Positions 1-64,000 of a stretch of DNA of 64,000 nucleotides are shown here, piece by piece (positions within the stretch are counted from its first letter, which is position 1; every line of letters starts with the position of its first letter). The DNA comes from an uncultured Chitinophaga sp. GTDB taxonomy: Bacteria > Bacteroidota > Bacteroidia > Cytophagales > Cyclobacteriaceae. A program made the translations under genes and the position numbers. The notes beneath the pieces were generated by a model that saw nothing but the letters and a program-made list of their open reading frames with translations, was not told where the DNA came from and searched no databases. Location of the stretch: NCBI GenBank assembly GCA_902168205.1, contig CABHOK010000002.1, forward strand, positions 310,001 through 374,000. The letters run 5' to 3'.

Positions 1-1
1 C

Positions 2-1189
2 GGAATTTTCAAAGCCCATAACCATTCGCCTGCAGCAGGCGTTGCCATTGGCGATCACGTTCTTGACCTGGTATATCTGCAACAACATGGCTACCTGAAC
101 GAACTTGATTTACCTGGCAGTATCTTTGACCAGAAATATCTCAACGACTTCTTTGCTTTAGGAAAGCAGAAGATACGTGCCGTGCGCGAACGTATATCAG
201 AATTACTTCGCGATGATAATGATACTTTGAAAGGCCACAAGACCGATCGAGAAGCAGCATTGAAATCGTTGCGGGATGTGCAGATGCAGTTGCCCGTGCG
301 CATCGGAAATTATACCGACTTTTATAGCAGCGAAGAACATGCAACCAACGTAGGGTCTATGTTTCGCGATCCTAAAAATGCATTGCTGCCCAACTGGAAA
401 CATTTACCGGTGGCGTATCACGGTCGGGCTTCATCGATTGTTGTTTCGGGTACAGCTATACATCGTCCGAAAGGACAGATAAAATTACCCGACAGCGAAC
501 AACCGGTATATTGTCCTTCGCGCAAACTCGACTTCGAACTGGAAGTTGCCTTTATTACCTGCCGTGAAACACAACTCGGTCAATCTATACATACACACCA
601 GGCTGAAGACTATATAGCAGGCTTTGTGCTTTTCAACGATTGGTCTGCACGCGATATACAGCAATGGGAATATGTACCCCTCGGTCCGTTTCTCGGAAAG
701 AACTTTGGCTCCACTATATCTCCGTGGATAGTAACGCTCGATGCCCTAGAACCTTTTCGTGTACAAGGTCCGGAACAATACCCGCACGTGCTTCCATATC
801 TTTCGTATGAAGGCGACAAAAACTTTGATATCGTATTGGAAGTGTTGATGAAGTCAGAACATGCTGATGAGACAACGGTGTGCCGCTCCAACTTCAAGTA
901 TATGTATTGGAACGTCAACCAGCAGCTGGCGCATCATACGGTGAACGGTTGTAATATACAGGTTGGTGATCTATATGCATCCGGAACGATCAGCGGTCCT
1001 TCGCCCGGTTCGTATGGTTCGTTACTGGAGCTTACGTGGAATGGCCAGCGAACACTTCACATGGCCGATGGAACCGAACGCACCTTTATACAGGATGGTG
1101 ACACCGTTATCATGCGGGGCCATGCTGAAAAGAATGGCGTGCGTATTGGCTTCGGAGATTGCTCCGGGAAAATTATAGCAGCGTACTGA
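2..1189 (+). CDS. fahA: Fumarylacetoacetase, 5' end outside the window
   Basis: Hydrolyses fumarylacetoacetate to fumarate and acetoacetate, the last step of tyrosine/homogentisate breakdown in the cytoplasm. The reading frame is open from the first bases of the window, starting with GIFKAHNHSPAAGVAIGD, a typical FAH stretch, so the start codon lies upstream and 395 residues are seen. The C-terminal FAH catalytic fold is recognisable from FVLFNDWSARDIQ, PLGPFLGKNFG and SPGSYGSLLELTW, which carry the usual metal-binding and substrate-pocket positions. The gene ends in TGA 28 bases before the next gene on the same strand. Homogentisate dioxygenase, the usual partner, is not in view. The assignment is firm; only the N-terminal part is missing. 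Confidence 0.95.
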   Translation, partial: GIFKAHNHSPAAGVAIGDHVLDLVYLQQHGYLNELDLPGSIFDQKYLNDFFALGKQKIRAVRERISELLRDDNDTLKGHKTDREAALKSLRDVQMQLPVRIGNYTDFYSSEEHATNVGSMFRDPKNALLPNWKHLPVAYHGRASSIVVSGTAIHRPKGQIKLPDSEQPVYCPSRKLDFELEVAFITCRETQLGQSIHTHQAEDYIAGFVLFNDWSARDIQQWEYVPLGPFLGKNFGSTISPWIVTLDALEPFRVQGPEQYPHVLPYLSYEGDKNFDIVLEVLMKSEHADETTVCRSNFKYMYWNVNQQLAHHTVNGCNIQVGDLYASGTISGPSPGSYGSLLELTWNGQRTLHMADGTERTFIQDGDTVIMRGHAEKNGVRIGFGDCSGKIIAAY

Positions 1190-1217
1190 TACATTTTATC
1201 CTGAACCGAAATATAGC

Positions 1218-1694
1218 ATGAAGTCGCGCATCAACTTTTATTTGTTTATAGCAGCAATGGTGGTGTTAGACAGCGTGTTACTGCGCAGTCCAAATCTATT
1301 GGGCAAGATCGGGCTCATCATCTATAAATATCATTACCTTCGAACTTTTCCAAAAGCATTGCTAACGGTATCATTAGTGGTTTCAGGAGCAGTGATATTG
1401 GCAGAAGGTGTACGGTTTATGGTGAAGCAGGAGATACTGAAACGAATTACAGGCAAAGTGATTTTAGTATTCTTTATGCTTGCTGTTGCCGGTATATTGG
1501 CCAAGACTGCGATTGATTTTACTGCGTGGAGTTACAGCCATACCGGGTTACGTTTCAGAATTGGTGCGCATTTATTACCGGTAATTCTGATGCTCGTGTT
1601 TGCCTATGCATTCATCACTTTGCCAAAAACAACTTTACTTTTTCCGCCTTCACCTTCCAATGAGGAGGAGGCCAACAAAACGATTATTTCCTGA
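1218..1694 (+). CDS. Small four-helix membrane protein, unknown function
   Basis: A 158-residue protein I do not recognise. Four hydrophobic stretches can be seen: about residues 6-23, 45-66, 79-100 and 119-137, so it is probably an inner-membrane protein with a short polar C-terminal tail rich in Ser, Pro and Glu. No enzyme motif is visible. Its stop overlaps the start of the next gene by one base (TGATG), so the two are almost certainly translationally coupled, and it follows the fumarylacetoacetase gene by 28 bases. The three genes are probably one transcript, but what a membrane protein would do in tyrosine breakdown is unclear. Confidence 0.75.
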   Translation: MKSRINFYLFIAAMVVLDSVLLRSPNLLGKIGLIIYKYHYLRTFPKALLTVSLVVSGAVILAEGVRFMVKQEILKRITGKVILVFFMLAVAGILAKTAIDFTAWSYSHTGLRFRIGAHLLPVILMLVFAYAFITLPKTTLLFPPSPSNEEEANKTIIS

Positions 1695-2569
1695 TGCTGA
1701 CGGTTAACCCCAAAGAAATACCCTCTTCACAACTCCATGGCTACCTGCTGGGATCGGTAACTCCGCGACCGATCGCTTTTGCCAGTACAATTGATAAAGA
1801 CGGAAATGTAAACCTGAGTCCTTTCAGTTTCTTCAATTGCTTTGGATATAACCCTCCTTTGTTGATTTTTTCTCCGGCCCGCAGAGGTCGCGACAACACA
1901 ACCAAACATACCTACGAGAATGTGCTGGAAGTACAGGAAGTTGTGATCAACATGGTAAGCTATAGCATGGTGCAGCAGATGTCGCTGGCCAGTACCGAGT
2001 ATCCGAAAGGTATAAATGAATTTCAGAAAGCAGGCTTTACAGAGGTCGCTTCTACACTTATTAAACCACCGCGTGTAGCAGAAGCTCCCGTGTCGATGGA
2101 ATGTAGCGTACTACAGATTGTACCGACTGGTACAGAAGGGGGCGCGGGCAACCTGGTGATCTGCGAAGTTATACTCATGCACATCAAAGAAGAAGTACTG
2201 GATGCTCAGGGCAAGATCGATCCGTTCAAACTGGATGCTGTAGCACGTTTGGGAGGCGATTGGTATTGCCGTGTGCAAGGCGATGCTATATTTAAAGTAC
2301 CCAAGCCTCTGGATCGTCTCGGTATAGGTGTAGACAGTATACCCGCACCGATACGCTATAGTAAAGTACTTACGGGCAATGATCTCGGGTTACTTGGAAA
2401 TATAGAGCGTCTGCCTGACATCACGAATGTGCAGGACTTCTTTTCGAAGTACCCGATCGAGCAGGCATTGCAGGCGGGAGAAGATGCAGTGCATACCATG
2501 GCACGTATATTCCTGAGTGAAGGTAAAACAGAAGAAGCCTGGAAGGTCCTGCTGCTCTCGCTGCGATAG
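1694..2569 (+). CDS. Flavin reductase-like FMN-binding split-barrel protein
   Basis: A 291-residue protein of the flavin reductase/flavoredoxin family (DIM6/NTAB-like split barrel), which binds FMN and either reduces flavin for a partner or uses it in electron transfer. Family features seen are LGSVTPRPIAFASTID near the N-terminus, then NLSPFSFFNCFGYNPPLLIFS, where the loop contacts the flavin phosphate, and ARLGGDWYCRV near residue 190. The last 80 or so residues extend past the usual domain. The start overlaps the stop of the membrane protein gene by one base. Proteins of this kind often sit beside fumarylacetoacetase genes in Bacteroidota, but a precise role in the pathway is inferred only from position. 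Confidence 0.85.
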   Translation: MLTVNPKEIPSSQLHGYLLGSVTPRPIAFASTIDKDGNVNLSPFSFFNCFGYNPPLLIFSPARRGRDNTTKHTYENVLEVQEVVINMVSYSMVQQMSLASTEYPKGINEFQKAGFTEVASTLIKPPRVAEAPVSMECSVLQIVPTGTEGGAGNLVICEVILMHIKEEVLDAQGKIDPFKLDAVARLGGDWYCRVQGDAIFKVPKPLDRLGIGVDSIPAPIRYSKVLTGNDLGLLGNIERLPDITNVQDFFSKYPIEQALQAGEDAVHTMARIFLSEGKTEEAWKVLLLSLR

Positions 2570-2639
2570 TATCTTTACCATTTGACTCTGATATAAGCCG
2601 GGTATATATTCATAATATATACTTAAACTTCGCTTAACC

Positions 2640-2668
2640 TTTGCCACGCCCATACTTCCTTTTATTTG
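2640..2668 (+). promoter_or_regulatory. Possible Bacteroidota-type promoter of the propeller lipoprotein gene
   Basis: TTTG at 2640-2643 is followed 19 bases later by TATTTG at 2663-2668. This resembles the Bacteroidota arrangement of TTTG at -33 and TAnnTTTG at -7, but the downstream element is imperfect. It lies 26 bases before the start codon at 2694. Confidence 0.3.
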
Positions 2669-2693
2669 CGGTTTATTTAAACCCAAATCCCTT

Positions 2694-4205
2694 ATGTTTA
2701 AAAAATGGAAGTATGCCGCTGCATTGCTGGTCGTGGTAATGGCCGTGTCGTGTGATGACAACGATGAGACAACGATCAACGAAGATCCGGGAACATTCAA
2801 AGAACTGGATGACATTGAGCTAACCGAAGGAGAAGCTGCAGCAGAGATCTCAGCCTACGATCCTGCCACCAAGCAATTATTTGTTGTAAACAATGCCAGC
2901 GGATCGGTTGTAGATGTGATTGATGTCTCTACGCCAACGGCACTGATATATGTAAAGAGTATAGATGTAGCACAATATGGCGGAGGTGTAAACAGTGTAG
3001 CCGTAAAGAACGGATTGCTGGCCGCAGCCATTGAAGCTGATACCAAAACAGATAACGGTAAAATAGTTGTATTCGATACAAAGACATTAACGGAGAAGGC
3101 TGTTGTAAATGTAGGTGCATTGCCGGATATGGTAACGTTCAGTCCGGATGGTAAATATATACTTTCAGCCAACGAAGGTGAACCCAGCGATGACTATACG
3201 GCTGATCCGGTGGGCTCGGTATCCATCATAACCGTAAGTACATTTGCGGCCACTACGCTTGACTTCGCTGGCTTTGCCGGACAGGCAGATGCACTCCAGG
3301 CGAAAGGACTTCGTGTATTCGGTAAGAATGCATCTTTCGCACAAGACATGGAGCCTGAATATGTAGCCATATCAGCTGATTCGAAACTGGCATGGGCTAC
3401 GTTACAGGAGAACAACGCGATCGCCTATATCAACCTGGAATCAAAAACAGTTACGGGTATATTTCCGCTGGGTTTTAAAAATCACAGCATGGCTGAAAAT
3501 GTGTTGGATGCAAGTGATAAAGACAACAGCGTTACCTTCACCAGTTATCCTATATTTGGTATGTATCTTCCGGATGCTATAGCATCATTCAATCAGAATG
3601 GAACGAACTATGTGATTACCGTAAACGAAGGTGATGTGCGTGAATATAGTGCACTGAAGGAAAACGTACGCATCAAAGATGTTATACTCGATGCAACTGC
3701 ATTCCCGGATGGTGCTGCGTTGAAAGCGGATGCTAAACTCGGAAGACTATACGTCACAAATACCATGGGTGATACCGATGGTGATGGCGACTACGACAAA
3801 CTCTATAATTTTGGCGGTCGTTCTTTTACAATCTGGAATGGCAGCACAGGCGAGCTTGTTCACGACAGTGGCAGCAAACTTGAAAAAGATGTGATCGAGA
3901 AAAATGCAGCGCTATACGATGACGCCCGCAGTGATGACAAAGGTGTTGAACCGGAAGGTGTAACCATCGGTAAGATGGGTAATCGTACCCTTGCATTCGT
4001 TGGTCTTGAGCGTGCTGATGCTGTGGTGATCTACGATATTACAAATATGTCGTCACCAACACTTGTGCAGGTGTTGCAGACAGGCGATGCTCCGGAAGGG
4101 GTTCTCTTTATACCGGCTAACGAAAGCCCCAACGGAAAAAGTTTGCTCGTGGTAAGCTCCGAAGGTGATGGAAAAGTAAAAGTATTCCAGCCGGATACAC
4201 TTTAG
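2694..4205 (+). CDS. Choice-of-anchor I type beta-propeller lipoprotein
   Basis: A 503-residue exported protein. The N-terminus (basic MFKKWK, hydrophobic stretch, then AVSCDDND) is a lipoprotein signal with the lipid-bearing Cys at residue 20; the Asp-rich tail after Cys is typical of outer-surface lipoproteins in Bacteroidota. The body is a propeller of the 'choice-of-anchor I' family: repeated blades such as FVVNNASGSVVDVIDV, MVTFSPDGKYILSANEGEPSDDY and VTIGKMGNRTLAFVGLERADAVVIYDI. DTDGDGDYDKLY looks like a calcium-binding loop. The family is widespread but has no clear biochemical role, with some members linked to alkaline phosphatases or phytase-like proteins. It stands alone, flanked by a promoter-sized gap and a strong terminator. 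Confidence 0.85.
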   Translation: MFKKWKYAAALLVVVMAVSCDDNDETTINEDPGTFKELDDIELTEGEAAAEISAYDPATKQLFVVNNASGSVVDVIDVSTPTALIYVKSIDVAQYGGGVNSVAVKNGLLAAAIEADTKTDNGKIVVFDTKTLTEKAVVNVGALPDMVTFSPDGKYILSANEGEPSDDYTADPVGSVSIITVSTFAATTLDFAGFAGQADALQAKGLRVFGKNASFAQDMEPEYVAISADSKLAWATLQENNAIAYINLESKTVTGIFPLGFKNHSMAENVLDASDKDNSVTFTSYPIFGMYLPDAIASFNQNGTNYVITVNEGDVREYSALKENVRIKDVILDATAFPDGAALKADAKLGRLYVTNTMGDTDGDGDYDKLYNFGGRSFTIWNGSTGELVHDSGSKLEKDVIEKNAALYDDARSDDKGVEPEGVTIGKMGNRTLAFVGLERADAVVIYDITNMSSPTLVQVLQTGDAPEGVLFIPANESPNGKSLLVVSSEGDGKVKVFQPDTL

Positions 4206-4225
4206 CGATTATTCAGACTCAGTAT

Positions 4226-4262
4226 AAAGAGCGCATGTCTTCGGGCTTGCGCTCTTTGTTTT
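4226..4262 (+). terminator. Rho-independent terminator after the propeller lipoprotein gene
   Basis: A perfect 10-bp stem, AAAGAGCGCA at 4226-4235 and TGCGCTCTTT at 4248-4257, closes a 12-base loop and is followed by GTTTT. It starts 20 bases after the stop codon at 4205. Confidence 0.85.
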
Positions 4263-4481
4263 AGCGTTGTGCTGCAGGATACCGCAAGACAGTTGGGAGC
4301 GATTCGTTGGTGTTCTTCGATGTGTTGTAAAGAATGTTTTTTTATTTAGCGTTTGCAGAATTATTTTAGCGCGCCAATCAATCCCCGGATACTTACTAAA
4401 GATTCCTCTCAGGTATATTATGCCTGCACACGCACACACTTGCTGCGGCTAAAACGCCTGCAGATATTTAATGATTTACCA

Positions 4482-5216
4482 ATGAAAGTAGCCTTATTCG
4501 TTCCGTGTTATGTCGATCAGTTTTATCCCCAGGTTGCGATTGCTACCCTGGAGTTACTGGAGAAGTTGGGAGTAGATGTAGCATACCCGGAATCACAAAC
4601 CTGTTGTGGCCAGCCCATGGCAAACTCCGGCTTCGAGCACCTTACACACGGATGCAATGATAATTTTGTGAAGAATTTCTCCGGATATGATTATATAGTT
4701 TGCCCTTCGGGAAGTTGTACACTGCACGTAAAAGATCACTTGCACGCTACCGATGAAAAAGCTGCAGCCAGTATACGCAGTAAAGTATATGAGCTGGTGG
4801 AATTTTTAACCGATATACTCAAGGTGGAAGAACTCACCTCCAGTTTTCAATATAAAGTAGGATTACACCAAAGTTGTCATGGACAGCGCGGATTGAAGAT
4901 CTCGCAGATGAGTGAGCTCGTTTCTGCACCTTTTTCAAAAACCGAAAAATTGCTGCACATGGTGAAGGGGCTTGAGTTGATCAAGCTCTCGCGTACAGAC
5001 GAATGCTGCGGGTTTGGCGGTACATTCTGTGTCGCAGAAGAAGCTGTTTCGGTAAAGATGGGTATTGATCGGGTGGCTGACCATGTGGCACACGGCGCAA
5101 CCTACATAACCGGTAATGATATGTCATGCCTCATGCACCTCGAAGGTATATTAAGGCGGCAGCAGAGTCCGGTGAAAGTGATCCATATAGCAGAGATTCT
5201 AAACGCAGCACAGTAA
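4482..5216 (+). CDS. lutA: L-lactate utilisation protein A, CCG-domain iron-sulfur subunit
   Basis: First subunit of the LutABC (LldEFG) complex, which oxidises L-lactate to pyruvate on the cytoplasmic side and passes electrons onward. The 244-residue length fits the family. Two cysteine-rich CCG blocks are visible: CCGQPMANSG with the Cys pair at residues 41-42 and CCGFGGTFCV with the pair at 175-176; these bind an iron-sulfur cofactor. I chose the ATG at 4482 because MKVALFVPCYVDQFYP is the normal family N-terminus; the upstream in-frame extension is not conserved-looking. The stop overlaps lutB by one base (TAATG). A 276-base gap upstream holds the previous gene's terminator and room for the promoter. 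Confidence 0.95.
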   Translation: MKVALFVPCYVDQFYPQVAIATLELLEKLGVDVAYPESQTCCGQPMANSGFEHLTHGCNDNFVKNFSGYDYIVCPSGSCTLHVKDHLHATDEKAAASIRSKVYELVEFLTDILKVEELTSSFQYKVGLHQSCHGQRGLKISQMSELVSAPFSKTEKLLHMVKGLELIKLSRTDECCGFGGTFCVAEEAVSVKMGIDRVADHVAHGATYITGNDMSCLMHLEGILRRQQSPVKVIHIAEILNAAQ

Positions 5217-6607
5217 TGGAGCAGAAGATATACGATCACGCAGTACTGGCCGATAAGTTTAATAAAGATGCATCGCGTGTAGACTGGCATGATAAAACGC
5301 TGTGGTTTATCCGCGAGAAGCGCGACAAGGCTGCCTGGCAGATTGCAGAATGGGAAGAGCTTCGCGAGACAGCATCACAGGTAAAAAACAATGTGCTAGA
5401 CAACCTGCACGATTACTTGCTGGAGTTTGAAAAGCAGGCGCAGCAAAATGGAGTAACCGTTCATTGGGCTGCGAACGCAGAAGAGCACAATCGCATCGTG
5501 CATGCTATTATCAAGGAGCATGGCGTTTCGGATATCGTGAAGAGTAAGTCCATGCTTACCGAAGAGTGTCACCTCAACGAATATCTGCAACAACAAGGTA
5601 TAACCGTTGTCGATACTGACTTAGGAGAGCGCATTGTCCAATTGGCTGGCGAACCTCCGAGCCACATTGTATTACCTTGTATACATTGGAAGAAAGAAGA
5701 GATCGGAGAGTTGTTCCATCAGCATTTGGGCACACCGAAAGGGAATGCTGACCCGCAGTTTCTCACCGCTGCGGCACGCGAACATTTACGCCAGCGCTTC
5801 ATGACGAGTCGCGTAGCGATTACAGGGGTAAATTTCGCAGTAGCAGAAACCGGTGAAGTAGTAGTATGTACCAACGAAGGTAATGCAGATCTAGGCGTAC
5901 AACTTGCCGAAGTACATATAGCCTGCATGGGCATCGAGAAAATTATACCGCAGCGTAAGCACCTGGGTATATTTCTCCGTCTGCTGGCACGTAGTGCCAC
6001 AGGACAACCGGTTACTACGTATTCAAGTCACTTCCGGAAACCTCGTCCGGGGCAGGCAATGCATATCGTACTAGTTGACAACGGGAGAAGTGAACGTCTG
6101 CAGCAGGAGAGTTTTCGAAACGCACTGAAATGTATACGGTGTGGCGCTTGTATGAATACCTGCCCGGTATACCGGAGAAGCGGAGGCCACAGCTATCAAT
6201 ATGCCATAGCAGGACCGATCGGATCGATACTCGCTCCCGGCCTTGACATGAAGCAACATGCAGATTTACCGTTTGCTTCTACATTATGCGGATCGTGCAG
6301 CAACGTTTGCCCCGTAAAAATAAATATACACGAGCAGCTATACGAGTGGCGCCAGGTATTAGTGAAGAGTGGACACGTGAGTCCGGTAAAGAAAGCCGGC
6401 ATATCCGGAATGGCGGCTGTACTGGAGCGCCCCGGTATATATAAATTTTCAGGTGCCGTTGGCCGATGGTTTATGAAATATATACCAGTATTGGTAAACA
6501 ATAAATTGAACCCGTGGTATAAACAACGCGAGATGCCCGCAGTACCCAGACAATCCTTTAATGAGTGGTATCGTCAAAACCGGAAACAGAATGGAAAGCA
6601 GAGCTAA
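5216..6607 (+). CDS. lutB: L-lactate utilisation protein B, LUD and 4Fe-4S subunit
   Basis: Second LutABC subunit, 463 residues, close to the family norm. The N-terminal two thirds are a LUD domain (for example SKSMLTEECHLNEYLQQQGI and AITGVNFAVAETGEVVV), followed by a ferredoxin-like part with CIRCGACMNTCP beginning at residue 306 and CGSCSNVCP beginning at residue 358, which should hold two 4Fe-4S clusters. The C-terminus is a helical tail. The start overlaps lutA by one base and the end overlaps lutC by 17 bases, so the three genes form a tight operon. The ATG at 5216 is preferred over an upstream in-frame one that would lie deep inside lutA. Confidence 0.95.
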   Translation: MEQKIYDHAVLADKFNKDASRVDWHDKTLWFIREKRDKAAWQIAEWEELRETASQVKNNVLDNLHDYLLEFEKQAQQNGVTVHWAANAEEHNRIVHAIIKEHGVSDIVKSKSMLTEECHLNEYLQQQGITVVDTDLGERIVQLAGEPPSHIVLPCIHWKKEEIGELFHQHLGTPKGNADPQFLTAAAREHLRQRFMTSRVAITGVNFAVAETGEVVVCTNEGNADLGVQLAEVHIACMGIEKIIPQRKHLGIFLRLLARSATGQPVTTYSSHFRKPRPGQAMHIVLVDNGRSERLQQESFRNALKCIRCGACMNTCPVYRRSGGHSYQYAIAGPIGSILAPGLDMKQHADLPFASTLCGSCSNVCPVKINIHEQLYEWRQVLVKSGHVSPVKKAGISGMAAVLERPGIYKFSGAVGRWFMKYIPVLVNNKLNPWYKQREMPAVPRQSFNEWYRQNRKQNGKQS

Positions 6608-7181
6608 GATATTACAGGCACTCAGTAAAAAGTTTACCGATAGTCCCGCACCACTGCCGGAAGTGAAAGTATTTCCGCCCGTGGCTGGCGAACCCGTTGA
6701 TAAATTTGAATTTATACTTCGTGGTATAGGAGGAAGAACCGTACGTGTAAACAGCTATAGCGAGATCAACGATTTTATAGCGAAAGAGTATACCTCCAAC
6801 GCGCGCATCATATCCCTGGTAAAAGAAGTTTCCGGTTCTGCGATCACACCCGACATCGATCCGCATACATTTGAAAATGTTGACCTCGTAATTCTTCAGC
6901 CACATTTTGGCGTAGCCGAGAACGGAGCTGCATGGATCACGTCTGACCGTATGGGTGACCGCGCATTACCCTTCATATCACAACACATTGCTCTCGTCAT
7001 TACAACGGACAGCATACTGCACAACATGCACGAAGCCTACGACCGCATCGGCAATACTAATCAGCCCTTCGGTACCTTTATAGCCGGCCCTTCGAAGACC
7101 GCTGATATTGAGCAGTCACTCGTACTCGGAGCGCATGGGCCGAAGAGTATGACGGTATTCTTGCTATCAGTTAATCGTTAA
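6591..7181 (+). CDS. lutC: L-lactate utilisation protein C, LUD-domain subunit
   Basis: Third LutABC subunit, a single LUD domain of 196 residues, probably binding the substrate or cofactor of the complex. Typical segments are NVDLVILQPHFGVAENGAAWIT and FGTFIAGPSKTADIEQSLVLGAHGPKSMTVFLL. I chose the ATG at 6591 (MESRAKILQALSK), which is the usual family start; the coding region overlaps the end of lutB by 17 bases. The last three residues and the stop codon are encoded by the left arm of an intergenic foldback repeat (GTTAATCGTTA at 7170-7180), so the C-terminus may have been shaped by insertion of that element. Confidence 0.95.
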   Translation: MESRAKILQALSKKFTDSPAPLPEVKVFPPVAGEPVDKFEFILRGIGGRTVRVNSYSEINDFIAKEYTSNARIISLVKEVSGSAITPDIDPHTFENVDLVILQPHFGVAENGAAWITSDRMGDRALPFISQHIALVITTDSILHNMHEAYDRIGNTNQPFGTFIAGPSKTADIEQSLVLGAHGPKSMTVFLLSVNR

Positions 7182-7301
7182 TTGTGAATCGTGGATTAAA
7201 TCCAGGGGCATAAAAATCACGAAGGAGAGACGAAGTTGCAAAGGTAAGGCTCCAGCCTTTTTATCCCAGAAGCCAGTAACCAATTACGGATAACGATTAA
7301 C
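7170..7301. repeat. Foldback repeat of the GTTAATCGTTA family, copy A
   Basis: Perfect 11-bp inverted arms, GTTAATCGTTA at 7170-7180 and TAACGATTAAC at 7291-7301, enclose about 110 bases. The inside contains AAAATCACGAAGGAGAGACG, which resembles GAAATCACAAAGAAGACGC in the gap after 25682. The left arm overlaps the stop of lutC. Confidence 0.6.
7247..7265 (+). terminator. Small terminator-like hairpin after lutC
   Basis: AAGGCT and AGCCTT pair with a two-base loop and are followed by TTTTAT. The stem is only 6 bp, so termination may be partial. It lies inside the foldback repeat that follows lutC. Confidence 0.5.
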
Positions 7302-7346
7302 GGCTAGCCGATACTACAGGATACACTTTCCCACTATATATTCATA

Positions 7347-7362
7347 GATTGGTTAACCAATC
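7347..7362. promoter_or_regulatory. Perfect 16-bp palindrome, probable operator before rhaM
   Basis: GATTGGTTAACCAATC is a perfect palindrome ending nine bases before the rhaM start codon. TTGGTnnACCAA is the general form of operators bound by GntR regulators of the FadR/UxuR (FCD) type. The position over the leader suggests repression. The regulator is not encoded in the window, and the family is inferred only from the shape of the site. Confidence 0.6.
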
Positions 7363-7371
7363 AGACTGTCT

Positions 7372-7686
7372 ATGAAACGAGCAGCTTTTAAAATGAAACT
7401 CAAGCCCGGCTATCGGGAAGAGTATAAGACAAGGCACGATGCCATCTGGCCCGAATTGAAGAAGCTGTTGCAGGATGCCGGCATCCACGACTATTCCATT
7501 TTTCTTGACGAAGAAACCGATACACTTTTTGCCGTTCAGAAAATAGATGGCAAGGCCGGCTCGCAGGATCTTGGCAAAACTGAAATCGTACAACGCTGGT
7601 GGGCCTATATGGCCGATATCATGGAAACCAATCCGGATAATTCTCCTGTGTCGATAGCGCTTCCTGAAGTTTTTTACCTCGACTAA
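7372..7686 (+). CDS. rhaM: L-rhamnose mutarotase
   Basis: Interconverts the alpha and beta anomers of L-rhamnose so that the next enzyme gets its preferred form. The 104-residue length and the motifs MKLKPGYREEYKTRHDAIWPEL, with the active-site His in RHDAIW, and QRWWAYMADIME near the C-terminus are diagnostic of the RhaM/YiiL family. The protein has no signal and acts in the cytoplasm. It is followed six bases later by an esterase and then a GH106-type glycosidase, so the three probably form one transcript for the use of rhamnose-containing glycans. The palindrome just upstream is a likely operator. Rhamnose isomerase, kinase and aldolase genes are not in view. Confidence 0.95.
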   Translation: MKRAAFKMKLKPGYREEYKTRHDAIWPELKKLLQDAGIHDYSIFLDEETDTLFAVQKIDGKAGSQDLGKTEIVQRWWAYMADIMETNPDNSPVSIALPEVFYLD

Positions 7687-7692
7687 TTACCG

Positions 7693-9237
7693 ATGCGGTT
7701 CGTTATTACCTTCTGCTATATAGTATATACCGCTGTTGCCTGTGCGCAGGTAAAGCCTGCGAGTGTATTTGGTAATCACATGGTGTTGCAACGCGATATG
7801 CCCGTGCCGGTGTGGGGTACAGCAAAGGCAGAAGAAAAGATTACACTTGAATTGAATGGCCAGAAGTTAAAAACGAAAGCCGATGGTTCGGGTAGGTGGT
7901 CCGTTGTATTTACCCCGATGGCAACCGGAGGCCCCTATACATTAAAGGTGTCGGGTAAAAATACAATTACGTTTACAGATATATACATGGGTGAAGTATG
8001 GCTCTGCTCGGGACAGTCGAACATGGACATGACGGTAGCACGCGAAGATCGTTACTGGTGTGGCGTATACAATGAGCAGGAAGAAGTAACGAACGCAAAC
8101 TACCCGCTCATCAGAGTCTTTGATGTCGACTTCAATCCGGAAGATGAACCGCAGATGGAAGTGAATGGCAAGTGGGAAATTGTATCACCTCAATCGATCG
8201 GACATTTATCAGCTACTGCCTATTTTTTCGCGCGCGATATATTCAACAAGTATAAAATTCCGATCGGGTTGATCACTACAGCGTACGGTGCCAGCACGGC
8301 AGAGGCGTGGATTAGTCGCCCGGCATTGCAAAGTCATCCGCAGCTTTCATTTTTATTGGAGGACTACGCGAAGAAATGCGCGGCATACGATACGAGCTAT
8401 ACTGCTAAAAAGAAATATACCGAAGCGTATACTGCCTGGAAAATAGCGGCAGATAAAGCTGTAGAAGATGGAAAAGACAAACCACGCGAACCTAAAAATC
8501 CTGATCCCCATCGCGATCAGCATAACCCGGCTGTATTGTATAATGGTATGATTGCTCCGCTGGTTCCGTATGCTATACGCGGTGCGATCTGGTACCAGGG
8601 TGAATCGAACGGCCCAACGGCAAGGCTATACGGCACACTTATGGAGACACTCATCACTACGTGGCGCAAAGACTGGAAGCATGGCGATTTTCCTTTTCTC
8701 TATGTTCAGATTGCTAATCATCAGGAACAGGTAAAGGAGCCGGTTAAAGATGATCCAATGGTGTGGGTGCGTGATGCCCAGCTTCGGAATCTCTCTATCC
8801 CTAACACGGGTATGGCAGTTGCTATAGATAACGCCAATCCCGAGAATCCCAACGACATCCATCCGAAAAACAAACAAGCCATTGGTAAACGTCTTGCGCT
8901 TATCGCACGGGCAAAAGTATATGGCGAAAAAGAAATGGAATATTCCGGTCCGCTATATTCCAGAATGAAAGTAGAGGGTAACGCGATACGTATATATTTC
9001 GATCATGGTAAGTCACTAAAGATTCATGGTGATGAACTTCACGGGTTTGCCATTGCCGGCAGCGATAAACAATTTGTATGGGCAACAGCCCGTGTGGATG
9101 GTAACTCTGTGATAGTATATAGTCCGGAAGTAAACGAACCTGTTGCCGTACGGTATAACTGGAGCAAAAATCCTCCGGGTAATTTATATAACGAAGCGGA
9201 TTTACCGGCATCGCCATTTCGAACAGATTCAGAGTAA
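7693..9237 (+). CDS. Exported sialate O-acetylesterase-like carbohydrate esterase
   Basis: A 514-residue SGNH-type esterase of the SASA family (sialate O-acetylesterase), which in glycan loci removes acetyl groups from sugars so that glycosidases can act. The first 19 residues form a signal peptide ending near VACAQ, so it works in the periplasm. The nucleophile block VWLCSGQSNMDM is near residue 110, AIWYQGESNG marks the oxyanion region, and NDIHPKNKQAIGKRLAL carries the Asp/His of the catalytic triad. Acetylated rhamnogalacturonan would fit the neighbours, rhamnose mutarotase and GH106, better than sialic acid, but the substrate is inferred. It lies 6 bases after rhaM and 30 before the glycosidase. 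Confidence 0.9.
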   Translation: MRFVITFCYIVYTAVACAQVKPASVFGNHMVLQRDMPVPVWGTAKAEEKITLELNGQKLKTKADGSGRWSVVFTPMATGGPYTLKVSGKNTITFTDIYMGEVWLCSGQSNMDMTVAREDRYWCGVYNEQEEVTNANYPLIRVFDVDFNPEDEPQMEVNGKWEIVSPQSIGHLSATAYFFARDIFNKYKIPIGLITTAYGASTAEAWISRPALQSHPQLSFLLEDYAKKCAAYDTSYTAKKKYTEAYTAWKIAADKAVEDGKDKPREPKNPDPHRDQHNPAVLYNGMIAPLVPYAIRGAIWYQGESNGPTARLYGTLMETLITTWRKDWKHGDFPFLYVQIANHQEQVKEPVKDDPMVWVRDAQLRNLSIPNTGMAVAIDNANPENPNDIHPKNKQAIGKRLALIARAKVYGEKEMEYSGPLYSRMKVEGNAIRIYFDHGKSLKIHGDELHGFAIAGSDKQFVWATARVDGNSVIVYSPEVNEPVAVRYNWSKNPPGNLYNEADLPASPFRTDSE

Positions 9238-9267
9238 ACAGCAATTAAATCTTAAGTATACCTCTAT

Positions 9268-12207
9268 ATGGTTTGCGCACGTGTTATATTTCTTTTGTGG
9301 ATTGTGATAGGAGCTGCATCCTGCTCGAAAGAAGTAGCTGTAAAGCCCGGGTGGCCGGAAGCAACGCAAGAGAATAAACCGTGGAGTCGTTGGTGGTGGG
9401 AGGGAAACGCTCTCACGAAAGAAGGCATCACCGCGGAAATGGAAGCTTATAAAAAAGCAGGTATTGGCGGATTGGAGATTACACCTATATATGGTGTTCA
9501 TGGTTATGAAAAACATTTCATTGATTTTCTGTCACCGCAGTGGATGGAGTTATTTCTGCATACGTTGAAAGAGGCCGAGCGATTGGACATGGGCATTGAT
9601 ATGGCTACCGGCACAGGCTGGCCCTTTGGCGGACCTTGGGTTGGTGACGAGTATGCCTGTCGAAATATGTATCACCAGGTGTACGAAGTAAAAGGAGGAC
9701 AGAGTCTCCCGAAGAAAATTATATATATACAGCCCCCCTATCTGCGTGCTGTTGGAAACCAGGTATACGAGTTTAACGACAAGCCGACTCCTGAAAATAC
9801 GATTGGACAGAGATCGATAAAAGAACCTGCTCCGCGAATTGATCCGAAGAAGATCGATATAAAGGATCTTGTTCAACCAATCGCTGCGAATAAAAATCTG
9901 CAGGCTCTGGCATTAGACCAGGTTCAGTTCGAGCGATCCATTCCACTGCAAGTGTTAATGGCCTATAGCGATGAAGGTAAATCGATCGATCTCACCCGTC
10001 AGGTAGATGCTAATGGGAAACTCAACTGGACAGCCCCGGCCGGTAACTGGAAACTATATGCTGTATTTGCGGGCTGGCATGGTAAAATGGTAGAGCGTGC
10101 CGGACCCGGTGGTGAAGGAAATGTGATTGATCATTTTTCCGATGCAGCACTCAAACATTACCTGCATCGTTTTGATAGTGCTTTTAAAGGCCATGATATA
10201 AAATCACTGCGATCATTTTTTAATGATTCGTATGAGGTAGACGATGCGCGCGGCAGTGCAGACTATACCTATACATTGTTTGAAGAATTTACCAAACGAA
10301 GAGGCTACGACCTGCGCGAGCATTTACCTGAACTCTTCAATAAAGATCACGAAGATCACAAGCGTATACTCTGCGATTATCGTGAAACCGTTTCGGAGCT
10401 GGTGTTGAATAACTTTACACTGCCATGGAAAGCGTGGGCACATCAACATGGTGCGTTGATCCGTAACCAGGCGCACGGTTCGCCCTCCAATATACTTGAC
10501 CTATATGCTGCAGTAGATATTCCGGAGATCGAAGGTATAGAACCGTTGCGTATTAAGATGGCTTCTTCAGCCGGAAATGTTACCGGTAAAAAACTGGTCT
10601 CATCCGAATCAGCAACGTGGCTCAACGAACACTTTGAATCAAACCTCAGCGATATAAAAATAGCAGTTGATCGCTTTTTACTGAATGGTGTCAATCATAT
10701 TGTTTACCACGGCACGTGCTACTCGCCACCAAATGAGCCATGGCCGGGATGGCTTTTCTACGCTGCGGTACACATGAACCCGCGCAATAGCTTGTGGCAT
10801 GATACTCCTGCATTGAATAACTATATAACGCGCTGTCAGTCGCTTTTGCAGAGCACGCGTGCCGATCACGATGTACTCTTATACTTTCCTATATACGATC
10901 GGTTTTCAACTCCGGGTAAAGAGATGATCGAGCATTTTGATGGCGTAGGTAAACAATTTGAAAACACAGCCTTCCGTGACGGTGCCGAGTATATGCAAGA
11001 GAACGGTTATGCTTTTGATTTCATATCTGATAAGCAGATTGAGAACAGCACGGTGGAGAATGGGGTGATCAAAACAGAAGGTAAAGCAACGTATAAAACT
11101 ATTGTGATGCCGCATTCTGAATATATACCGCTGTGGACCTTCGCCAAGATCATTTCATTGGCAGAGGAAGGTGCGACCATCGTGGCGTATAAAGGTTTGC
11201 CAACGGCCATTGCCGGGTATGCCGATCGAACCGAAAAAGAAAACCAGTTTCACGGATTGATCGACAGGTTGAAAGTAGCAAAAAGTGAAAGTGGCGTGAG
11301 GGAAATGCAGGTTGGTAAAGGACGCATTGTTGTGGGCGATGATCTGGAGCAACTCCTTTCTTTTGTTAAAGTACAGAATGAACCGATGGGTGAAAATGGT
11401 TTGCAATACCAACGCAAAAAAGATGTGGATGGGAATATAGTATATTTCATTTCCAACAATTCTGAAAAGACTATCAATGCCTGGATACCGCTTCAAGCTA
11501 AAGCGGGAAGTATAACATTGCTCGATCCAATGAGTGGTGAGGTAGGGAAGGCGCGCGTTAAAAGCGAGGCACAAACAACGCAGGTATACCTGCAATTAAC
11601 CGCGCACCAGACTATATTTGTTAAGCTATATCCTAACTCAATAGACATGCCGGATTTCAGGTACTGGCAATCATCCAAAGATTCTGTCTCATTGAGTGGA
11701 ACCTGGAAAGTAACGTTCACCCAGGGTGGTCCTTCGCTTCCTGCCGTTGTACAAACTGATACGTTGAAATCTTGGACACAATTCAACGGAGATATATACC
11801 CGATTTTTTCCGGAACAGCAACGTATACCCTCGAATTTAATAAGCCTGCTCAACAGCCACAGCAATGGTTGCTCAAACTCGGTAAAGTAAAAGAAACGGC
11901 TGCGGTATATCTTAACGGTAACTATATAGCTACACTCATCGGGCCGGCATACCAGGTTGCCATTGATCCAGCCATGCTGCAAAATAAAAATATACTCGAA
12001 GTGCGTGTGTCCAATCTCATGGCAAACCGCATTGCAGATCTGGACAAGCGAAAAGTCTTCTGGAAGAAATTTTACAATGTAAATTTTCCATCGCGCAAGG
12101 CCGAGAACCGTGTTAACGGAATCTTTGATGCTTCACACTGGAAGCCACACGAATCGGGGCTGATGGGCCCGGTAACACTTCAGGCTTTAGTCGCACAGCT
12201 GCCTTAA
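9268..12207 (+). CDS. GH106-type alpha-L-rhamnosidase, lipoprotein
   Basis: A 979-residue exported glycoside hydrolase that should release terminal L-rhamnose from plant polysaccharides or glycosides. The signal ends in GAASCSKE, giving a lipid-anchored Cys near residue 19. The family N-terminal signature PWSRWWWEGNALTKEGI, followed by GIGGLEITPIYGVHGY, is typical of GH106 and of related Bacteroidota hydrolases. A long catalytic region follows (MATGTGWPFGGPW, SFFNDSYEVDDARG, SSESATWLNEHF, HIVYHGTCYSPPNEPWPGW), and the last 150 residues look like a galactose-binding beta-sandwich (AAVYLNGNYIATLIGP). The rhamnose mutarotase upstream supports the substrate. A related family without rhamnosidase activity cannot be excluded from sequence alone. 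Confidence 0.85.
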   Translation: MVCARVIFLLWIVIGAASCSKEVAVKPGWPEATQENKPWSRWWWEGNALTKEGITAEMEAYKKAGIGGLEITPIYGVHGYEKHFIDFLSPQWMELFLHTLKEAERLDMGIDMATGTGWPFGGPWVGDEYACRNMYHQVYEVKGGQSLPKKIIYIQPPYLRAVGNQVYEFNDKPTPENTIGQRSIKEPAPRIDPKKIDIKDLVQPIAANKNLQALALDQVQFERSIPLQVLMAYSDEGKSIDLTRQVDANGKLNWTAPAGNWKLYAVFAGWHGKMVERAGPGGEGNVIDHFSDAALKHYLHRFDSAFKGHDIKSLRSFFNDSYEVDDARGSADYTYTLFEEFTKRRGYDLREHLPELFNKDHEDHKRILCDYRETVSELVLNNFTLPWKAWAHQHGALIRNQAHGSPSNILDLYAAVDIPEIEGIEPLRIKMASSAGNVTGKKLVSSESATWLNEHFESNLSDIKIAVDRFLLNGVNHIVYHGTCYSPPNEPWPGWLFYAAVHMNPRNSLWHDTPALNNYITRCQSLLQSTRADHDVLLYFPIYDRFSTPGKEMIEHFDGVGKQFENTAFRDGAEYMQENGYAFDFISDKQIENSTVENGVIKTEGKATYKTIVMPHSEYIPLWTFAKIISLAEEGATIVAYKGLPTAIAGYADRTEKENQFHGLIDRLKVAKSESGVREMQVGKGRIVVGDDLEQLLSFVKVQNEPMGENGLQYQRKKDVDGNIVYFISNNSEKTINAWIPLQAKAGSITLLDPMSGEVGKARVKSEAQTTQVYLQLTAHQTIFVKLYPNSIDMPDFRYWQSSKDSVSLSGTWKVTFTQGGPSLPAVVQTDTLKSWTQFNGDIYPIFSGTATYTLEFNKPAQQPQQWLLKLGKVKETAAVYLNGNYIATLIGPAYQVAIDPAMLQNKNILEVRVSNLMANRIADLDKRKVFWKKFYNVNFPSRKAENRVNGIFDASHWKPHESGLMGPVTLQALVAQLP

Positions 12208-12242
12208 AACCTTATTTTTCCGGTAATTCAAACGTTTTAGAT

Positions 12243-12262
12243 ACGGTATAGTGCAGGATAGT
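12243..12262 (+). promoter_or_regulatory. Shared upstream box before the first susC
   Basis: ACGGTATAGTGCAGGATAGT matches, with one difference, the sequence at 25258-25277 on the other strand before the second susC. In both places a TTCAAACG lies further upstream, although 11 extra bases separate it here. The box ends 34 bases before the palindrome core. It could be a promoter element or the site of a second regulator. Confidence 0.6.
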
Positions 12263-12296
12263 TCCCGGCATAACAGGAGGTAAATTCATATTACGC

Positions 12297-12308
12297 GCAA
12301 TCGATTGC
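12297..12308. promoter_or_regulatory. LacI-type operator before the first susC
   Basis: GCAATCGATTGC is a perfect 12-bp palindrome with the central CG and flanking A/T pattern of LacI-family operators. It ends 19 bases before the susC start codon, a position suited to repression. The same core lies within a longer 18-bp palindrome before the second susC. No lacI-type gene is in the window. Confidence 0.75.
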
Positions 12309-12327
12309 ATCACCAAATCAACCTCCT

Positions 12328-15300
12328 ATGAAAAAATGTTTATCTATTCCGATCAGATCATTTCTCGATCTGTTTGTCGCATGCTTCCTTATTTTCTGCG
12401 TGAGTATCTCTACTGCTCAGGCGTTCCAGACACGCGTGATCAAAGGGCAGATACTTTCATCAGATGACAACACTCCGCTGCCGGGTGTGAACGTACTTGT
12501 AAAAGGTACAGCCAATGGTACTGTTACCGATGGCGATGGTAATTATTCCATCGAAGTTCCCAATGCCGATGCTATACTTGTCTTCAGCTCCATCGGCTAT
12601 GCCACTACTGAAATAACAGTAGGTGGACAATCATCCATAAACCTCTCACTCAACCCCGATGTTACTTCGTTAACAGAAGTAGTTGTTGTAGGATATGGTA
12701 GTGTCAAGAAGAGCGATGTAACCGGGGCGCTCTCGTCTGTATCGGCAGAACAGTTACGCGCTATACCCGTGCAAAGTATATCGCAGGCTATGCAGGGACG
12801 CGCGGCTGGTGTAGATATAGCACAGAACAGCTTTCGTCCGGGCGACAACCCGGTTATACGCATACGCGGTAACCGCTCGCTCATCGGTGGTAACGATCCG
12901 CTTATCGTGCTCGATGGTATACCGTTGCCCGAAGGATCAAGCATCAACGACTTTAGTCCGAGTGATGTAGAGTCAATCGAGATATTAAAGGATGCATCAT
13001 CAACCGCTATATATGGTTCGCGCGGAGCCAACGGTGTTGTGCTGGTAACTTCGAAGAAAGGTAAAGCAGGTAAAGCTAAAATTACTTACGATGGTTATTA
13101 TGGTGTATCTACTCCGTTGTCTGAGATCGATATGAAAACCGGTGGCCAGCATGCCGAGATGCGCAGAGAAGCTTTGCGTAACAATGCGGGCTTTGTATAT
13201 ACTGTACCATGGGCTGACGTTAACCAGGACTTCGCTGCGTTCAGTCCATCGGATGTAGAGATGTGGAACTCCGTTGCTGACGGTTACGAATGGCAGGATC
13301 GTCAGGCAAGAATACCGGTTATGCGTCCGGTGACAGCAGAGGAACGCGAAGACTTTGAAAGCTACTACGCACAGTATGCATATCGATATCCGGAAGGTAC
13401 AGCTTCGCGAACAGCAGAGATACAAGCGAAGCTTGATAACCTGCGTGCGTTACTCGATGATCCTAACCTGCAGATACCGGTATATAATCCGGAGAAGGTT
13501 CGGTCAACGAATTGGGGTGACCTCGCATTGCGTACTGGTCGGAAACAAAGTCACCAGTTCAGTGTAGCCGGTGGAACTGAAAATATAGGGTTATTCTTTG
13601 GAGCCGGATACTACAATGAAGAAGGGATACAGAAAGGACAGGACTTCGAACGCTTCAATGCAAAAGTAGGACTCGACTACCAGGTAAATGATATACTCAA
13701 AGTAGGCGGTACCATTACCGGAACACTCTCGACACAGAACTACGGATCACCCCTATATTTCAGAGCGATTGGACAGTTGCCGCTGGCTATTCCATACGAT
13801 GCGACCGGCAAGATCATTTTTCAACCCGGTGGCGATCCGCTGATATTTAGTCCGCTTAACGAGATCGATGACTTTATTGATGATCGGAGAACATCACGTG
13901 TATTCGGAAGTTACTATGCCGATCTCAAACTTTTCAAAGGACTTCGTTTCCATGTAAATCTAGGTACCGATTTGAAAGAATATAGAAGAGGTCGTTACCA
14001 GGGATCGTTTACGTCCGACAGGAGAGGTGGTACATCATGGGCTGAATATAACCAGGAGAACCGTTTCACCTGGGTAATGGAAAATCTGCTCTTCTATGAT
14101 AAGCAGATCGGTGACAAACATACTATAGGTGTAACAGCTATGTATAGTATGCAGAAAGATCGCTTCGAGTCATCGCTCACAAACGTTGCTAACTTACCGT
14201 ACGAGTCGCAGCTATACTATAATTTAGGATCGACCAACGCTTCCGGTCCGGATGCTTTTGCCAGCGATTTTTCCGAGAAAGTTATTCTGTCCTATATGGC
14301 GCGTGTAAATTACTCGTTGCTCGATCGCTACCTGTTGACATTGACGGGTCGTTATGATGGATTGTCTCCTTTGGCAAAAGGAAACAAATGGGGATTCTTC
14401 CCTTCGGCATCTATCGCCTGGAAGATACACCAGGAACCTTTCATGAGCAGTGTAACATTCGTGGATGAATTGAAACTGCGCATCGGTTACGGTGAAGTGG
14501 GTAACGCAGGTGTACCTCCATATCTTGCCAAAGGTAGATTAAATAAAGTTCCGTATGTGTGGGGTGAGACACCGGCATGGGGATATGCTCCGCTATATAT
14601 ACAGAATCCGAACCTGCGCTGGGAAGGAACGCGCTCGCTCAATGCCGGTATAGATTTCGGACTGATTGCAGGGAGAGTTACCGGTACATTCGAAGTATAT
14701 CAGCAAACTACAGATGATCTGATGATGTGGCGACAACTGCCAACGGCCTCTGGTTTCTCTTCTATTCTTGAAAACATAGGGAAAGTAAGAAACCGCGGTA
14801 TTGAAGTAGCCTTGAACACCGTAAATATAGATGCCGGTAATGGTTTCAAATGGGAAACAAGTATCATCTTCTCCAAGAATAAAGAAGAGCTGCTCGAGCT
14901 ATATGGCGGAACCAACGATGATCTTGGAAACCGTTGGTTCATCGGACACCCTATAACAACCTATTATGATTGGCAACCGATCGGTGTATGGCAAACGAGC
15001 GAAGCCGATGCCGCTGCGGTGTATAAAAGAATTCCTGGACAAGGAAAGATCAAAGATCAGAGTACCGACAATGATGGTGATGGTATAAAAGATGGTCCCG
15101 ATGGCGTGATCAATGCCAACGACCAGGTTATACGCGGGAACAACGTACCCGATTGGACCGGTAGCATCATGAACAAATTGTCCTATAAGAATTTTGAATT
15201 TTCTTTCATGCTCTATACCCGCCAGGGATCAACCATTGCGAGCGGTTATTACAGACCAGCGCTTGCCGGACGTTATCCTGAGCCTGCCCTGGTTGATTAT

Positions 15301-15663
15301 TGGACACCTACCAATCCAACCAATATGTACCCGCGCCCTACAACAGACCAGGAGCGTATTGATTACCCCCAGGCGTATCTATACCAGGATGGTTCATTTG
15401 TAAAGATGCGTAACATCACACTGGGCTATACATTTCCGCGTAACATGATATCGAAATTCAGAATGGAGAGTCTGCGGTTGTATGTAACAGCTTATAACCC
15501 GTTCCTGTGGAGTGACTTTAAAGGAGGCGATCCTGAATTCTATGCAAACTCTACACGTGTTGATCGTGGTCTCAATGTACCGATCACGAACGTAGACGAT
15601 CAACTCATCGGTAACAACCTGAGTGAACGAAGTGTAGTATTCGGATTGACCGTTGGATTCTAA
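12328..15663 (+). CDS. SusC-type TonB-dependent outer-membrane transporter, first pair
   Basis: A 1111-residue outer-membrane importer that works with the SusD protein encoded next to take up oligosaccharides using TonB energy. A signal peptide covers roughly residues 1-32 (through STAQA). A carboxypeptidase-regulatory-like domain follows at about 38-110 (IKGQILSSDDNTPLPGVNVLVKG), then the TonB plug at about 125-240 with EVVVVGYGSVKKSDVTGAL, AMQGRAAGVD and DASSTAIYGSRGANGVVLVTSKKG, and then the barrel ending in VVFGLTVGF. Location after a rhamnosidase and esterase, and a shared operator with the second pair, suggest a rhamnose-containing glycan as cargo. The susD gene starts 29 bases after its stop. 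Confidence 0.95.
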   Translation: MKKCLSIPIRSFLDLFVACFLIFCVSISTAQAFQTRVIKGQILSSDDNTPLPGVNVLVKGTANGTVTDGDGNYSIEVPNADAILVFSSIGYATTEITVGGQSSINLSLNPDVTSLTEVVVVGYGSVKKSDVTGALSSVSAEQLRAIPVQSISQAMQGRAAGVDIAQNSFRPGDNPVIRIRGNRSLIGGNDPLIVLDGIPLPEGSSINDFSPSDVESIEILKDASSTAIYGSRGANGVVLVTSKKGKAGKAKITYDGYYGVSTPLSEIDMKTGGQHAEMRREALRNNAGFVYTVPWADVNQDFAAFSPSDVEMWNSVADGYEWQDRQARIPVMRPVTAEEREDFESYYAQYAYRYPEGTASRTAEIQAKLDNLRALLDDPNLQIPVYNPEKVRSTNWGDLALRTGRKQSHQFSVAGGTENIGLFFGAGYYNEEGIQKGQDFERFNAKVGLDYQVNDILKVGGTITGTLSTQNYGSPLYFRAIGQLPLAIPYDATGKIIFQPGGDPLIFSPLNEIDDFIDDRRTSRVFGSYYADLKLFKGLRFHVNLGTDLKEYRRGRYQGSFTSDRRGGTSWAEYNQENRFTWVMENLLFYDKQIGDKHTIGVTAMYSMQKDRFESSLTNVANLPYESQLYYNLGSTNASGPDAFASDFSEKVILSYMARVNYSLLDRYLLTLTGRYDGLSPLAKGNKWGFFPSASIAWKIHQEPFMSSVTFVDELKLRIGYGEVGNAGVPPYLAKGRLNKVPYVWGETPAWGYAPLYIQNPNLRWEGTRSLNAGIDFGLIAGRVTGTFEVYQQTTDDLMMWRQLPTASGFSSILENIGKVRNRGIEVALNTVNIDAGNGFKWETSIIFSKNKEELLELYGGTNDDLGNRWFIGHPITTYYDWQPIGVWQTSEADAAAVYKRIPGQGKIKDQSTDNDGDGIKDGPDGVINANDQVIRGNNVPDWTGSIMNKLSYKNFEFSFMLYTRQGSTIASGYYRPALAGRYPEPALVDYWTPTNPTNMYPRPTTDQERIDYPQAYLYQDGSFVKMRNITLGYTFPRNMISKFRMESLRLYVTAYNPFLWSDFKGGDPEFYANSTRVDRGLNVPITNVDDQLIGNNLSERSVVFGLTVGF

Positions 15664-15692
15664 GAACAGTGTCACGATTAAAAAATACAGGT

Positions 15693-17534
15693 ATGAAAAA
15701 AATAGCAATACTTTTCTTTACAACTGTGGCACTCTTCTCATGCCATGACATGCTGGATGAAGAAGCCGTATCACAACCTACATACGATCTTTATAATTCG
15801 GAGGCCGGTGTTGAGCAACTGGTAAATGCGGCCTATAACACATTGCGTTTTCAGTTCAACGGTGAACAGAGCTTTACCATGTGGAACTATGGCGTGGATG
15901 AATATATACAGGCAGCCGATGGTCAGAATAAATTTGTAGACGCCTATACCAACCAGCTGAACTCTACTTTTACCATGTTCCACGATGTATGGACAGCCTA
16001 CTACCAGGGTATAAATACATGTAACATGGCAATGAAACTTATTCCCGATGTAGTGGGTGAAGGTGGTGGACTTTCTACCGAACAGGGTAAAGCGAGACGA
16101 ATTGCAGAGATGCGTTTTCTGCGTGGATATTATTACTTTGTGCTGGTACAGCAATTTGGAAGTATACCAGTATCGTTAACAGCAACCGAAGGTATAAATC
16201 TTGAATTTCCAAAGTCGCCCGTAGCCGATGTATATGACGTTATCATTGCTGACCTGCGTGCTGCTGAAGCCGTGCTGCCGCAAACACAAGGCGATCGGGG
16301 CCGCATCACGCAAGGTGCAGCGCGTCACTTTCTGGCAAAGGTATATCTCACCCGTGGCAGTGCTGTAACCGATGAGCGCGGACAAAAAGAAACCGATATC
16401 GACAGCGCTGCTTACTATGCTGATCTTGTAATCAACCAGGGTACATACGCACTCGTAAATAACTTTGCAGACCTGTGGAACGTAGCGAATGAAGCTAACA
16501 GTGAAGTAATTCTTTCGGCACAATTCAATAACAACCCGTTGTTGCTTGCTAACTCCGGTAATCGTGTTCATCTATACTATCAAATGGTATACGATGGCAA
16601 GCCAGGCATGGAGCGCGATATTACCTATGGACGTCCTTTCCGAAGATTGAAGCCTACACCGTATACAATTGAAGTATTCGATCGCAAGAATGATTCACGC
16701 TTCTATAAAAGTTTCAGAACGGTATACCTTAGCAACGATCGTACAGCACCGATCACCATTCCGAAATGGGAGCAGGCTGATGCCGATGCCGGGTATGTAT
16801 CACAAGCCCTGGTTGGTAAAAATAAATTTAATGTAGGCGATACCGCTGTCATTGTTACCGTTGATAAAAACGTAAGCGATGCTGCTATCAAGTCTAAGTA
16901 TTATTTGTGGATACCGCAAAACAAATGGAACAATGCAGACTTCCTTACACTGATAAAATGGATGGACCCGACTCGCCTGGATATAGGCACTGAGTTTGCC
17001 GGCAGAGATGGTTTGATCGCGCGACTCGGAGAAACATACCTGATCGCAGCCGAAGCATACGGCCGCATGGGAGATTATACGACAGCCGCTAACTATATAA
17101 ATGTACTCCGCGATCGTGCCGCCTATAAAGCAGGTGAAGTAAAACCGTTCCACTTCTACAAGACAGAGGGCGGTGCCTATGGTGATATCAACAGTACAGC
17201 GGCAGCACTACACATCGATGCAACCTATTGGGATAACAACGTTGCACTCGAGAAATACCCGGCATCAGCGAGCAGTACAGAAAGCAGATTTATACATTTT
17301 ATACTTAACGAAAGAACACGCGAGTTACTCGGAGAGCTGCACCGTTGGAATGATCTTGTTCGTACTGAAACATTTTATGAACGTGTAAAACAATTCCATT
17401 CAATCGCAGCACCCAATGTGCAGCCGTTCCATAAACTGCGTCCTATACCACAGGCGCATCTGGAACGTGTATTTATAAATGGAAGACCACTCACAGGCGA
17501 AGAAAGACAACAACAACAAAACCCCGGATATTAA
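15693..17534 (+). CDS. SusD/RagB-type glycan-binding lipoprotein, first pair
   Basis: A 613-residue surface lipoprotein that caps the SusC barrel and binds the incoming glycan. The ATG at 15693 gives a clean lipoprotein signal, MKKIAILFFTTVALFSCHDML, with the lipidated Cys at residue 17; an upstream in-frame GTG would spoil it. The family is evident from RFLRGYYYFVLVQQFGSIPV, the helical repeats, [23 protein letters not shown] and the C-terminal block HFILNERTRELLGELHRWNDLVRT. It is clearly paralogous to the second SusD in the window; the tails HKLRPIPQAHL and [11 protein letters not shown] are nearly the same. It is followed by a terminator. Confidence 0.95.
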   Translation: MKKIAILFFTTVALFSCHDMLDEEAVSQPTYDLYNSEAGVEQLVNAAYNTLRFQFNGEQSFTMWNYGVDEYIQAADGQNKFVDAYTNQLNSTFTMFHDVWTAYYQGINTCNMAMKLIPDVVGEGGGLSTEQGKARRIAEMRFLRGYYYFVLVQQFGSIPVSLTATEGINLEFPKSPVADVYDVIIADLRAAEAVLPQTQGDRGRITQGAARHFLAKVYLTRGSAVTDERGQKETDIDSAAYYADLVINQGTYALVNNFADLWNVANEANSEVILSAQFNNNPLLLANSGNRVHLYYQMVYDGKPGMERDITYGRPFRRLKPTPYTIEVFDRKNDSRFYKSFRTVYLSNDRTAPITIPKWEQADADAGYVSQALVGKNKFNVGDTAVIVTVDKNVSDAAIKSKYYLWIPQNKWNNADFLTLIKWMDPTRLDIGTEFAGRDGLIARLGETYLIAAEAYGRMGDYTTAANYINVLRDRAAYKAGEVKPFHFYKTEGGAYGDINSTAAALHIDATYWDNNVALEKYPASASSTESRFIHFILNERTRELLGELHRWNDLVRTETFYERVKQFHSIAAPNVQPFHKLRPIPQAHLERVFINGRPLTGEERQQQQNPGY

Positions 17535-17562
17535 CCCCTCTCATTGGTTTGGTGCTTGAAGA

Positions 17563-17597
17563 GGTTACCCGCAAGGGTAGCCTTTTCTTTTTTATTT
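17563..17597 (+). terminator. Rho-independent terminator after the first susCD pair
   Basis: GGTTACCC and GGGTAGCC pair over 8 bp (one G-T) around a GCAA tetraloop at 17563-17582, followed by a long T-rich run. It ends the transcript 29 bases after the susD stop. Confidence 0.85.
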
Positions 17598-17667
17598 TAC
17601 TCAACAACTTTAAAGCGCAGTGAGCGGTGCTATATCCTTTTTCCTATATTGTTGCCAATCTTTATAT

Positions 17668-17997
17668 ATGGAAAATGATATACTTATAATTGGCTCTAAC
17701 GGTTACGTGTCAGCTATACAAACCAGTGATGGATGCGAGCTTTGGCGCACCAAACTACGCGAAGGCTTTTTCGGAGGTTCAGGAGGCTGCGATGTGAGTG
17801 TGCTGATCGAAGGTGATAAAATTTTCGCAGGCTGTGCCGGACGGATCTATGCACTCCGAACATCCGATGGAAAAATACTTTGGGACAATGACCTGAAAGG
17901 AATGGGCTATAACCAGGTGGCGCTGGCGAAAGAGGGTACAAGCATACAGTTTATTACGCGAATAGAGGGAACAGGGAGTAGCAGTAGTAACTCGTAA
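17668..17997 (+). CDS. Short PQQ-repeat beta-propeller fragment
   Basis: A 109-residue protein with two PQQ-like repeats: DILIIGSNGYVSAIQTSDGCELWRT and KIFAGCAGRIYALRTSDGKILWD. These are propeller blades normally found six to eight at a time in quinoprotein dehydrogenases or BamB-like proteins, so the protein is either a very short propeller part that assembles with others or the remnant of a larger gene. There is no signal peptide from the ATG at 17668. The C-terminus is a low-complexity run (EGTGSSSSNS). It sits alone between a terminator and an 800-base AT-rich gap. Whether it makes a useful protein is uncertain. Confidence 0.6.
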   Translation: MENDILIIGSNGYVSAIQTSDGCELWRTKLREGFFGGSGGCDVSVLIEGDKIFAGCAGRIYALRTSDGKILWDNDLKGMGYNQVALAKEGTSIQFITRIEGTGSSSSNS

Positions 17998-18794
17998 CTA
18001 CCCGGATAGTCCTTCCTAAAATTATAGTGAAAGTCTTACTGATTATTGATTTGTAATTCTAAATGGTTAGAGTGGCGCTTATGATTTTATAAAACCTGGA
18101 GACTCGATCATTAAGGATGTTAATAGTTTGGATCGAAATAACTATTTAATGAATACTATTCGAACCTATTACCAAAATGAATAAACTAAGATATAGTTTT
18201 GGGACTTTGATCGCTGTAAGTAACCAAATGAAATGCTACTCAGAATATACCGGAAAGTGCGTAGTTCATTACGTACTAGGTTTAATGCTTTTAACAAGCT
18301 GCCATTTAATAGTCAGTATATAAATAAATAGAGAGGGAGACAAAGTAGCTGCCGAGAATAACTTTAAAATTATTTGAAGCGTGCAAAAAAAATAGAATTG
18401 TGAATCGATATTGAGATTCTATAGTGACGAATTTTTTGACGTTACTAGCCAGGATCTGAAATGAGCAATCCATCTGCTGTTATTTACTTGTTTGTTGAAA
18501 GCTTTGCAAGGCCAAGGTTATTATATACCTATACAGGACGCTTAATCGTCTTGCAAAACTTAATCACCAGCGGGGTTTCAGGAAAAAATGTATGACTATA
18601 TCCGCGGGCAAGATTTCCCTATAACTATAAACGAGTATATAGTATTTATACTCAATTGAGGTTGCAACGTACAACATAACGGTTTGTTACTTGCACAAAA
18701 ACATTCGTATTCGTATATTAATTACCAAGTCTAACTATTGGAGTTACGTCAAATATTGACCTGAAATGGTTGTCTAAATTAAAATATCGGAAAC
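17998..18794. other. 797-base AT-rich gap with no recognisable gene
   Basis: The stretch is visibly richer in A and T than its surroundings. All frames are broken by stops; the longest start-to-stop run I noticed is about 48 codons from 18177 and shows no family resemblance. No tRNA fold, terminator or clear operator was seen. It could hold the promoter of the sensor gene at 18795, a small RNA or the remains of a lost gene. Confidence 0.6.
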
Positions 18795-19922
18795 ATGAAC
18801 GATGAATTACGCATGAGGGAGTTGATGGAATATCACATCTTAGATACACCACCGGAAAAAGAGCTTGATGAAATTGCACAAATCGCTTCGATAGTATGCA
18901 ATACCCCTATGTCCATGGTCACTTTTATCGATTCACATCGCCAATGGTACAAAGCAAAAAAAGGTGTCAGCATGAATGAAGTACATCGCGCAGACTCGTT
19001 TTGCCAGCATGCTTTAAACCGTCCGGAAGAATTACTCATTGTAGAAGATCCGAGCACGGATGACCGATTCAGGAATAACAGATACGTTTCGGGTGATCCT
19101 TATATCCGGTTCTACGCAGGTGCACCGTTGACCTCGCCTTCCGGCAATGTACTTGGTACCCTTTGTGTAATGGACAGCAAGCATCACGATATCACTGAAG
19201 ATCAAAAGGAAGCGCTAAAGCTTCTCGCTGATAAGGCGATGCAGTATCTCAACATGCGCAAAACATTGATTGAGCAAGGACATTTCATAGAACATAGTGC
19301 CGAAAAACTCAAAAAACTAAGCGACTTAGCGCCAGGCGTTATGTTTCAAATTGAGGCAAAAACTGACGAAAAAATTAAGCTGGTTTTCGTAAGCCAGGGA
19401 GTTGAAAAAATGCATCCTGATTTTACAACCGAAACGGTCACTGACAATCCTGAGACTTTCGTTAGCCTTATCCACGAAGGAGATCGTATACGAATAATAA
19501 AGAGCATTGAGCATTCCCTCGCTCATAAATCATCGTGGAGCGAACAGTTCAGGCTGATCAATCCAGAGGACGAATATACATGGTACTCAGTGAATGCAAC
19601 CATCGAGCGTAAAGTTAACGGAGCAACTATATATGGATCGATACACAACATTTCAGCTTTAAAAGAATATGAAGCGTTACTTAACCAAGTTCTTCATGAC
19701 GTGTCTCACGTTATGCGCCGGCCAATAACTTCAATGCTAGGGTTGGTTTCAGTAATGGAAACGGAGGTGTTTGATCGCATACAGGTGCAACAATACATGC
19801 AACATGTGAAATCAGTATTTACCGAACTCGATGCCTTCACACGAAACCTGAATATGGAATATACGGAAAAGATGAATAAATATGAGGACATGCATCGTCA
19901 CTATTCAGCTGACTCAAGGTAA
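18795..19922 (+). CDS. GAF-PAS sensor with a histidine phosphoacceptor-like helix but no kinase domain
   Basis: A 375-residue cytoplasmic sensor. Residues about 15-155 form a GAF domain (SIVCNTPMSMVTFIDSHRQWYKAKKG, FYAGAPLTSPSGNVLGTLCVMD). Residues about 170-295 look like a PAS domain (APGVMFQIEA, WSEQFRLINPEDEYTWYSVNATIERKVNGATIYGSIHNIS). Then comes HDVSHVMRRPITSMLGLVSVMET, which resembles the H-box helix of histidine kinases (SHxLRxPL) with His at residue 305. The protein stops about 65 residues later, with no N, G1 or G2 box. It may therefore be a phosphotransfer or dimerisation partner for another kinase, or a degenerate kinase. It has no obvious operon partner; a bidirectional terminator follows. 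Confidence 0.8.
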   Translation: MNDELRMRELMEYHILDTPPEKELDEIAQIASIVCNTPMSMVTFIDSHRQWYKAKKGVSMNEVHRADSFCQHALNRPEELLIVEDPSTDDRFRNNRYVSGDPYIRFYAGAPLTSPSGNVLGTLCVMDSKHHDITEDQKEALKLLADKAMQYLNMRKTLIEQGHFIEHSAEKLKKLSDLAPGVMFQIEAKTDEKIKLVFVSQGVEKMHPDFTTETVTDNPETFVSLIHEGDRIRIIKSIEHSLAHKSSWSEQFRLINPEDEYTWYSVNATIERKVNGATIYGSIHNISALKEYEALLNQVLHDVSHVMRRPITSMLGLVSVMETEVFDRIQVQQYMQHVKSVFTELDAFTRNLNMEYTEKMNKYEDMHRHYSADSR

Positions 19923-19970
19923 ATCTCCAAACATACAGCATTACCGACTGATCTCATCAATAGTAATAAA

Positions 19971-20019
19971 GTAAAAGAAGCTGCTCAATGTTGAGACAGC
20001 TTCTTTTACAGTTTTACTT
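19971..20019. terminator. Bidirectional terminator between convergent genes
   Basis: GTAAAAGAAGCTG at 19971-19983 and CAGCTTCTTTTAC at 19997-20009 form a perfect 13-bp stem, with CTCAA/TTGAG pairing further inside. T-rich sequence follows on the plus strand, and A-rich sequence precedes it so that the minus strand also has a T tract. It serves the sensor gene and the second susD. Confidence 0.85.
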
Positions 20020-20032
20020 CATTAAATATATA

Positions 20033-21898
20033 CTACCACCCCGGATTCTGCTCCGCTTGCTTCTCCTCTGCAGTTAATGGACGGCCATCTTTTTGTATAG
20101 TGTCGAGATGTCCTTGTGGTATAGGACGCAGCAGGTGCTTCTCCGATACGTTAGGTGCTGCTTCGGGGTTGAACGCTTTAGCACGTTCTACTAATGTTTT
20201 GGTGCGAGCGAGATCTACCCAGCGGTGAAATTCTCCCATCAGTTCGCGGGCGCGCTCATTGAGTATAAAGTGAATGAACAGTTGTTCTTTGGAAGTTGCT
20301 GATGCCGGGTATAATTCGCTGGCAGCTTCCGGTGTGCCCGATGTGAAATGATTTTCGGTTGCTACCATGGCTGTTTCGGTGCTGGTAGTTTCGCCCCAGG
20401 CAACATTTTCTGCAAGATAGTATACATTGCTTCGTGCTTCTCCTCCTTTGTAGGCGGCTCGCTTGCGCAGGGCGTTAATATACTCCAACGCTTTGGTATA
20501 ATCTCCTTTACGACCGTATGCTTCGGCTGCAATCAGGTATGTTTCGCCAAGGCGCGCTAATATACCATCGCGTGTGCCTTTCTGATCGGATACATTCTGG
20601 CGAAGCGGATCTATATACTTGGACAATGATGGATATACACTCAAATTCCAATTCGTAACTTGTTTACCGGTTGCGTCATTATAGTATCTGATCTTGAACG
20701 TTTTTGCAGCTTTGTCAATATACTGCTGCGTAAAGCGTGTATCAGTCTTTTCGTTTATGATATATATAGCAGATGTATCACCAACGTTGAATTTGGTTTT
20801 ACCGATCAGGTCTGCGCTCGGTGCATCAGCAGCAATCCATTTCGGCAGGGTAGCTGCGTTGTTCGCGATATAGGCAGTTTTGAAGCTCTTGTAGAAACGA
20901 GAGTCATTGGTGCGATCATATATATCGAGAGCATAATCTGTAGGACGCAAGCGCTGAAACTCGCGACCGTTCGCTACATCGCGAATCATGCCGGGTAAAT
21001 TCTGATATATAGAAAGAAAATACAAATGTGTCTGGTTTCCGTAACGGCCCAGTTGACTTTGCGTATTATCGAACTGCGATGCGAGAATGATTTCTGCGTT
21101 CTGTTCATTCGCACCGTTCACAGCGGTATACTTGAAGAGATCGTTATAATCTGTTGCCAGCTTGCGCGTTGAATTAGAAATCACCTGGTCAGCATAATAT
21201 ATAGCGCTGTCCAGATCGGTTGATTTACTGAAATCTGCATACATTTCACTGGCCCGCGTAAGATATGCTTTTGCGAGAAAATGGTGAGCTGCATATTTGG
21301 CGATGCGTCCGTTTTGTGCAGCGGCTATAGGGAGCAGATCAGCAGAGCGTCTCAGGTCTGCGATCAACTGCCTGAAAACATCTTCTGCCGATGAACGCGA
21401 GAATTCGAGCTCCAGCCCCTCCGTTGGTTGAAGCTTGATCGGTACACCGCCAAACTGTGTAACAAGATTAAAATAGCTAAAGCCTCGAATGAAATATACT
21501 TCGCCTAAGCGTGTATTCAGTTTTTCTCCTGTCAATACTGAAGGCATGTTTACAATGCCACGATTACAGAGGTTGATCTGTCCATACATCGCATTCCAGT
21601 GTTGCGATAGTATAGATGTGTTCGTGGGATCCAGTGTGGCTACATACGTGTTCCAGATCACGAAATCCGTTCCGCCACCATTGGTAAATTCATCCGTACC
21701 ATAATTCGTCATGGCGTATGCCCACTCGTAGTTGTGGTGAAACCGCAGGCCTTCGTAAGCACCGTTTACCAGTGCATCGAGTCCATCTTCTGTTTTGTAG
21801 TAATCCTGTGTAAGGGTTGCAACCATTTCTTCCTGCAGAAAGTCAGAGCAGGAGAGGAAGCACACCGAAAGTGTCAGTGTGAATAATATCTTTTTCAT
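20033..21898 (-). CDS. SusD/RagB-type glycan-binding lipoprotein, second pair
   Basis: A 621-residue surface lipoprotein partner of the SusC encoded just upstream. The signal [21 protein letters not shown] places the lipidated Cys at residue 17. Family features include [49 protein letters not shown] and [24 protein letters not shown]. It matches the first SusD throughout, including [17 protein letters not shown] at the C-terminus against GRPLTGEERQQQQNPGY, so the two arose by duplication. It begins 54 bases after the susC stop. A substrate related to that of the first pair is likely but not proven. Confidence 0.95.
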
Positions 21899-21952
21899 AA
21901 TTCGTAGTAATTATAGTCTGTATATCCGTTCAACTTTATTCGCTTCATTTTT

Positions 21953-24900
21953 TCAGAAGGATACATTCAATCCGAACACAAGGCTTCGTGATGATATACC
22001 GGAGTTTATATCCGGATCGATGAACGAAGTTTTTGAATGCAGGAACGGATTCATAAGTTGCCCGTAGAGTCTCAATTCACTGATGTGTATTTTCTCCAGC
22101 ATGCTATGCGGGAATACATAGGCGAGCGATATATAGCGAACCTTTACAAACGAACCATTCTGGTAGTTCATGGCGCTATAATGTACCGGTACACCACCGT
22201 TGCTATAGTCAGCACGAGGATATGCATTGGTAGGATTTTCAGGAGTCCAGTAATCAACTTTCCGGGCGGAGTAACGTCCCTGCATATCCACTGCACCACC
22301 TTCGATCGTGGCTCCCCAGCGTGCATATACAAATGCACTCAGTTCCCAGTTCTTATAACTGAAGGTATTGGTTATACCACCGTTCCACTGCGGATTGTTG
22401 GTGCCGAGTATCTGGCGGTCGTTGTTCTGGTCGATCTTGTAATCACCATTTACATCTTCCACGCGTATATCACCGGCTTTATAGGTCGCACCATTCTCGT
22501 TGAATTTAGCCATCTCTTCCGCGTCTGCAGTCTGCCAGATACCAATCTTCTTATAGTCATAGTATACCTGCAACGGCTCACCGATAAACCATGATTTTGC
22601 AACATCATCAAACTTGCCATTGTATAGCTCTACAATTTTTCCACGGTTTCGTGTAAACGTTACGTTGCTGGCCCATTTGAAATCGCCCTGATCTATATTG
22701 ATAGTTGATAAGGACACTTCAATACCTCTGTTCTGCGTTTTGCCAACGTTGAAATTTATACCACCATAACCCGTAACGTACGGAGTGGAGCGCGACATCA
22801 ACAAGTCGTATGTATCCGCTATATAATAATCGATGGAGCCGGTAACGCGATCATTGAACAATCCGAAGTCGATACCGAAGTTCCATTGCTGTGTCTTTTC
22901 CCAACCCAGCTCGGGGTTCGGTATAGATCCCTGTTCATCGGCAGCAGCTTTTGGGTTGGAAGGTACATATCCGTTCGCGGCTGTACTTCCGAATACATAC
23001 GGCACTTGTAGCAAACCTCCGGCAGTGTTATAGGGATCAACGGCAGCATTACCAACGGTACCCATACCGATGCGTGGTTTCAGTTCACTGATCCAGTCAA
23101 CACCCTGCAGGAACGATTCTTCATTCATCTTCCATGCGAAAGCAAACGAAGGGAAGAAGTCCCATTTGTTACCATTAGCCAATACAGAGGCACCGTCCCA
23201 GCGGCCTGAGACAGTCAGTAAATATTTATCGCGGAAGGTATAATTAACACGTCCCATATACGACATGAGTGTGCGCTTCGAGTAACTGGAGCCCCATCCA
23301 TCCAATGCACCTTTGGTAGTAGATCTCAGATTATACCACAGCTGACTGTTATACGGAAGACTGGTAGCGGTCATGTCAGATCCTTCCTGTCTCCAGAGGG
23401 AAGAACTTTGCAACAGTGTTAAGCCGATCTTGTGATCACCGAATGTTTTATCATAGAATAACAGGTTCTCCCATGTCCACGATACTTGCTGATCTTGTCT
23501 ATAGCGTGCATAGTTTGTAGAGGATGGCGCACCGCCACCGCGCAGTATAGATTCTTTATACTGGAACTCACCATTCTTATAGTTACGCAAGTCAGGACCA
23601 AAGTTTGTACGGAAGCGTAATCCTTCCGCTAGTTTAGCTTCTGCAAAGAAACTTCCTAAAATGCGCAGGGTGCTGCGCTCGTTGATAACGTATTCATCTT
23701 CGCGTATAGGGTTCACAATATTTATATCGCCACCCGGGTAGTATATATATTTACCAGCCGTGTCGTACGGTACAGCGAACGGCAACATGCCTTTCGCAGC
23801 TTCATAAATAGTGCGTGCTGCACGCGAGCCGGTGCCTGCATAGCCATAGTTTTGAATGGAATACGTTGTTGCCATAGAACCGCCAAACGTTAACCAGTCA
23901 ACTGCACGGATCTCTAAATTTACTCTGCCGGTATAGCGTTTATAGTCTTGTCCTTTGCTGGTACCGGCTTGATTGAGATATCCGCCCGAGAAGAAAGCCT
24001 TCACGCGATCGGTACCCATGCTCACATTTACATTGTGATCTTGTGTAACACCGGTTTGATTAACATAATCTGTCCAATCCGTTGTAGGTACTTTGCTCGC
24101 ATCATATACAGGCACCTCGGTTACACCCCACTTGGTTTGTTCTTCGGCTGTGGCAGGACGCATGGCCGGAACCAGATTGTCTTTATCCACCCAGGTATAT
24201 CCGGCTGCTATAGATTCCCACGCAAAGGCATCTGCACCGAGTATGCGCTTGTCGTCAACGGGATTGGGATAGGGTGTTGAATATTTTGTGGTACCTGTTA
24301 CAGAACGATAGGCGTTTCTTCTATACTCTGCATATTCACCCGCATTGAACATGTCTTGCAGGTCATTGATGCGTTCAAAATATACCGAGCCGCTATAGCT
24401 CACCTGTGCTTTACCGGCTTTACCTTTTTTGGTTGTTACGAGTATAACACCGTTCGCGGCACGCGAGCCATATATAGCCGAAGCCGAAGCATCTTTCAAT
24501 ACTTCGATGGATTCAATGTCGGCCGGGTTGATGGCATCTATACCGCCTGATTGCATCGGTATACCATCCACGACATAGAGCGGATCATTGGTAGCGAGCA
24601 GTGAACGTGTACCGCGTATGCGAATCGTTCCGAGCTCACCGGGACGAGCATTCGAAGTAACATCTATACCGGCAGCGCGACCTTGCAAGGCCTGCAATGT
24701 ATTTTGTACCGGCATGGCGATGATCTGATCGGAAGTCATTTTTACAACGGACCCGGTAACATCACTTTTCTTTACGGTTCCGTAGCCCACTACCACAACT
24801 TCAGAGAGCGATGTTACATCGGCTTCCAGTGTAACGTCAATAACCGATTGAGATCCGATCGGTACTTCGCGTGTAGCGTACCCGATGGCACTCACCAGAA

Positions 24901-25165
24901 GTATAGCATCGCCTGACGAAACTTCCAGTGAGTAATTACCTTCGCTGTCTGTAACGGTACCGGTGCTGGTCCCTTTTACAATTACGTTGGCACCGGGAAA
25001 GCCGAGGCCGTCATCAGCCGAAGTGACTTTACCACGGATGATCCGTTGCTGGACGCCATGGTCGTTGGTCGCGCTGTGAGCATACAACGGTATGCCTACC
25101 AGCAGGAGCATTCCTGCTATACTCCATAGCAGAAATCTTTTGCTTCCAGATAAAATTTGATGCAT
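21953..25165 (-). CDS. SusC-type TonB-dependent outer-membrane transporter, second pair
   Basis: A 1070-residue outer-membrane importer. A signal peptide covers roughly residues 1-32 (ending YAHSA). A carboxypeptidase-regulatory-like domain follows (IRGKVTSADDGLGFPGANVIVKG), then the plug with EVVVVGYGTVKKSDVTGSV, ALQGRAAGIDV and DASASAIYGSRAANGVILVTTKKGKAGKA, and the barrel ending in SLVFGLNVSF. It is paralogous to the first SusC, with almost the same plug sequence, and is controlled by the same type of palindrome. It runs opposite to the first pair, so the two systems flank the PQQ fragment and sensor gene. No glycosidase is attached to this second pair. Confidence 0.95.
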   Translation of the reverse strand: MHQILSGSKRFLLWSIAGMLLLVGIPLYAHSATNDHGVQQRIIRGKVTSADDGLGFPGANVIVKGTSTGTVTDSEGNYSLEVSSGDAILLVSAIGYATREVPIGSQSVIDVTLEADVTSLSEVVVVGYGTVKKSDVTGSVVKMTSDQIIAMPVQNTLQALQGRAAGIDVTSNARPGELGTIRIRGTRSLLATNDPLYVVDGIPMQSGGIDAINPADIESIEVLKDASASAIYGSRAANGVILVTTKKGKAGKAQVSYSGSVYFERINDLQDMFNAGEYAEYRRNAYRSVTGTTKYSTPYPNPVDDKRILGADAFAWESIAAGYTWVDKDNLVPAMRPATAEEQTKWGVTEVPVYDASKVPTTDWTDYVNQTGVTQDHNVNVSMGTDRVKAFFSGGYLNQAGTSKGQDYKRYTGRVNLEIRAVDWLTFGGSMATTYSIQNYGYAGTGSRAARTIYEAAKGMLPFAVPYDTAGKYIYYPGGDINIVNPIREDEYVINERSTLRILGSFFAEAKLAEGLRFRTNFGPDLRNYKNGEFQYKESILRGGGAPSSTNYARYRQDQQVSWTWENLLFYDKTFGDHKIGLTLLQSSSLWRQEGSDMTATSLPYNSQLWYNLRSTTKGALDGWGSSYSKRTLMSYMGRVNYTFRDKYLLTVSGRWDGASVLANGNKWDFFPSFAFAWKMNEESFLQGVDWISELKPRIGMGTVGNAAVDPYNTAGGLLQVPYVFGSTAANGYVPSNPKAAADEQGSIPNPELGWEKTQQWNFGIDFGLFNDRVTGSIDYYIADTYDLLMSRSTPYVTGYGGINFNVGKTQNRGIEVSLSTINIDQGDFKWASNVTFTRNRGKIVELYNGKFDDVAKSWFIGEPLQVYYDYKKIGIWQTADAEEMAKFNENGATYKAGDIRVEDVNGDYKIDQNNDRQILGTNNPQWNGGITNTFSYKNWELSAFVYARWGATIEGGAVDMQGRYSARKVDYWTPENPTNAYPRADYSNGGVPVHYSAMNYQNGSFVKVRYISLAYVFPHSMLEKIHISELRLYGQLMNPFLHSKTSFIDPDINSGISSRSLVFGLNVSF

Positions 25166-25206
25166 AGTTAAATTGTTTTCGATTGGCTAGTGATTTAGGT
25201 TGAGTA

Positions 25207-25224
25207 TGCGCAATCGATTGCGCA
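25207..25224. promoter_or_regulatory. LacI-type operator before the second susC
   Basis: TGCGCAATCGATTGCGCA is a perfect 18-bp palindrome containing the same GCAATCGATTGC core as the site before the first susC. It lies 41 bases upstream of the start codon at 25165. Its symmetry and central CG fit LacI-family binding. Confidence 0.8.
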
Positions 25225-25257
25225 ATGAACATAAAATTATTCGTGACGATACGGCTC

Positions 25258-25277
25258 ACTGTCCTGCACTATACCGT
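25258..25277 (-). promoter_or_regulatory. Shared upstream box before the second susC
   Basis: Read on the minus strand, ACGGTATAGTGCAGGACAGT differs by one base from the box at 12243-12262. It is preceded by TTTCAA and lies 36 bases upstream of the 12-bp operator core, against 34 bases at the first pair. Conservation outside the operator points to a promoter or a second factor. Confidence 0.6.
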
Positions 25278-25409
25278 TTGAAATGGCTGTGATAGAACTT
25301 TTTATGAGATAGAAGCATACCTGTACTGTGCTGTGCCGGAGGCTTTGCAGCGTGAATTGCGCGCTTCGTTTTCCGGGCACGCTTTTTTGGACGATGTAGT
25401 AAAAAGCGT

Positions 25410-25682
25410 ATGCAGAATATATTGTATAACCTTAACAGTGTAGAAGAGTCCTATGGGGAAAGTACACTCACGGGAGTCATTCAGATACACGAACGCATCG
25501 CTGATATCGCGATGTATATCGATCTCAATTCAGGCTACCTGAATGATTATGAAAGAGAAGAAACGAAGGATCGGTTGAATAAACTCATCGATCTGAACCG
25601 GAAGATTCGTGCGGAGCTGGAGAAACAGGAGGAAGATCTGATGACGGCTGCTTCGAAGTTAATGCCGTTCGTGAAGAGTTAG
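25410..25682 (+). CDS. Small helical protein, unknown function
   Basis: A 90-residue acidic protein that I do not recognise. It begins MQNILYNLNSVEESYGES and is predicted mostly helical, with a charged heptad-like stretch at about residues 45-75 (YEREETKDRLNKLIDLNRKIRAELEKQEEDL) that could form a coiled coil. It has no signal peptide, membrane segment or cysteine. It stands alone between the divergent susC control region and a repeat-containing gap, so context gives no hint of function. Codon use is like that of its neighbours, which supports a real gene. Confidence 0.6.
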   Translation: MQNILYNLNSVEESYGESTLTGVIQIHERIADIAMYIDLNSGYLNDYEREETKDRLNKLIDLNRKIRAELEKQEEDLMTAASKLMPFVKS

Positions 25683-25690
25683 CAGTACAC

Positions 25691-25795
25691 GTTATCCGTG
25701 AATCGTTATCCGTTAAGAATACGTAAATCCAGTTGCACAAAAGAAATCACAAAGAAGACGCAGCAAAGAAAAATGCCTCTGTGATTTCTTTGTGC
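25691..25795. repeat. Foldback repeat region, GTTATCCGTTAA sequence plus long inverted repeat (copy B)
   Basis: GTTATCCGTGAATCGTTATCCGTTAA-like sequence is followed by arms GCACAAAAGAAATCACA at 25735-25751 and TGTGATTTCTTTGTGC at 25780-25795, which pair apart from one extra A. The piece GAAATCACAAAGAAGACGC resembles part of copy A near 7210. It separates convergent genes and may act as a terminator for both. Confidence 0.6.
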
Positions 25796-25823
25796 CTTCT
25801 TTGTGTTCTTCGCGCCTTTGAAT

Positions 25824-26669
25824 TTAATCTTTCCAGCGAACGGAAGGATATATATAAGGCTTCGCCACTCGGCCATAACTGGTTCCGGATTTTGAGAGTG
25901 GTCCGTAGAAGACAGCATATCCTACATCACTAGATGAAAACGTACCGGTGGCCGAGTCGTTGCTATAGCCTGCGCCGTTGAGATTGATTTTATAGTCAAC
26001 ACTACTGCTGCCGGAATTGTAGGCCACTACAATATAGTAATCGCCATCGGGCGCATCAGAAGGCAATGTCAGCGATTCAAAGCCTGATTCATTTTCAGAT
26101 CCGTCATACATATCGAAGTCTGTAATGGTTTCGTCACTGATCTCTACATTGTTGACTATATATAGATTCAAATCTTCATCGTCAATATTATCACCACCTC
26201 CGGAACCCCAGGTGAGATCGATCTGTACATCATCATTCTCAGGCGCGGTGTCGTTGTCGTTTATCGTCAGGGTAAATATATTTTTGGTGGTATCGCTGCT
26301 GAGTTCAATTCCGTTTCCGGCAGCCGTGAGCTGTACAATGACTGATTCAGTCGATTCAATGATGGCTTCGTCAATTACCTGTATGCTAATGGTTGCTGTG
26401 CTTGCACCGGCAGCAATTGTTACCGGGGAACTTGTTAAAAGTTTATAGTCACCATTCAATGATGCTGTGCCGGAGAGTTCGAAGTATAGCTGCGTAGAGG
26501 CACTCACCGTTTTCCCTAATGAAATCGAAACCTTCTGCGTGCCCGCGTTTTCCTCTACAGTTTGTTCGGTTGCATCCAGTGTAATCGTGCTGCTGCTGTC
26601 ATCGTCATCACTGCCACAGGCTTGTAGCAGGATGATCATCATCCCTGCGATATACTTTGCTATTTTCAT
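25824..26669 (-). CDS. Calx-beta domain lipoprotein
   Basis: A 281-residue exported lipoprotein. I chose the start at 26669 because MKIAKYIAGMMIILLQACGSDDDD is a textbook lipoprotein signal, whereas the longer frame adds 16 unlikely residues. Residues about 30-140 are a Calx-beta repeat (YFELSGTASLNGDYKLL, VIDEAIIESTESVIVQL, FTLTINDNDT), a calcium-binding adhesion module. The rest is Asp- and Gly-rich (DLTWGSGGGDNIDDEDLNLYIV, APDGDYYIVVAYNSGS) and resembles domains that pair with Calx-beta in surface proteins. A role in adhesion or matrix binding is inferred. It is alone on its strand. Confidence 0.8.
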   Translation of the reverse strand: MKIAKYIAGMMIILLQACGSDDDDSSSTITLDATEQTVEENAGTQKVSISLGKTVSASTQLYFELSGTASLNGDYKLLTSSPVTIAAGASTATISIQVIDEAIIESTESVIVQLTAAGNGIELSSDTTKNIFTLTINDNDTAPENDDVQIDLTWGSGGGDNIDDEDLNLYIVNNVEISDETITDFDMYDGSENESGFESLTLPSDAPDGDYYIVVAYNSGSSSVDYKINLNGAGYSNDSATGTFSSSDVGYAVFYGPLSKSGTSYGRVAKPYIYPSVRWKD

Positions 26670-26904
26670 GTAATCTTTTTGATAGCAAAGGTTGATGAAT
26701 GATTTCTCATCCATCAAAAAAAATCTACCACCTCATCTATTTCAGAGGCCATCCAAATTTTTCAGGCTATATCTTTTTCATGAGAATTCAGGTGAACAGA
26801 TATGAGAAATATAGCATGTGGGCGGAGTGATTGCTACGATATACTATATTTTGGTGACTATCGTGGATTTTGCCGCGATCAAAAGTGCTATCAGGAAGAA
26901 TCAG

Positions 26905-27465
26905 TTAACGCAGTCGCTCCGGGTTATCCTTGAGAAAGGATTCCCATGATTTTGATTTGGATGCCGCATTTCCTTTTTGAAAATGATGACACACGGCAAC
27001 CGCCAGGGCATCCGTTGCATCCAGCAGTTTGGGCAATTCTTTAATAGTAAACAACGTCATTAACATGCGCGCAACTTGTTCTTTAGAGGCGTTACCATTG
27101 CCGGTAACGGACTGCTTCACTTTTTTAGGTGCATACTCAACGATCGGTATATCGCGCGAAAGCGCAGCCGACATCGCAACACCCTGTGCACGGCCCAGCT
27201 TCAACATCGATTGAACGTTCTTGCCAAAGAAAGGAGCCTCCAGCGCAACTTCATCAGGTGCATACTCATCGATAAGACTGAGCACGCGATCGAATATCTT
27301 CTTTAGCTTTAATTCATGCCCCTCATACTTGCTCAGGTGAATAACGCCATATTGAAGAAGCGTAAGTTTTGTACCGCGCACTTCGATGAGGCCGTATCCC
27401 ATAATGTTGGTTCCCGGGTCGAGCCCGAGAATAACTTTTTCCTTTACACTTTTTCCCACGGGCAC
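26905..27465 (-). CDS. ruvC: Crossover junction endodeoxyribonuclease RuvC
   Basis: Cuts Holliday junctions during recombination, with RuvAB. The four acidic residues of the RNase H-like fold can be located: Asp in [14 protein letters not shown], Glu in [12 protein letters not shown], and two Asp in [16 protein letters not shown] placed the start at the GTG at 27465 ([14 protein letters not shown]), giving 186 residues; a second GTG two codons later at 27459 is equally possible, and the ATG further upstream would add over 50 unlikely residues and overlap the divergent glycosyltransferase gene. Only about 38 bases then separate the two divergent genes. Confidence 0.93.
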
Positions 27466-27503
27466 AAGATAGGTAGCATCGGGAAATTTTTGAAATTGCA
27501 GCA

Positions 27504-28604
27504 ATGCTTTACCTTCTTGTTTTATTTGGTTGCAGTTATGGACTTGGCGTGCTCGCGTTGTGGCGGGCATGGTCGAATCCCCCCGTAATACCAAGTAAAC
27601 AGCAGGATATTGCTCCATTTATAACCGTATTGATTGCTGCCCGCAATGAAGCAAAAAATATACATGATTTGCTGGAAGACCTGTTGAAGCAAAATTATCC
27701 ATCATACGAAGTCATTGTCGTGGATGATCATTCCGAAGACGACACCATAGAAATAGCAGCGCGCTTTACAAGAGAGTATACTTCGTTCAGAGTCATTCGC
27801 AGTGCAAAACCTGGAAAGAAGCTGGCATTAACGGAAGGTGTGAAACACGCGCAGGGTTCGATCATTGTCGCTACCGATGCCGATTGTCGCGTGCCAGAAC
27901 ATTGGCTTTCTGCCATCGCTATATATTTTCAACAACCGGAAGTAAAAATGGTTTTTGGTGGCGTGCGTATGCAGCAGGAAAATTTCTTTCACGACTTGCA
28001 GGCGATTGAGTTTAGCAGTCTCATCGGGTCAGGTGCAGCAACGGCAGCAATGGGTTATCCTACCATGTGCAACGGGGCAAATATAGCGTACTGTAAAGCT
28101 GTGTTTGAAGAAGTGAATGGATATACTGGCAACGAACATGTGCCTTCCGGTGATGATGAGTTTTTAATGCGCAAGATCAAAGCGATTTATCCTGCCGGTA
28201 TATATTTCATGAACGATGCACGCAGTGTTGTTATCACACAGCCGAATGAGACAGCGGGAGCGTTTATAAAACAGCGACTTCGCTGGGCAGGGAAGTGGCG
28301 ATACAACTCATCAGCCTATACCATGTTGCTGGCTATTTATATCTTTTCTATACAAGTGATTACCGTGTTGTGCTGGGGACTGTTGTTTAACTCTGACGAA
28401 CGATTGCAAGTCACCGCGTTATTGTGGCTGGCAGTAAAGGCGTTGCTGGAGTTTTTGTTTCTGAGCAGTGTGTGCCGTTTTTTAGGTTGTCGATGGAACG
28501 GTCTGGCTTTTATGATGTTGCAGGTTATCTACCCGTTGTATGTCATGAGCATCGGGTTGTTCGCCCATTTTATTCCCCAGCAGTGGAAGGGAAGAACGTT
28601 ATAA
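27504..28604 (+). CDS. Membrane glycosyltransferase, family 2
   Basis: A 366-residue inverting GT2 enzyme that transfers sugars to a lipid or polysaccharide at the inner membrane. An N-terminal membrane helix (about residues 1-22) is followed by the catalytic domain: [36 protein letters not shown] with the metal-binding Dx[11 protein letters not shown] as the base region and [10 protein letters not shown], the QxxRW motif. Three hydrophobic segments follow at the C-terminus (about 275-365). It opens a run of envelope genes on this strand, although 82 bases separate it from the phosphatase gene that follows. The acceptor is unknown. Confidence 0.9.
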
Positions 28605-28686
28605 ATTCATCAAAGATTGTTAAAAATGACTATGCTTTTTTATGAGGCTGATAATTGAATTGTAATTACCTTTACGATATTCATCT

Positions 28687-29913
28687 ATGCAGCAACTGGA
28701 CGTTAAAAAGCAATTTGAAATAAAAGAACTGGAACTCAATGCTTTGCTTGAGATCACCCAGGCTATTAACAGCAATTTGCCGGAAGAGTCTTTATACAAG
28801 ATCTATAACTTCACGCTGCGTTCGAATCTCAATATCAAAAAGCTGGCGTTGTTCGTTCTGGACGATGACTGGGCTTGCAAAGCTAACTTTGGTACGAAGC
28901 ATCATTACAATAAAGTACGATTGCTGCCGGAGTTCAAAACTATTCAGGACATCACGCATCTGAGAGAGTTCGAGGAATGCGAGTTTACTGAATTCGATAT
29001 CATCATTCCGGTAACACATAAAAGCACAACGCTTGCACTCGTATTTGTTGGCGGGCTGGATAAGTATGATGACAGTTACGAGAATGAAGATGGTATTCGC
29101 TTTATACAGGCGTTAAGCAATATCATTATTGTTGCCATTGAAAATAAGAAGCTGGCCCGCAAACAACTCGAGCAGGAGTCACTTCGCAAAGAGTTGGAGA
29201 TTGCCCGCGATGTACAGCAGTTTCTCTTTCCTGAAAAACTTCCGAATACCGATCGTTTAAAAGTAGAGGCAAGTTACCTGCCGCACGATCGCATCGGTGG
29301 AGATTACTACGACTATATACCCATCAATAAAAATCAATTCCTGATCTGCGTTGCTGACGTGAGTGGTAAAGGTATACCCGCTGCGTTGATGATGTCTAAC
29401 TTTCAGGCATCGTTACGTACACTGGTGCGACAAACGCCTAACCTTACCGATATAGTAGAAGCGTTGAACTACCAGGTACTTGAGAACACGAAAGGGGAGA
29501 AGTTCATTACATTCTTTGCCGCTATATATGACGTCCATCTCAAAACGATGGTATATGTAAATTCTGGCCATAATCCTCCTATATTGATAGACCGTGCGCA
29601 CGGTTTGCGTTTACTGGAAGAGGGTTCAACGGTATTGGGCGCTATGCATCCGCTGCCGTTCCTGAACGAAGGTTTCGTTACCGACCTGGATGACTTTCTG
29701 ATTTTTTGCTATACCGATGGCTTGACAGAGACTGTCAATGAAAAAGGAAGAGAATTTGGTGTGGAGGCATTGCTGAAATATTTTCAGGAAGACCGCACGT
29801 TTACAAAAGATCTGCGTACGATTCACGAAGATATTATTGTTGCGCTCGATGACTTTAAAGGTCGCAACGGTTATCATGATGATATAACGATACTTTCCTG
29901 TCGTGTAGGATGA
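28687..29913 (+). CDS. GAF and SpoIIE-type PP2C serine phosphatase, RsbU-like
   Basis: A 408-residue cytoplasmic signalling protein. Residues about 10-160 form a GAF-like sensor, a short coiled linker (KKLARKQLEQESLRKELEIARDVQQFLFP) follows, and the C-terminal 220 residues are a PP2C phosphatase of the SpoIIE/RsbU type. Metal-binding positions are visible in DRIGGDYYDYIPI, VADVSGKGIPAALMMS, CYTDGLTE and YHDDITILSCRV. Such enzymes dephosphorylate anti-sigma antagonists (STAS proteins), but no STAS or RsbW-like gene is near. The stop overlaps the start of the NodB gene (ATGATG), so it is coupled to envelope genes, an unusual neighbour for this class. Confidence 0.92.
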   Translation: MQQLDVKKQFEIKELELNALLEITQAINSNLPEESLYKIYNFTLRSNLNIKKLALFVLDDDWACKANFGTKHHYNKVRLLPEFKTIQDITHLREFEECEFTEFDIIIPVTHKSTTLALVFVGGLDKYDDSYENEDGIRFIQALSNIIIVAIENKKLARKQLEQESLRKELEIARDVQQFLFPEKLPNTDRLKVEASYLPHDRIGGDYYDYIPINKNQFLICVADVSGKGIPAALMMSNFQASLRTLVRQTPNLTDIVEALNYQVLENTKGEKFITFFAAIYDVHLKTMVYVNSGHNPPILIDRAHGLRLLEEGSTVLGAMHPLPFLNEGFVTDLDDFLIFCYTDGLTETVNEKGREFGVEALLKYFQEDRTFTKDLRTIHEDIIVALDDFKGRNGYHDDITILSCRVG

Positions 29914-30563
29914 TGCTGACACCGCACCGTACACCGTTTTTTCTTCCCATGCTATATCCTTCACTGCTCTGGCGTATTCCTGCGCGGGCAGAAGAACTAT
30001 ATATTACGTTTGATGACGGACCGGTAAATGGGCCAACCGAATTTGTACTGGAATCACTCGCTACATTTTCAGCGAAGGCTACATTTTTTTGTATCGGTGA
30101 CAACATCCGAAAGCACCCGGATATATTCAGACGCATCGTGAAGCAGGGACATGCTGTAGGGAATCACACCTTCAATCATCTGAACGGGTGGAAGAATGAT
30201 ACCCAACACTATATTCAAAATATACAGCAGTGCAAAGCTGAAATGCAGAAGCAGCTTGGTGTGAACGACACAACTTTTGTTACCGACCTGTTTCGTCCAC
30301 CGTATGGAAGAATTACCAGGAAACAGATCAAACTACTCGAAGCAGACTATCGGATTGTTATGTGGGATGTTCTCTCGGTAGACTATAATAAACATCTATC
30401 CCCCGAAGCTTGCCTTCGTAATACCATTCGCGCTACACGCCCGGGTTCTATCATTGTGTTTCATGATAGTATAAAAGCCGAGAAGAACATGACGTATGTG
30501 TTGCCGCGCCTGCTTGATCACTTTACGGAAGAAGGGTATATATTCAAATCCCTGCACGGATGA
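29910..30563 (+). CDS. NodB-type polysaccharide deacetylase
   Basis: Removes N- or O-acetyl groups from a polysaccharide, probably in the envelope. The 217-residue protein is almost a bare NodB domain. Visible motifs are YITFDDGPVNGPT (motif 1, catalytic and metal Asp), GNHTFNHLNGW (motif 2, two metal-binding His), LFRPPYGRI (motif 3), MWDVLSVDY and IIVFHDS (motif 5). There is no clear signal peptide, and a hydrophobic stretch near residue 10 could anchor it. The ATG at 29910 overlaps the phosphatase stop by four bases; a second ATG at 29913 is possible. The end overlaps the next gene by four bases. Confidence 0.93.
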   Translation: MMLTPHRTPFFLPMLYPSLLWRIPARAEELYITFDDGPVNGPTEFVLESLATFSAKATFFCIGDNIRKHPDIFRRIVKQGHAVGNHTFNHLNGWKNDTQHYIQNIQQCKAEMQKQLGVNDTTFVTDLFRPPYGRITRKQIKLLEADYRIVMWDVLSVDYNKHLSPEACLRNTIRATRPGSIIVFHDSIKAEKNMTYVLPRLLDHFTEEGYIFKSLHG

Positions 30564-31636
30564 GGCGGGTGCTCGTTACGCCACTCGACTGGGGCCTCGG
30601 GCACGCTACACGGTGTATACCGGTAATTCAGTTATTGCTAAAGTATAACTGCAAAGTATATATAGCCGGCAGTGGCGACTCGCTGCTTTTGCTACAAAAA
30701 GAATTTCCGCAGCTTCCTGCTTTCACAATCCCTGCCTATAAACCGGAATATCCTTCGGGTGGCTCTATGGTTTTTAAAATGGCGATGCAGCTTCCCAGGT
30801 TTATCCGAGTTATACGCGATGAGCATCTTGCGATTGAAGAGATTGTAGCACGCGAGCAGATTGATATTGTAATATCCGATAACCGCTATGGATGCTGGTC
30901 ATCGCACGCGAAGAGTATATTTATTACTCATCAAAGTAATATACTCATGCCGGCACGTTTCGGGTGGCTGGCGCCTTTGGTGCGCAATGCAAATCATCGT
31001 ATGATGCGAAGGTTTTCCGTATGCTGGATTCCCGACAGACCTGGCGATGAAAGTATAGCAGGAGATCTGATTTCGTTCGGTACATTTGATGATACAATAG
31101 CACACGCATATATAGGACCGCTCTCGCGATTTATACCTTCCGGAAAGCATACAATGCAGTATGACTTACTTTGTGTTTTTTCAGGGCCAGAGCCACAACG
31201 TACCCTGCTGGAGAATATCGTTGTACAGCAGGTGAACCGAACAACGCTGAAGACATTGATTGTGCGCGGCCTTCCCGGAAATATACCCGCTGTAGCACTG
31301 GAAACACATGCTACGGTGGTGCCTTTCATGAACAGTGTGGAATTGCAGCGAGCGATAGAAAGTTCAGAATGTATACTTGCACGCAGTGGCTTCAGTACGG
31401 TAATGGACCTGACACGATTAGGCGGGCATGTAATTTTTATACCTACTCCGGGACAAACGGAGCAGGAATACCTGGCGCAGCGACTGTTGCAAAAAGATAT
31501 TGCATACTCCACCACACAAAGTACATTTGATTTACCAACGGCTTTGGAAAAAGCAAAACAGCTAAACGGTTTTACTCCGCTCAGGGAAGATAACCATTTG
31601 CTCGAAGAAGCCGTAACAAGCATATTGCAGGCATGA
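30560..31636 (+). CDS. MurG-like glycosyltransferase (GT-B fold)
   Basis: A 358-residue glycosyltransferase related to the MurG/GT28 group. The N-terminal Rossmann domain starts MRRVLVTPLDWGLGHATRCIPVIQLL, the usual donor/acceptor loop, and the C-terminal domain contains LLCVFSGPEPQR, ILARSGFSTVMDLTRLGGHVIFIPTPGQTEQEYLAQRL, which is the nucleotide-sugar binding region of this fold. Acceptor and sugar cannot be told. It overlaps the NodB gene and the following kinase gene by four bases each (ATGA), so the genes are translated as a unit. The frame-overlapping antisense reading frame of about 255 codons across it is a shadow. Confidence 0.88.
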   Translation: MRRVLVTPLDWGLGHATRCIPVIQLLLKYNCKVYIAGSGDSLLLLQKEFPQLPAFTIPAYKPEYPSGGSMVFKMAMQLPRFIRVIRDEHLAIEEIVAREQIDIVISDNRYGCWSSHAKSIFITHQSNILMPARFGWLAPLVRNANHRMMRRFSVCWIPDRPGDESIAGDLISFGTFDDTIAHAYIGPLSRFIPSGKHTMQYDLLCVFSGPEPQRTLLENIVVQQVNRTTLKTLIVRGLPGNIPAVALETHATVVPFMNSVELQRAIESSECILARSGFSTVMDLTRLGGHVIFIPTPGQTEQEYLAQRLLQKDIAYSTTQSTFDLPTALEKAKQLNGFTPLREDNHLLEEAVTSILQA

Positions 31637-31980
31637 GTGCATTTATACGAAGCTTTGGTTATGCGATACGCGGCATTGTAGCCGCGGTGCGCGAACAACG
31701 GAATATCAAGATTCTGTTTGGTATAGCTTTGCTTGTTGTTGTAGCAGGTTTTTATTTTCAAGTGACAAACACGGAGTGGTGTATACTTTTACTTTGTATG
31801 GGTGTAGTTACCGCCAGTGAGATGCTAAACTCTGCTATTGAAAACCTCGTTGACCTGGTTACGCGTGAACGCATGCCACTCGCGGGTAAGATAAAAGATA
31901 TAGCAGCGGGGGCGGTGTTACTATTGTCAACTATGTCGCTTGTTATCGGGGCGATTATCTTTTGGCCCTATATTTTTTAG
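31633..31980 (+). CDS. dgkA: Diacylglycerol kinase/undecaprenol kinase, DgkA family
   Basis: A 115-residue inner-membrane kinase that phosphorylates diacylglycerol or undecaprenol, recycling the lipid carrier used for cell-wall and polysaccharide synthesis. Three membrane segments are visible (about 27-43, 48-64, 93-113), and the active-site stretch TASEMLNSAIENLVDLV is the family hallmark. The soluble N-terminus is short, as usual. It overlaps the previous gene by four bases and ends the envelope operon, matching a role in lipid-carrier supply for the two glycosyltransferases. Whether its substrate is undecaprenol or diacylglycerol cannot be told from sequence. Confidence 0.93.
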   Translation: MSAFIRSFGYAIRGIVAAVREQRNIKILFGIALLVVVAGFYFQVTNTEWCILLLCMGVVTASEMLNSAIENLVDLVTRERMPLAGKIKDIAAGAVLLLSTMSLVIGAIIFWPYIF

Positions 31981-32114
31981 GCCCGCAGAGCACACAGATT
32001 TGCGCCGATAGATTTACTTTCCTTTTGAAGTTCGTGTTAGAAAAACATCTCGCGGTAGGCGTACTGAATGGCTACGGACCCTTGCGTGCATTTATCTGCG
32101 ATTTCTTTGCGGGC
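31981..32114. repeat. Imperfect foldback element after dgkA
   Basis: Perfect 7-bp ends GCCCGCA at 31981-31987 and TGCGGGC at 32108-32114 bound a stretch whose inner halves also partly pair (CAGATTTGCGC against GCGATTTCTTTG). It starts at the base after the dgkA stop codon. It resembles dispersed intergenic foldback repeats and could stop transcription. Confidence 0.5.
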
Positions 32115-32215
32115 AACCCCTTGTCGGGAAAAAGGACTCCATAAACATGGGGTGACGCACATCCTTTCCAACCAAATTGCCGTTAAGGTTGTCTGAATAT
32201 ATAAAGAACCTCTAT

Positions 32216-33016
32216 ATGAAATTCAAGCATACTCTTACCCGTTGGGCACTGCTGTTGCCTGCAATTCTGCTTTACAATTGTGATTCATCCGATGACGATC
32301 CGGTTCGCGAAACCGTATATACGCCAGTGAAGATGGAAGCCGGTGATACGTCCGTTGAACTTCAATACAACACTGCCGGTGAACTCACGCATTCGGTAAC
32401 AAAACAACAGGCGTTGAATGGTGTAGTGCTCACCAGTACGCTAGAGTATATCTATAAAGACAATAGAATAGACAGCGCTGCCAGTGATACCGGTTTCCGC
32501 GCCTCGTTCAAGTACGAGGGTGATAAAATCGTGCGAGCCGAAGAATATATCGATGCTACATGGGTACAGCGCCACACGTTCGCATACGATGCGAAAGGAA
32601 GATTAAAGGAGTCTGTCACGTTGCAGAATATACCGGAGGAAGGTGGAATAACACCGGTGTATAAAAGCACATACCTATATGACGAACATGATAATTTGAT
32701 TGCGCATGACTATTATTACTATTCGCCCGGTAAGAAGGACTTTGTACTGCTTGCGGTGTCGAGAATGAGTGACTACGACACACAGCCAAATGCTGAAGAC
32801 TTTTTTTCAGCGCATCCGTTTAATCCGCTTGTAAAGTTCAGAAAAAACAATCCAGGGAAGATGGTTGTTTCCAACGCCACCGGGCTCGGCAAATCAGAGT
32901 ATACGTTTACCTATACATATAACGCAGGCGGCTACCCGGTAAAGAAAGATGCTTCCGTACTGTTCGATGGCGTGACAACAACTTCAGAGGTCCGGTACTT
33001 CTTCACAGAAGAATAA
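32216..33016 (+). CDS. Lipoprotein with YD-like repeats, unknown function
   Basis: A 266-residue exported lipoprotein I cannot assign. The ATG at 32216 gives MKFKHTLTRWALLLPAILLYNCDSSDDD, a signal ending in a lipidated Cys near residue 22 with Asp after it; the upstream in-frame start would bury it. The mature part has repeated elements such as YIYKDNRIDS, FKYEGDKIVRAEEYID, FAYDAKGRLKES and YLYDEHDNLIAH, which look like YD/RHS-type beta-strands found in Bacteroidota surface proteins of unknown role. It follows the envelope operon by about 240 bases and so is probably a separate transcript. Confidence 0.75.
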   Translation: MKFKHTLTRWALLLPAILLYNCDSSDDDPVRETVYTPVKMEAGDTSVELQYNTAGELTHSVTKQQALNGVVLTSTLEYIYKDNRIDSAASDTGFRASFKYEGDKIVRAEEYIDATWVQRHTFAYDAKGRLKESVTLQNIPEEGGITPVYKSTYLYDEHDNLIAHDYYYYSPGKKDFVLLAVSRMSDYDTQPNAEDFFSAHPFNPLVKFRKNNPGKMVVSNATGLGKSEYTFTYTYNAGGYPVKKDASVLFDGVTTTSEVRYFFTEE

Positions 33017-33072
33017 CTCCGCCAGCGCAATAACTTCGTTATCATCAACGCAGAATCTGTATCTTGCACCGT

Positions 33073-34428
33073 ATGGTGTTAAAGAAGATTCTGCGTTTTA
33101 TTTTAATGGCACTTCTCTCGGTTGTTGTACTGCTGCTGGTGTTTGTGGGCATCAGCGTTGTTCCATTGAAGCGCACCCCGGTACAAGAGAAGCCTGAGTA
33201 TACCACCATGATGAACCGATTGGACAGTCTGCATCCAGAGATTGTCCAAAGCACAAAGGGTTTTTCAGTAGGCTTTGCCAAAGAGAGTATAACACCTGCC
33301 GCTCCGGCAGCGCTGGCCGGTTATGGAAATCGCCTGGGGAAAGTATATACTTCCATTCTCGATTCAATTTATGTACGCACGCTGGTAATTGACAATGGCG
33401 TACAGCGTGTGGCGGTTGTCAGTGCTGATTTGCTTATCATTCCTCCAACCGTTACGGCTTTGCTGGAGAAAGAATTACCCGCTATAGGTTTCTCGATCAA
33501 CAATACATACCTGGGGGCTATACATACGCATAACAGTATTGGTAACTGGGGCGAAGGTGTAACGGGGGTCATGTATGGCGATTATGAAGATTCCATCGTT
33601 CATTTTATAACAGACAGAATAAAACGCAGTATAGTACGTGCTTCGGAAAATATACTACCCGCATCCATTCGAAAAGGATCTATAGCGGTGCCCAATGCAG
33701 TGCGCAACCGACTGATTAAAACCGGTGGTATAGATTCATTGCTTCGTGTGATCGAAGTACAACGTAGCGACAGCTCGAAACTGTTGCTCATGAGCTATAC
33801 CGCACATGCCACTTGTTTATTCTCACGCGATCTCGAATTGTCGCGCGACTATCCCGGGGAGTTGGTAGATGATATGGAAGCATCCGGGTACCGTTTTGCC
33901 ATGTTTATGGCAGGAGCCGTGGGGAGTCATAAAAGTAATCCGCCCGAGTATGGTAAACCTTGCATTGACTGGATGGCAGATGAAATAAAATCAAAATATA
34001 CCGCGCGACACAATATACTTCAGCCGGTAAAGGATTCAACCTTATTCATGTTACGTGTACCGCTGGAACTTCCGGATGCTGAAGCCAAGATCGCGAAAGA
34101 CTGGCAGCTTCGTCCATGGTTATTCAAGGCTGCTTTCGGTGAGTACCAAACCTATCTCACCGCGCTTCGTATAGGCGACATCATCATGATCGGTACGCCC
34201 TGCGATTACTCCGGAGAACTGACACCACCCCTCGATTCACTTGCTGCCCGAAAAGGTGTCAGCGTCATGGTAACTAGTTTCAACGGAGGATATATAGGTT
34301 ACATCACCGCAGATCAATACTACGACCGCGATCACTACGAAACCCGCCTCATGAACTGGTATGGCCCCGGCAACGGAGACTATATGACGGAGTGCCTGGA
34401 GAAAATCGTTAAGATTTTCACGGAGTGA
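33073..34428 (+). CDS. Membrane-anchored neutral/alkaline ceramidase-like protein
   Basis: A 451-residue protein related to the N-terminal domain of neutral/alkaline non-lysosomal ceramidases, which hydrolyse the amide of ceramide. A signal anchor covers about residues 5-30 (ILRFILMALLSVVVLLLVFVG), so it faces the periplasm. Family features are ITPAAPAALAGYGNRLG, AVVSADLLIIPP, LGAIHTHNSIGNWGEG with the His region near the zinc site, SYTAHATC and YIGYITADQYY. It is shorter than full ceramidases and lacks their C-terminal immunoglobulin-like domain, so true ceramidase activity is uncertain. Bacteroidota make sphingolipids, which gives the idea some support. The start at ATG 33073 is preferred to the upstream TTG. 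Confidence 0.75.
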   Translation: MVLKKILRFILMALLSVVVLLLVFVGISVVPLKRTPVQEKPEYTTMMNRLDSLHPEIVQSTKGFSVGFAKESITPAAPAALAGYGNRLGKVYTSILDSIYVRTLVIDNGVQRVAVVSADLLIIPPTVTALLEKELPAIGFSINNTYLGAIHTHNSIGNWGEGVTGVMYGDYEDSIVHFITDRIKRSIVRASENILPASIRKGSIAVPNAVRNRLIKTGGIDSLLRVIEVQRSDSSKLLLMSYTAHATCLFSRDLELSRDYPGELVDDMEASGYRFAMFMAGAVGSHKSNPPEYGKPCIDWMADEIKSKYTARHNILQPVKDSTLFMLRVPLELPDAEAKIAKDWQLRPWLFKAAFGEYQTYLTALRIGDIIMIGTPCDYSGELTPPLDSLAARKGVSVMVTSFNGGYIGYITADQYYDRDHYETRLMNWYGPGNGDYMTECLEKIVKIFTE

Positions 34429-34430
34429 GA

Positions 34431-34600
34431 ATGTGTTGAGGTGTTGGTGTGTTGAAGTGTTGATGTAGGTTGTGTGCTATGGTGAACATTCATCTTCCGG
34501 TACACCGACACGTTGTCCTAAAGAACATAGGCACGTACCAACGTACCTACCCAAACACGTTTAACCTCAACACGTGAACACGTCAACACATCAACACAAG
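34431..34600. repeat. Foldback repeat of GTGTTGA units, copy 1
   Basis: The left arm (about 34433-34475) is a string of near-repeats GTGTTGAG, GTGTTGGT, GTGTTGAA, GTGTTGAT, and the right arm (about 34530-34598) reads as their reverse complement in CAACACGTGAACACGTCAACACATCAACAC. It fills the gap between two convergent genes and can form a long hairpin from either strand. Confidence 0.7.
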
Positions 34601-34638
34601 AAACTGAACCTCTCATCTCCAGGTACCAACCTGGTTAC

Positions 34639-37338
34639 CTAAGAGAATTGCTCGTTCCATGCTTTCGCTGCTCTCGCAAACCCATAGCGTACTCCTACAT
34701 TCTCGAGGGTAATGTCATTGATGTCGGTTTCGACTGTGTATTGAAGAGCGGAGAAGTCTTTGGAGTATACATCGTAGCAGCACCACCAGGTATTGTCCTG
34801 TGTGTTGTGTACGATGCGCATGGTGGTGGCGTTTCGGAAATCATATAGACCAATCTGGCGACCTGCCTGGTCTTCCATCTCGAATGTCTCAAAGAATACC
34901 TGCTCGACTGTTTCACCGTGAATAACCAGCGAATCGAATTTTACGGATTCATTTTTTTGAAGCTGCTCACTGGAAAATATAGCATTGAAGATTTCGGGGA
35001 GCTGTTGCGGAAGATCTGTATATAGACCGATAGCTGATACATCGACTGTACTTTTGTCGGCAACGAAGTATTCATATAGCTTCTCGCGATCGAGGTGACT
35101 GTTAACTCGTTTCTCACCCGGATTATAGCTATATAGCTCGTTCAGCAATACATGACGTATCGGGTGCGTAAGCGGAACCGGATGATCATGAAGTGTTTCT
35201 ATACTTCCATCTTCTTCCGCAAACTGCATAATAGTTTTTATACAATGCGTATGTACGAGGAATCCGTTCGAAATCTTGCGGATATACATTTCAAAATCAT
35301 CGGCAAAGACAAGGCTAACGTCTACTTCGTTGCAATGAAGCGATCCGTGATTGTAAAATCCATAGAGTAATTCACCCTGGATGCGATTGAAGTAGAATGC
35401 CGTTCCCGCCAGGTATATATTCTTGGCCAGTAGTGTTCCCTTTACAATCACGTAAGGAGAGAAGTCTGTATCGAAGCTCCAGAAGTAGGTATTTAGGTTG
35501 AGATCTTTCAGGAAGATAAAACCTGCAATCTGCCAGTCTTCTTCACCATCATTACTTAACTCGAATGCATCCATGGTTACATCGTCTTCAGCGAGCAGAA
35601 AGTATGTTTTATCATTGGAGTGTCCGTAGCCTATATCTTCCAGTAAAGTATAGGCAGGGTCTGACGTACCCGGTGTGAGTATATCTTTTAAGAGTTCATC
35701 GGCTTGCCTGATTGTAATTACCCTGAACCTGCATCCGTTTAGTGTAAAATATTTATCGGTGAGGTCTTCCTGCTGCGCAAGTTCTTCGTAATACGATTCG
35801 GCATTGCCATCATCAAATTTACTCCCGAGAATGGAGCCGAGAACGGCTTCCGGATTTACAAATCTTTCGTTGTCATCGTAGATGTTCTTTTCGAATGTTT
35901 TCCAATACCGCAGCGCTTTCTCCAAATGGTCAACTTCATATACTTCGAGGTATCGGCTGCTGAAGTACGGTGATTCTCCGGAGTGGTTGTGTGGTTTGTA
36001 TCGTACGCGCACATGGGGAGTTGTTGAGCTATCATCCGTTACCACATCAAACTGGTAGCCTTGCATATCGAAGTTATCCTGAACCGTTGGCAGCAGCGGA
36101 AATGTTTTGCTGCTTCGTTGTGCCATCAATTGTATGCGGTCGTAGTAGTCTGTGTTAACCCGAAATGCATAATGAAAATTACCCTGCCAGTAACCGTTGC
36201 GATCGGCATCATTGTAATCGTTATACTTATCGGTGATGAGTGGCAGTGAAAGTATATTTTGTATTTTCTCTACCGTGACGGTTTCCTCGACAGCCTGATT
36301 TATTTTTTTGATGTCTGCTTTTTTGAGACTTTCGATGTACTCTACGCGTTTCAAAAGCGCAGGCCAATAGTGATTCGCGAGATTTTGATAAACCACCGGA
36401 GCATTGGCATCCAGGGGGAACCATTTACTCTCCTCTGCCGGATCATCGCTATAGATGATGGAAACGCTATCTTCCTGAAGCTTGATGAAGACGGAGTAAA
36501 CGTTATCCTGCAGTAAATATATACTGTTACCACGCTGCTGTCCCGGCATATCATAAGGACGCGTAATCGTAGCTTTTACATCATCGATATATAGTATCAG
36601 TTCATATTTATCCTCTGGTATAAGTTTGGTAGCCATCAGTCGATTGATGTTGGCGGCATTGGCTTCGTAGTTGCCAAACACTGAAGGGACAGCTACTACC
36701 GGTTTTTGTTTCTTCAGAAGCGATTTACCTTTTTGCAGAAGCTTATACATACCAGTGCGCAGGAGTATCAGCGAATCGTCATCTTCATCGTATTCGAAAC
36801 AGTCCGCGTGTAATATAGGTGCAACAATTTCAGGGGTAATGTCTTGCCAGTTGCCGTCTTCGTCCCAATTGGAAATGTGTTTGTCCCACTGCGATTTGCC
36901 GGTGATGTTTACGTGATATTCATCCGTTTCTATAAACACATTTGCCCTTGCGTGGCCGTGTACGGTGAGGTCGCCATGGTTATAGTGTCCCCAAAACAGT
37001 TCGCGTATTTCAAGATTTCCGCTCACATATATTTCCTGTCCACCAACGATGAGGCTACCGGCAGAAAGATCTCCGGTTACAATAATGCTGCACGATCCGT
37101 CAGTCTCTTCGTTAAACGCATATTGCCTGATGTTCAGGTTTCCTTCTACAAAAACAACAACTATATTTTCATTGTTAAAAGGTGCATCGAGTGTGAGGGC
37201 ATCCACATCAACGCTACTGCTGGCGTAAGCTGCAAAACTGCCGTCAAGATTGTCGGCTTTCCAGTGTGTACGCATCAGGCTATCGTTGGGAAGTTTGTCA
37301 AAAATCTGGCTAAGCGGTACAATCGAGAATGGCTTCAT
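34639..37338 (-). CDS. Large internally duplicated protein, unknown function
   Basis: An 899-residue protein with no signal peptide or membrane segment and no enzyme motif that I recognise. Two related beta-rich modules can be seen: residues about 62-125 (VEGNLNIRQYAFN, VTGDLSAGSLIVGG, FWGHYNHGDL) and about 605-667 (LKDLNLNTYFWSF, VKGTLLAKNIYLAG, LYGFYNHGSL). The repeated short strands with Gly resemble the polymer-forming bactofilin fold, though this is only a resemblance. The middle (about 130-600) is acidic and charge-rich with some coiled-coil potential. It stands alone on its strand between convergent and divergent neighbours. Function is unknown; a filament or surface scaffold is a guess. 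Confidence 0.8.
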   Translation of the reverse strand: MKPFSIVPLSQIFDKLPNDSLMRTHWKADNLDGSFAAYASSSVDVDALTLDAPFNNENIVVVFVEGNLNIRQYAFNEETDGSCSIIVTGDLSAGSLIVGGQEIYVSGNLEIRELFWGHYNHGDLTVHGHARANVFIETDEYHVNITGKSQWDKHISNWDEDGNWQDITPEIVAPILHADCFEYDEDDDSLILLRTGMYKLLQKGKSLLKKQKPVVAVPSVFGNYEANAANINRLMATKLIPEDKYELILYIDDVKATITRPYDMPGQQRGNSIYLLQDNVYSVFIKLQEDSVSIIYSDDPAEESKWFPLDANAPVVYQNLANHYWPALLKRVEYIESLKKADIKKINQAVEETVTVEKIQNILSLPLITDKYNDYNDADRNGYWQGNFHYAFRVNTDYYDRIQLMAQRSSKTFPLLPTVQDNFDMQGYQFDVVTDDSSTTPHVRVRYKPHNHSGESPYFSSRYLEVYEVDHLEKALRYWKTFEKNIYDDNERFVNPEAVLGSILGSKFDDGNAESYYEELAQQEDLTDKYFTLNGCRFRVITIRQADELLKDILTPGTSDPAYTLLEDIGYGHSNDKTYFLLAEDDVTMDAFELSNDGEEDWQIAGFIFLKDLNLNTYFWSFDTDFSPYVIVKGTLLAKNIYLAGTAFYFNRIQGELLYGFYNHGSLHCNEVDVSLVFADDFEMYIRKISNGFLVHTHCIKTIMQFAEEDGSIETLHDHPVPLTHPIRHVLLNELYSYNPGEKRVNSHLDREKLYEYFVADKSTVDVSAIGLYTDLPQQLPEIFNAIFSSEQLQKNESVKFDSLVIHGETVEQVFFETFEMEDQAGRQIGLYDFRNATTMRIVHNTQDNTWWCCYDVYSKDFSALQYTVETDINDITLENVGVRYGFARAAKAWNEQFS

Positions 37339-37518
37339 ATATAGTATAAGTTCGGCTTAAAATAAAGTAATTTATCTGAGAGTTCGTTTGTAGGATGTGT
37401 AGAATATATCGGTAGATTTTTGATAACATTCTTATTCGTAATATTGTGTGTTCTGTGATGTGAACATGACGAAGCTGTTATTACTTCATGAATTACTTTC
37501 AGCACGGAACACGAATGC

Positions 37519-39999
37519 ATGCCAACTCCGAGTTATCCTATATTGGAAATAATACCGGCTCTCCGGAATCACCTGGAGAACCGGAATATTCTTATTCTTC
37601 AGGCTCCGCCCGGTGCCGGTAAATCTACCGTGTTGCCATTGGAGTTGATGGAAGAAACGTGGCTGAGCGGAAAGAAAATTATTATGCTGGAGCCCAGGCG
37701 ACTTGCTGCTAAATCGGTAGCGCAGCGTATGGCTGGTATACTGGAAGAGGATATAGGGCAGCGCATTGGTTATCGCGTGCGATTTGAAAGTCGTGTAGGA
37801 AAACAAACGCGCATTGAAGTTGTTACCGAAGGTATACTTACCCGAATGCTTCAAACGGACAACAGCCTGGAAGAAGCCGGGCTTGTGATCTTTGATGAAT
37901 TTCACGAGCGAAGTTTGCATGCCGATCTAGCGTTGGCGTTGTGTCTGCAGGCGCAGCAGTTGTTGCGTGATGATCTTCGTATACTCATCATGTCCGCTAC
38001 GCTGGATGGTGAGCAATTGTCATCACTGTTGAAAGCACCGATTGTTACATCGCAGGGGAAACAATTTCCGGTAACGATAAAATACCTGGGAGATGATACC
38101 TATACACCGGTAACAACGCGCGTAGTAAAAGCCGTACAGAAAGCATTGCGCGAAGAAGACGGTGATATACTGGTGTTTCTTCCGGGAGCAGGGGAGATTG
38201 TGCGTGTACTCACGCAGTTGGAAACAGAAGGTATAGATGCCAGTCTGCATCCGCTATACGGTGATCTCCCGTTTCAAAAGCAACAGGAAGCTATACTGCC
38301 ACATCCGTACGGTAAGCGAAAAATAGTAATTGCTACATCCATCGCGGAGACATCGCTTACCATTGAAGGTGTACGCGTGGTGGTTGATTGTGGACTGTCG
38401 CGTGTCCCTAAATTTGATCCGCGCAGCGGCCTTACACGATTGGACACCGTGCGTGTTACGAAAGATGCTGCCGATCAACGAGCAGGTCGTGCCGGACGAT
38501 TGGCTGCCGGTATAGGGTACCGGTTGTGGAGTGAATCGGTGCAGGTTACATTAACCGCGAATCGTACACCCGAAATTGTAGAAGCAGACCTCGCACCACT
38601 CATGCTTGAGTTAAGTCAGTGGGGTGTAAAAGATCCGCGCGAGCTTACGTGGGTTACGCCACCACCGGCTGGTACAGCGAACCAGGCCAGGGAATTATTA
38701 CAGCAACTGGAAGCCATCAGCCAGGGTGTAATTACCGCGCGTGGTAAGGAAATGCTAAAACTCCCTACACATCCGCGTATAGCCCACCTGTTGTTAGAGG
38801 CGTCTGATAAAGTATCCGCTTCGCTGGCAACAGACATAGCGGCTATACTGGAAGAGCGTGATCCGCTGGCAAAAGAGTCGGGCGCAGATTTAGCATTGCG
38901 TGTAGAAGCGTTGCGTAAGTGGCGTAAAGGCGAAAAACATTTTGCTGATCGAAGTGTACTCGAACGAATTGAGCGACTCGCTTCCAACTGGCGAAGAATA
39001 CTGAAGGTTGATATCGACAATACAATACCGCAGGATACGGAAGTAGGACGTTTATTGGTAGCGGCATATCCTGAACGTATAGCACAGCAACAAGGTAAAC
39101 ACAGCGAACGGTATAAACTTGCCAATGGACGCGTAGTAAAATTACAGGAGCATGATCCGCTGATGCGCGAGTCGTGGTTATGCGCTGCACAGCTTGATGC
39201 CGGCAGCGCTGAAGGAAAAATATTTCTCGCGGCAGCACTTCAAACAGCAGACCTGGTAAAGCTGGCGCGTGAACAGGAAGCAATCCGTTGGGACGATGAA
39301 CGAAATATAGTGATCGGTATAACAGAGAAGCGCGTGGGGAATCTTGTACTGGAAAATAGACCACTCGCAGCTATACCCGAAGATAAACGGATTGATGTGC
39401 TGTGTAGTATGATTCAATCCAAAGGTTTTAAATATATAGGTTGGACAGACGCGCAGTATGAATGGCAGGCACGCGTGATGAGTATAAAACAATGGCGCCA
39501 GGAAGAAGCGTGGCCCGATGTACGCGAAGAAAAGTTACTGGAAACAGTAGCCGTATGGCTGGCTCCGTTCCTGACAACCATCCACAAACTCAGTGAGCTC
39601 CAGCGGCTGGACTGGCATGCTATACTTCCATCATTACTTCCGTGGGAGTTAGGCAGTAAACTGGATACACTTGCCCCGGTACGATTAAAAGTACCAAGTG
39701 GCTCTATGATACAACTCAATTACTTTGACGATGCACGCTCACCGGTAATGGAAGTACGCTTGCAGGAAATGTTTGGTTTATCCGAAACACCCGTTATAAA
39801 CGAAGGTCGAACCAAAGTATTACTGCATTTACTATCACCCGGCTATAAACCTGTACAGGTAACACAAGATCTGAGAAGCTTCTGGCAAACCACCTATCAC
39901 GAAGTACGCAAAGAGCTACGCATGCGTTATCCGAAGCATCATTGGCCGGAAGATCCGTGGACAGCGGAGGCCGTGCGAGGAGCGAGGAGGCGAGCGTAG
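37519..39999 (+). CDS. hrpB: ATP-dependent RNA helicase HrpB
   Basis: An 826-residue DExH helicase of the HrpA/HrpB group that unwinds RNA with ATP. Motif I is APPGAGKST (residues 29-37), motif Ia EPRRLAAKSVAQRM, motif II DEFHER near 126, motif III MSATLD, and motif VI QRAGRAGRLAAG. The helicase-associated domain and the HrpB-specific C-terminal region (for example LPSLLPWELGSKLDTLAPVRLKVPSG and HHWPEDPW) are complete, so the length is normal. The last residues (VRGARRRA) read through a GCGAG-rich run bordering the foldback repeat that follows and may not be the original C-terminus. It begins 180 bases after the divergent unknown gene. Confidence 0.95.
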   Translation: MPTPSYPILEIIPALRNHLENRNILILQAPPGAGKSTVLPLELMEETWLSGKKIIMLEPRRLAAKSVAQRMAGILEEDIGQRIGYRVRFESRVGKQTRIEVVTEGILTRMLQTDNSLEEAGLVIFDEFHERSLHADLALALCLQAQQLLRDDLRILIMSATLDGEQLSSLLKAPIVTSQGKQFPVTIKYLGDDTYTPVTTRVVKAVQKALREEDGDILVFLPGAGEIVRVLTQLETEGIDASLHPLYGDLPFQKQQEAILPHPYGKRKIVIATSIAETSLTIEGVRVVVDCGLSRVPKFDPRSGLTRLDTVRVTKDAADQRAGRAGRLAAGIGYRLWSESVQVTLTANRTPEIVEADLAPLMLELSQWGVKDPRELTWVTPPPAGTANQARELLQQLEAISQGVITARGKEMLKLPTHPRIAHLLLEASDKVSASLATDIAAILEERDPLAKESGADLALRVEALRKWRKGEKHFADRSVLERIERLASNWRRILKVDIDNTIPQDTEVGRLLVAAYPERIAQQQGKHSERYKLANGRVVKLQEHDPLMRESWLCAAQLDAGSAEGKIFLAAALQTADLVKLAREQEAIRWDDERNIVIGITEKRVGNLVLENRPLAAIPEDKRIDVLCSMIQSKGFKYIGWTDAQYEWQARVMSIKQWRQEEAWPDVREEKLLETVAVWLAPFLTTIHKLSELQRLDWHAILPSLLPWELGSKLDTLAPVRLKVPSGSMIQLNYFDDARSPVMEVRLQEMFGLSETPVINEGRTKVLLHLLSPGYKPVQVTQDLRSFWQTTYHEVRKELRMRYPKHHWPEDPWTAEAVRGARRRA

Positions 40000-40004
40000 C
40001 TCGG

Positions 40005-40230
40005 GTGTTGATGTGCTGGTGTGTTAAGGTGTTGAGGTGTTGAGGTGTTGAGGTTGGCGGAGTGCTACGCACAGTTTTATATTATATATGTAACACGTGG
40101 GATGGAGTATATAAAAGTATATACGAAAAAAGTGTTGATGTTATGGATTAAACAAACGCGCAAAGCGCTCCATCAACATCAACACTTCAACACATGAACA
40201 CCCAAACACATACCCACCTAAACACGTAAG
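40005..40230. repeat. Foldback repeat of GTGTTGA units, copy 2
   Basis: The left arm (about 40005-40054) has GTGTTGAGGTGTTGAGGTGTT, and the right arm (about 40171-40230) has CAACACTTCAACACATGAACAC. An inner hairpin is stronger: GTGTTGATGTTATGGA at 40132-40147 pairs with TCCATCAACATCAACAC at 40169-40185 apart from one extra C. It fills the gap between the convergent hrpB and kup genes. Confidence 0.7.
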
Positions 40231-40246
40231 CACGTGCCTACGTGCA

Positions 40247-42199
40247 TCAGTCTTCGCGTTCGCGCTTGATCTTCACCCGCGCCTGTGGTCCTACCTGGAT
40301 CGGTACTTTCTCTACCTCGAGGTTGGCGGCTTCTATACCGTATAGTTCTTCCGTGCTGAGACTATATTCTTTTAGTAATCTATAGCCTTGTATGATGAGA
40401 CGGTCGAACGAAGATATCTCGCTGTCGGAGGAAGCCCATGAATGTAAGATGATGAATTTGAAATCGGCCATCATGCTATACTTGTGCAGCGAAGGGTAGG
40501 AGCTGGTAAGATCGATCTCACCGGCATCGGCCATCTCGTGAATGATTTTATTGAACAGCAGATTTACCCGGTGGTTGGTCTTGAATCCGAGTTTGATCCG
40601 TACGAAGAAGCATCGCTTGGGAATGATCGTGTCCACTACATATTTACTGGTAAACGGACTGTCCACTGTATCTACGTGAACAAACCAGAATACATCGGCT
40701 CGCTTCGGTCTTTTCTTGAAGATCGAGTATATAATGTTTGAATCTATATAGCGCTTGCTGTCGGCCATGGCGAGGTATACCAGGTTGCTCGCTTCTTTGG
40801 GCACGGTTGTATCCGCCTGCAGATCCTGAATCATACCAACATAATGTTTCAGATCGACAAACTCGGTATGGCGTTCGCGCAGCCAGCGGGCATGCAGCAA
40901 TACATACATCATTACGAAGAACAATACCGCGATGAGGAATGTAAACCATCCGCCATGTTGAAACTTATCGAGGTTCGATACAAGGAACATTCCCTCGAGC
41001 GAAAAGAAAAGTATGGCCAGTCCTGAAGAACGGAACTTCGATTTCTTGGCTGTCATGAAATAGAATACCAGCAGCGAAGTCGTCATGAGCATGTTGATCA
41101 TGATGGCCAATCCGTAGGCACCTTCCATGGCAGCAGACTCCCTGAACATTAATACTACGGCTATACATCCGGCCAGTAATATCCAGTTGATAGCCGGTAT
41201 ATATATCTGTCCTTTTACCGTGCTTGGGTAACGTACACGGGTAGAAGGCCAGAGTTTCAGTTTCATCGCTTCGTTCACCAGTGTAAATGTACCGGAGATC
41301 AACGCCTGGCTGGCAATGATCGCAGCCATGGTGGCAATGATGATACCGAAGATGAGGAACCCTTCCGGGATGATGGCATAGAATGGAATTTTATCTCCGA
41401 GCGTTGTGCCCTGGTGATCGAGCAGCCAGGCACCCTGTCCGAAGTAATTACAGAGCAACGCTATCTTTACATAGGCCCAGCCTACACGTATATTTTCTTT
41501 TCCGCAGTGTCCTAAATCAGAATATAGTGCTTCCGCCCCGGTAGTACAGAGGAATACAGCACCCAGTAACCAGAATCCCTTCGGGTACTCGGCAATCAGG
41601 TGATACGCATAGTATGGATTGAGCGCGCGGAATATCTGCGGGTGATCGTAGAACTGCAGGATACCAAATATAGCGATGGTAAGAAACCAGATGGTCATGA
41701 TAGGACCGAAGGTTTTACCGACTACGCTGGTACCAAACTGCTGGAATACAAACAGTGCAATCATGATGGCAATCACGATGGATACCGTTGGTATTTCCGG
41801 ATTGAGTATACGCAACCCTTCTATAGCAGACGACACACTGATGGCCGGGGTAATAAAGCCATCGGCAATGAGGGTACAGCAACCGATCACAGCCGGAAAA
41901 ATTACCCAGGCAGCTTTATACCTTCTTACGAGTGCGTATAAAGCGAAAATTCCACCTTCACCTTTGTTATCCGCGTTGAGTGCGAGGTATACATACTTGA
42001 GCGTGGTGATGAGTGTGAGTGTCCAGAAAACGCAGGAGAGTCCTCCCAGAATCAGGTCTTCGTTTATAGTTTGCGTACCAACGATTGCCTTGAATACATA
42101 TAACGGAGAGGTACCTATATCTCCGTATATAATTCCCAGTGAAACGAGAACGCCCCCAACGGATAAAGGTGTAAGATGTTTATTTGCCGAATCAGCCAT
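40247..42199 (-). CDS. kup: KUP-type potassium uptake transporter
   Basis: A 650-residue inner-membrane potassium/proton symporter, normal in length for the family. The N-terminus LSVGGVLVSLGIIYGDIGTSPLYVFKAIVG is the KUP signature (GxxYGDIGTSPLY). About twelve hydrophobic segments follow, including TGAEALYSDLGHCGKENIRVGW, and the C-terminal 200 residues form a soluble domain. The gene ends two bases before the decayed dehydrogenase region upstream on the same strand and 247 bases from hrpB, with a foldback repeat between. No regulator such as a c-di-AMP riboswitch was recognised in the short leader. Confidence 0.95.
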   Translation of the reverse strand: MADSANKHLTPLSVGGVLVSLGIIYGDIGTSPLYVFKAIVGTQTINEDLILGGLSCVFWTLTLITTLKYVYLALNADNKGEGGIFALYALVRRYKAAWVIFPAVIGCCTLIADGFITPAISVSSAIEGLRILNPEIPTVSIVIAIMIALFVFQQFGTSVVGKTFGPIMTIWFLTIAIFGILQFYDHPQIFRALNPYYAYHLIAEYPKGFWLLGAVFLCTTGAEALYSDLGHCGKENIRVGWAYVKIALLCNYFGQGAWLLDHQGTTLGDKIPFYAIIPEGFLIFGIIIATMAAIIASQALISGTFTLVNEAMKLKLWPSTRVRYPSTVKGQIYIPAINWILLAGCIAVVLMFRESAAMEGAYGLAIMINMLMTTSLLVFYFMTAKKSKFRSSGLAILFFSLEGMFLVSNLDKFQHGGWFTFLIAVLFFVMMYVLLHARWLRERHTEFVDLKHYVGMIQDLQADTTVPKEASNLVYLAMADSKRYIDSNIIYSIFKKRPKRADVFWFVHVDTVDSPFTSKYVVDTIIPKRCFFVRIKLGFKTNHRVNLLFNKIIHEMADAGEIDLTSSYPSLHKYSMMADFKFIILHSWASSDSEISSFDRLIIQGYRLLKEYSLSTEELYGIEAANLEVEKVPIQVGPQARVKIKRERED

Positions 42200-42201
42200 A
42201 T

Positions 42202-42765
42202 TTATAGTGCGCAGCCTTTTAGACGCGCGATGATTAGTCTGTTGCTCTTGATGTACAGGATGTAACTCGTTAGTCCCGCCCGGACACAGAGTTTATCGAG
42301 GAAGTTTGTAACTGGCAGCACAGGGGTAAACTTCCATACCAACCGGTTGCTGCCGGGATAAAGGTTCAACATGTTGTCGGGTAGAATCTTTGGTGTTTTA
42401 CCGCTGATTACGTTCCCGATCATATATAGATTTACTCCTGTCTGTCGGAGATACCTCCAGGTGTTGCGTGCAGCTTTATCTGCTATACCCTGTACCAGCC
42501 GTGGAGTTGCTTCCACAAGATGGTTCAGGAAACGTTTTTGCCTGCCAATGTATGTATAAAAAGAGGATGCTATAGGATTTGATACAACGTTCGGGTATAC
42601 GAATAAAGGAAGGGAGTTTTGACTATATGCATCCCGAACATTCTGTGTTTTTGATGCTTTCCATTCTTTATAGGCTGCCAAGCCACCCGCTCCACCACCA
42701 ATCATGACGATACGGGGCTTGCCCAGATCTGCAATACGCGGGTGCGTGGTAATTAACATGGGCAT
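42202..42765 (-). pseudogene. Apparently decayed type II NADH dehydrogenase
   Basis: The 187-residue frame starts ITTHPRIADLGKPRIVMIGGGAGG, which fits the N-terminal FAD-binding motif of NADH:quinone oxidoreductase NDH-2 (GKPRIVIIGGGFGG). A middle piece, LVEATPRLVQGIADKAARNTWRYLRQTGVNLYM, resembles the second nucleotide-binding region, and SNRLIIARLKG resembles the family C-terminus. The protein is less than half the normal 430 or so residues, with the parts between missing, so it looks like a gene that lost internal blocks while keeping its frame. It may be non-functional. I cannot exclude an unrelated small protein. The kup gene follows two bases later. Confidence 0.45.
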
Positions 42766-42971
42766 GTATATAGGGGCGAAAGTTTCTAAAAACGGTCGCA
42801 AATTTAACCCCCTTCCTGCAATCACAAAAAAGAAAAAGAAAGAATGTTCTAGCTGGCTGATCATCGTAATTTTCGTCTGTTTGGCGCAGTTCTAAAATAA
42901 TTTGTGACAGGGTAATCACAACGCTGCCAAATCAGGTGTATTTTTGTTTAATAACCTCAAAAAAATCATTT

Positions 42972-43718
42972 ATGCTTAGAAAGCTTGCTTACGCCCTGCC
43001 TATCGTTGTTATGATAGCCGGCTGTGACACAAAAGAAAAAGATGCGTTACGGTCGCAGGTAGATTCACTCAAGGTAGAACTTGAGACCAGCCAGAAGATG
43101 GCGGAAACGTTAACCGAAGTTGGTACACTGATGGACTCTATTGATGCCAGCCGTCAACTCCTGCGGGTAAATATGGTTGAAGGAACAACCTACGAAGACT
43201 ATACTTCACGTATGAAAGACATCAACGGCTATGTGAAGGATACACAACGTAAACTGGATGAGCTTGACAAATCACTTGCATCTTCCAAAGCCAAGAACAG
43301 TGCCAACGCCAAGTTGATCAAGAATCTTCGCGAACAACTGGAAAGCAAGACGCAGGATATAGCGGCTTTACAGGAGCAGGTTGAAAAATACCGCAGCGAA
43401 AATCAGAACCTGATCACTACCGTAAGCATGCAGGAAGCTGAACTGGCCGACAAGCAAACACAGATCGAAGCAAAATCTCAGGAACTGGCATTGATCGAAG
43501 CACGTGTACAGGAATTGATGATCTCCAGCAAAATGTCTGAAGCTGATGCATACTTTGCAAGAGGCCAGGCTGTAGAAGAAGCAGCGAACCGTACCAAACT
43601 TGCGCCACGCAAGAAGAAAGAAACATACCGCGAAGCTGTAGAACTCTATAAGAAAGCCCTGTCACTAGGCAAGAACGAAGCACAGGATAAAATTACTGAG
43701 TTAGAGAAAAAACTCTAA
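42972..43718 (+). CDS. Coiled-coil lipoprotein
   Basis: A 248-residue exported lipoprotein: MLRKLAYALPIVVMIAGCDTKE has a lipid-bearing Cys at residue 18. The mature part is a long coiled coil (about residues 22-190) rich in Glu, Lys, Gln and Leu heptads, for example LRSQVDSLKVELETSQ and LREQLESKTQDIAALQEQVEKY, and the end (SEADAYFARGQAVEEAA, KKKETYREAVELYKKALSLGKN) is a TPR-like helical hairpin. It may be a periplasmic scaffold or part of an envelope complex. The start ATG at 42972 is chosen because it begins the signal. No catalytic residues are evident. Confidence 0.8.
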   Translation: MLRKLAYALPIVVMIAGCDTKEKDALRSQVDSLKVELETSQKMAETLTEVGTLMDSIDASRQLLRVNMVEGTTYEDYTSRMKDINGYVKDTQRKLDELDKSLASSKAKNSANAKLIKNLREQLESKTQDIAALQEQVEKYRSENQNLITTVSMQEAELADKQTQIEAKSQELALIEARVQELMISSKMSEADAYFARGQAVEEAANRTKLAPRKKKETYREAVELYKKALSLGKNEAQDKITELEKKL

Positions 43719-43724
43719 CGTTGA

Positions 43725-43803
43725 TAAGTGTTTAGGTGTGTACGTGTTTACGTTCAGAAATTATACCAACGTAAACACGTATGCACGTATCAACCTAAAC
43801 ACA
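43725..43803. repeat. Foldback repeat of GTGTTTA units, copy 3
   Basis: Perfect 13-bp arms ACGTGTTTACGTT at 43742-43754 and AACGTAAACACGT at 43768-43780 enclose a 13-base loop. Outside them GTGTTTAGGT on the left matches ACCTAAACAC on the right, with bulges. It fills the gap between the convergent coiled-coil lipoprotein gene and corA. Confidence 0.75.
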
Positions 43804-44820
43804 CTAAAACCACTTCTTATACCGGAAAAACGCCAGCATTCCCACTACCATTACGATCATTATTCCCCATACTCCGTAGTAGCCCCAGGTCCAGTCGAGT
43901 TCAGGCATGTGTTTGAAGTTCATACCGTATACACCTACAATAAATGTTAGCGGAATAAATATAGTCGAGATCACGGTAAGCACTTTCATAACCTCGTTCA
44001 TTTTGGTATTCATCGCGTTGATGTGAATATCCGTAAGACTTGATACGAGATCTTTATAGGTATCCAGTGAATCGGTAAGGTGTATAACGTGCTCGTATAC
44101 ATCCGAGAAAAAGCGAAGGTTCTCTTCCTTTACAAAATCAGATTCTCCTTTTACAATTTTACTCAGTGCATCGCGCAGCGGGAATAATGCTTTGCGCAGA
44201 AAGATGAGTTCCTTTTTCAGGTTCTGTATTCTTGTAAACGTGCGCGTGGAAGGGTTCTGATATACGGTTTCCTCGGTCTCATCGATCAGGTCGCCAATGC
44301 GATCGAGTACATTATAGTAATTATCAACAATGATATCGATGAGGCGGTATAGCAGGTAGTCTGCCTGCTTCTTGCGCACGCGGCCCTGATCAAGACGAAT
44401 GCGTTCGCGGAAGCCATCAAACCAGTCACCTTCTTTCTCCTGGAAGGAGATCAGGTAATCTTTACCTAAAACAAAACTGATCTGTTCGTAATCAATAGCC
44501 GTACCGTCAATGCGGTATAGCATCTTGAGTGTAAAGAAAAGATAGTCATCAAACTCTTCTGCTTTGGGACGCTGGTCGCTCAATACATCATCGATCAGGA
44601 GTGAATGCAGACAGAAGTGTGACTGTATTTTCTCGATGATATCCTGGTTGTTAAGACCGTCCACATTGATCCAATTAACCCGGTCTTTCTTTATGTGGGT
44701 GAAGACCGTATCAACAGATGTAGCGGTATATTTATCATATAACTCCCGGTTATAGGATATCAGCTCCAGTATTTCGCAGTCTGCCGGTGTGGAGGTAGAG
44801 GGAGTCTTTTGCGGGTTCAT
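43804..44820 (-). CDS. corA: CorA-type magnesium/cobalt transporter
   Basis: A 338-residue inner-membrane channel that imports Mg2+ as a pentamer. The N-terminal two thirds are the cytoplasmic alpha/beta and helical stalk; the C-terminal two membrane helices flank the YGMNF signature (residues 298-302), the selectivity motif. The family tail FFRYKKWF is complete. The gene starts at the base after the mscS stop (TAAATG), so the two are one transcription unit. A link to osmotic stress through the mechanosensitive channel is plausible but not shown. Confidence 0.95.
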   Translation of the reverse strand: MNPQKTPSTSTPADCEILELISYNRELYDKYTATSVDTVFTHIKKDRVNWINVDGLNNQDIIEKIQSHFCLHSLLIDDVLSDQRPKAEEFDDYLFFTLKMLYRIDGTAIDYEQISFVLGKDYLISFQEKEGDWFDGFRERIRLDQGRVRKKQADYLLYRLIDIIVDNYYNVLDRIGDLIDETEETVYQNPSTRTFTRIQNLKKELIFLRKALFPLRDALSKIVKGESDFVKEENLRFFSDVYEHVIHLTDSLDTYKDLVSSLTDIHINAMNTKMNEVMKVLTVISTIFIPLTFIVGVYGMNFKHMPELDWTWGYYGVWGIMIVMVVGMLAFFRYKKWF

Positions 44821-45678
44821 TTAGTTTCGGGTAGCATTATTGTCTTTGATATAGACCATCCGTTGCGGATAGGCGAGCGAGATACCGGCTTCGTCAAATC
44901 TGCGCTTGGTATTTTTCAGTACATCGCATTTCAGGTTAAACCCGTCAGAAGGATTCCGGGCCCAGCCATAGGCGCGAAGCTGCATCGCAGTTTCAGTAAT
45001 ATTTATTAATCGAACATTTACCTGCGGAACACCACTCTCAATCTCTTCCTGCGTTCGGTTATCAACACAGTCGGGATGCTTCATCGTCTCTTCCTGCAAC
45101 ACACGCATGGCTTGGTCAACATCGCTGTCGAATGAGACACCCATCTCTATAAAGATGCAAAGATTTTCGTGCGACAAAGACGAGTTGATGATGGTTTCGT
45201 TGTTAATAACCGAGTTCGGTATAACAATACGTCTGTTCTCAAAATCCTTGATCACGGTATGGCGAAGTGTTATATCTTCTACATCTCCGCTATATAACTG
45301 TCCTACGCGAACACGATCGCCCACACTGAAAGGTCTGAACATAACAATAAAGATACCGCTCACGATATTGGAGAAAGCTGATTGCGAAGCAAAACCTACG
45401 ATGGCAGCCAGCACACCAGCCCCGGCAAACAAAGCCGTACCATAGCTCTTGAGCTTGGGTATGGAATTGAAAATAATAATGAGCGCGATGATATAAACGA
45501 TAAACTCTACAGCATTTTTAAGGAAATTATACTTGGTCGGATCTACCTTCAGTTTGCTGGAGGCACCTTTTACCAGTCGCCCTATAATATATCGGAGTAC
45601 TCGCGCGATAATAATGGCCACCACAAAAACGATAATGGCGAAAAAGATGTCATTCCAGAAATTTCCAACAAGGTTCAT
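44821..45678 (-). CDS. mscS: MscS-type mechanosensitive channel
   Basis: A 285-residue small-conductance mechanosensitive channel that opens under membrane tension to release solutes. Three membrane helices are visible at about residues 10-30, 55-75 and 80-105; the third is the pore helix, GAGVLAAIVGFASQSAFSNIVSGIFI, with the Gly/Ala packing typical of MscS. The beta domain follows (FSVGDRVRVGQLYSGDVEDITLRHTVIKDFENRRIVIPNSVI). It is the first gene of a two-gene unit with corA, which begins immediately after its stop codon. The region upstream holds a GTTAATTGTTAT-type foldback repeat. Confidence 0.95.
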   Translation of the reverse strand: MNLVGNFWNDIFFAIIVFVVAIIIARVLRYIIGRLVKGASSKLKVDPTKYNFLKNAVEFIVYIIALIIIFNSIPKLKSYGTALFAGAGVLAAIVGFASQSAFSNIVSGIFIVMFRPFSVGDRVRVGQLYSGDVEDITLRHTVIKDFENRRIVIPNSVINNETIINSSLSHENLCIFIEMGVSFDSDVDQAMRVLQEETMKHPDCVDNRTQEEIESGVPQVNVRLINITETAMQLRAYGWARNPSDGFNLKCDVLKNTKRRFDEAGISLAYPQRMVYIKDNNATRN

Positions 45679-45726
45679 GCGGCTAAATACGGCAGTTCAC
45701 AAGCAATTGTCAAGCACCTGGCGGCC

Positions 45727-45806
45727 GTTAATTGTTATCGGTTAACTGTTACACGTTATCCGTTAATTGTTATCTGTAAAAGCCCCTTTAGCGAATAACA
45801 ATTAAC
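45727..45806. repeat. Foldback repeat of the GTTAATTGTTAT family, copy C
   Basis: Two left units GTTAATTGTTAT at 45727-45738 and 45762-45773 face one right unit ATAACAATTAAC at 45795-45806, a perfect 12-bp match. TTACACGTTATCC lies between the left units. The repeat lies between the divergent mscS and polyprenyl synthase genes, so it probably covers one or both promoters. Confidence 0.7.
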
Positions 45807-45861
45807 GATTAACCATTAACGACTATATAACGTATGGGTCGAATTGCTTATACTTGCGCAC

Positions 45862-46836
45862 ATGTCTTTAAAGTTGGACAATATAAAGGCTCCGATTGCA
45901 CGCGAGATGGAGGAGTTTGAGCAGAAGTTTCGGGCTTCCATGAAAACCCGTATACTCTTGCTCGATAAGATCATGAGCTACATTGTTAAGCGTAAGGGCA
46001 AACAAATGCGGCCGATGTTTGTTTTCCTGAGTGCCGGCACGTGCGGGCAGATCAGTGAGTCCACCTATCGCGGAGCTTCGCTTATCGAACTGTTGCACAC
46101 CGCCACACTGGTTCACGATGATGTGGTGGACGAGGCTAACTATCGCAGAGGTTTCTTCTCGGTAAACGCGCTTTGGAAAAATAAGGTAGCCGTTCTGGTT
46201 GGTGATTTTCTGCTGGCCAAAGGACTCCTGTTATCAGTCGGCAACAAGGACTTTAATTTGTTAAGCATCGTATCCGATGCTGTGCGCGAGATGAGCGAAG
46301 GCGAATTGTTGCAGATGGAGAAGTCGCGCAAGCTCAACATTACTGAAGATATATACTACGAAATTATCCGCCAGAAGACAGCTTCGCTGATTGCTTCATG
46401 TTGTGCCGTGGGCGCGAGCTCTTCCGGAGCAGGCGAGGAAGCCACCAGGCTGATGCGTGAATTTGGTGAGAAGATCGGCATGGCGTTTCAGATAAAAGAC
46501 GACTTGTTTGATTACGGTGAAGATGAGATCGGTAAACCCGTTGGTATAGATATCAAGGAGAAGAAGATGACGTTGCCACTCATCCACGCGCTGTCGAAGG
46601 CAAGCTGGCTTGAGAAACGCAAGATCATCAGCATCGTCAAGAACGAAAGCGGAAAACCCAGGAAAGTAAAAGAGGTAATTGATTTTGTGAAGCGCTCGGG
46701 CGGTATTCAATATGCCGAAGGAGTGATGAATAAATATCACCGCGATGCACTTCAGCTTTTAGAACGCTTTCCGGAATCAGACTATAAACGATCATTGATC
46801 CAGTTGGTACAGTTTACGATTGATCGTCATAATTAA
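45862..46836 (+). CDS. ispB: Polyprenyl diphosphate synthase (all-trans, long-chain)
   Basis: A 324-residue trans-prenyltransferase that builds the side chain of menaquinone from farnesyl or geranyl diphosphate and isopentenyl diphosphate. First Asp-rich motif LVHDDVVDEANYRRG (Asp 86-87 and 90) and second motif KDDLFDYGED (about 213-217) are intact, with the usual helices between. The start at ATG 45862 (MSLKLDNIKAPIAREMEEFEQKF) is standard; six upstream codons are not needed. Long-chain products are likely because the residues before the first motif are small, but the exact chain length cannot be told. Next to a gap and the Crp/Fnr module. Confidence 0.93.
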   Translation: MSLKLDNIKAPIAREMEEFEQKFRASMKTRILLLDKIMSYIVKRKGKQMRPMFVFLSAGTCGQISESTYRGASLIELLHTATLVHDDVVDEANYRRGFFSVNALWKNKVAVLVGDFLLAKGLLLSVGNKDFNLLSIVSDAVREMSEGELLQMEKSRKLNITEDIYYEIIRQKTASLIASCCAVGASSSGAGEEATRLMREFGEKIGMAFQIKDDLFDYGEDEIGKPVGIDIKEKKMTLPLIHALSKASWLEKRKIISIVKNESGKPRKVKEVIDFVKRSGGIQYAEGVMNKYHRDALQLLERFPESDYKRSLIQLVQFTIDRHN

Positions 46837-46909
46837 TTCTATATTCTTCCTTCGGCCACACATCCGGTAATTTTAGTAACTGCTATATTTTGACCAACTT
46901 TATACTTTA

Positions 46910-46931
46910 GGACAACGGATGGTTGTTGTCC
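46910..46931. promoter_or_regulatory. Inverted repeat in the leader of the first Crp/Fnr gene
   Basis: GGACAAC at 46910-46916 and GTTGTCC at 46925-46931 are perfect inverted arms with an 8-base spacer. They end 25 bases before the start codon and could be an operator or leader hairpin of the regulator gene. Confidence 0.4.
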
Positions 46932-46956
46932 CGGTATCCAGAAGGTATTCATATCC

Positions 46957-47583
46957 ATGAGCGTTACACCAGGCAAAGACACTGCGTCAGACTTCGAGGA
47001 AGCGTTGAATATTTTATTCCAGTACTTCCGGAATATTATACCCTTAAAGGCGAGCGAGAAGAACGAACTGCGCGAGCGCATGCGCGCCCGGAGAATACGC
47101 AGGCGACAATTCATTCTGCAGGAGGGTGATGTATGCAAGCACTATACATTTATAGCCAGCGGATGTTTTCGCATGTATGCTGTGGATCGAAAAGGTACGG
47201 AGTATAATATACAGTTCGCTGCCGAGAACGACTGGATCACCGACATCGGAAGTTTCTTCTCTGAAAAGCCGAGTCATCTTTTTATAGAAGCCATCGAGCC
47301 ATCGCATATATTACAGATCGAACATAAAGACCTGATACACCTGTATACCCATCATCACAAGTTCGATCGTAACTTCCGGGTAATCATTGAAAACAAGTTT
47401 GTTGAGTTACAAAACCGCGTGCTTCAAAACATCAGCTCGACTGCCGAAGAACGGTATACAGCTTTCATGGAACAATATCCGCATCTCTACAATCGCCTTC
47501 CGTCCACACAAATAGCCTCGTATCTCGGAGTTACACCGGAGTTTCTGAGCAAGATCAGAAAGTCGCTTTCTGAAAAACGTTGA
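46957..47583 (+). CDS. Crp/Fnr family transcription regulator, module 1
   Basis: A 208-residue regulator. Residues about 20-130 are a cyclic-nucleotide-like beta-roll (QFILQEGDVCKHYTFIASGCFRMYAVD) and the C-terminus is a winged helix with IASYLGVTPEFLSKIRKSL, whose recognition helix is similar to that of module 2. This is the short Bacteroidota type with no sign of Fe-S cysteines or a full cAMP pocket, so the signal is unknown. The next gene on the strand has a palindrome 88 bases before its start, as in module 2. This suggests the regulator controls its neighbour. Confidence 0.93.
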   Translation: MSVTPGKDTASDFEEALNILFQYFRNIIPLKASEKNELRERMRARRIRRRQFILQEGDVCKHYTFIASGCFRMYAVDRKGTEYNIQFAAENDWITDIGSFFSEKPSHLFIEAIEPSHILQIEHKDLIHLYTHHHKFDRNFRVIIENKFVELQNRVLQNISSTAEERYTAFMEQYPHLYNRLPSTQIASYLGVTPEFLSKIRKSLSEKR

Positions 47584-47634
47584 TGCCTTGCAACGTTGCG
47601 GGTACGCGGTATGGACAGCCCTGTATCATTGCAG

Positions 47635-47652
47635 TCTTAAACAAGTTTAAGA
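47635..47652. promoter_or_regulatory. Probable Crp/Fnr operator, module 1
   Basis: TCTTAAACAAGTTTAAGA is palindromic apart from the two central bases, with the TTAAA-N4-TTTAA geometry of Crp/Fnr sites. Its centre is 57.5 bases before TTTGTATC at 47701, exactly as in module 2. Confidence 0.65.
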
Positions 47653-47696
47653 GTATTTCTTAATTTTCATTATAGGGCGCTGTGCTGTCAATGGCT

Positions 47697-47708
47697 CAAC
47701 TTTGTATC
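47697..47708 (+). promoter_or_regulatory. Candidate -7 promoter element, module 1
   Basis: CAACTTTGTATC resembles the Bacteroidota -7 element TAnnTTTG with C for T. The TTTGTATC part is identical to the one in module 2 and lies 31 bases before the start codon at 47732. Confidence 0.45.
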
Positions 47709-47731
47709 GGTCTCAAATCAATATCGAACAT

Positions 47732-48118
47732 ATGAGCACTTCAAACGAAACACAGGCAATTCATGCTGTGATCAACGCGTACGGCAAAGCGTTGAATACA
47801 GCCGACTCTCAAACCATTATCGATCTGTATAGTTCGGATGGTTTATTCTTCCCGAATGGTTATCGCACCATTGACAAGCAACATTTGATTTCGAAAGCGG
47901 GCACGTTTTTAAAGAACGAAAAATTCTCGATCAACTTTCAGGTAAAAGATGTTGTTGTTCAGGGCGAGTTCGCTTTTGTACAATCAACATCCACCACCAC
48001 CACGCGTAATTTGAAAGAACAAAAGGAAGTCACCAAAACAAGTCGTGATCTCCTCGTGTTACGCAGGGAGCAAGGTATATGGAAAATATACCGCTATATG
48101 TTCAATGCAGTGAAATAG
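47732..48118 (+). CDS. SnoaL/NTF2-like protein
   Basis: A 128-residue cone-shaped alpha+beta barrel protein of the SnoaL/SgcJ/NTF2-like class. N-terminal helix HAVINAYGKALNTADSQTIIDLYSSDGLFFPNG is followed by strands such as INFQVKDVVVQGEFAFVQSTSTTTTRN and DLLVLRREQGIWKIYRYMFN. Members are often isomerases, cyclases or binding proteins; this one has no recognised catalytic residue, so no reaction is given. The ATG at 47732 fits the family start. It is the first gene after the module 1 operator and precedes the alcohol-dehydrogenase-like gene by 28 bases, so both are probably under the Crp/Fnr protein. Confidence 0.85.
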   Translation: MSTSNETQAIHAVINAYGKALNTADSQTIIDLYSSDGLFFPNGYRTIDKQHLISKAGTFLKNEKFSINFQVKDVVVQGEFAFVQSTSTTTTRNLKEQKEVTKTSRDLLVLRREQGIWKIYRYMFNAVK

Positions 48119-48146
48119 AGTTAGTCCCTCAAACTATATATACGAT

Positions 48147-49115
48147 ATGAAAGCTGCCGTACTTTATAAACCGGGCGGACCGGAAAATTTTGTCGTAGAA
48201 GAAAGACCTGTACCTGCAGCTGGTGCGGGACAGGTGTTGATAAAAGTGAAAGCGTTTGGTCTCAACCGATCCGAGCTCATGACGCGTAAAGGTTTTTCTC
48301 CCAACGTGAAGTTCCCCCGTATACTCGGCATTGAATGCGTGGGCGAAGTGGAGGTTGATCCTTCAGGAGAATTTATAAAAGGACAACCAGTGGCAGCGCT
48401 TATGGGAGAGATGGGCAGACTCTACGATGGAAGTTATGCCGAATATACGGTGCTGCCGAAGTCAATTGTATTTCCGTTTACGAGCCGTTTACCCTGGGAA
48501 CAGCTCGGTGCATTTCCGGAAATGTTTCAGACCACGTATGGCTCCCTTCATCTTGCATTGAAGATAGCACACGGAGAAAAATTACTGGTTCGTGGCGGTA
48601 CATCTTCCATTGGTATGCTGGCAACACAGCTGGCCAAAAACAGCGGACTCACGGTTATTGCTACTACACGAAGTGCTGTGAAAGAAGATATACTCCGAAA
48701 GAACGGTGCTGACGAAGTGTTGATCGATGATGGTAAACTGGCCGATGCTATACATGCAAAATTTCCGGAAGGTGTCGATAAGGTACTGGAGCTTGTGGGT
48801 ATACCTACGTTGCGCGACTCGTTGCAATGTGTAAAGCCGGGCGGTACGGTTTGTATGACGGGTATGCTTTCAGAACAGTGGTCGGTAAAAGATTTTTCGC
48901 CTATGGAATTTATACCATCCACCGTTAACCTCACGGTATACGACAGTGGCGGGACAAAAGTAGACAGTCGTCACTTTCAGAATTTTATTGATGATGCAGA
49001 AGCAGGAAAGATCAGCTTAAATGTGAGCCGCATATTCACACTGGATCAGATCAGAGAAGCCCATCAACTGATGGATAGCAATACTGCAACCGGAAAAATT
49101 GTTGTTGTTCCTTAA
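48147..49115 (+). CDS. Zinc-free MDR oxidoreductase, quinone reductase-like
   Basis: A 322-residue medium-chain dehydrogenase/reductase of the quinone oxidoreductase group, which uses NADPH to reduce quinones or enals. It starts MKAAVLYKPGGPENFVVEERPVP, has the GroES-like part to about residue 120 and the Rossmann part with LLVRGGTSSIGMLATQLAKNSGLTVIATTR (NADPH site, a GxxS-type loop instead of GxGxxG). The catalytic zinc ligands of true alcohol dehydrogenases are absent. It lies 28 bases after the SnoaL-like gene, and the next start follows its stop by four bases. Confidence 0.9.
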   Translation: MKAAVLYKPGGPENFVVEERPVPAAGAGQVLIKVKAFGLNRSELMTRKGFSPNVKFPRILGIECVGEVEVDPSGEFIKGQPVAALMGEMGRLYDGSYAEYTVLPKSIVFPFTSRLPWEQLGAFPEMFQTTYGSLHLALKIAHGEKLLVRGGTSSIGMLATQLAKNSGLTVIATTRSAVKEDILRKNGADEVLIDDGKLADAIHAKFPEGVDKVLELVGIPTLRDSLQCVKPGGTVCMTGMLSEQWSVKDFSPMEFIPSTVNLTVYDSGGTKVDSRHFQNFIDDAEAGKISLNVSRIFTLDQIREAHQLMDSNTATGKIVVVP

Positions 49116-49119
49116 CCCA

Positions 49120-50130
49120 ATGGTTATGTTAAATATACCACCCATGCCAACAGCACACGGCCTGCAGCCGGATGTTCGCGAAGAAGATCGCGTGTTGCAG
49201 TTTCGCGAAGATGTGCTGAAAGGATTAAAGTCCGGAACGAAGCGTTTAAGCTCCAAATATTTTTATGATGCAAAAGGCGATGCTTTGTTTCAGCAGATCA
49301 TGCATTGCCCCGAGTACTATGTTACACGTTGTGAACTGGAAATATTTCGCGGGCAGGCTGCCGATCTTGTCAGGGCAATTACAATGAAAGATAAGCAGCC
49401 CTTTGACCTTATTGAACTTGGCGCAGGCGATGGTATAAAATCGCGACACTTGCTGCGAGCGTTACAGGAACAGCCCTGCGAGTTTACCTATATACCGGTT
49501 GATATATCGGGAAACATTTTGTCCTATCTCGAAGAAAGTCTGGCAGACCTTAACGGACTAAATATACTTTGCCTGGAAGGTGAGTATTTTGATATGCTCG
49601 CGGAGGCTACTAAAATTTCAGCCAATCGTAAAGTTGTTCTGTTTCTCGGAGCGAACATTGGCAATATGCCGGTATACGAAGCGGAAAAGTTCTGCGACCA
49701 ATTGCGAAATGCACTGCAACCGGGCGATATCGTGTTAATGGGTTTTGATCTGAAGAAGAACCCGCAGACTATATTAAACGCATACAACGATGAAGCAGGC
49801 ATTACCCGCGACTTCAATCTGAACTTGCTGACACGCATTAACCGTGAACTGGATGGTAACTTCGATCTTGATACGTTTACACATTACCAGACGTACGATC
49901 CTGAAACCGGAGCCTGCAAAAGTTACCTCGTGAGCAGTACAGAGCAGACAGTAACCGTGGCCGGTACGCCCATTTCATTCCAAGAAGGTGAATGGATATT
50001 TACCGAAGTATCACAGAAATATAGTATGAAGGAGATCGAAGTGCTGGCTGCCAATTCCGGATTCAGCATGGATACTACGTTTTTCGATTCGAAGCGCTGG
50101 TTTGTAGATGTCATCTGGATCGCGCGATAA
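49120..50130 (+). CDS. egtD: L-histidine N-alpha-methyltransferase EgtD
   Basis: Trimethylates histidine to hercynine with three SAM molecules, the first step of ergothioneine synthesis. The 336-residue protein carries KRLSSKYFYDAKGDALFQQIMHCPEYYVTRCE, the EgtD N-terminal signature, DLIELGAGDGIKSRHLL (SAM motif I), VLFLGANIGNMP and the C-terminal KYSMKEIEVLAANSGF, matching the family throughout. I chose ATG 49120, just 5 bases past the previous stop; ATG 49126 is also possible. The egtB gene follows after 32 bases. The carbon-sulfur lyase EgtE and the EgtA/EgtC ligase/amidase are not in the window, in line with simpler pathways in many bacteria. Confidence 0.95.
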   Translation: MVMLNIPPMPTAHGLQPDVREEDRVLQFREDVLKGLKSGTKRLSSKYFYDAKGDALFQQIMHCPEYYVTRCELEIFRGQAADLVRAITMKDKQPFDLIELGAGDGIKSRHLLRALQEQPCEFTYIPVDISGNILSYLEESLADLNGLNILCLEGEYFDMLAEATKISANRKVVLFLGANIGNMPVYEAEKFCDQLRNALQPGDIVLMGFDLKKNPQTILNAYNDEAGITRDFNLNLLTRINRELDGNFDLDTFTHYQTYDPETGACKSYLVSSTEQTVTVAGTPISFQEGEWIFTEVSQKYSMKEIEVLAANSGFSMDTTFFDSKRWFVDVIWIAR

Positions 50131-50162
50131 ATATACTTTTAATCACCAAATCAAGCCCACGC

Positions 50163-51323
50163 ATGAATGCAGATTTACTGGAGCAGTATACACGCATACG
50201 GAAACAAACAGAGTATATATGCACTCCTTTGGGGAATGAAGACTATGTTGTTCAGCCGATTGTTGATGTGAGTCCACCGAAGTGGCACCTCGGGCACACC
50301 ACTTGGTTCTTTGAGACTTTTATACTGAAGCCTTACGATAAAGAATACCGGGAATTTGATAGTCAGTATAATTTTGTATTCAATAGTTATTATGAAACGG
50401 TTGGGGCACGCGTTATTCGGACAGACCGCGGTAACCTGAGCAGGCCCTCGGTAGCGGAGGTATATCAGTACCGGAAATACGTTGATCAGTACATGGTCAA
50501 ATTTCTGGATAGTCATATCACTGATCAATCGCTGAGGGACACGATTGTTCTCGGCTTAAACCATGAACAGCAACACCAGGAGTTGTTGTATACCGACATC
50601 AAGTATATATTAGGACACAATCCGTTGTTCCCGATCTATAACCCGGATGACGATTTTCCAAAGTCTGCCGGTACGTCTTCATCGGCCACCCTGCGTATTC
50701 CGGCTGGTATATATGAGATAGGATATGCCGGTGATGGATTCTGTTTTGATAATGAGTGCGGACGGCACAAAGTATACCTCGATGACTATGCAATCTATAC
50801 TTCGTTAGTTACCAATGCGGAATACCTGGCGTTTATAAACGATGGCGGATATAGCGATTTCAGGCACTGGCACGCTGAAGGTTGGGATTGGGTAAAGACA
50901 AAAAAAGTCATAGCACCTTTATACTGGCACAACATAGATGGGGCGTGGATGCACTATACTTTACAGGGACTTAAACAGATTGATCTGCACAGTGCTGTTT
51001 GTCACGTAAGTTTTTACGAGGCATCGGCATTTGCAGCATGGAGCGGAAAACGATTACCCACTGAAGCGGAATGGGAAGTTGCTTCATCCGCTTTGTCTTG
51101 GGGACAACGGTGGGAGTGGACTGGTAGCGCATACCTTCCATACCCGCGCTTTAAGAGAGCGGCCGGAGCCATTGGTGAGTATAACGGGAAGTTCATGGTT
51201 AACCAGATGGTGTTGCGTGGTGCATCGGTGGCTACGCCTGCCGGCCACAGTCGGGCGACATACCGTAATTTTTTTCATGCTCCGCACCAATGGCAATTCA
51301 CCGGAATAAGACTTGCCGGATAG
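50163..51323 (+). CDS. egtB: Hercynine oxygenase/sulfoxide synthase EgtB
   Basis: A non-heme iron enzyme that joins hercynine and a thiol, cysteine or gamma-glutamylcysteine, with O2 to form the sulfoxide precursor of ergothioneine. Residues about 1-155 are the DinB-like helical part with the iron ligands HLGHTTWFFE (His 42 and 45) and HEQQHQEL (HxxxHxE, His 134 and 138, Glu 140). The rest is the FGE-sulfatase fold: GIYEIGYAGDGFCFDNECGRHKVYLDDY, EASAFAAWSGKRLPTEAEWEVA, TYRNFFHAPHQWQFTGIRLA. Length 386 is normal for the shorter bacterial form. It lies 32 bases after egtD in the same transcript. Confidence 0.95.
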   Translation: MNADLLEQYTRIRKQTEYICTPLGNEDYVVQPIVDVSPPKWHLGHTTWFFETFILKPYDKEYREFDSQYNFVFNSYYETVGARVIRTDRGNLSRPSVAEVYQYRKYVDQYMVKFLDSHITDQSLRDTIVLGLNHEQQHQELLYTDIKYILGHNPLFPIYNPDDDFPKSAGTSSSATLRIPAGIYEIGYAGDGFCFDNECGRHKVYLDDYAIYTSLVTNAEYLAFINDGGYSDFRHWHAEGWDWVKTKKVIAPLYWHNIDGAWMHYTLQGLKQIDLHSAVCHVSFYEASAFAAWSGKRLPTEAEWEVASSALSWGQRWEWTGSAYLPYPRFKRAAGAIGEYNGKFMVNQMVLRGASVATPAGHSRATYRNFFHAPHQWQFTGIRLAG

Positions 51324-51396
51324 CAGGATATACTTTAACATTGTTTGCCGGTAGCCATGTATAGTATAGCAGGCATTTCCCATAGCACGGTTGACT

Positions 51397-51975
51397 ATGT
51401 ACGATTTATTCTTTCAGAAATTCAGAGAAAAAGTTCCGCTGTCTGTTGAAGAAGAGCAGCAGATCAAGTCGTACCTCACTCCCAAGAAGCTGCGTAAGCG
51501 ACAATACCTGTTGCAGGAGGGAGACATTTGCAAGACGCTTGCATTTGTTGAGAAAGGTGCACTGCGCGAATATTCAGTGGACAACGGAAGCGAGCATATT
51601 ATACAATTTGCCGTGGAGGGCTGGACAATATCAGACCTGTTCAGTTTCTTAACAGGCGAACCGGCTATCTATAACATCGATGCGTTGGAGGATAGCGAGT
51701 TGATCCTCATAACCAGGACTGCGCATGAAGAGCTTCTGCAAACCCAGCCTAAATATGAAACGTATAACCGGGTGTTGATAACAAGCGCTTATGTAGCGTT
51801 GCAAAGAAGACTTACCGCGAGCATCAGTTTAAGCATCGAAGAACGGTATACTAATTTTACAACAATGTATCCTGACATTGCACAGCGCGTACCACAACAC
51901 ATGATTGCCTCCTACCTCGGACTTACGCCTGAAACACTAAGTCGTGCCCGCAAAAAAATGACTACCCGGAAGTAA
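51397..51975 (+). CDS. Crp/Fnr family transcription regulator, module 2
   Basis: A 192-residue regulator similar to module 1 across its length. The beta-roll has RQYLLQEGDICKTLAFVEKGALREYS, and the winged helix has IASYLGLTPETLSRARKKM. There are no Fe-S cysteines in the sensor part, so the signal is unknown. I used ATG 51397 (MYDLFFQKFREKVPL); an in-frame TTG two codons earlier is less likely. The next gene begins 108 bases downstream behind a palindrome that this protein probably binds. Confidence 0.93.
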   Translation: MYDLFFQKFREKVPLSVEEEQQIKSYLTPKKLRKRQYLLQEGDICKTLAFVEKGALREYSVDNGSEHIIQFAVEGWTISDLFSFLTGEPAIYNIDALEDSELILITRTAHEELLQTQPKYETYNRVLITSAYVALQRRLTASISLSIEERYTNFTTMYPDIAQRVPQHMIASYLGLTPETLSRARKKMTTRK

Positions 51976-51992
51976 TTCCCTTCGCCCGTTTT

Positions 51993-52008
51993 ATTGACAA
52001 AAGTCAAT
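51993..52008. promoter_or_regulatory. Probable Crp/Fnr operator, module 2
   Basis: ATTGACAAAAGTCAAT has perfect arms around a 4-base centre; TTGAC-N4-GTCAA is close to the classic FNR/CRP consensus. Its centre is 57.5 bases before TTTGTATC at 52058 and about 68 bases before the inferred start of transcription, a position used by activators. Confidence 0.75.
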
Positions 52009-52053
52009 GGTTTTTCTTGCCTGAAAGCAATGCAGCGCGGTATGCTGCCATAG

Positions 52054-52065
52054 TAGCTTTGTATC
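52054..52065 (+). promoter_or_regulatory. Candidate -7 promoter element, module 2
   Basis: TAGCTTTGTATC contains TAnnTTTG (52054-52061), the Bacteroidota -7 consensus, 22 bases before the start codon at 52084. The spacing from the palindrome equals that in module 1. Confidence 0.6.
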
Positions 52066-52083
52066 ATCAAACACAAAAAAGGT

Positions 52084-52746
52084 ATGAACACAAAGCAAAC
52101 TATAGCGGTAATTGGTGCTACCGGCAACATGGGTGCAGGTATAGCACGCAATCTTTCAAAAGGTAATTACCGGTTGCTTCTTTGCGCCAACAACCAGGAA
52201 AAACTACAGGCACTGGTCCAGGACATTCGCAGGCATAACGCTGCAGCGGATATAGAAGCTGTTGATTGTACTGTTGAGGCAAGTTGGGAAGCTGATAGTA
52301 TAATCGTTGCCGTTCCTTACCCGGCCGAGAAAGAAGTTGCAGACAAGATTCGCAAAGTCGCCAATCAGAAGAGCGTGATCAGTATTTCCAATCCGCTGAA
52401 TGCCGCTTACAACGGCCTGACTACTGCACCGGATACAAGCGCTGCAGAAGAGTTGCAAAAGTTATTACCGAATTCAAAGGTGGTGAAGGCGTTCAATACA
52501 GTTTTCGCTGCCGATTTCGCAACACCTGTACTGGACGGCAAGCAGGTAGATTCTTTTATAGCTGGTAACAACCCGGAAGCTTTACAAACTGTTGCTGAAC
52601 TTGTAAGTGCAGCCGGACTCAACCCGGTTATCGCGGGCGATCTTTCCGTTAGCCGCACACTGGAGAATATGACGGTGCTGCTCATTCAACTGTCCATGAA
52701 GTATAACTATAATTGGCTGGCCGGTTGGAAAGTACTCCATCATTGA
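52084..52746 (+). CDS. NADPH-binding oxidoreductase, F420-dependent reductase-like
   Basis: A 220-residue Rossmann-fold protein of the family called NADP oxidoreductase, coenzyme F420-dependent. The start MNTKQTIAVIGATGNMGAGIARNLSKGNYRLLL carries the nucleotide-binding GxxGxxG, and SWEADSIIVAVPYPAEKEV and VVKAFNTVFAADF are typical of the group. It probably reduces or oxidises a small redox cofactor with NADPH; F420 itself is not expected in Bacteroidota, so the true partner is unknown. It is the first gene behind the module 2 operator and precedes the ester-cyclase-like lipoprotein by 27 bases. Confidence 0.85.
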   Translation: MNTKQTIAVIGATGNMGAGIARNLSKGNYRLLLCANNQEKLQALVQDIRRHNAAADIEAVDCTVEASWEADSIIVAVPYPAEKEVADKIRKVANQKSVISISNPLNAAYNGLTTAPDTSAAEELQKLLPNSKVVKAFNTVFAADFATPVLDGKQVDSFIAGNNPEALQTVAELVSAAGLNPVIAGDLSVSRTLENMTVLLIQLSMKYNYNWLAGWKVLHH

Positions 52747-52773
52747 TCTGAACTAAACACAAAACTATAAAAT

Positions 52774-53358
52774 ATGAAAACAAACAACTTTACTTCATGG
52801 CGTATGCTCTACGCCTTTCTTGCCGTGCTGATCGTTTTACAAAGCTGTGAGCAGCGCGCATCATCACCGTACTCTCAAACCCAGGTGGATAGTTTGAAGA
52901 ATATAGCGATTCAACTGGTAGCTTCGAATGACAGTATATCCAAACACCTGAAGACCTTTGATGAATTGGACTTTGATGTGTTCAGTAATCAGAAGTGGGA
53001 TCGCCTGAAGGAGAGTCATGCATCCAACATTAAAGTATACTGGCCGGATGGACACGTAACAGAAGGTATCGATGTGCATATTGAAGACCTGAAGAAGTTA
53101 TTTGTTCACGCACCGGATACACGCATAAAAGAACACCCTATAAAATTCGGGTCCGGAAATTATACCCTGGTAACCGGTGTCTTCGAAGGTACCTTTACCA
53201 AACCTATGCCGATCGGAAACGGTAAATTTATACAGCCCACCGGCAAAGCTTTTAAAATGCCGATGGCCACGGTAGGTATATGGGAGAATGGTGTGATGAA
53301 GGAAGAACATCTCTTTTGGGACAATCAAACATACGCCACACAACTCGGTCTTAAATAA
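52774..53358 (+). CDS. SnoaL-like ester cyclase lipoprotein
   Basis: A 194-residue exported lipoprotein with signal MLYAFLAVLIVLQSCEQRASS, lipidated Cys near residue 26. The mature part is a SnoaL-type polyketide-cyclase-like fold: FSNQKWDRLKESHASNIKVYWPDGHVTEGIDVHIEDLKKLF, GSGNYTLVTGVFEGTFTKPM and GIWENGVMKEEHLFWDN. It is related in fold to the cytoplasmic protein of module 1 but is exported. Reaction unknown. It shares the transcript with the Rossmann oxidoreductase and ends before a hairpin. Confidence 0.85.
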   Translation: MKTNNFTSWRMLYAFLAVLIVLQSCEQRASSPYSQTQVDSLKNIAIQLVASNDSISKHLKTFDELDFDVFSNQKWDRLKESHASNIKVYWPDGHVTEGIDVHIEDLKKLFVHAPDTRIKEHPIKFGSGNYTLVTGVFEGTFTKPMPIGNGKFIQPTGKAFKMPMATVGIWENGVMKEEHLFWDNQTYATQLGLK

Positions 53359-53367
53359 AGTATAGTG

Positions 53368-53405
53368 AACAGGGGAGCGGTGGCGAGGCTCCTCTGTTTA
53401 TCTTC
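53368..53405 (+). terminator. Probable terminator after the ester-cyclase-like gene
   Basis: AACAGGGGAGC and GCTCCTCTGTT pair over 11 bases with one G-T and an 8-9-base loop at 53368-53398, followed by a short T-rich stretch. The T run is weak, so read-through is possible. Confidence 0.6.
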
Positions 53406-53431
53406 GGTATATTTACAAAGGAGTGTTATAT

Positions 53432-54313
53432 ATGAAACGTAGTCAATTTATAAAGTCAATTGTAACAGGAACTATCGGTATGACAACATTATCAGCTTTC
53501 CGGGAATTTACTAATACGTTAGAAGAGCAGGAGCAGATTATGCCTGTGTTGTTTGTAGGACATGGTTCGCCTATGAATGGCATTGAAGACACAGCGTTTA
53601 GCAGGCGATGGACGCAGATGGCCAAAGAGATTCCTGTACCGAAAGCTGTGCTGGTTGTATCGGCTCACTGGTTTACCCGCGGTACTAAAATTACTGCGAT
53701 GGATTTTCCGGAAACTATACATGACTTCGGTGGTTTTCCGAAAGCGCTGTTCGAAGTACAATACCCCGCACCAGGTAACCCGGCTCTCGCCAAAGAGACC
53801 GCTGCCTTGGTTCACTCGGCACACGTTGAACTGGATCACGACTGGGGGCTTGATCATGGTACCTGGACTATTGTGCGACACATGTATCCGCAAGCGAATA
53901 TACCGGTGTTGCAACTGAGCATTGATTACACGAGGGCACCACAGTATCATTACGATTTGGCAAAGGAACTATATGCGCTTCGTAAGAAAGGTGTGTTGAT
54001 CATGGGCAGCGGTAACATGGTACATAATCTTGGAATGGTTGCCTGGGATAAAATAAATGTGGAGGGATATGCGTATGAATGGGCAACAACCATCAACGAT
54101 AAATTCAAGGAATTGATTATGGATGGTAATCACAAGGCGCTCATCAGTTACTCTGCGCTTGGTAAAGAAGCAATGCTGGCTATACCGACACCGGAACATT
54201 ATCTGCCGCTGCTATATACTGCAGGACTGGCAACGGGTAAAGACCCTATATCTTTCTTTAATGATCAGGCGGTAGGCGGTTCGCTTACCATGACGTCCGT
54301 AAAATTTGGTTGA
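53432..54313 (+). CDS. ygiD: DODA-type extradiol dioxygenase, exported
   Basis: A 293-residue member of the 4,5-DOPA extradiol dioxygenase family, which opens catechol rings using Fe or Zn. Metal-ligand segments VLFVGHGSPMN, VVSAHWFTRG, LDHDWGLDHGTW and RHMYPQANIPVLQLS are as expected. A preceding segment (MKRSQFIKSIVTGTIGMTTLSA) resembles a Tat-like or Sec signal, with KR where Tat has RR, so export is likely but not certain. The start ATG 53432 follows an unusual AAAGGAG ribosome site at about 53417, rare in this window. The next gene begins shortly after. Confidence 0.88.
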   Translation: MKRSQFIKSIVTGTIGMTTLSAFREFTNTLEEQEQIMPVLFVGHGSPMNGIEDTAFSRRWTQMAKEIPVPKAVLVVSAHWFTRGTKITAMDFPETIHDFGGFPKALFEVQYPAPGNPALAKETAALVHSAHVELDHDWGLDHGTWTIVRHMYPQANIPVLQLSIDYTRAPQYHYDLAKELYALRKKGVLIMGSGNMVHNLGMVAWDKINVEGYAYEWATTINDKFKELIMDGNHKALISYSALGKEAMLAIPTPEHYLPLLYTAGLATGKDPISFFNDQAVGGSLTMTSVKFG

Positions 54314-54370
54314 GTCATGCTATATGAAATAGTCTTTATTTTAATCAATACGTTAACGAACACTACGATC

Positions 54371-55045
54371 ATGCCCCATACATCCATAAACGAAGATTAT
54401 ACTTCTGAGAATCTGGCGCTGCATTACCTGGTGAGACAACCCACGGTGAAAACGTCCACGCACAAAGCAATTATACTCTTGCATGGTGTTGGCAGCAACG
54501 AGCAGGATTTATTTAGCCTGGCCGACCAATTACCGGGCGATTATTATATTGTAGCAGCGCGTGGCCAGTATACATTGGGACCCGGCCGATATGCCTGGTA
54601 TAATGTAGACTTCTCTACCGGTAAACCCGTTATCAATGCCGGGCAGGAGTTGTCGAGCCGCGAACTGTTGAAACAGTTTATCGGGCAACTGAAACAGAAA
54701 TATAGCCTCGATGAGGTATATATAGGTGGGTTTAGCCAGGGTGCAATCATGAGTTATAGTATAGGGCTCACCAGTCCGGAACAAGTGCGGGGTATCATGG
54801 CGCTGAGTGGGAGAGTGCTGGAAACCATACAGGCATCTGTAACTGGAAATAACAGACTGTCGCGCCTGAAAGTATTTGTGGCACATGGTACGCAAGACGG
54901 CACGTTGCCTGTATTTTATGCCCAACAGGCAAAGACATTCCTGCAAACCCTGAACGTTTCGTTAACGTATCACGAATATACCATGGGACATCAGATCAAT
55001 GCTGATGTGTTGGAGGATTTGGTCGCGTGGCTTAAGAAGGACTAA
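54371..55045 (+). CDS. Alpha/beta hydrolase, carboxylesterase/phospholipase-like
   Basis: A 224-residue serine hydrolase of the phospholipase/carboxylesterase group. The oxyanion region is AIILLHGVGSNEQDL, the nucleophile is Ser in GGFSQGAIMS, and the acid and base are in VFVAHGTQDGTLP and YTMGHQI. There is no clear signal, so it is probably cytoplasmic and may cleave small esters or lysophospholipids. I chose ATG 54371 (MPHTSINEDYTSEN), as the upstream extension is a hydrophobic run with no family match. It lies 57 bases after the dioxygenase gene and is probably co-transcribed. Confidence 0.88.
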   Translation: MPHTSINEDYTSENLALHYLVRQPTVKTSTHKAIILLHGVGSNEQDLFSLADQLPGDYYIVAARGQYTLGPGRYAWYNVDFSTGKPVINAGQELSSRELLKQFIGQLKQKYSLDEVYIGGFSQGAIMSYSIGLTSPEQVRGIMALSGRVLETIQASVTGNNRLSRLKVFVAHGTQDGTLPVFYAQQAKTFLQTLNVSLTYHEYTMGHQINADVLEDLVAWLKKD

Positions 55046-55076
55046 TTGGTTCCGTACAAAAACTATATCAAGCACT

Positions 55077-55745
55077 ATGAAAAAAAACATCCTGGCGCTG
55101 GTTGCTGGTATTGCCTGTAATCTTTCATTATCAGCACAAACAATTCAATTGGCGAATAATAAGCTGGAACCTGTAAAGGTATCGATGTCGGTTGAGACAT
55201 TGAAAGGTAAGCGCGCTGTAAAGGTTATAAAAGATTCCACCGTAGAAACATTTGATGAACCTACTTTTGTTAAACTGAAAGGTGTTGAATTCCAGGATGG
55301 CGCGATCGAGGTTAATGTATACAGTACATTACGGAAGGATGCCCCTGATTTTGCACGTGGATTTATAGGTGTTGCCTTCCGGATTAACGATGACAATTCG
55401 AAGTTTGAATGCATCTATATACGTCCTGCCAACGGCCGGGCTGGCGACCAGGTAAGGCGAAACCATAGTATTCAGTACTTCGCCTACCCTGACTATAAGT
55501 TTCAACGATTACGAAAGGAATTTCCTGAGCAATATGAATCCTATGCAGATATAGGGTTAAAGGAATGGATCCGTATGAAGATAATCGTGAAGGGTTCGCA
55601 GGCAAAGTTATACCTGAATAATCAAAAGGAACCCTCGCTTATTGTCAACGATCTGAAGCTCGGTACAGATGCGAAGGGAGGCATTGGTTTATTTGTAGAC
55701 GTGGGTACGGAAGGTTACTTTTCGGATATAAAAATAATGAAGTAA
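55077..55745 (+). CDS. Exported DUF1080-like concanavalin-type protein
   Basis: A 222-residue protein with signal peptide MKKNILALVAGIACNLSLSAQ. The rest resembles a concanavalin-like jelly roll found in the DUF1080/GH16-like group: FIGVAFRINDDNSKFECIYIRPANGRAGDQVRRNHSIQYFAYPDYKF, SQAKLYLNNQKEPSLIVNDLKLG and GGIGLFVDVGTEGYFSDIKI. Such proteins bind or hydrolyse sugars, but no catalytic residue is clear here. The chosen start gives a good signal; a longer frame upstream would overlap the previous gene. The next gene is convergent, 16 bases away. Confidence 0.8.
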   Translation: MKKNILALVAGIACNLSLSAQTIQLANNKLEPVKVSMSVETLKGKRAVKVIKDSTVETFDEPTFVKLKGVEFQDGAIEVNVYSTLRKDAPDFARGFIGVAFRINDDNSKFECIYIRPANGRAGDQVRRNHSIQYFAYPDYKFQRLRKEFPEQYESYADIGLKEWIRMKIIVKGSQAKLYLNNQKEPSLIVNDLKLGTDAKGGIGLFVDVGTEGYFSDIKIMK

Positions 55746-55761
55746 CGATTCTCGTTCAATC

Positions 55762-55980
55762 CTAAATCTCATACGTCATCGGGGTGCATTCAAATCCCTC
55801 GGATTTTAAAAGCACCTCGATATATATTTCCGATACATGCCTGCAGGTAATACGTAACACCTTATCACAATCATCCAGATCGATCGTCCATTTTTTCACT
55901 CCGGCAACGCTGTTCATGGCCATTTGAAGTACTGGCAGATCGCGCTTGTCAACATTGGTTTTGAATAACAGGATATCCAT
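55762..55980 (-). CDS. Small HMA-like domain protein without metal motif
   Basis: A 72-residue cytoplasmic protein, MDILLFKTNVDKRDLPVLQMAMNSVAGVKKWTIDLDDCDKVLRI, with the beta-alpha-beta look of heavy-metal-associated domains but without the CxxC that binds metal. It may be a protein-protein domain or a relic. It is last in the leftward efflux region, 23 bases after the YceI-like gene. I am moderately sure it is a real gene because the frame is intact and its length fits. Confidence 0.6.
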   Translation of the reverse strand: MDILLFKTNVDKRDLPVLQMAMNSVAGVKKWTIDLDDCDKVLRITCRHVSEIYIEVLLKSEGFECTPMTYEI

Positions 55981-56003
55981 GGTATATACTTTCAGTTATG
56001 GGT

Positions 56004-56627
56004 TTATATAATCGTTGGATACAAATGTGAGAAATAGCCTGGCGGCAAAACTTGATCTTGGTTAAGATCGGAAGGTTGGTTATACGTTTTGCTGTCTTGT
56101 TTCCGGAACGCAACCGTGCCGTATAGCTGTATCTCATCACTGATGTCCCAGGACGATATCCCCCGGGCGATCCTGAAATCAGATCGTTTTATCGTACTCC
56201 TGAATTCAAGTTTCAGGAGCTTTGTTTTTTCGTCCGCGTGCGTTGCGTTGCTGTGGTTTGTTATTTCAAACACCACGTATTTTGATACTCCGCACAGGCA
56301 GAATTTTCCATACAGGAGATACTCGTTATCTCCCGTTTGTTCCCAATCGGTACTTTGAAACGTGATGGTCCTGTATTCGTTCACGCGAAAGCAGGATGAT
56401 CCCTTGAATCTTCTTTCAATCCATGCAGTCTTAGCCCTTACACTATCGGTATATATAGTCATCTTCAGAACAGCCGTTGAAAGATCACGTTCGGGTGATA
56501 GCATGGTAGCATCAAAGTCAGCAAATGTCCCGGTGAGTGTTTCCCCCATGGTTCGGTCAAGCGAAAAGCAAATGGAGGAGTGCCTGTGGTCGGATACATT
56601 GATTTGCGAAAGATGGTATCTGTTCAT
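56004..56627 (-). CDS. YceI-like protein
   Basis: A 207-residue protein of the YceI lipid-binding beta-barrel family: DRTMGETLTGTFADFDATMLSPERDLSTAVLKMTIYTDSV, RFKGSSCFRVNEYRTITFQS, YLLYGKFCLCGVSKYVVFEIT and FRSTIKRSDFRIARG. Most YceI proteins are secreted and bind isoprenoids, but here there is no signal peptide, so this one is probably cytoplasmic. It begins 30 bases after the RND pump gene on the same strand and may be the distal gene of that operon. Confidence 0.85.
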   Translation of the reverse strand: MNRYHLSQINVSDHRHSSICFSLDRTMGETLTGTFADFDATMLSPERDLSTAVLKMTIYTDSVRAKTAWIERRFKGSSCFRVNEYRTITFQSTDWEQTGDNEYLLYGKFCLCGVSKYVVFEITNHSNATHADEKTKLLKLEFRSTIKRSDFRIARGISSWDISDEIQLYGTVAFRKQDSKTYNQPSDLNQDQVLPPGYFSHLYPTII

Positions 56628-56657
56628 AATGACATGATTAATTATATATATAGCAGA

Positions 56658-59600
56658 TCACGAAATAACCGGACTTGTTTCCGGTTGAGAAGGTTGTCCT
56701 TTCCATCGATCGATGATCAGGTATATAGCAGGGACAACAAACAGGGTAAGGATCATGGAGCTTGTGAGTCCGCCAATAATTACCCAGGCCATGCCATTCT
56801 TGATCTCAGAGCCGGGCCCGGATGAAAGCGCTATCGGCAACATACCGAGTATCATGGCGAGTGTCGTCATCAGGATTGGGCGAAGGCGTTCTTTACCGGC
56901 CTCTACCAGTGCATCTTTTACAGCATGACCTTCCTTTTTTAACTGGTTGGTAAAGTCAACAATAAGAATGGCATTTTTGGACACCAGTCCCAACAGCATG
57001 ATCATTCCGATAATCGAAAATATATTCAGTGTTTCCATCGCGAGGGCGAGCGCAAGTAACGCACCAATCAGCGCCACGGGTATGGAGAACAACACTACGA
57101 ACGGGTATATAACGCTTTCGTATAGCGCCACCATAATCAGGTATACCAGTATAATAGCCGTGAGCAGGGCCAGTCCCAGGCTGCCAAAAGCATCGCCCTG
57201 GTTTTTTACATCACCTAAATATTCTACTGTTATACCGGCAGGTATCGTTACCTGTTTTACTTTCTCTTTGATATCCGAAGCTACCGTTCCGGTAGGACGA
57301 CCCACTACATTTGACTTTACCGTGATCGAATTTAACCGGTCGCTTCGCTGCAATACACTTTCACTTTGTCCGTTACCGACATCAGCAAACTGGCTGAGTA
57401 AAAATGTTTGTCCATCGTTGTTGGTAAATGGCAGGTTCCGGACATCCGCTATATCAGATCGGTTGTATTGATCAAGACTTATCAGGATATCGTATTCATT
57501 ACCGGCCTGCTTGAATTTACTTTTGTCATCGCCGCTAAAGGCATTTTGCAACGCACCGCCTACCTGACTAGCGTTGATTCCCAGCAGTGTCATTTTTTCG
57601 CGGTTCAGTTTTACATAAACTTGTTGCTTCTGGTTTTTTACCGAGAGTTCAACAAACTGAGTTCCGGGCACCGTGGCCACTATATCTTTATACTGTTCTG
57701 CTATTTTTCGAACCCGCTCCAGGTCTACACCTTTGATGGCGATCTGTATAGGAGCTGCATTGGTATTACCGGTAATGGACACCGGTGATACCGAAACTTT
57801 AATACCGGGTATAGATGCACTTAACTTTTGCTGGATACGAACACCGAAGTCTTCGGAAGAAATGTTTCGATCCTTTACATTTTTGAGACTCACCGTAAGT
57901 TCAGCCAGGTTAGCGCTGTTGCTGGTACCTGCTACACTTCCGGTAACAAAGCCAATACTCGAAAATACTTTTTCAACTTCCGGACTTTGCATCACAATCT
58001 GTTCAGCCTGTTGTGTTACCAGGTTGGTTTGGTAGATGGAGGCGGTAGGTGTGAGTTCAAGGCTGACCATAAGTTCACCCTGATCACCAGCCGGTATAAA
58101 GGCAGCACCGATAAAACCTTTTGCTACCAGCATAAGGGATGCTATAATAAGTATAATTACACCCGACAACAGGTAGCGTTTTTTGTGCAGCACAACGGTA
58201 AGAGCACTCGCATATATAGCTTTGATCGAATCGATAAAGCGTTCAAAGCCCAGGTTCAGTTTGCCCCACCATGTTTTCGGATCCAGCTCTGGAATTGATC
58301 CGAAGCGACTTGCCAGCATGGGCGTAATGGTGAACGACACAAACAAACTCATGAGTGTAGAGAATACGACCACCAGCGAGAACTCCCGAAGTATAGCACC
58401 GATGAGACCTCCGGATAATGCCAGCGGTAAAAACACCACAACGTCTACCAGCGTAATGGCCATGGCCGTAAAACCAATTTCATTACGACCATCAAGTGCA
58501 GCTTTCATACGATCAGCACCCATCTCCAGGTGACGGTATATATTTTCCAGCACCACAATGGAATCATCCACGAGTATACCAACCACAAGCGACATACCCA
58601 TCAACGACATCAGGTTGAGTGAGAAGTCCATGAGGTACATGGCAATAAATGTTGGTATAATGGACGAAGGCAACGCTACCAGTACAAACAACGAACTGCG
58701 TACGCTATGCAGGAAGGCAAGCATTACAATAGCCACAATCAATATAGCCAGACCAAGATCTTCAATAACGAGGTCTGCTGATCGAAGTGTATAAGTGGAC
58801 TGATCAGACGACACGATAAATTTGAGATCATCACCAGTATATTGCTCTTCCATGGTGGCGAAAGCTTTTCGTACTTCCTTACTTACATTCACTGCATTGG
58901 CATCCGATTGCTTGATGATTTGCACACCGATGGAAGGTAAACCGTTTACGTGGTTGATAGCCGTTGTGCGGGCGGTGGCATCGATCACTTCGGCAATATC
59001 TTTCAAATATATACTTCCGCTGCCCGGGCGCTGTCTCACGATAAGGTTACGAATCTGCTCAACCGAATTTACGTTAGCATCATACTGAATGGACAATTGC
59101 TTATCGGTTGTCTCAATTCTTCCGGCAGGAAAAGACTGGTTGGCTTGCTTCACGGCATCCGTCACTTGCGTAATACTCATGCCGTATGCATTTAGTTTAT
59201 CCTGGTTGATATTTACCTGTATCTGGCGTTCATCACCACCAATGATATTCACTTGTCCTACACCCGTAACATTTTGCAGCACCGGCCGGAGTTGTTTATC
59301 TACAAGGTCGTATAGATTTCGCGGGGCCAGTCGGGAAGTGATACCGGCACGAATTACTGGTGTCTCTTCGAGATTTACTTTACTGACGATGGGACGATCT
59401 ATATCTGCCGGCAGATCATTCAATACCTGATCAGCCTTGCGCTGAATGTTCCGTTCGGCTTTATCTATATCCGTTCCGCTTTTCAACTGAATGGCAATCT
59501 GCGATACACCTTCCTGCGAAGTAGAGGTAATTTTATCAAGGCCTTCCACCGAAGCAAAGGCATCTTCCAGTTTCCGCGTCACTGACGTTTCCACTTCTGC

Positions 59601-59768
59601 TGCCGAAGCACCGGGATATACTGTGCTGATGGAAACTGTAGCCACTTCTATTTTCGGAAGCAGGTTATAGTTCAGTTTAAAATAACATTGCACCCCGAAG
59701 AGAATGAGCACGGTAAATATTACAATGATCAGTAAAGGCCGCTTAACGGCAACTTCTGCTATTGACAT
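56658..59768 (-). CDS. RND efflux pump, inner-membrane transporter
   Basis: A 1036-residue HAE1-type RND proton antiporter that exports drugs, detergents or other small molecules through the periplasm with the membrane fusion and TolC proteins. Twelve membrane helices and two large periplasmic loops are present. It starts MSIAEVAVKRPLLIIVIFTVLILFGV; the proton-relay region is GMSLVVGILVDDSIVVLENIYRHLE with two Asp. The order of genes, outer-membrane protein, TolC, fusion protein, pump, is the usual operon. It begins 12 bases after the fusion protein stop. Confidence 0.95.
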   Translation of the reverse strand: MSIAEVAVKRPLLIIVIFTVLILFGVQCYFKLNYNLLPKIEVATVSISTVYPGASAAEVETSVTRKLEDAFASVEGLDKITSTSQEGVSQIAIQLKSGTDIDKAERNIQRKADQVLNDLPADIDRPIVSKVNLEETPVIRAGITSRLAPRNLYDLVDKQLRPVLQNVTGVGQVNIIGGDERQIQVNINQDKLNAYGMSITQVTDAVKQANQSFPAGRIETTDKQLSIQYDANVNSVEQIRNLIVRQRPGSGSIYLKDIAEVIDATARTTAINHVNGLPSIGVQIIKQSDANAVNVSKEVRKAFATMEEQYTGDDLKFIVSSDQSTYTLRSADLVIEDLGLAILIVAIVMLAFLHSVRSSLFVLVALPSSIIPTFIAMYLMDFSLNLMSLMGMSLVVGILVDDSIVVLENIYRHLEMGADRMKAALDGRNEIGFTAMAITLVDVVVFLPLALSGGLIGAILREFSLVVVFSTLMSLFVSFTITPMLASRFGSIPELDPKTWWGKLNLGFERFIDSIKAIYASALTVVLHKKRYLLSGVIILIIASLMLVAKGFIGAAFIPAGDQGELMVSLELTPTASIYQTNLVTQQAEQIVMQSPEVEKVFSSIGFVTGSVAGTSNSANLAELTVSLKNVKDRNISSEDFGVRIQQKLSASIPGIKVSVSPVSITGNTNAAPIQIAIKGVDLERVRKIAEQYKDIVATVPGTQFVELSVKNQKQQVYVKLNREKMTLLGINASQVGGALQNAFSGDDKSKFKQAGNEYDILISLDQYNRSDIADVRNLPFTNNDGQTFLLSQFADVGNGQSESVLQRSDRLNSITVKSNVVGRPTGTVASDIKEKVKQVTIPAGITVEYLGDVKNQGDAFGSLGLALLTAIILVYLIMVALYESVIYPFVVLFSIPVALIGALLALALAMETLNIFSIIGMIMLLGLVSKNAILIVDFTNQLKKEGHAVKDALVEAGKERLRPILMTTLAMILGMLPIALSSGPGSEIKNGMAWVIIGGLTSSMILTLFVVPAIYLIIDRWKGQPSQPETSPVIS

Positions 59769-59780
59769 GATTGCTTCTGT

Positions 59781-60839
59781 TTAATGAGATATACGAACCG
59801 GAGTACCTTCTTTCAAATTGATCTGCCCGGAGGTTACAACTACATCGCCTGTACGAAGTCCTTCGATTACCTGAATGTTGCCGTTCAGTTCTTTCCCGGC
59901 TTGAATCGCCTTCTGGTGTACAACACTATCGGAGACTATATATACCGATGCATTGCGTGTACTCTCCACCAATGCTTCGCGCGGAATAACCAGCATTCTT
60001 TCCGAAGTGTTTTTGGAGAAGTCAACATACACGAATGTGCCGGAACGCAGCAGCGAACGCTCGGTGTTGGTCATCATGATCTCAACATTATAGTTGTGTG
60101 TTGCATCAGCCTGCGGACTTATAAAACTTACGTTTCCGGAAAACACTTTTCCCGGGTATACGTCTGTGGTGATCTTTACCGGTTGTCCCTGCACTACCTG
60201 GTATACTTCGCTCTCGGTGAGATTAACAGCAACTTTAGCTTTGGAGAGATTGATAACGGTAGCAATCTCGCCACCACCGTTGATATACATACCTTGCTCG
60301 GCAGACTTTACGGATATTATACCGCTTATGGGTGCCTTGATCGAAGCATCGTCTATACTTTTCTTCACTTGGTTTACCTGGTTAACGGCATCCTGGTAAT
60401 TTTTGCTGATCTCGGTTACTTTTTCCTGTGTAGCAGCTTTACCCAGCCACAGTTCAGTATATATTTTCAGATCGTTTTCCAGTTTGGCGGCGTTGGTCTC
60501 TGCTTTTTGCAAATCAAGTTGCAGCGCCCGGTTGTCCATTACTGCGAGTACTTGCCCTTCGTTTACATGATCGCCCAGTTCAAAGCGTACATGCCGGAGT
60601 ATACCTCCGCTCAAGGCCAGTGCTTTTACTTCTTTGAATGGAGCAATGCTACCGGTTTTAATCATGCTTAGCTCCATCACCTTTTCTTCTGCCGTAGCAA
60701 CTTTTACCGGTATGCGTACGATTGTTTCCGTAGACTTGTTTTTCTTTTCATCGATCTTCTTCTTGTTTGCTGAAAGCTTGTAGGTGATCAATACAATAAT
60801 AAAGAAGCCAACGATACTGATGATATATTTACTTTTCAT
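59781..60839 (-). CDS. RND efflux membrane fusion protein
   Basis: A 352-residue HlyD/AcrA-type periplasmic adaptor. An N-terminal membrane anchor (about residues 5-24) is followed by the lipoyl-like half (LSGGILRHVRFELGDHVNEGQVLAVMDN), a coiled-coil hairpin (LQLDLQKAETNAAKLENDLKIYTELWLGKAATQEKV), the second lipoyl half (ASIKAPISGIISVKSAEQGMYI) and a beta-barrel domain. It joins the RND pump to TolC. It starts 9 bases after the TolC stop and ends 12 before the pump gene. Confidence 0.95.
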   Translation of the reverse strand: MKSKYIISIVGFFIIVLITYKLSANKKKIDEKKNKSTETIVRIPVKVATAEEKVMELSMIKTGSIAPFKEVKALALSGGILRHVRFELGDHVNEGQVLAVMDNRALQLDLQKAETNAAKLENDLKIYTELWLGKAATQEKVTEISKNYQDAVNQVNQVKKSIDDASIKAPISGIISVKSAEQGMYINGGGEIATVINLSKAKVAVNLTESEVYQVVQGQPVKITTDVYPGKVFSGNVSFISPQADATHNYNVEIMMTNTERSLLRSGTFVYVDFSKNTSERMLVIPREALVESTRNASVYIVSDSVVHQKAIQAGKELNGNIQVIEGLRTGDVVVTSGQINLKEGTPVRISH

Positions 60840-60848
60840 AAGATTTAA

Positions 60849-62180
60849 TTATAGCGCCTGGTAAAAAGTCTTTAATGTTCCCTGTGCTTTCTCCAGGTCA
60901 ACCTTGGTCTGGAAAAATGTATAGAGTGAATTGAGGTAGTTGCTTTGCGATTCTTTCAAGGTATTCTGCGCGTTCAGCCACTCCGTTAAATCGGTTGTGC
61001 CTTTCTGGTATTGAAGGTTGATGGCATCAAATGAAGATTGCGCAAGGGCGATGTTCTCTTTGTTGAGTTCGAGGTTCTGCTGTTCCTGCACAAGTTTGGT
61101 TCGCGTATTCGCCAGCTCCATCTGGTATTTACTTTCCTGTAGTTTCAGGTTTTCGGTAGCGCTTTGCCATTTATACTTCGCTTGTGCGATTTGCGCGTTT
61201 CGCTTAAAGTCCAGAATAGGAATCGTAAGTTTTATACCGATGGCGGAATAGGCAGCGAGCGAAGACCATGCCTGGTTCAGGTTATCACCAAAACCGATGC
61301 TACCATAACGCGCATAGGCCGTGAGTTTAGGGTAAATTAGATTTTTTAGTCTGCGTTCATCAATCTCATTAAGACGAGTAGTAACCTGCGCTAGTTTATA
61401 TTCGGTGCGGTTGCTTACCGATGCTTCATAGAGTATATCTGCTGCCGGTGTTATGAGGTTCGCGGCTTCATCATCGGAAGGTTTTACTTGCAATGAGTCT
61501 TGCATGGGGAACCCCATTTCATACTTGAGCTGATTTTCGGATAGCGTGAGATTCGTTTCGGCTACTCTGATTTGCGCGAGTGAATTGTTATAGTTCACTT
61601 TTATCTTTTCAAGATCCTTTTGCAGCGTTACGCCTTTTTTTACTTGTTGTTCCGTTATCAGCATTTGCCCGCGGTAGGTCTCATTTGTAGCATGAAGCTG
61701 ATCAAGCTGTTCGCGATACACGGCTATCTCGAAATAAGCCGAGCAGATGTTATAGATGATCGTCTCTTCGTTCTTCGTAATGTTTAATTCAGCCTGAAGC
61801 TTATTATACCGGTTGGCCTGCAGACCGGTGATGAGCGATTTATCAAATATAGTCTGGTCTACCTGCGCTACCGGGTTAAGCTGATAACGTTTCGTGAATG
61901 CTACCCGCAGATCGGTAGGACTAAATATACCGGCTGGTATAACCGTTTCCTGCACTTTGATATTGTCATCAAGCGAGCCGGTCAATGTTACGGTAGGCAG
62001 ATACGCAGCCAATGCTTCACGCGCTTTTGCGTCTGCGGTTTGCTTGTCGTTCCTATATATAGCATTGTTACTGTTATTCTTCAGCCCGTATTCAATGCAT
62101 GATTTTAATGTCCAAGCGTCCTGTGCCAATAGCGTGCACGAGAAGGACAATAGGATGCTAAACAATAATATTCTGATCAT
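60849..62180 (-). CDS. TolC-family outer-membrane efflux protein
   Basis: A 443-residue outer-membrane channel. I chose the start at 62180 because MIRILLFSILLSFSCTLLAQ is a signal peptide; the longer frame adds 18 doubtful residues. The OEP fold is seen in two similar halves with long helices, for example DAWTLKSCIEYGLKNNSNNAIYR, PVAQVDQTIFDKSLITGLQANRYNKLQAELN and TYDLTEWLNAQNTLKESQSNYLNSLYTFFQTKVDLEKAQGTL near the end. It works with the fusion protein and pump encoded next. It is preceded by a predicted outer-membrane protein gene. Confidence 0.93.
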   Translation of the reverse strand: MIRILLFSILLSFSCTLLAQDAWTLKSCIEYGLKNNSNNAIYRNDKQTADAKAREALAAYLPTVTLTGSLDDNIKVQETVIPAGIFSPTDLRVAFTKRYQLNPVAQVDQTIFDKSLITGLQANRYNKLQAELNITKNEETIIYNICSAYFEIAVYREQLDQLHATNETYRGQMLITEQQVKKGVTLQKDLEKIKVNYNNSLAQIRVAETNLTLSENQLKYEMGFPMQDSLQVKPSDDEAANLITPAADILYEASVSNRTEYKLAQVTTRLNEIDERRLKNLIYPKLTAYARYGSIGFGDNLNQAWSSLAAYSAIGIKLTIPILDFKRNAQIAQAKYKWQSATENLKLQESKYQMELANTRTKLVQEQQNLELNKENIALAQSSFDAINLQYQKGTTDLTEWLNAQNTLKESQSNYLNSLYTFFQTKVDLEKAQGTLKTFYQAL

Positions 62181-62241
62181 GATGTGTTCTTTTCGGTAGG
62201 CAGTGCCAGGCATATATCTTTGATTCGGTTTCAATTGTATA

Positions 62242-63258
62242 TCAGAACTGGTAGCTGATACTGCTTTGTACTATAAATGATTTTTCGTGGTACGCCACAT
62301 TCACGACACGTTTGTTGAGGTCGTTGAACCTGTTGAGCGAAATTTTCTGATCGGTGTTAAAGGTTTCCAGTTTTTGCATCAGGGTATAGCCGGCTACCAG
62401 GTTTAGTTTCCAGCGCTGGCCAAGCCTGGCGTCATAAATGAGACCTGCGTTGTTTTGTCTCAGGTGTATATATTGTTCTTTTTCCGGTTCGCTCAAGCGG
62501 TACATATTGTTACCGCCAAGCCACGCGGTAGCTCCAATCGAATGAACTTCTGATAATTTATACTTAAGTGAAGCGCGTACCGGTAATATAGCAAGCAGGC
62601 TCAGGCGCTTGCTGATGGTCCAGTCCATATCCAGTATGGGAAGCAGGAATGTACCGGAGTAGCTTTTTGAATACGTTGGTGTTATGCCGTACTTGAACTT
62701 TTTATTCTGTCGCAACCCGATTCTAAAACCAATATTGTAAAGTATATCTTGCCCCTCTAGGTCTTGTTTAAAATCGGAGGCAACCGTAACAGAACCTATG
62801 AACCCAATGTTGGTGGCACGTGAAAGTGAATAATTGGCAATTACCGGAATGGACACCGAGTGAAAATCATTGCTGCCTATTTTACGTTCATCCGAAAGTA
62901 TAAGTCCCTGGTAACGCACACCTGCTTTGATCAATACCGGATGGGCAGTCTTGAAATTTTTATAGAGCGGCACACTGAAGTCAACGGTTGGCATTTGCAC
63001 GGTGAAACGATGTCCATCGGCCTTTATGGAAGAAACTGTATTACTTACAGTAACGCCACCCAACTTTGGTGATGTAGTGATTAATTTCTGGCGCATGATG
63101 CTGTCCATACGCGCTGCATCGTTTGCGTTTTGTTGTGTGCTGTTCTTGTTGTCAGCATTGGTATTGGATTGTGCCCGGCATACGTTCGATAGCAGGGCGG
63201 CTAACAGCACCAGGAATACTATGCTAAATACATCGTTACTTTTTGTTGTCGCTTCCAT
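62242..63258 (-). CDS. DUF6268-like outer-membrane beta-barrel protein
   Basis: A 338-residue exported protein with signal VFLVLLAALLSNVCRAQ. The mature part is a repeated beta-barrel: alternating strands such as HRFTVQMPTVDFSVPLYKNFKTAHPVLIKAGVRYQGLIL, ATNIGFIGSVTVASDFKQDL, RLSLLAILPVRASLKYKLS and NLVAGYTLMQKLETF, ending in SFIVQSSISYQF, a typical barrel C-terminus. DUF6268 proteins are of unknown function. As first gene of the efflux operon it may be an outer-membrane partner. I chose ATG 63258; 11 upstream codons are optional. Confidence 0.8.
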   Translation of the reverse strand: MEATTKSNDVFSIVFLVLLAALLSNVCRAQSNTNADNKNSTQQNANDAARMDSIMRQKLITTSPKLGGVTVSNTVSSIKADGHRFTVQMPTVDFSVPLYKNFKTAHPVLIKAGVRYQGLILSDERKIGSNDFHSVSIPVIANYSLSRATNIGFIGSVTVASDFKQDLEGQDILYNIGFRIGLRQNKKFKYGITPTYSKSYSGTFLLPILDMDWTISKRLSLLAILPVRASLKYKLSEVHSIGATAWLGGNNMYRLSEPEKEQYIHLRQNNAGLIYDARLGQRWKLNLVAGYTLMQKLETFNTDQKISLNRFNDLNKRVVNVAYHEKSFIVQSSISYQF

Positions 63259-63442
63259 AAAGATTAAATTATGGAGGCAAAAGAAGTGCAAGCAGCGTTG
63301 CTATAGGGGCTTATTATACAAAACGGCAGCCATTTTATACCAAACCCTGTTTTTGTGGGTGTCTTTATATAGCGTAGGAAATGATGTTGGTGTAATTTTG
63401 TAATTCCGAAATGATGACGTGGTAAATTATTTTCCCCAAAAC

Positions 63443-64000
63443 ATGATCAACGACCCTCAAAAGGTAAAACACCGGCACATAATTAGTTTTCTTACAGAAG
63501 ATCGGTATAGAATATGGCACCATGTTATATTTTTAGTGGGTCTTTTGTTGCTGCTTTGGCAATCGAATTTTTCGAATTCATATATAGGTATCTACAAATA
63601 TTACAGCCTGATGACAGCTTATTTTGCTTTTGTTATCATGGTGTATATAAATATATACGTTCTGGTTCCCTATTTTTTCTTTAGAAACCGGTATGGGCTA
63701 TACCTTGCGTTGTTGGTAATGCTTGTTATCCTCGGCTTGCAGGCCATGGGATATGTTTTGAATACGCACCTAGTTGATTATCGCATTGTAAGACCAACAC
63801 AAATACAAGGTGTTTATGAGGGCACCGTTATATCGATTAGTATTATCCTCGTTACCACGATGGTAAAACTTCTGCAACGATGGACGAAAGACAATGACCG
63901 GATAGCCGAGTTGAACAATCTTACGTTGCGCATGGAGTTGAATGAATTGAAAAATCAGATCAACCCGCATTTCCTGTTCAACATGTTAAACAATGTAAAG
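63443..64000 (+). CDS. LytS-type sensor histidine kinase, 3' end outside the window
   Basis: The frame from ATG 63443 stays open to the last base (186 codons). Four hydrophobic segments (about residues 25-40, 55-72, 83-98 and 125-142) are followed by ELNNLTLRMELNELKNQINPHFLFNMLNNVK, the phosphoacceptor helix of the LytS/YehU His_kinase family with His in NPHFLFN. The ATP-binding domain lies beyond the window. It is divergent from the efflux operon, 184 bases away, and the usual partner LytTR regulator should follow it, so it may control the pump. Confidence 0.9.
   Translation, partial: MINDPQKVKHRHIISFLTEDRYRIWHHVIFLVGLLLLLWQSNFSNSYIGIYKYYSLMTAYFAFVIMVYINIYVLVPYFFFRNRYGLYLALLVMLVILGLQAMGYVLNTHLVDYRIVRPTQIQGVYEGTVISISIILVTTMVKLLQRWTKDNDRIAELNNLTLRMELNELKNQINPHFLFNMLNNVK

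Follow-up and report, generated by a model that had tools for sequence, protein, structure and literature searches.

Two susCD pairs share a putative composite promoter that may join rhamnose and galacturonate control of rhamnogalacturonan genes

Two susCD pairs on opposite strands of the window (the whole stretch of DNA analysed, 64,000 nucleotides) share an upstream arrangement of a 20-bp box, a −7-like element and a LacI-type palindrome. Judged from sequence, it is likely that this arrangement is a composite promoter, combining the site of a GntR-type hybrid regulator with that of a LacI repressor into an AND gate for the pectin backbone rhamnogalacturonan I (RG-I); both pairs, which serve outer-membrane uptake, are probably fully on only with both of its backbone sugars. 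The box would be the operator of a rhamnose-linked GntR/LacI hybrid encoded elsewhere in the genome. As it stands in place of the −33 element, the hybrid is most likely an activator that recruits RNA polymerase. A −7 element for the housekeeping sigma factor would start 18 bp behind the box, and the palindrome near +1 would be the operator of a LacI repressor from the galacturonate/pectin cluster, presumably released by an intermediate of the galacturonate pathway. The box occurs by itself at rhamnose genes and the palindrome by itself in the galacturonate cluster, RG-I genes having both; since RG-I alternates rhamnose and galacturonate, the promoter would then act as an AND gate for this polymer. 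The sites, their geometry and recurrence in relatives, the gene neighbourhoods and the domain architecture are observed, and binding, inducers, activator sign and AND logic are what we infer in this scheme.

The first pair lies on the forward strand and consists of susC1 (12328–15663), a TonB-dependent receptor with Pfam Plug, CarbopepD_reg_2 and beta-barrel matches, and susD1 (15669–17534; SusD_RagB, SusD-like_3). The second pair lies on the reverse strand with susC2 (21953–25165; TonB-dependent receptor, Plug, CarbopepD_reg_2) and susD2 (20033–21898; SusD_RagB, SusD-like_3). Upstream of promoter 1 on the forward strand are rhaM for L-rhamnose mutarotase (7372–7686; PF05336, E 1.6e-32), a carbohydrate esterase with a SASA domain (7693–9237; PF03629) and, directly adjoining the promoter, a GH106 alpha-L-rhamnosidase (9268–12207; PF17132, E 7.2e-74).

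The features given in the preliminary description were all recovered. The palindrome core GCAATCGATTGC lies ahead of both susC genes, at 12297–12308 and 25210–25221, the second copy within the 18-bp palindrome TGCGCAATCGATTGCGCA (25207–25224). The box ACGGTATAGTGCAGGAYAGT is upstream of each, at 12243–12262 on the forward strand and 25258–25277 on the reverse strand, with box-to-core spacers of 34 bases (site 1) and 36 bases (site 2), as described. The additional motif TTCAAACG also recurs, at 12227–12234, 8 bases ahead of box 1, and at 25275–25282 on the reverse strand with a 3-base overlap with the start of box 2, hence the register difference of 11 reported before. Between box and core a −7-like element starts 18 bp behind each box: TAAATTCA at 12281–12288 (+), with 4/6 consensus positions, and TAATTTTA at 25232–25239 (−), with 5/6. 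Allowing three mismatches, the 20-bp box matches the window just twice, where 0.02 matches are expected; the core, at up to two mismatches, has four against 3.87 expected, which is not unusual. A degenerate box with three mismatches is found at 4276–4293 ahead of a lactate operon; by eye it has no −7 element at 18 bp, and it is not counted among the proposed sites.

Searching the whole genome for both sites, as had been proposed, showed the exact core at seven places (reversed control one): two in the window, four within the galacturonate/pectin cluster that contains a LacI gene and one before an RG-I operon. The exact 18-bp box GGTATAGTRCAGGAYAGT occurs at three places and all three adjoin a palindrome. 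The seven exact palindromes and three exact boxes all precede RG-I, pectin or galacturonate genes, some of the gene names being assigned by eye. Occurrence before many unrelated genes, the outcome that by the preliminary description would refute it, was not seen for the exact sites of this genome. The third composite site separates the genes for the GntR hybrid and rha functions from an RG-lyase operon; the genes with both sites are the two susCD pairs of the window and the RG-lyase operon. With up to three mismatches allowed, the box had 34 matches and its reversed control 18, so that only near-exact boxes stand out. No inexact box (2–3 mismatches) among the 27 of 31 with loci had a −7 at offset 18 better than 3/6. 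Of these 27 loci, 24 are within mechanical open frames (100+ aa) and three are intergenic, though such a location says little, as the true site on contig C3 (L020) is flagged in the same way. The right half of the box combined with the −7 pattern occurs at eight places (control 0). Three are promoters (susC2, rhaD and the RG-I operon), four are within open frames and the last, L143, is not directed into a gene. Site 1 of the window escapes this pattern because of its −7 sequence, and the rhaD promoter of this genome has the right half of the box only.

In agreement with the preliminary description, the candidate regulators are absent from the window: tblastn with both candidate regulators gave no match better than E 0.15. 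For the palindrome the candidate is the LacI gene at C11:424723–425751, in the galacturonate/pectin cluster, and the description of the palindrome as LacI-type is supported by this probable tie. Besides the four cores inside the gene's own cluster, the palindrome was observed at 15 sites in 13 of 30 LacI-homologue loci, where 0.13 are expected. TGCGCAATCGATTGCGCA has the form of a LacI-type operator, an 18–20 bp palindrome with a central CG near a promoter, and its placement, before cognate regulon genes and near a LacI gene, is also that of such an operator. With eight LacI-like proteins (E<=1e-60) in the genome, a paralogue could instead be the one that reads the palindrome. Against the scheme it also counts that in two genomes of the same genus (G156 and G127) the susC2 relative has kept the box but lacks the exact palindrome, although both genomes encode the LacI homologue.

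For the box the candidate gene is at C3:1469966–1471030, upstream of rhaD, rhaI-like and rhaB-like genes. The N-terminus of the protein is a GntR helix-turn-helix (PF00392, 52.1 bits against a cut-off of 27). Its effector part matched Peripla_BP_3 by sequence at 25.1 bits, below the cut-off of 26.5, while the predicted model (pLDDT 88.7) matches LacI-family structures and AraR (3tb6); according to this model the protein is a GntR DNA-binding domain joined to a LacI/AraR-like effector domain.

The box precedes rhaD, rhaT or rhaI-like genes in relatives, beside a homologue of the GntR hybrid, including in other families of the class. Among 390 family genomes box plus palindrome gave 13 sites in seven genomes (reversed control 0), eight before a susC and five beside the GntR hybrid. 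The box was found beside GntR homologues at 9 of 30 loci chosen by rank (permuted control 0.35 hits), three of the nine (L093, L094, L097) also being composite sites, and at 8 of 29 loci in a class-wide sample (control 0.7), in which two loci are from the family itself and one hit (L212) is inside a frame. At the thresholds used it was absent from 21 of the 30 rank-chosen and 21 of the 29 class loci. In a set of 20 GntR loci, nine had been preselected for an adjoining box and are 9/9 by construction; of nine picked among those without a listed box, two were positive at up to two mismatches (L134, L135), and the last two (L141, L142) duplicate L095 and L098, giving 4/11 when pooled with the preceding nine. 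A strict box plus −7 pattern matched 5 of 395 genomes across the class (control 1); outside this genome one of the four matches (L183) has the GntR gene beside rhaD and the other three look like chance. Of 30 loci from the box matches listed, many are matches within unrelated genes.

The distance from box to −7 element is fixed. Of 32 distinct sites (repeats removed, 13 composite sites included), 20 have TAnnTTTG, matched at 5 or 6 of its 6 positions, at an offset of 18 bp behind the box, and no other offset has more than two of the 32. This is the −7 element of the Bacteroidota housekeeping factor sigma-ABfr, to which site 1 of the window conforms at just 4/6. In all 13 composite sites the core is 17–19 bases behind the first base of the −7 element; two of these sites, L083 and L090, fit offsets 18 and 22 equally well and were scored at 18. 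The palindrome is located near the expected +1. A −33 TTTG/TTG at a spacing of 16–21 was present in only one of seven composite sites examined (L082, spacing 16); the box occupies this region. For the box, the preliminary description had offered two options, another factor and a feature of the promoter. The apparent tie to a GntR-type regulator and rhamnose genes, in this genome and in relatives, and the fixed −7 distance indicate that both suggestions hold.

The same two regulators could also operate with the GntR hybrid as a repressor, blocking the −33 region until released by rhamnose and giving a double de-repression gate. AraR and YvoA, GntR-type sugar regulators, are repressors by their PDB names, and the box does overlap the −33 region. 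However, the rigid spacing between box and −7 element, and the presence of the box where the −33 TTTG would be, are as expected of an activator in contact with the polymerase, and a repressor is the distinctly less likely reading.

Less probable again is recognition of the box by a different protein, either an AraC-type RhaR or some hybrid two-component system, with the GntR neighbour being incidental. Inverted symmetry (best 0.42) describes the box less well than a direct repeat of 10 bp (column similarity 0.643 against a background of 0.257), although these scores are biased since the sites had been gathered with a consensus. Direct repeats are common among AraC-type sites and unusual for a GntR domain, and the palindromic operator expected of an AraR-like GntR/LacI hybrid was not seen in these consensus-collected sites. 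The Bacteroides rhamnose regulators are AraC-type. Nevertheless, the box and the GntR homologue remain adjacent in this family and several others, no more than 200 bp apart in at least 18 family genomes as read by eye, and the linked regulator carries a GntR domain rather than an AraC DNA-binding domain. In the part of the window scanned for hybrid two-component systems, between the pairs, the one signalling gene (18795–19922) carries GAF and PAS domains, a HisKA match that falls short of its cut-off and no DNA-binding domain.

That the shared upstream sequence is a relic of susCD duplication, or chance, is very improbable: the pairs are homologous, yet intergenic conservation exceeds duplication, SusC1 and SusC2 being 44% and SusD1 and SusD2 46% identical and the 18 bases behind the box agreeing at 4/18 positions next to a near-identical box and core, while the third composite site precedes a non-homologous gene and box and palindrome are conserved in relatives. 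Protein identities, spacer divergence and the third site refute duplication as a full account; chance is rejected for the exact sites at genome scale by the controls and by the co-location of three boxes with seven palindromes (chance probability ~7e-12).

The proposed scheme has parallels. The hexuronate repressor KdgR acts on the rhi genes of Erwinia chrysanthemi (Dickeya). PMC3870299 describes control of rhamnogalacturonan uptake and breakdown genes there (rhiTN/rhiE) by RhaS, a rhamnose-responsive activator, to which the activator proposed here is alike in its targets. RhaS is AraC-type, unlike the GntR/LacI hybrid, and the site, the susCD targets and the Bacteroidota promoter also differ. 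The operon BT0365-60 of B. thetaiotaomicron is likewise a case of susCD genes under two regulators, one a monosaccharide regulator, with dual control by AraR and HTCS_Ara-1 predicted in PMC3878776; here both candidates come from monosaccharide/uronate clusters of different sugars, and in the stretch scanned between the pairs no HTCS was found to take part. In kind, both a dual control of susCD loci and a rhamnose-dependent control of rhamnogalacturonan genes are already known. The LacI candidate, a LacI-family protein beside galacturonate genes, resembles KdgR, UxaR, UxuR and UxuR2 of Bacteroidota in gene setting, the one feature compared. The GntR hybrid resembles Bacillus subtilis AraR in its domain combination, with a sequence match (4egy, E 1.3e-7) confined to the DNA-binding domain. 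AraR represses arabinose genes, and its operator differs from the box. Titles and abstract openings of the open-access literature announced no GntR-type rhamnose regulator of Bacteroidota and no such box, and the hybrid and its site appear to be undescribed. Beyond the preliminary description, the analysis adds the third composite site, candidates for both regulators, the −7 element lying between box and palindrome, and relatives that keep the box without the palindrome.

Control of susCD genes is usually explained by a single dedicated oligosaccharide sensor. If the proposed scheme is true, a complex polymer is recognised through two monosaccharide-level regulators at one promoter, and a rhamnose regulator that is widespread in Bacteroidia and apparently undescribed gains an operator and a promoter geometry, making regulon prediction and sugar-controlled promoters possible in that group. 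A wider proposal, for which we put the chances about even, is that in many Bacteroidia the GntR/LacI hybrid is the ancestral activator for L-rhamnose and binds the direct repeat AGGAYAGT-RC-AGGAYAGT. This repeat would take the place of the −33 element, at a constant 18 bp from the −7 element, and in this genus and a few relatives such a promoter would have been joined with the galacturonate LacI operator into a two-input gate recognising RG-I by its two backbone sugars.

The preliminary description had placed a conserved core, at one site within an 18-bp palindrome, ahead of both susC genes with a box upstream of each, and all of these elements and their distances were recovered when re-located in the sequence. 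A search of all 20 contigs of the genome (7.3 Mb) found the exact core, GCAATCGATTGC, at 7 places versus 1 for the reversed control. Exact copies of an 18-bp stretch of the box, GGTATAGTRCAGGAYAGT, occurred at 3 places genome-wide, in every case 35-37 bp ahead of a CAATCGATTG core. Allowing up to 3 mismatches gave 34 box matches against 18 for the control, so weak matches to the box mean little.

The third box and palindrome lie between divergent genes on contig C3 (C3:1471093-1471157). The product of one of these genes carries a GntR DNA-binding domain. Downstream on the same strand come a rhamnulose-1-phosphate aldolase/dehydrogenase fusion, assigned by NCBIfam models scoring above cut-off, and then two proteins that score under their equivalog cut-offs, one resembling rhamnose isomerase and the other an FGGY kinase. 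The opposite gene starts a run of GH43-like, Gfo/Idh-like (called by scanning an 80% relative in locus L142), GH88-family, GDSL esterase and family 11 rhamnogalacturonan lyase genes. The promoter of the genome's own rhaD carries the right half-box CAGGACAG and TAGCTTTG at the usual spacing; the palindrome is absent. A 710-aa protein from C3 (locus L016, 1547-3679) had no Pfam match at E<=0.001, and its relatives lie near GntR or rha genes in genomes G127 and G160.

The GntR-domain protein, the candidate regulator, was modelled with AlphaFold2 from 20 homologues (mean pLDDT 88.7, pTM 0.71). Sequence matches to solved structures, including AraR and YvoA, covered the DNA-binding domain only. The N-terminus of the model is GntR-type, and its body was matched by Foldseek to LacI-family proteins and the AraR effector domain 3tb6. 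We refer to it as the GntR hybrid.

The remaining four cores all lie within 35 kb on contig C11, in one gene cluster encoding KduI, tagaturonate reductase, glucuronate isomerase, a KDPG-type aldolase, a PfkB kinase, susCD genes and a LacI-family gene. The cluster also holds an SDR that passes the gluconate 5-dehydrogenase cut-off but not the KduD one, a galactarate-dehydratase-like protein that scores under its cut-off, and putative pectinases named by eye, one with a Pectate_lyase_4 match below cut-off. Eight LacI-like proteins were found in the genome at E<=1e-60. When stretches of about 4 kb were fetched around 30 homologues of the C11 LacI, selected by rank among those of 196 family genomes, CAATCGATTG was present at 13 of the 30 (15 sites versus 0.13 predicted from composition). 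The genome's own copy is among the other 17, its nearest palindrome being 1.85 kb off, beyond the fetched stretch.

Among 390 family genomes, the composite pattern (box, 20-50 bases, palindrome) gave 13 sites in 7 genomes and the reversed pattern none. Eight lie ahead of a susC, 6 of these sharing their stretch with a GH106 rhamnosidase, and 5 adjoin a GntR-hybrid gene. Homologues of the hybrid (E<=1e-40) were present in 95 of 196 family genomes. The box was found at <=2 mismatches in 9 of 30 of their loci taken by rank (11 sites versus 0.35 for permuted consensus strings), and in 2 of 9 more distant loci picked because no box was among the matches listed. With a further 9 distant loci chosen for having the box, it lay between GntR and rhaD, reading into rhaD, in 12 of the 18 (<=3 mismatches). 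A weaker box with 2 mismatches precedes rhaT (PF06379), rhaD and rhaI in G177, of the same genus. Class-wide, 41 of 395 sampled genomes had GntR homologues; 8 of 29 additional loci contained the box at <=3 mismatches (the control gave 0.7 and never more than 2), before rhaD in 3, a RhaT-like gene in 2, a RhaI-like gene in 1 and nothing identified in 1, and inside a frame in 1. Many GntR loci have no recognisable box. Given its position ahead of rha genes in relatives, the box seems to predate the susCD promoters and to belong first to rhamnose genes. Immediately 3' of the hybrid, loci L119 (2611-4026) and L123 (2631-4019) encode a conserved protein of ~465 aa with no Pfam match, which in L119 is also behind a box; it is a candidate unrecognised rhamnose transporter or enzyme.

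The Bacteroidota promoter has a -7 consensus TAnnTTTG with TTTG near -33 (PMC7366714). A -7 match (5 or 6 of 6 positions) started exactly 18 bp past the box at 20 of 32 distinct box sites, any other offset having at most 2. At the 13 composite sites the best match within offsets 14-22 was at 18 in 12 (two tied with 22) and at 17 in the remaining one; CAATCGATTG started 17-19 bases past the start of the -7 element. With the transcription start taken from the consensus, the palindrome would cover roughly +1 to +18, and the -33 region would fall under the box. Because the spacing is fixed and the -33 element is missing, we favour an activator as the box protein, a repressor there being less likely.

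On the most economical reading, the box would be bound by a rhamnose-responsive protein and the palindrome by a LacI repressor that responds to galacturonate, so that the two sites together form an AND gate sensing rhamnogalacturonan I. Two congeneric genomes, G156 and G127, speak against a strict dual rule: both retain the box before a susC2 relative without the exact palindrome (the closest matches share 6 and 9 of 12 bases, respectively, the one in G127 at the expected offset of 37). The GntR loci lacking a recognisable box and the eight LacI-like proteins of the genome also limit this reading. Elsewhere in G127, an exact box and a -7-like element (L219, 2061-2078) lie behind GH106, and no susC gene follows in that reading direction; this may be a promoter left after loss of the susCD1 pair.

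Known regulators of Bacteroides include a RhaR of AraC type and several hexuronate regulators of the LacI family, RhaS controls rhamnogalacturonan genes in Erwinia (PMC3870299), and one B. thetaiotaomicron susCD operon is predicted under two regulators (PMC3878776). Neither a GntR-type rhamnose regulator of Bacteroidota nor a promoter combining a GntR rhamnose site with a hexuronate LacI site was found in searches of the open-access literature.

Alone between both susCD pairs is a GAF/PAS protein (window 18795-19922) with a HisKA match below cut-off, in which the domain scan found no ATPase domain. Just ahead of the esterase and GH106 genes are lactate-use genes (CCG, LUD and LutB_C domains; 4353-7181) and rhaM, for L-rhamnose mutarotase (7372-7686). 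Rhamnose breakdown via a RhaD/dehydrogenase fusion leads to lactate, so the whole stretch may serve rhamnose use. In G012 (L061, around 1501-1554) a box with 2 mismatches precedes a gene resembling lutA (lactate use) by eye, and a -7 element matching at 4 of 6 positions follows at offset 18. Read by eye, GATACTACAGGATA before rhaM (window 7313-7330) resembles the box core with 5 of 18 positions mismatched.
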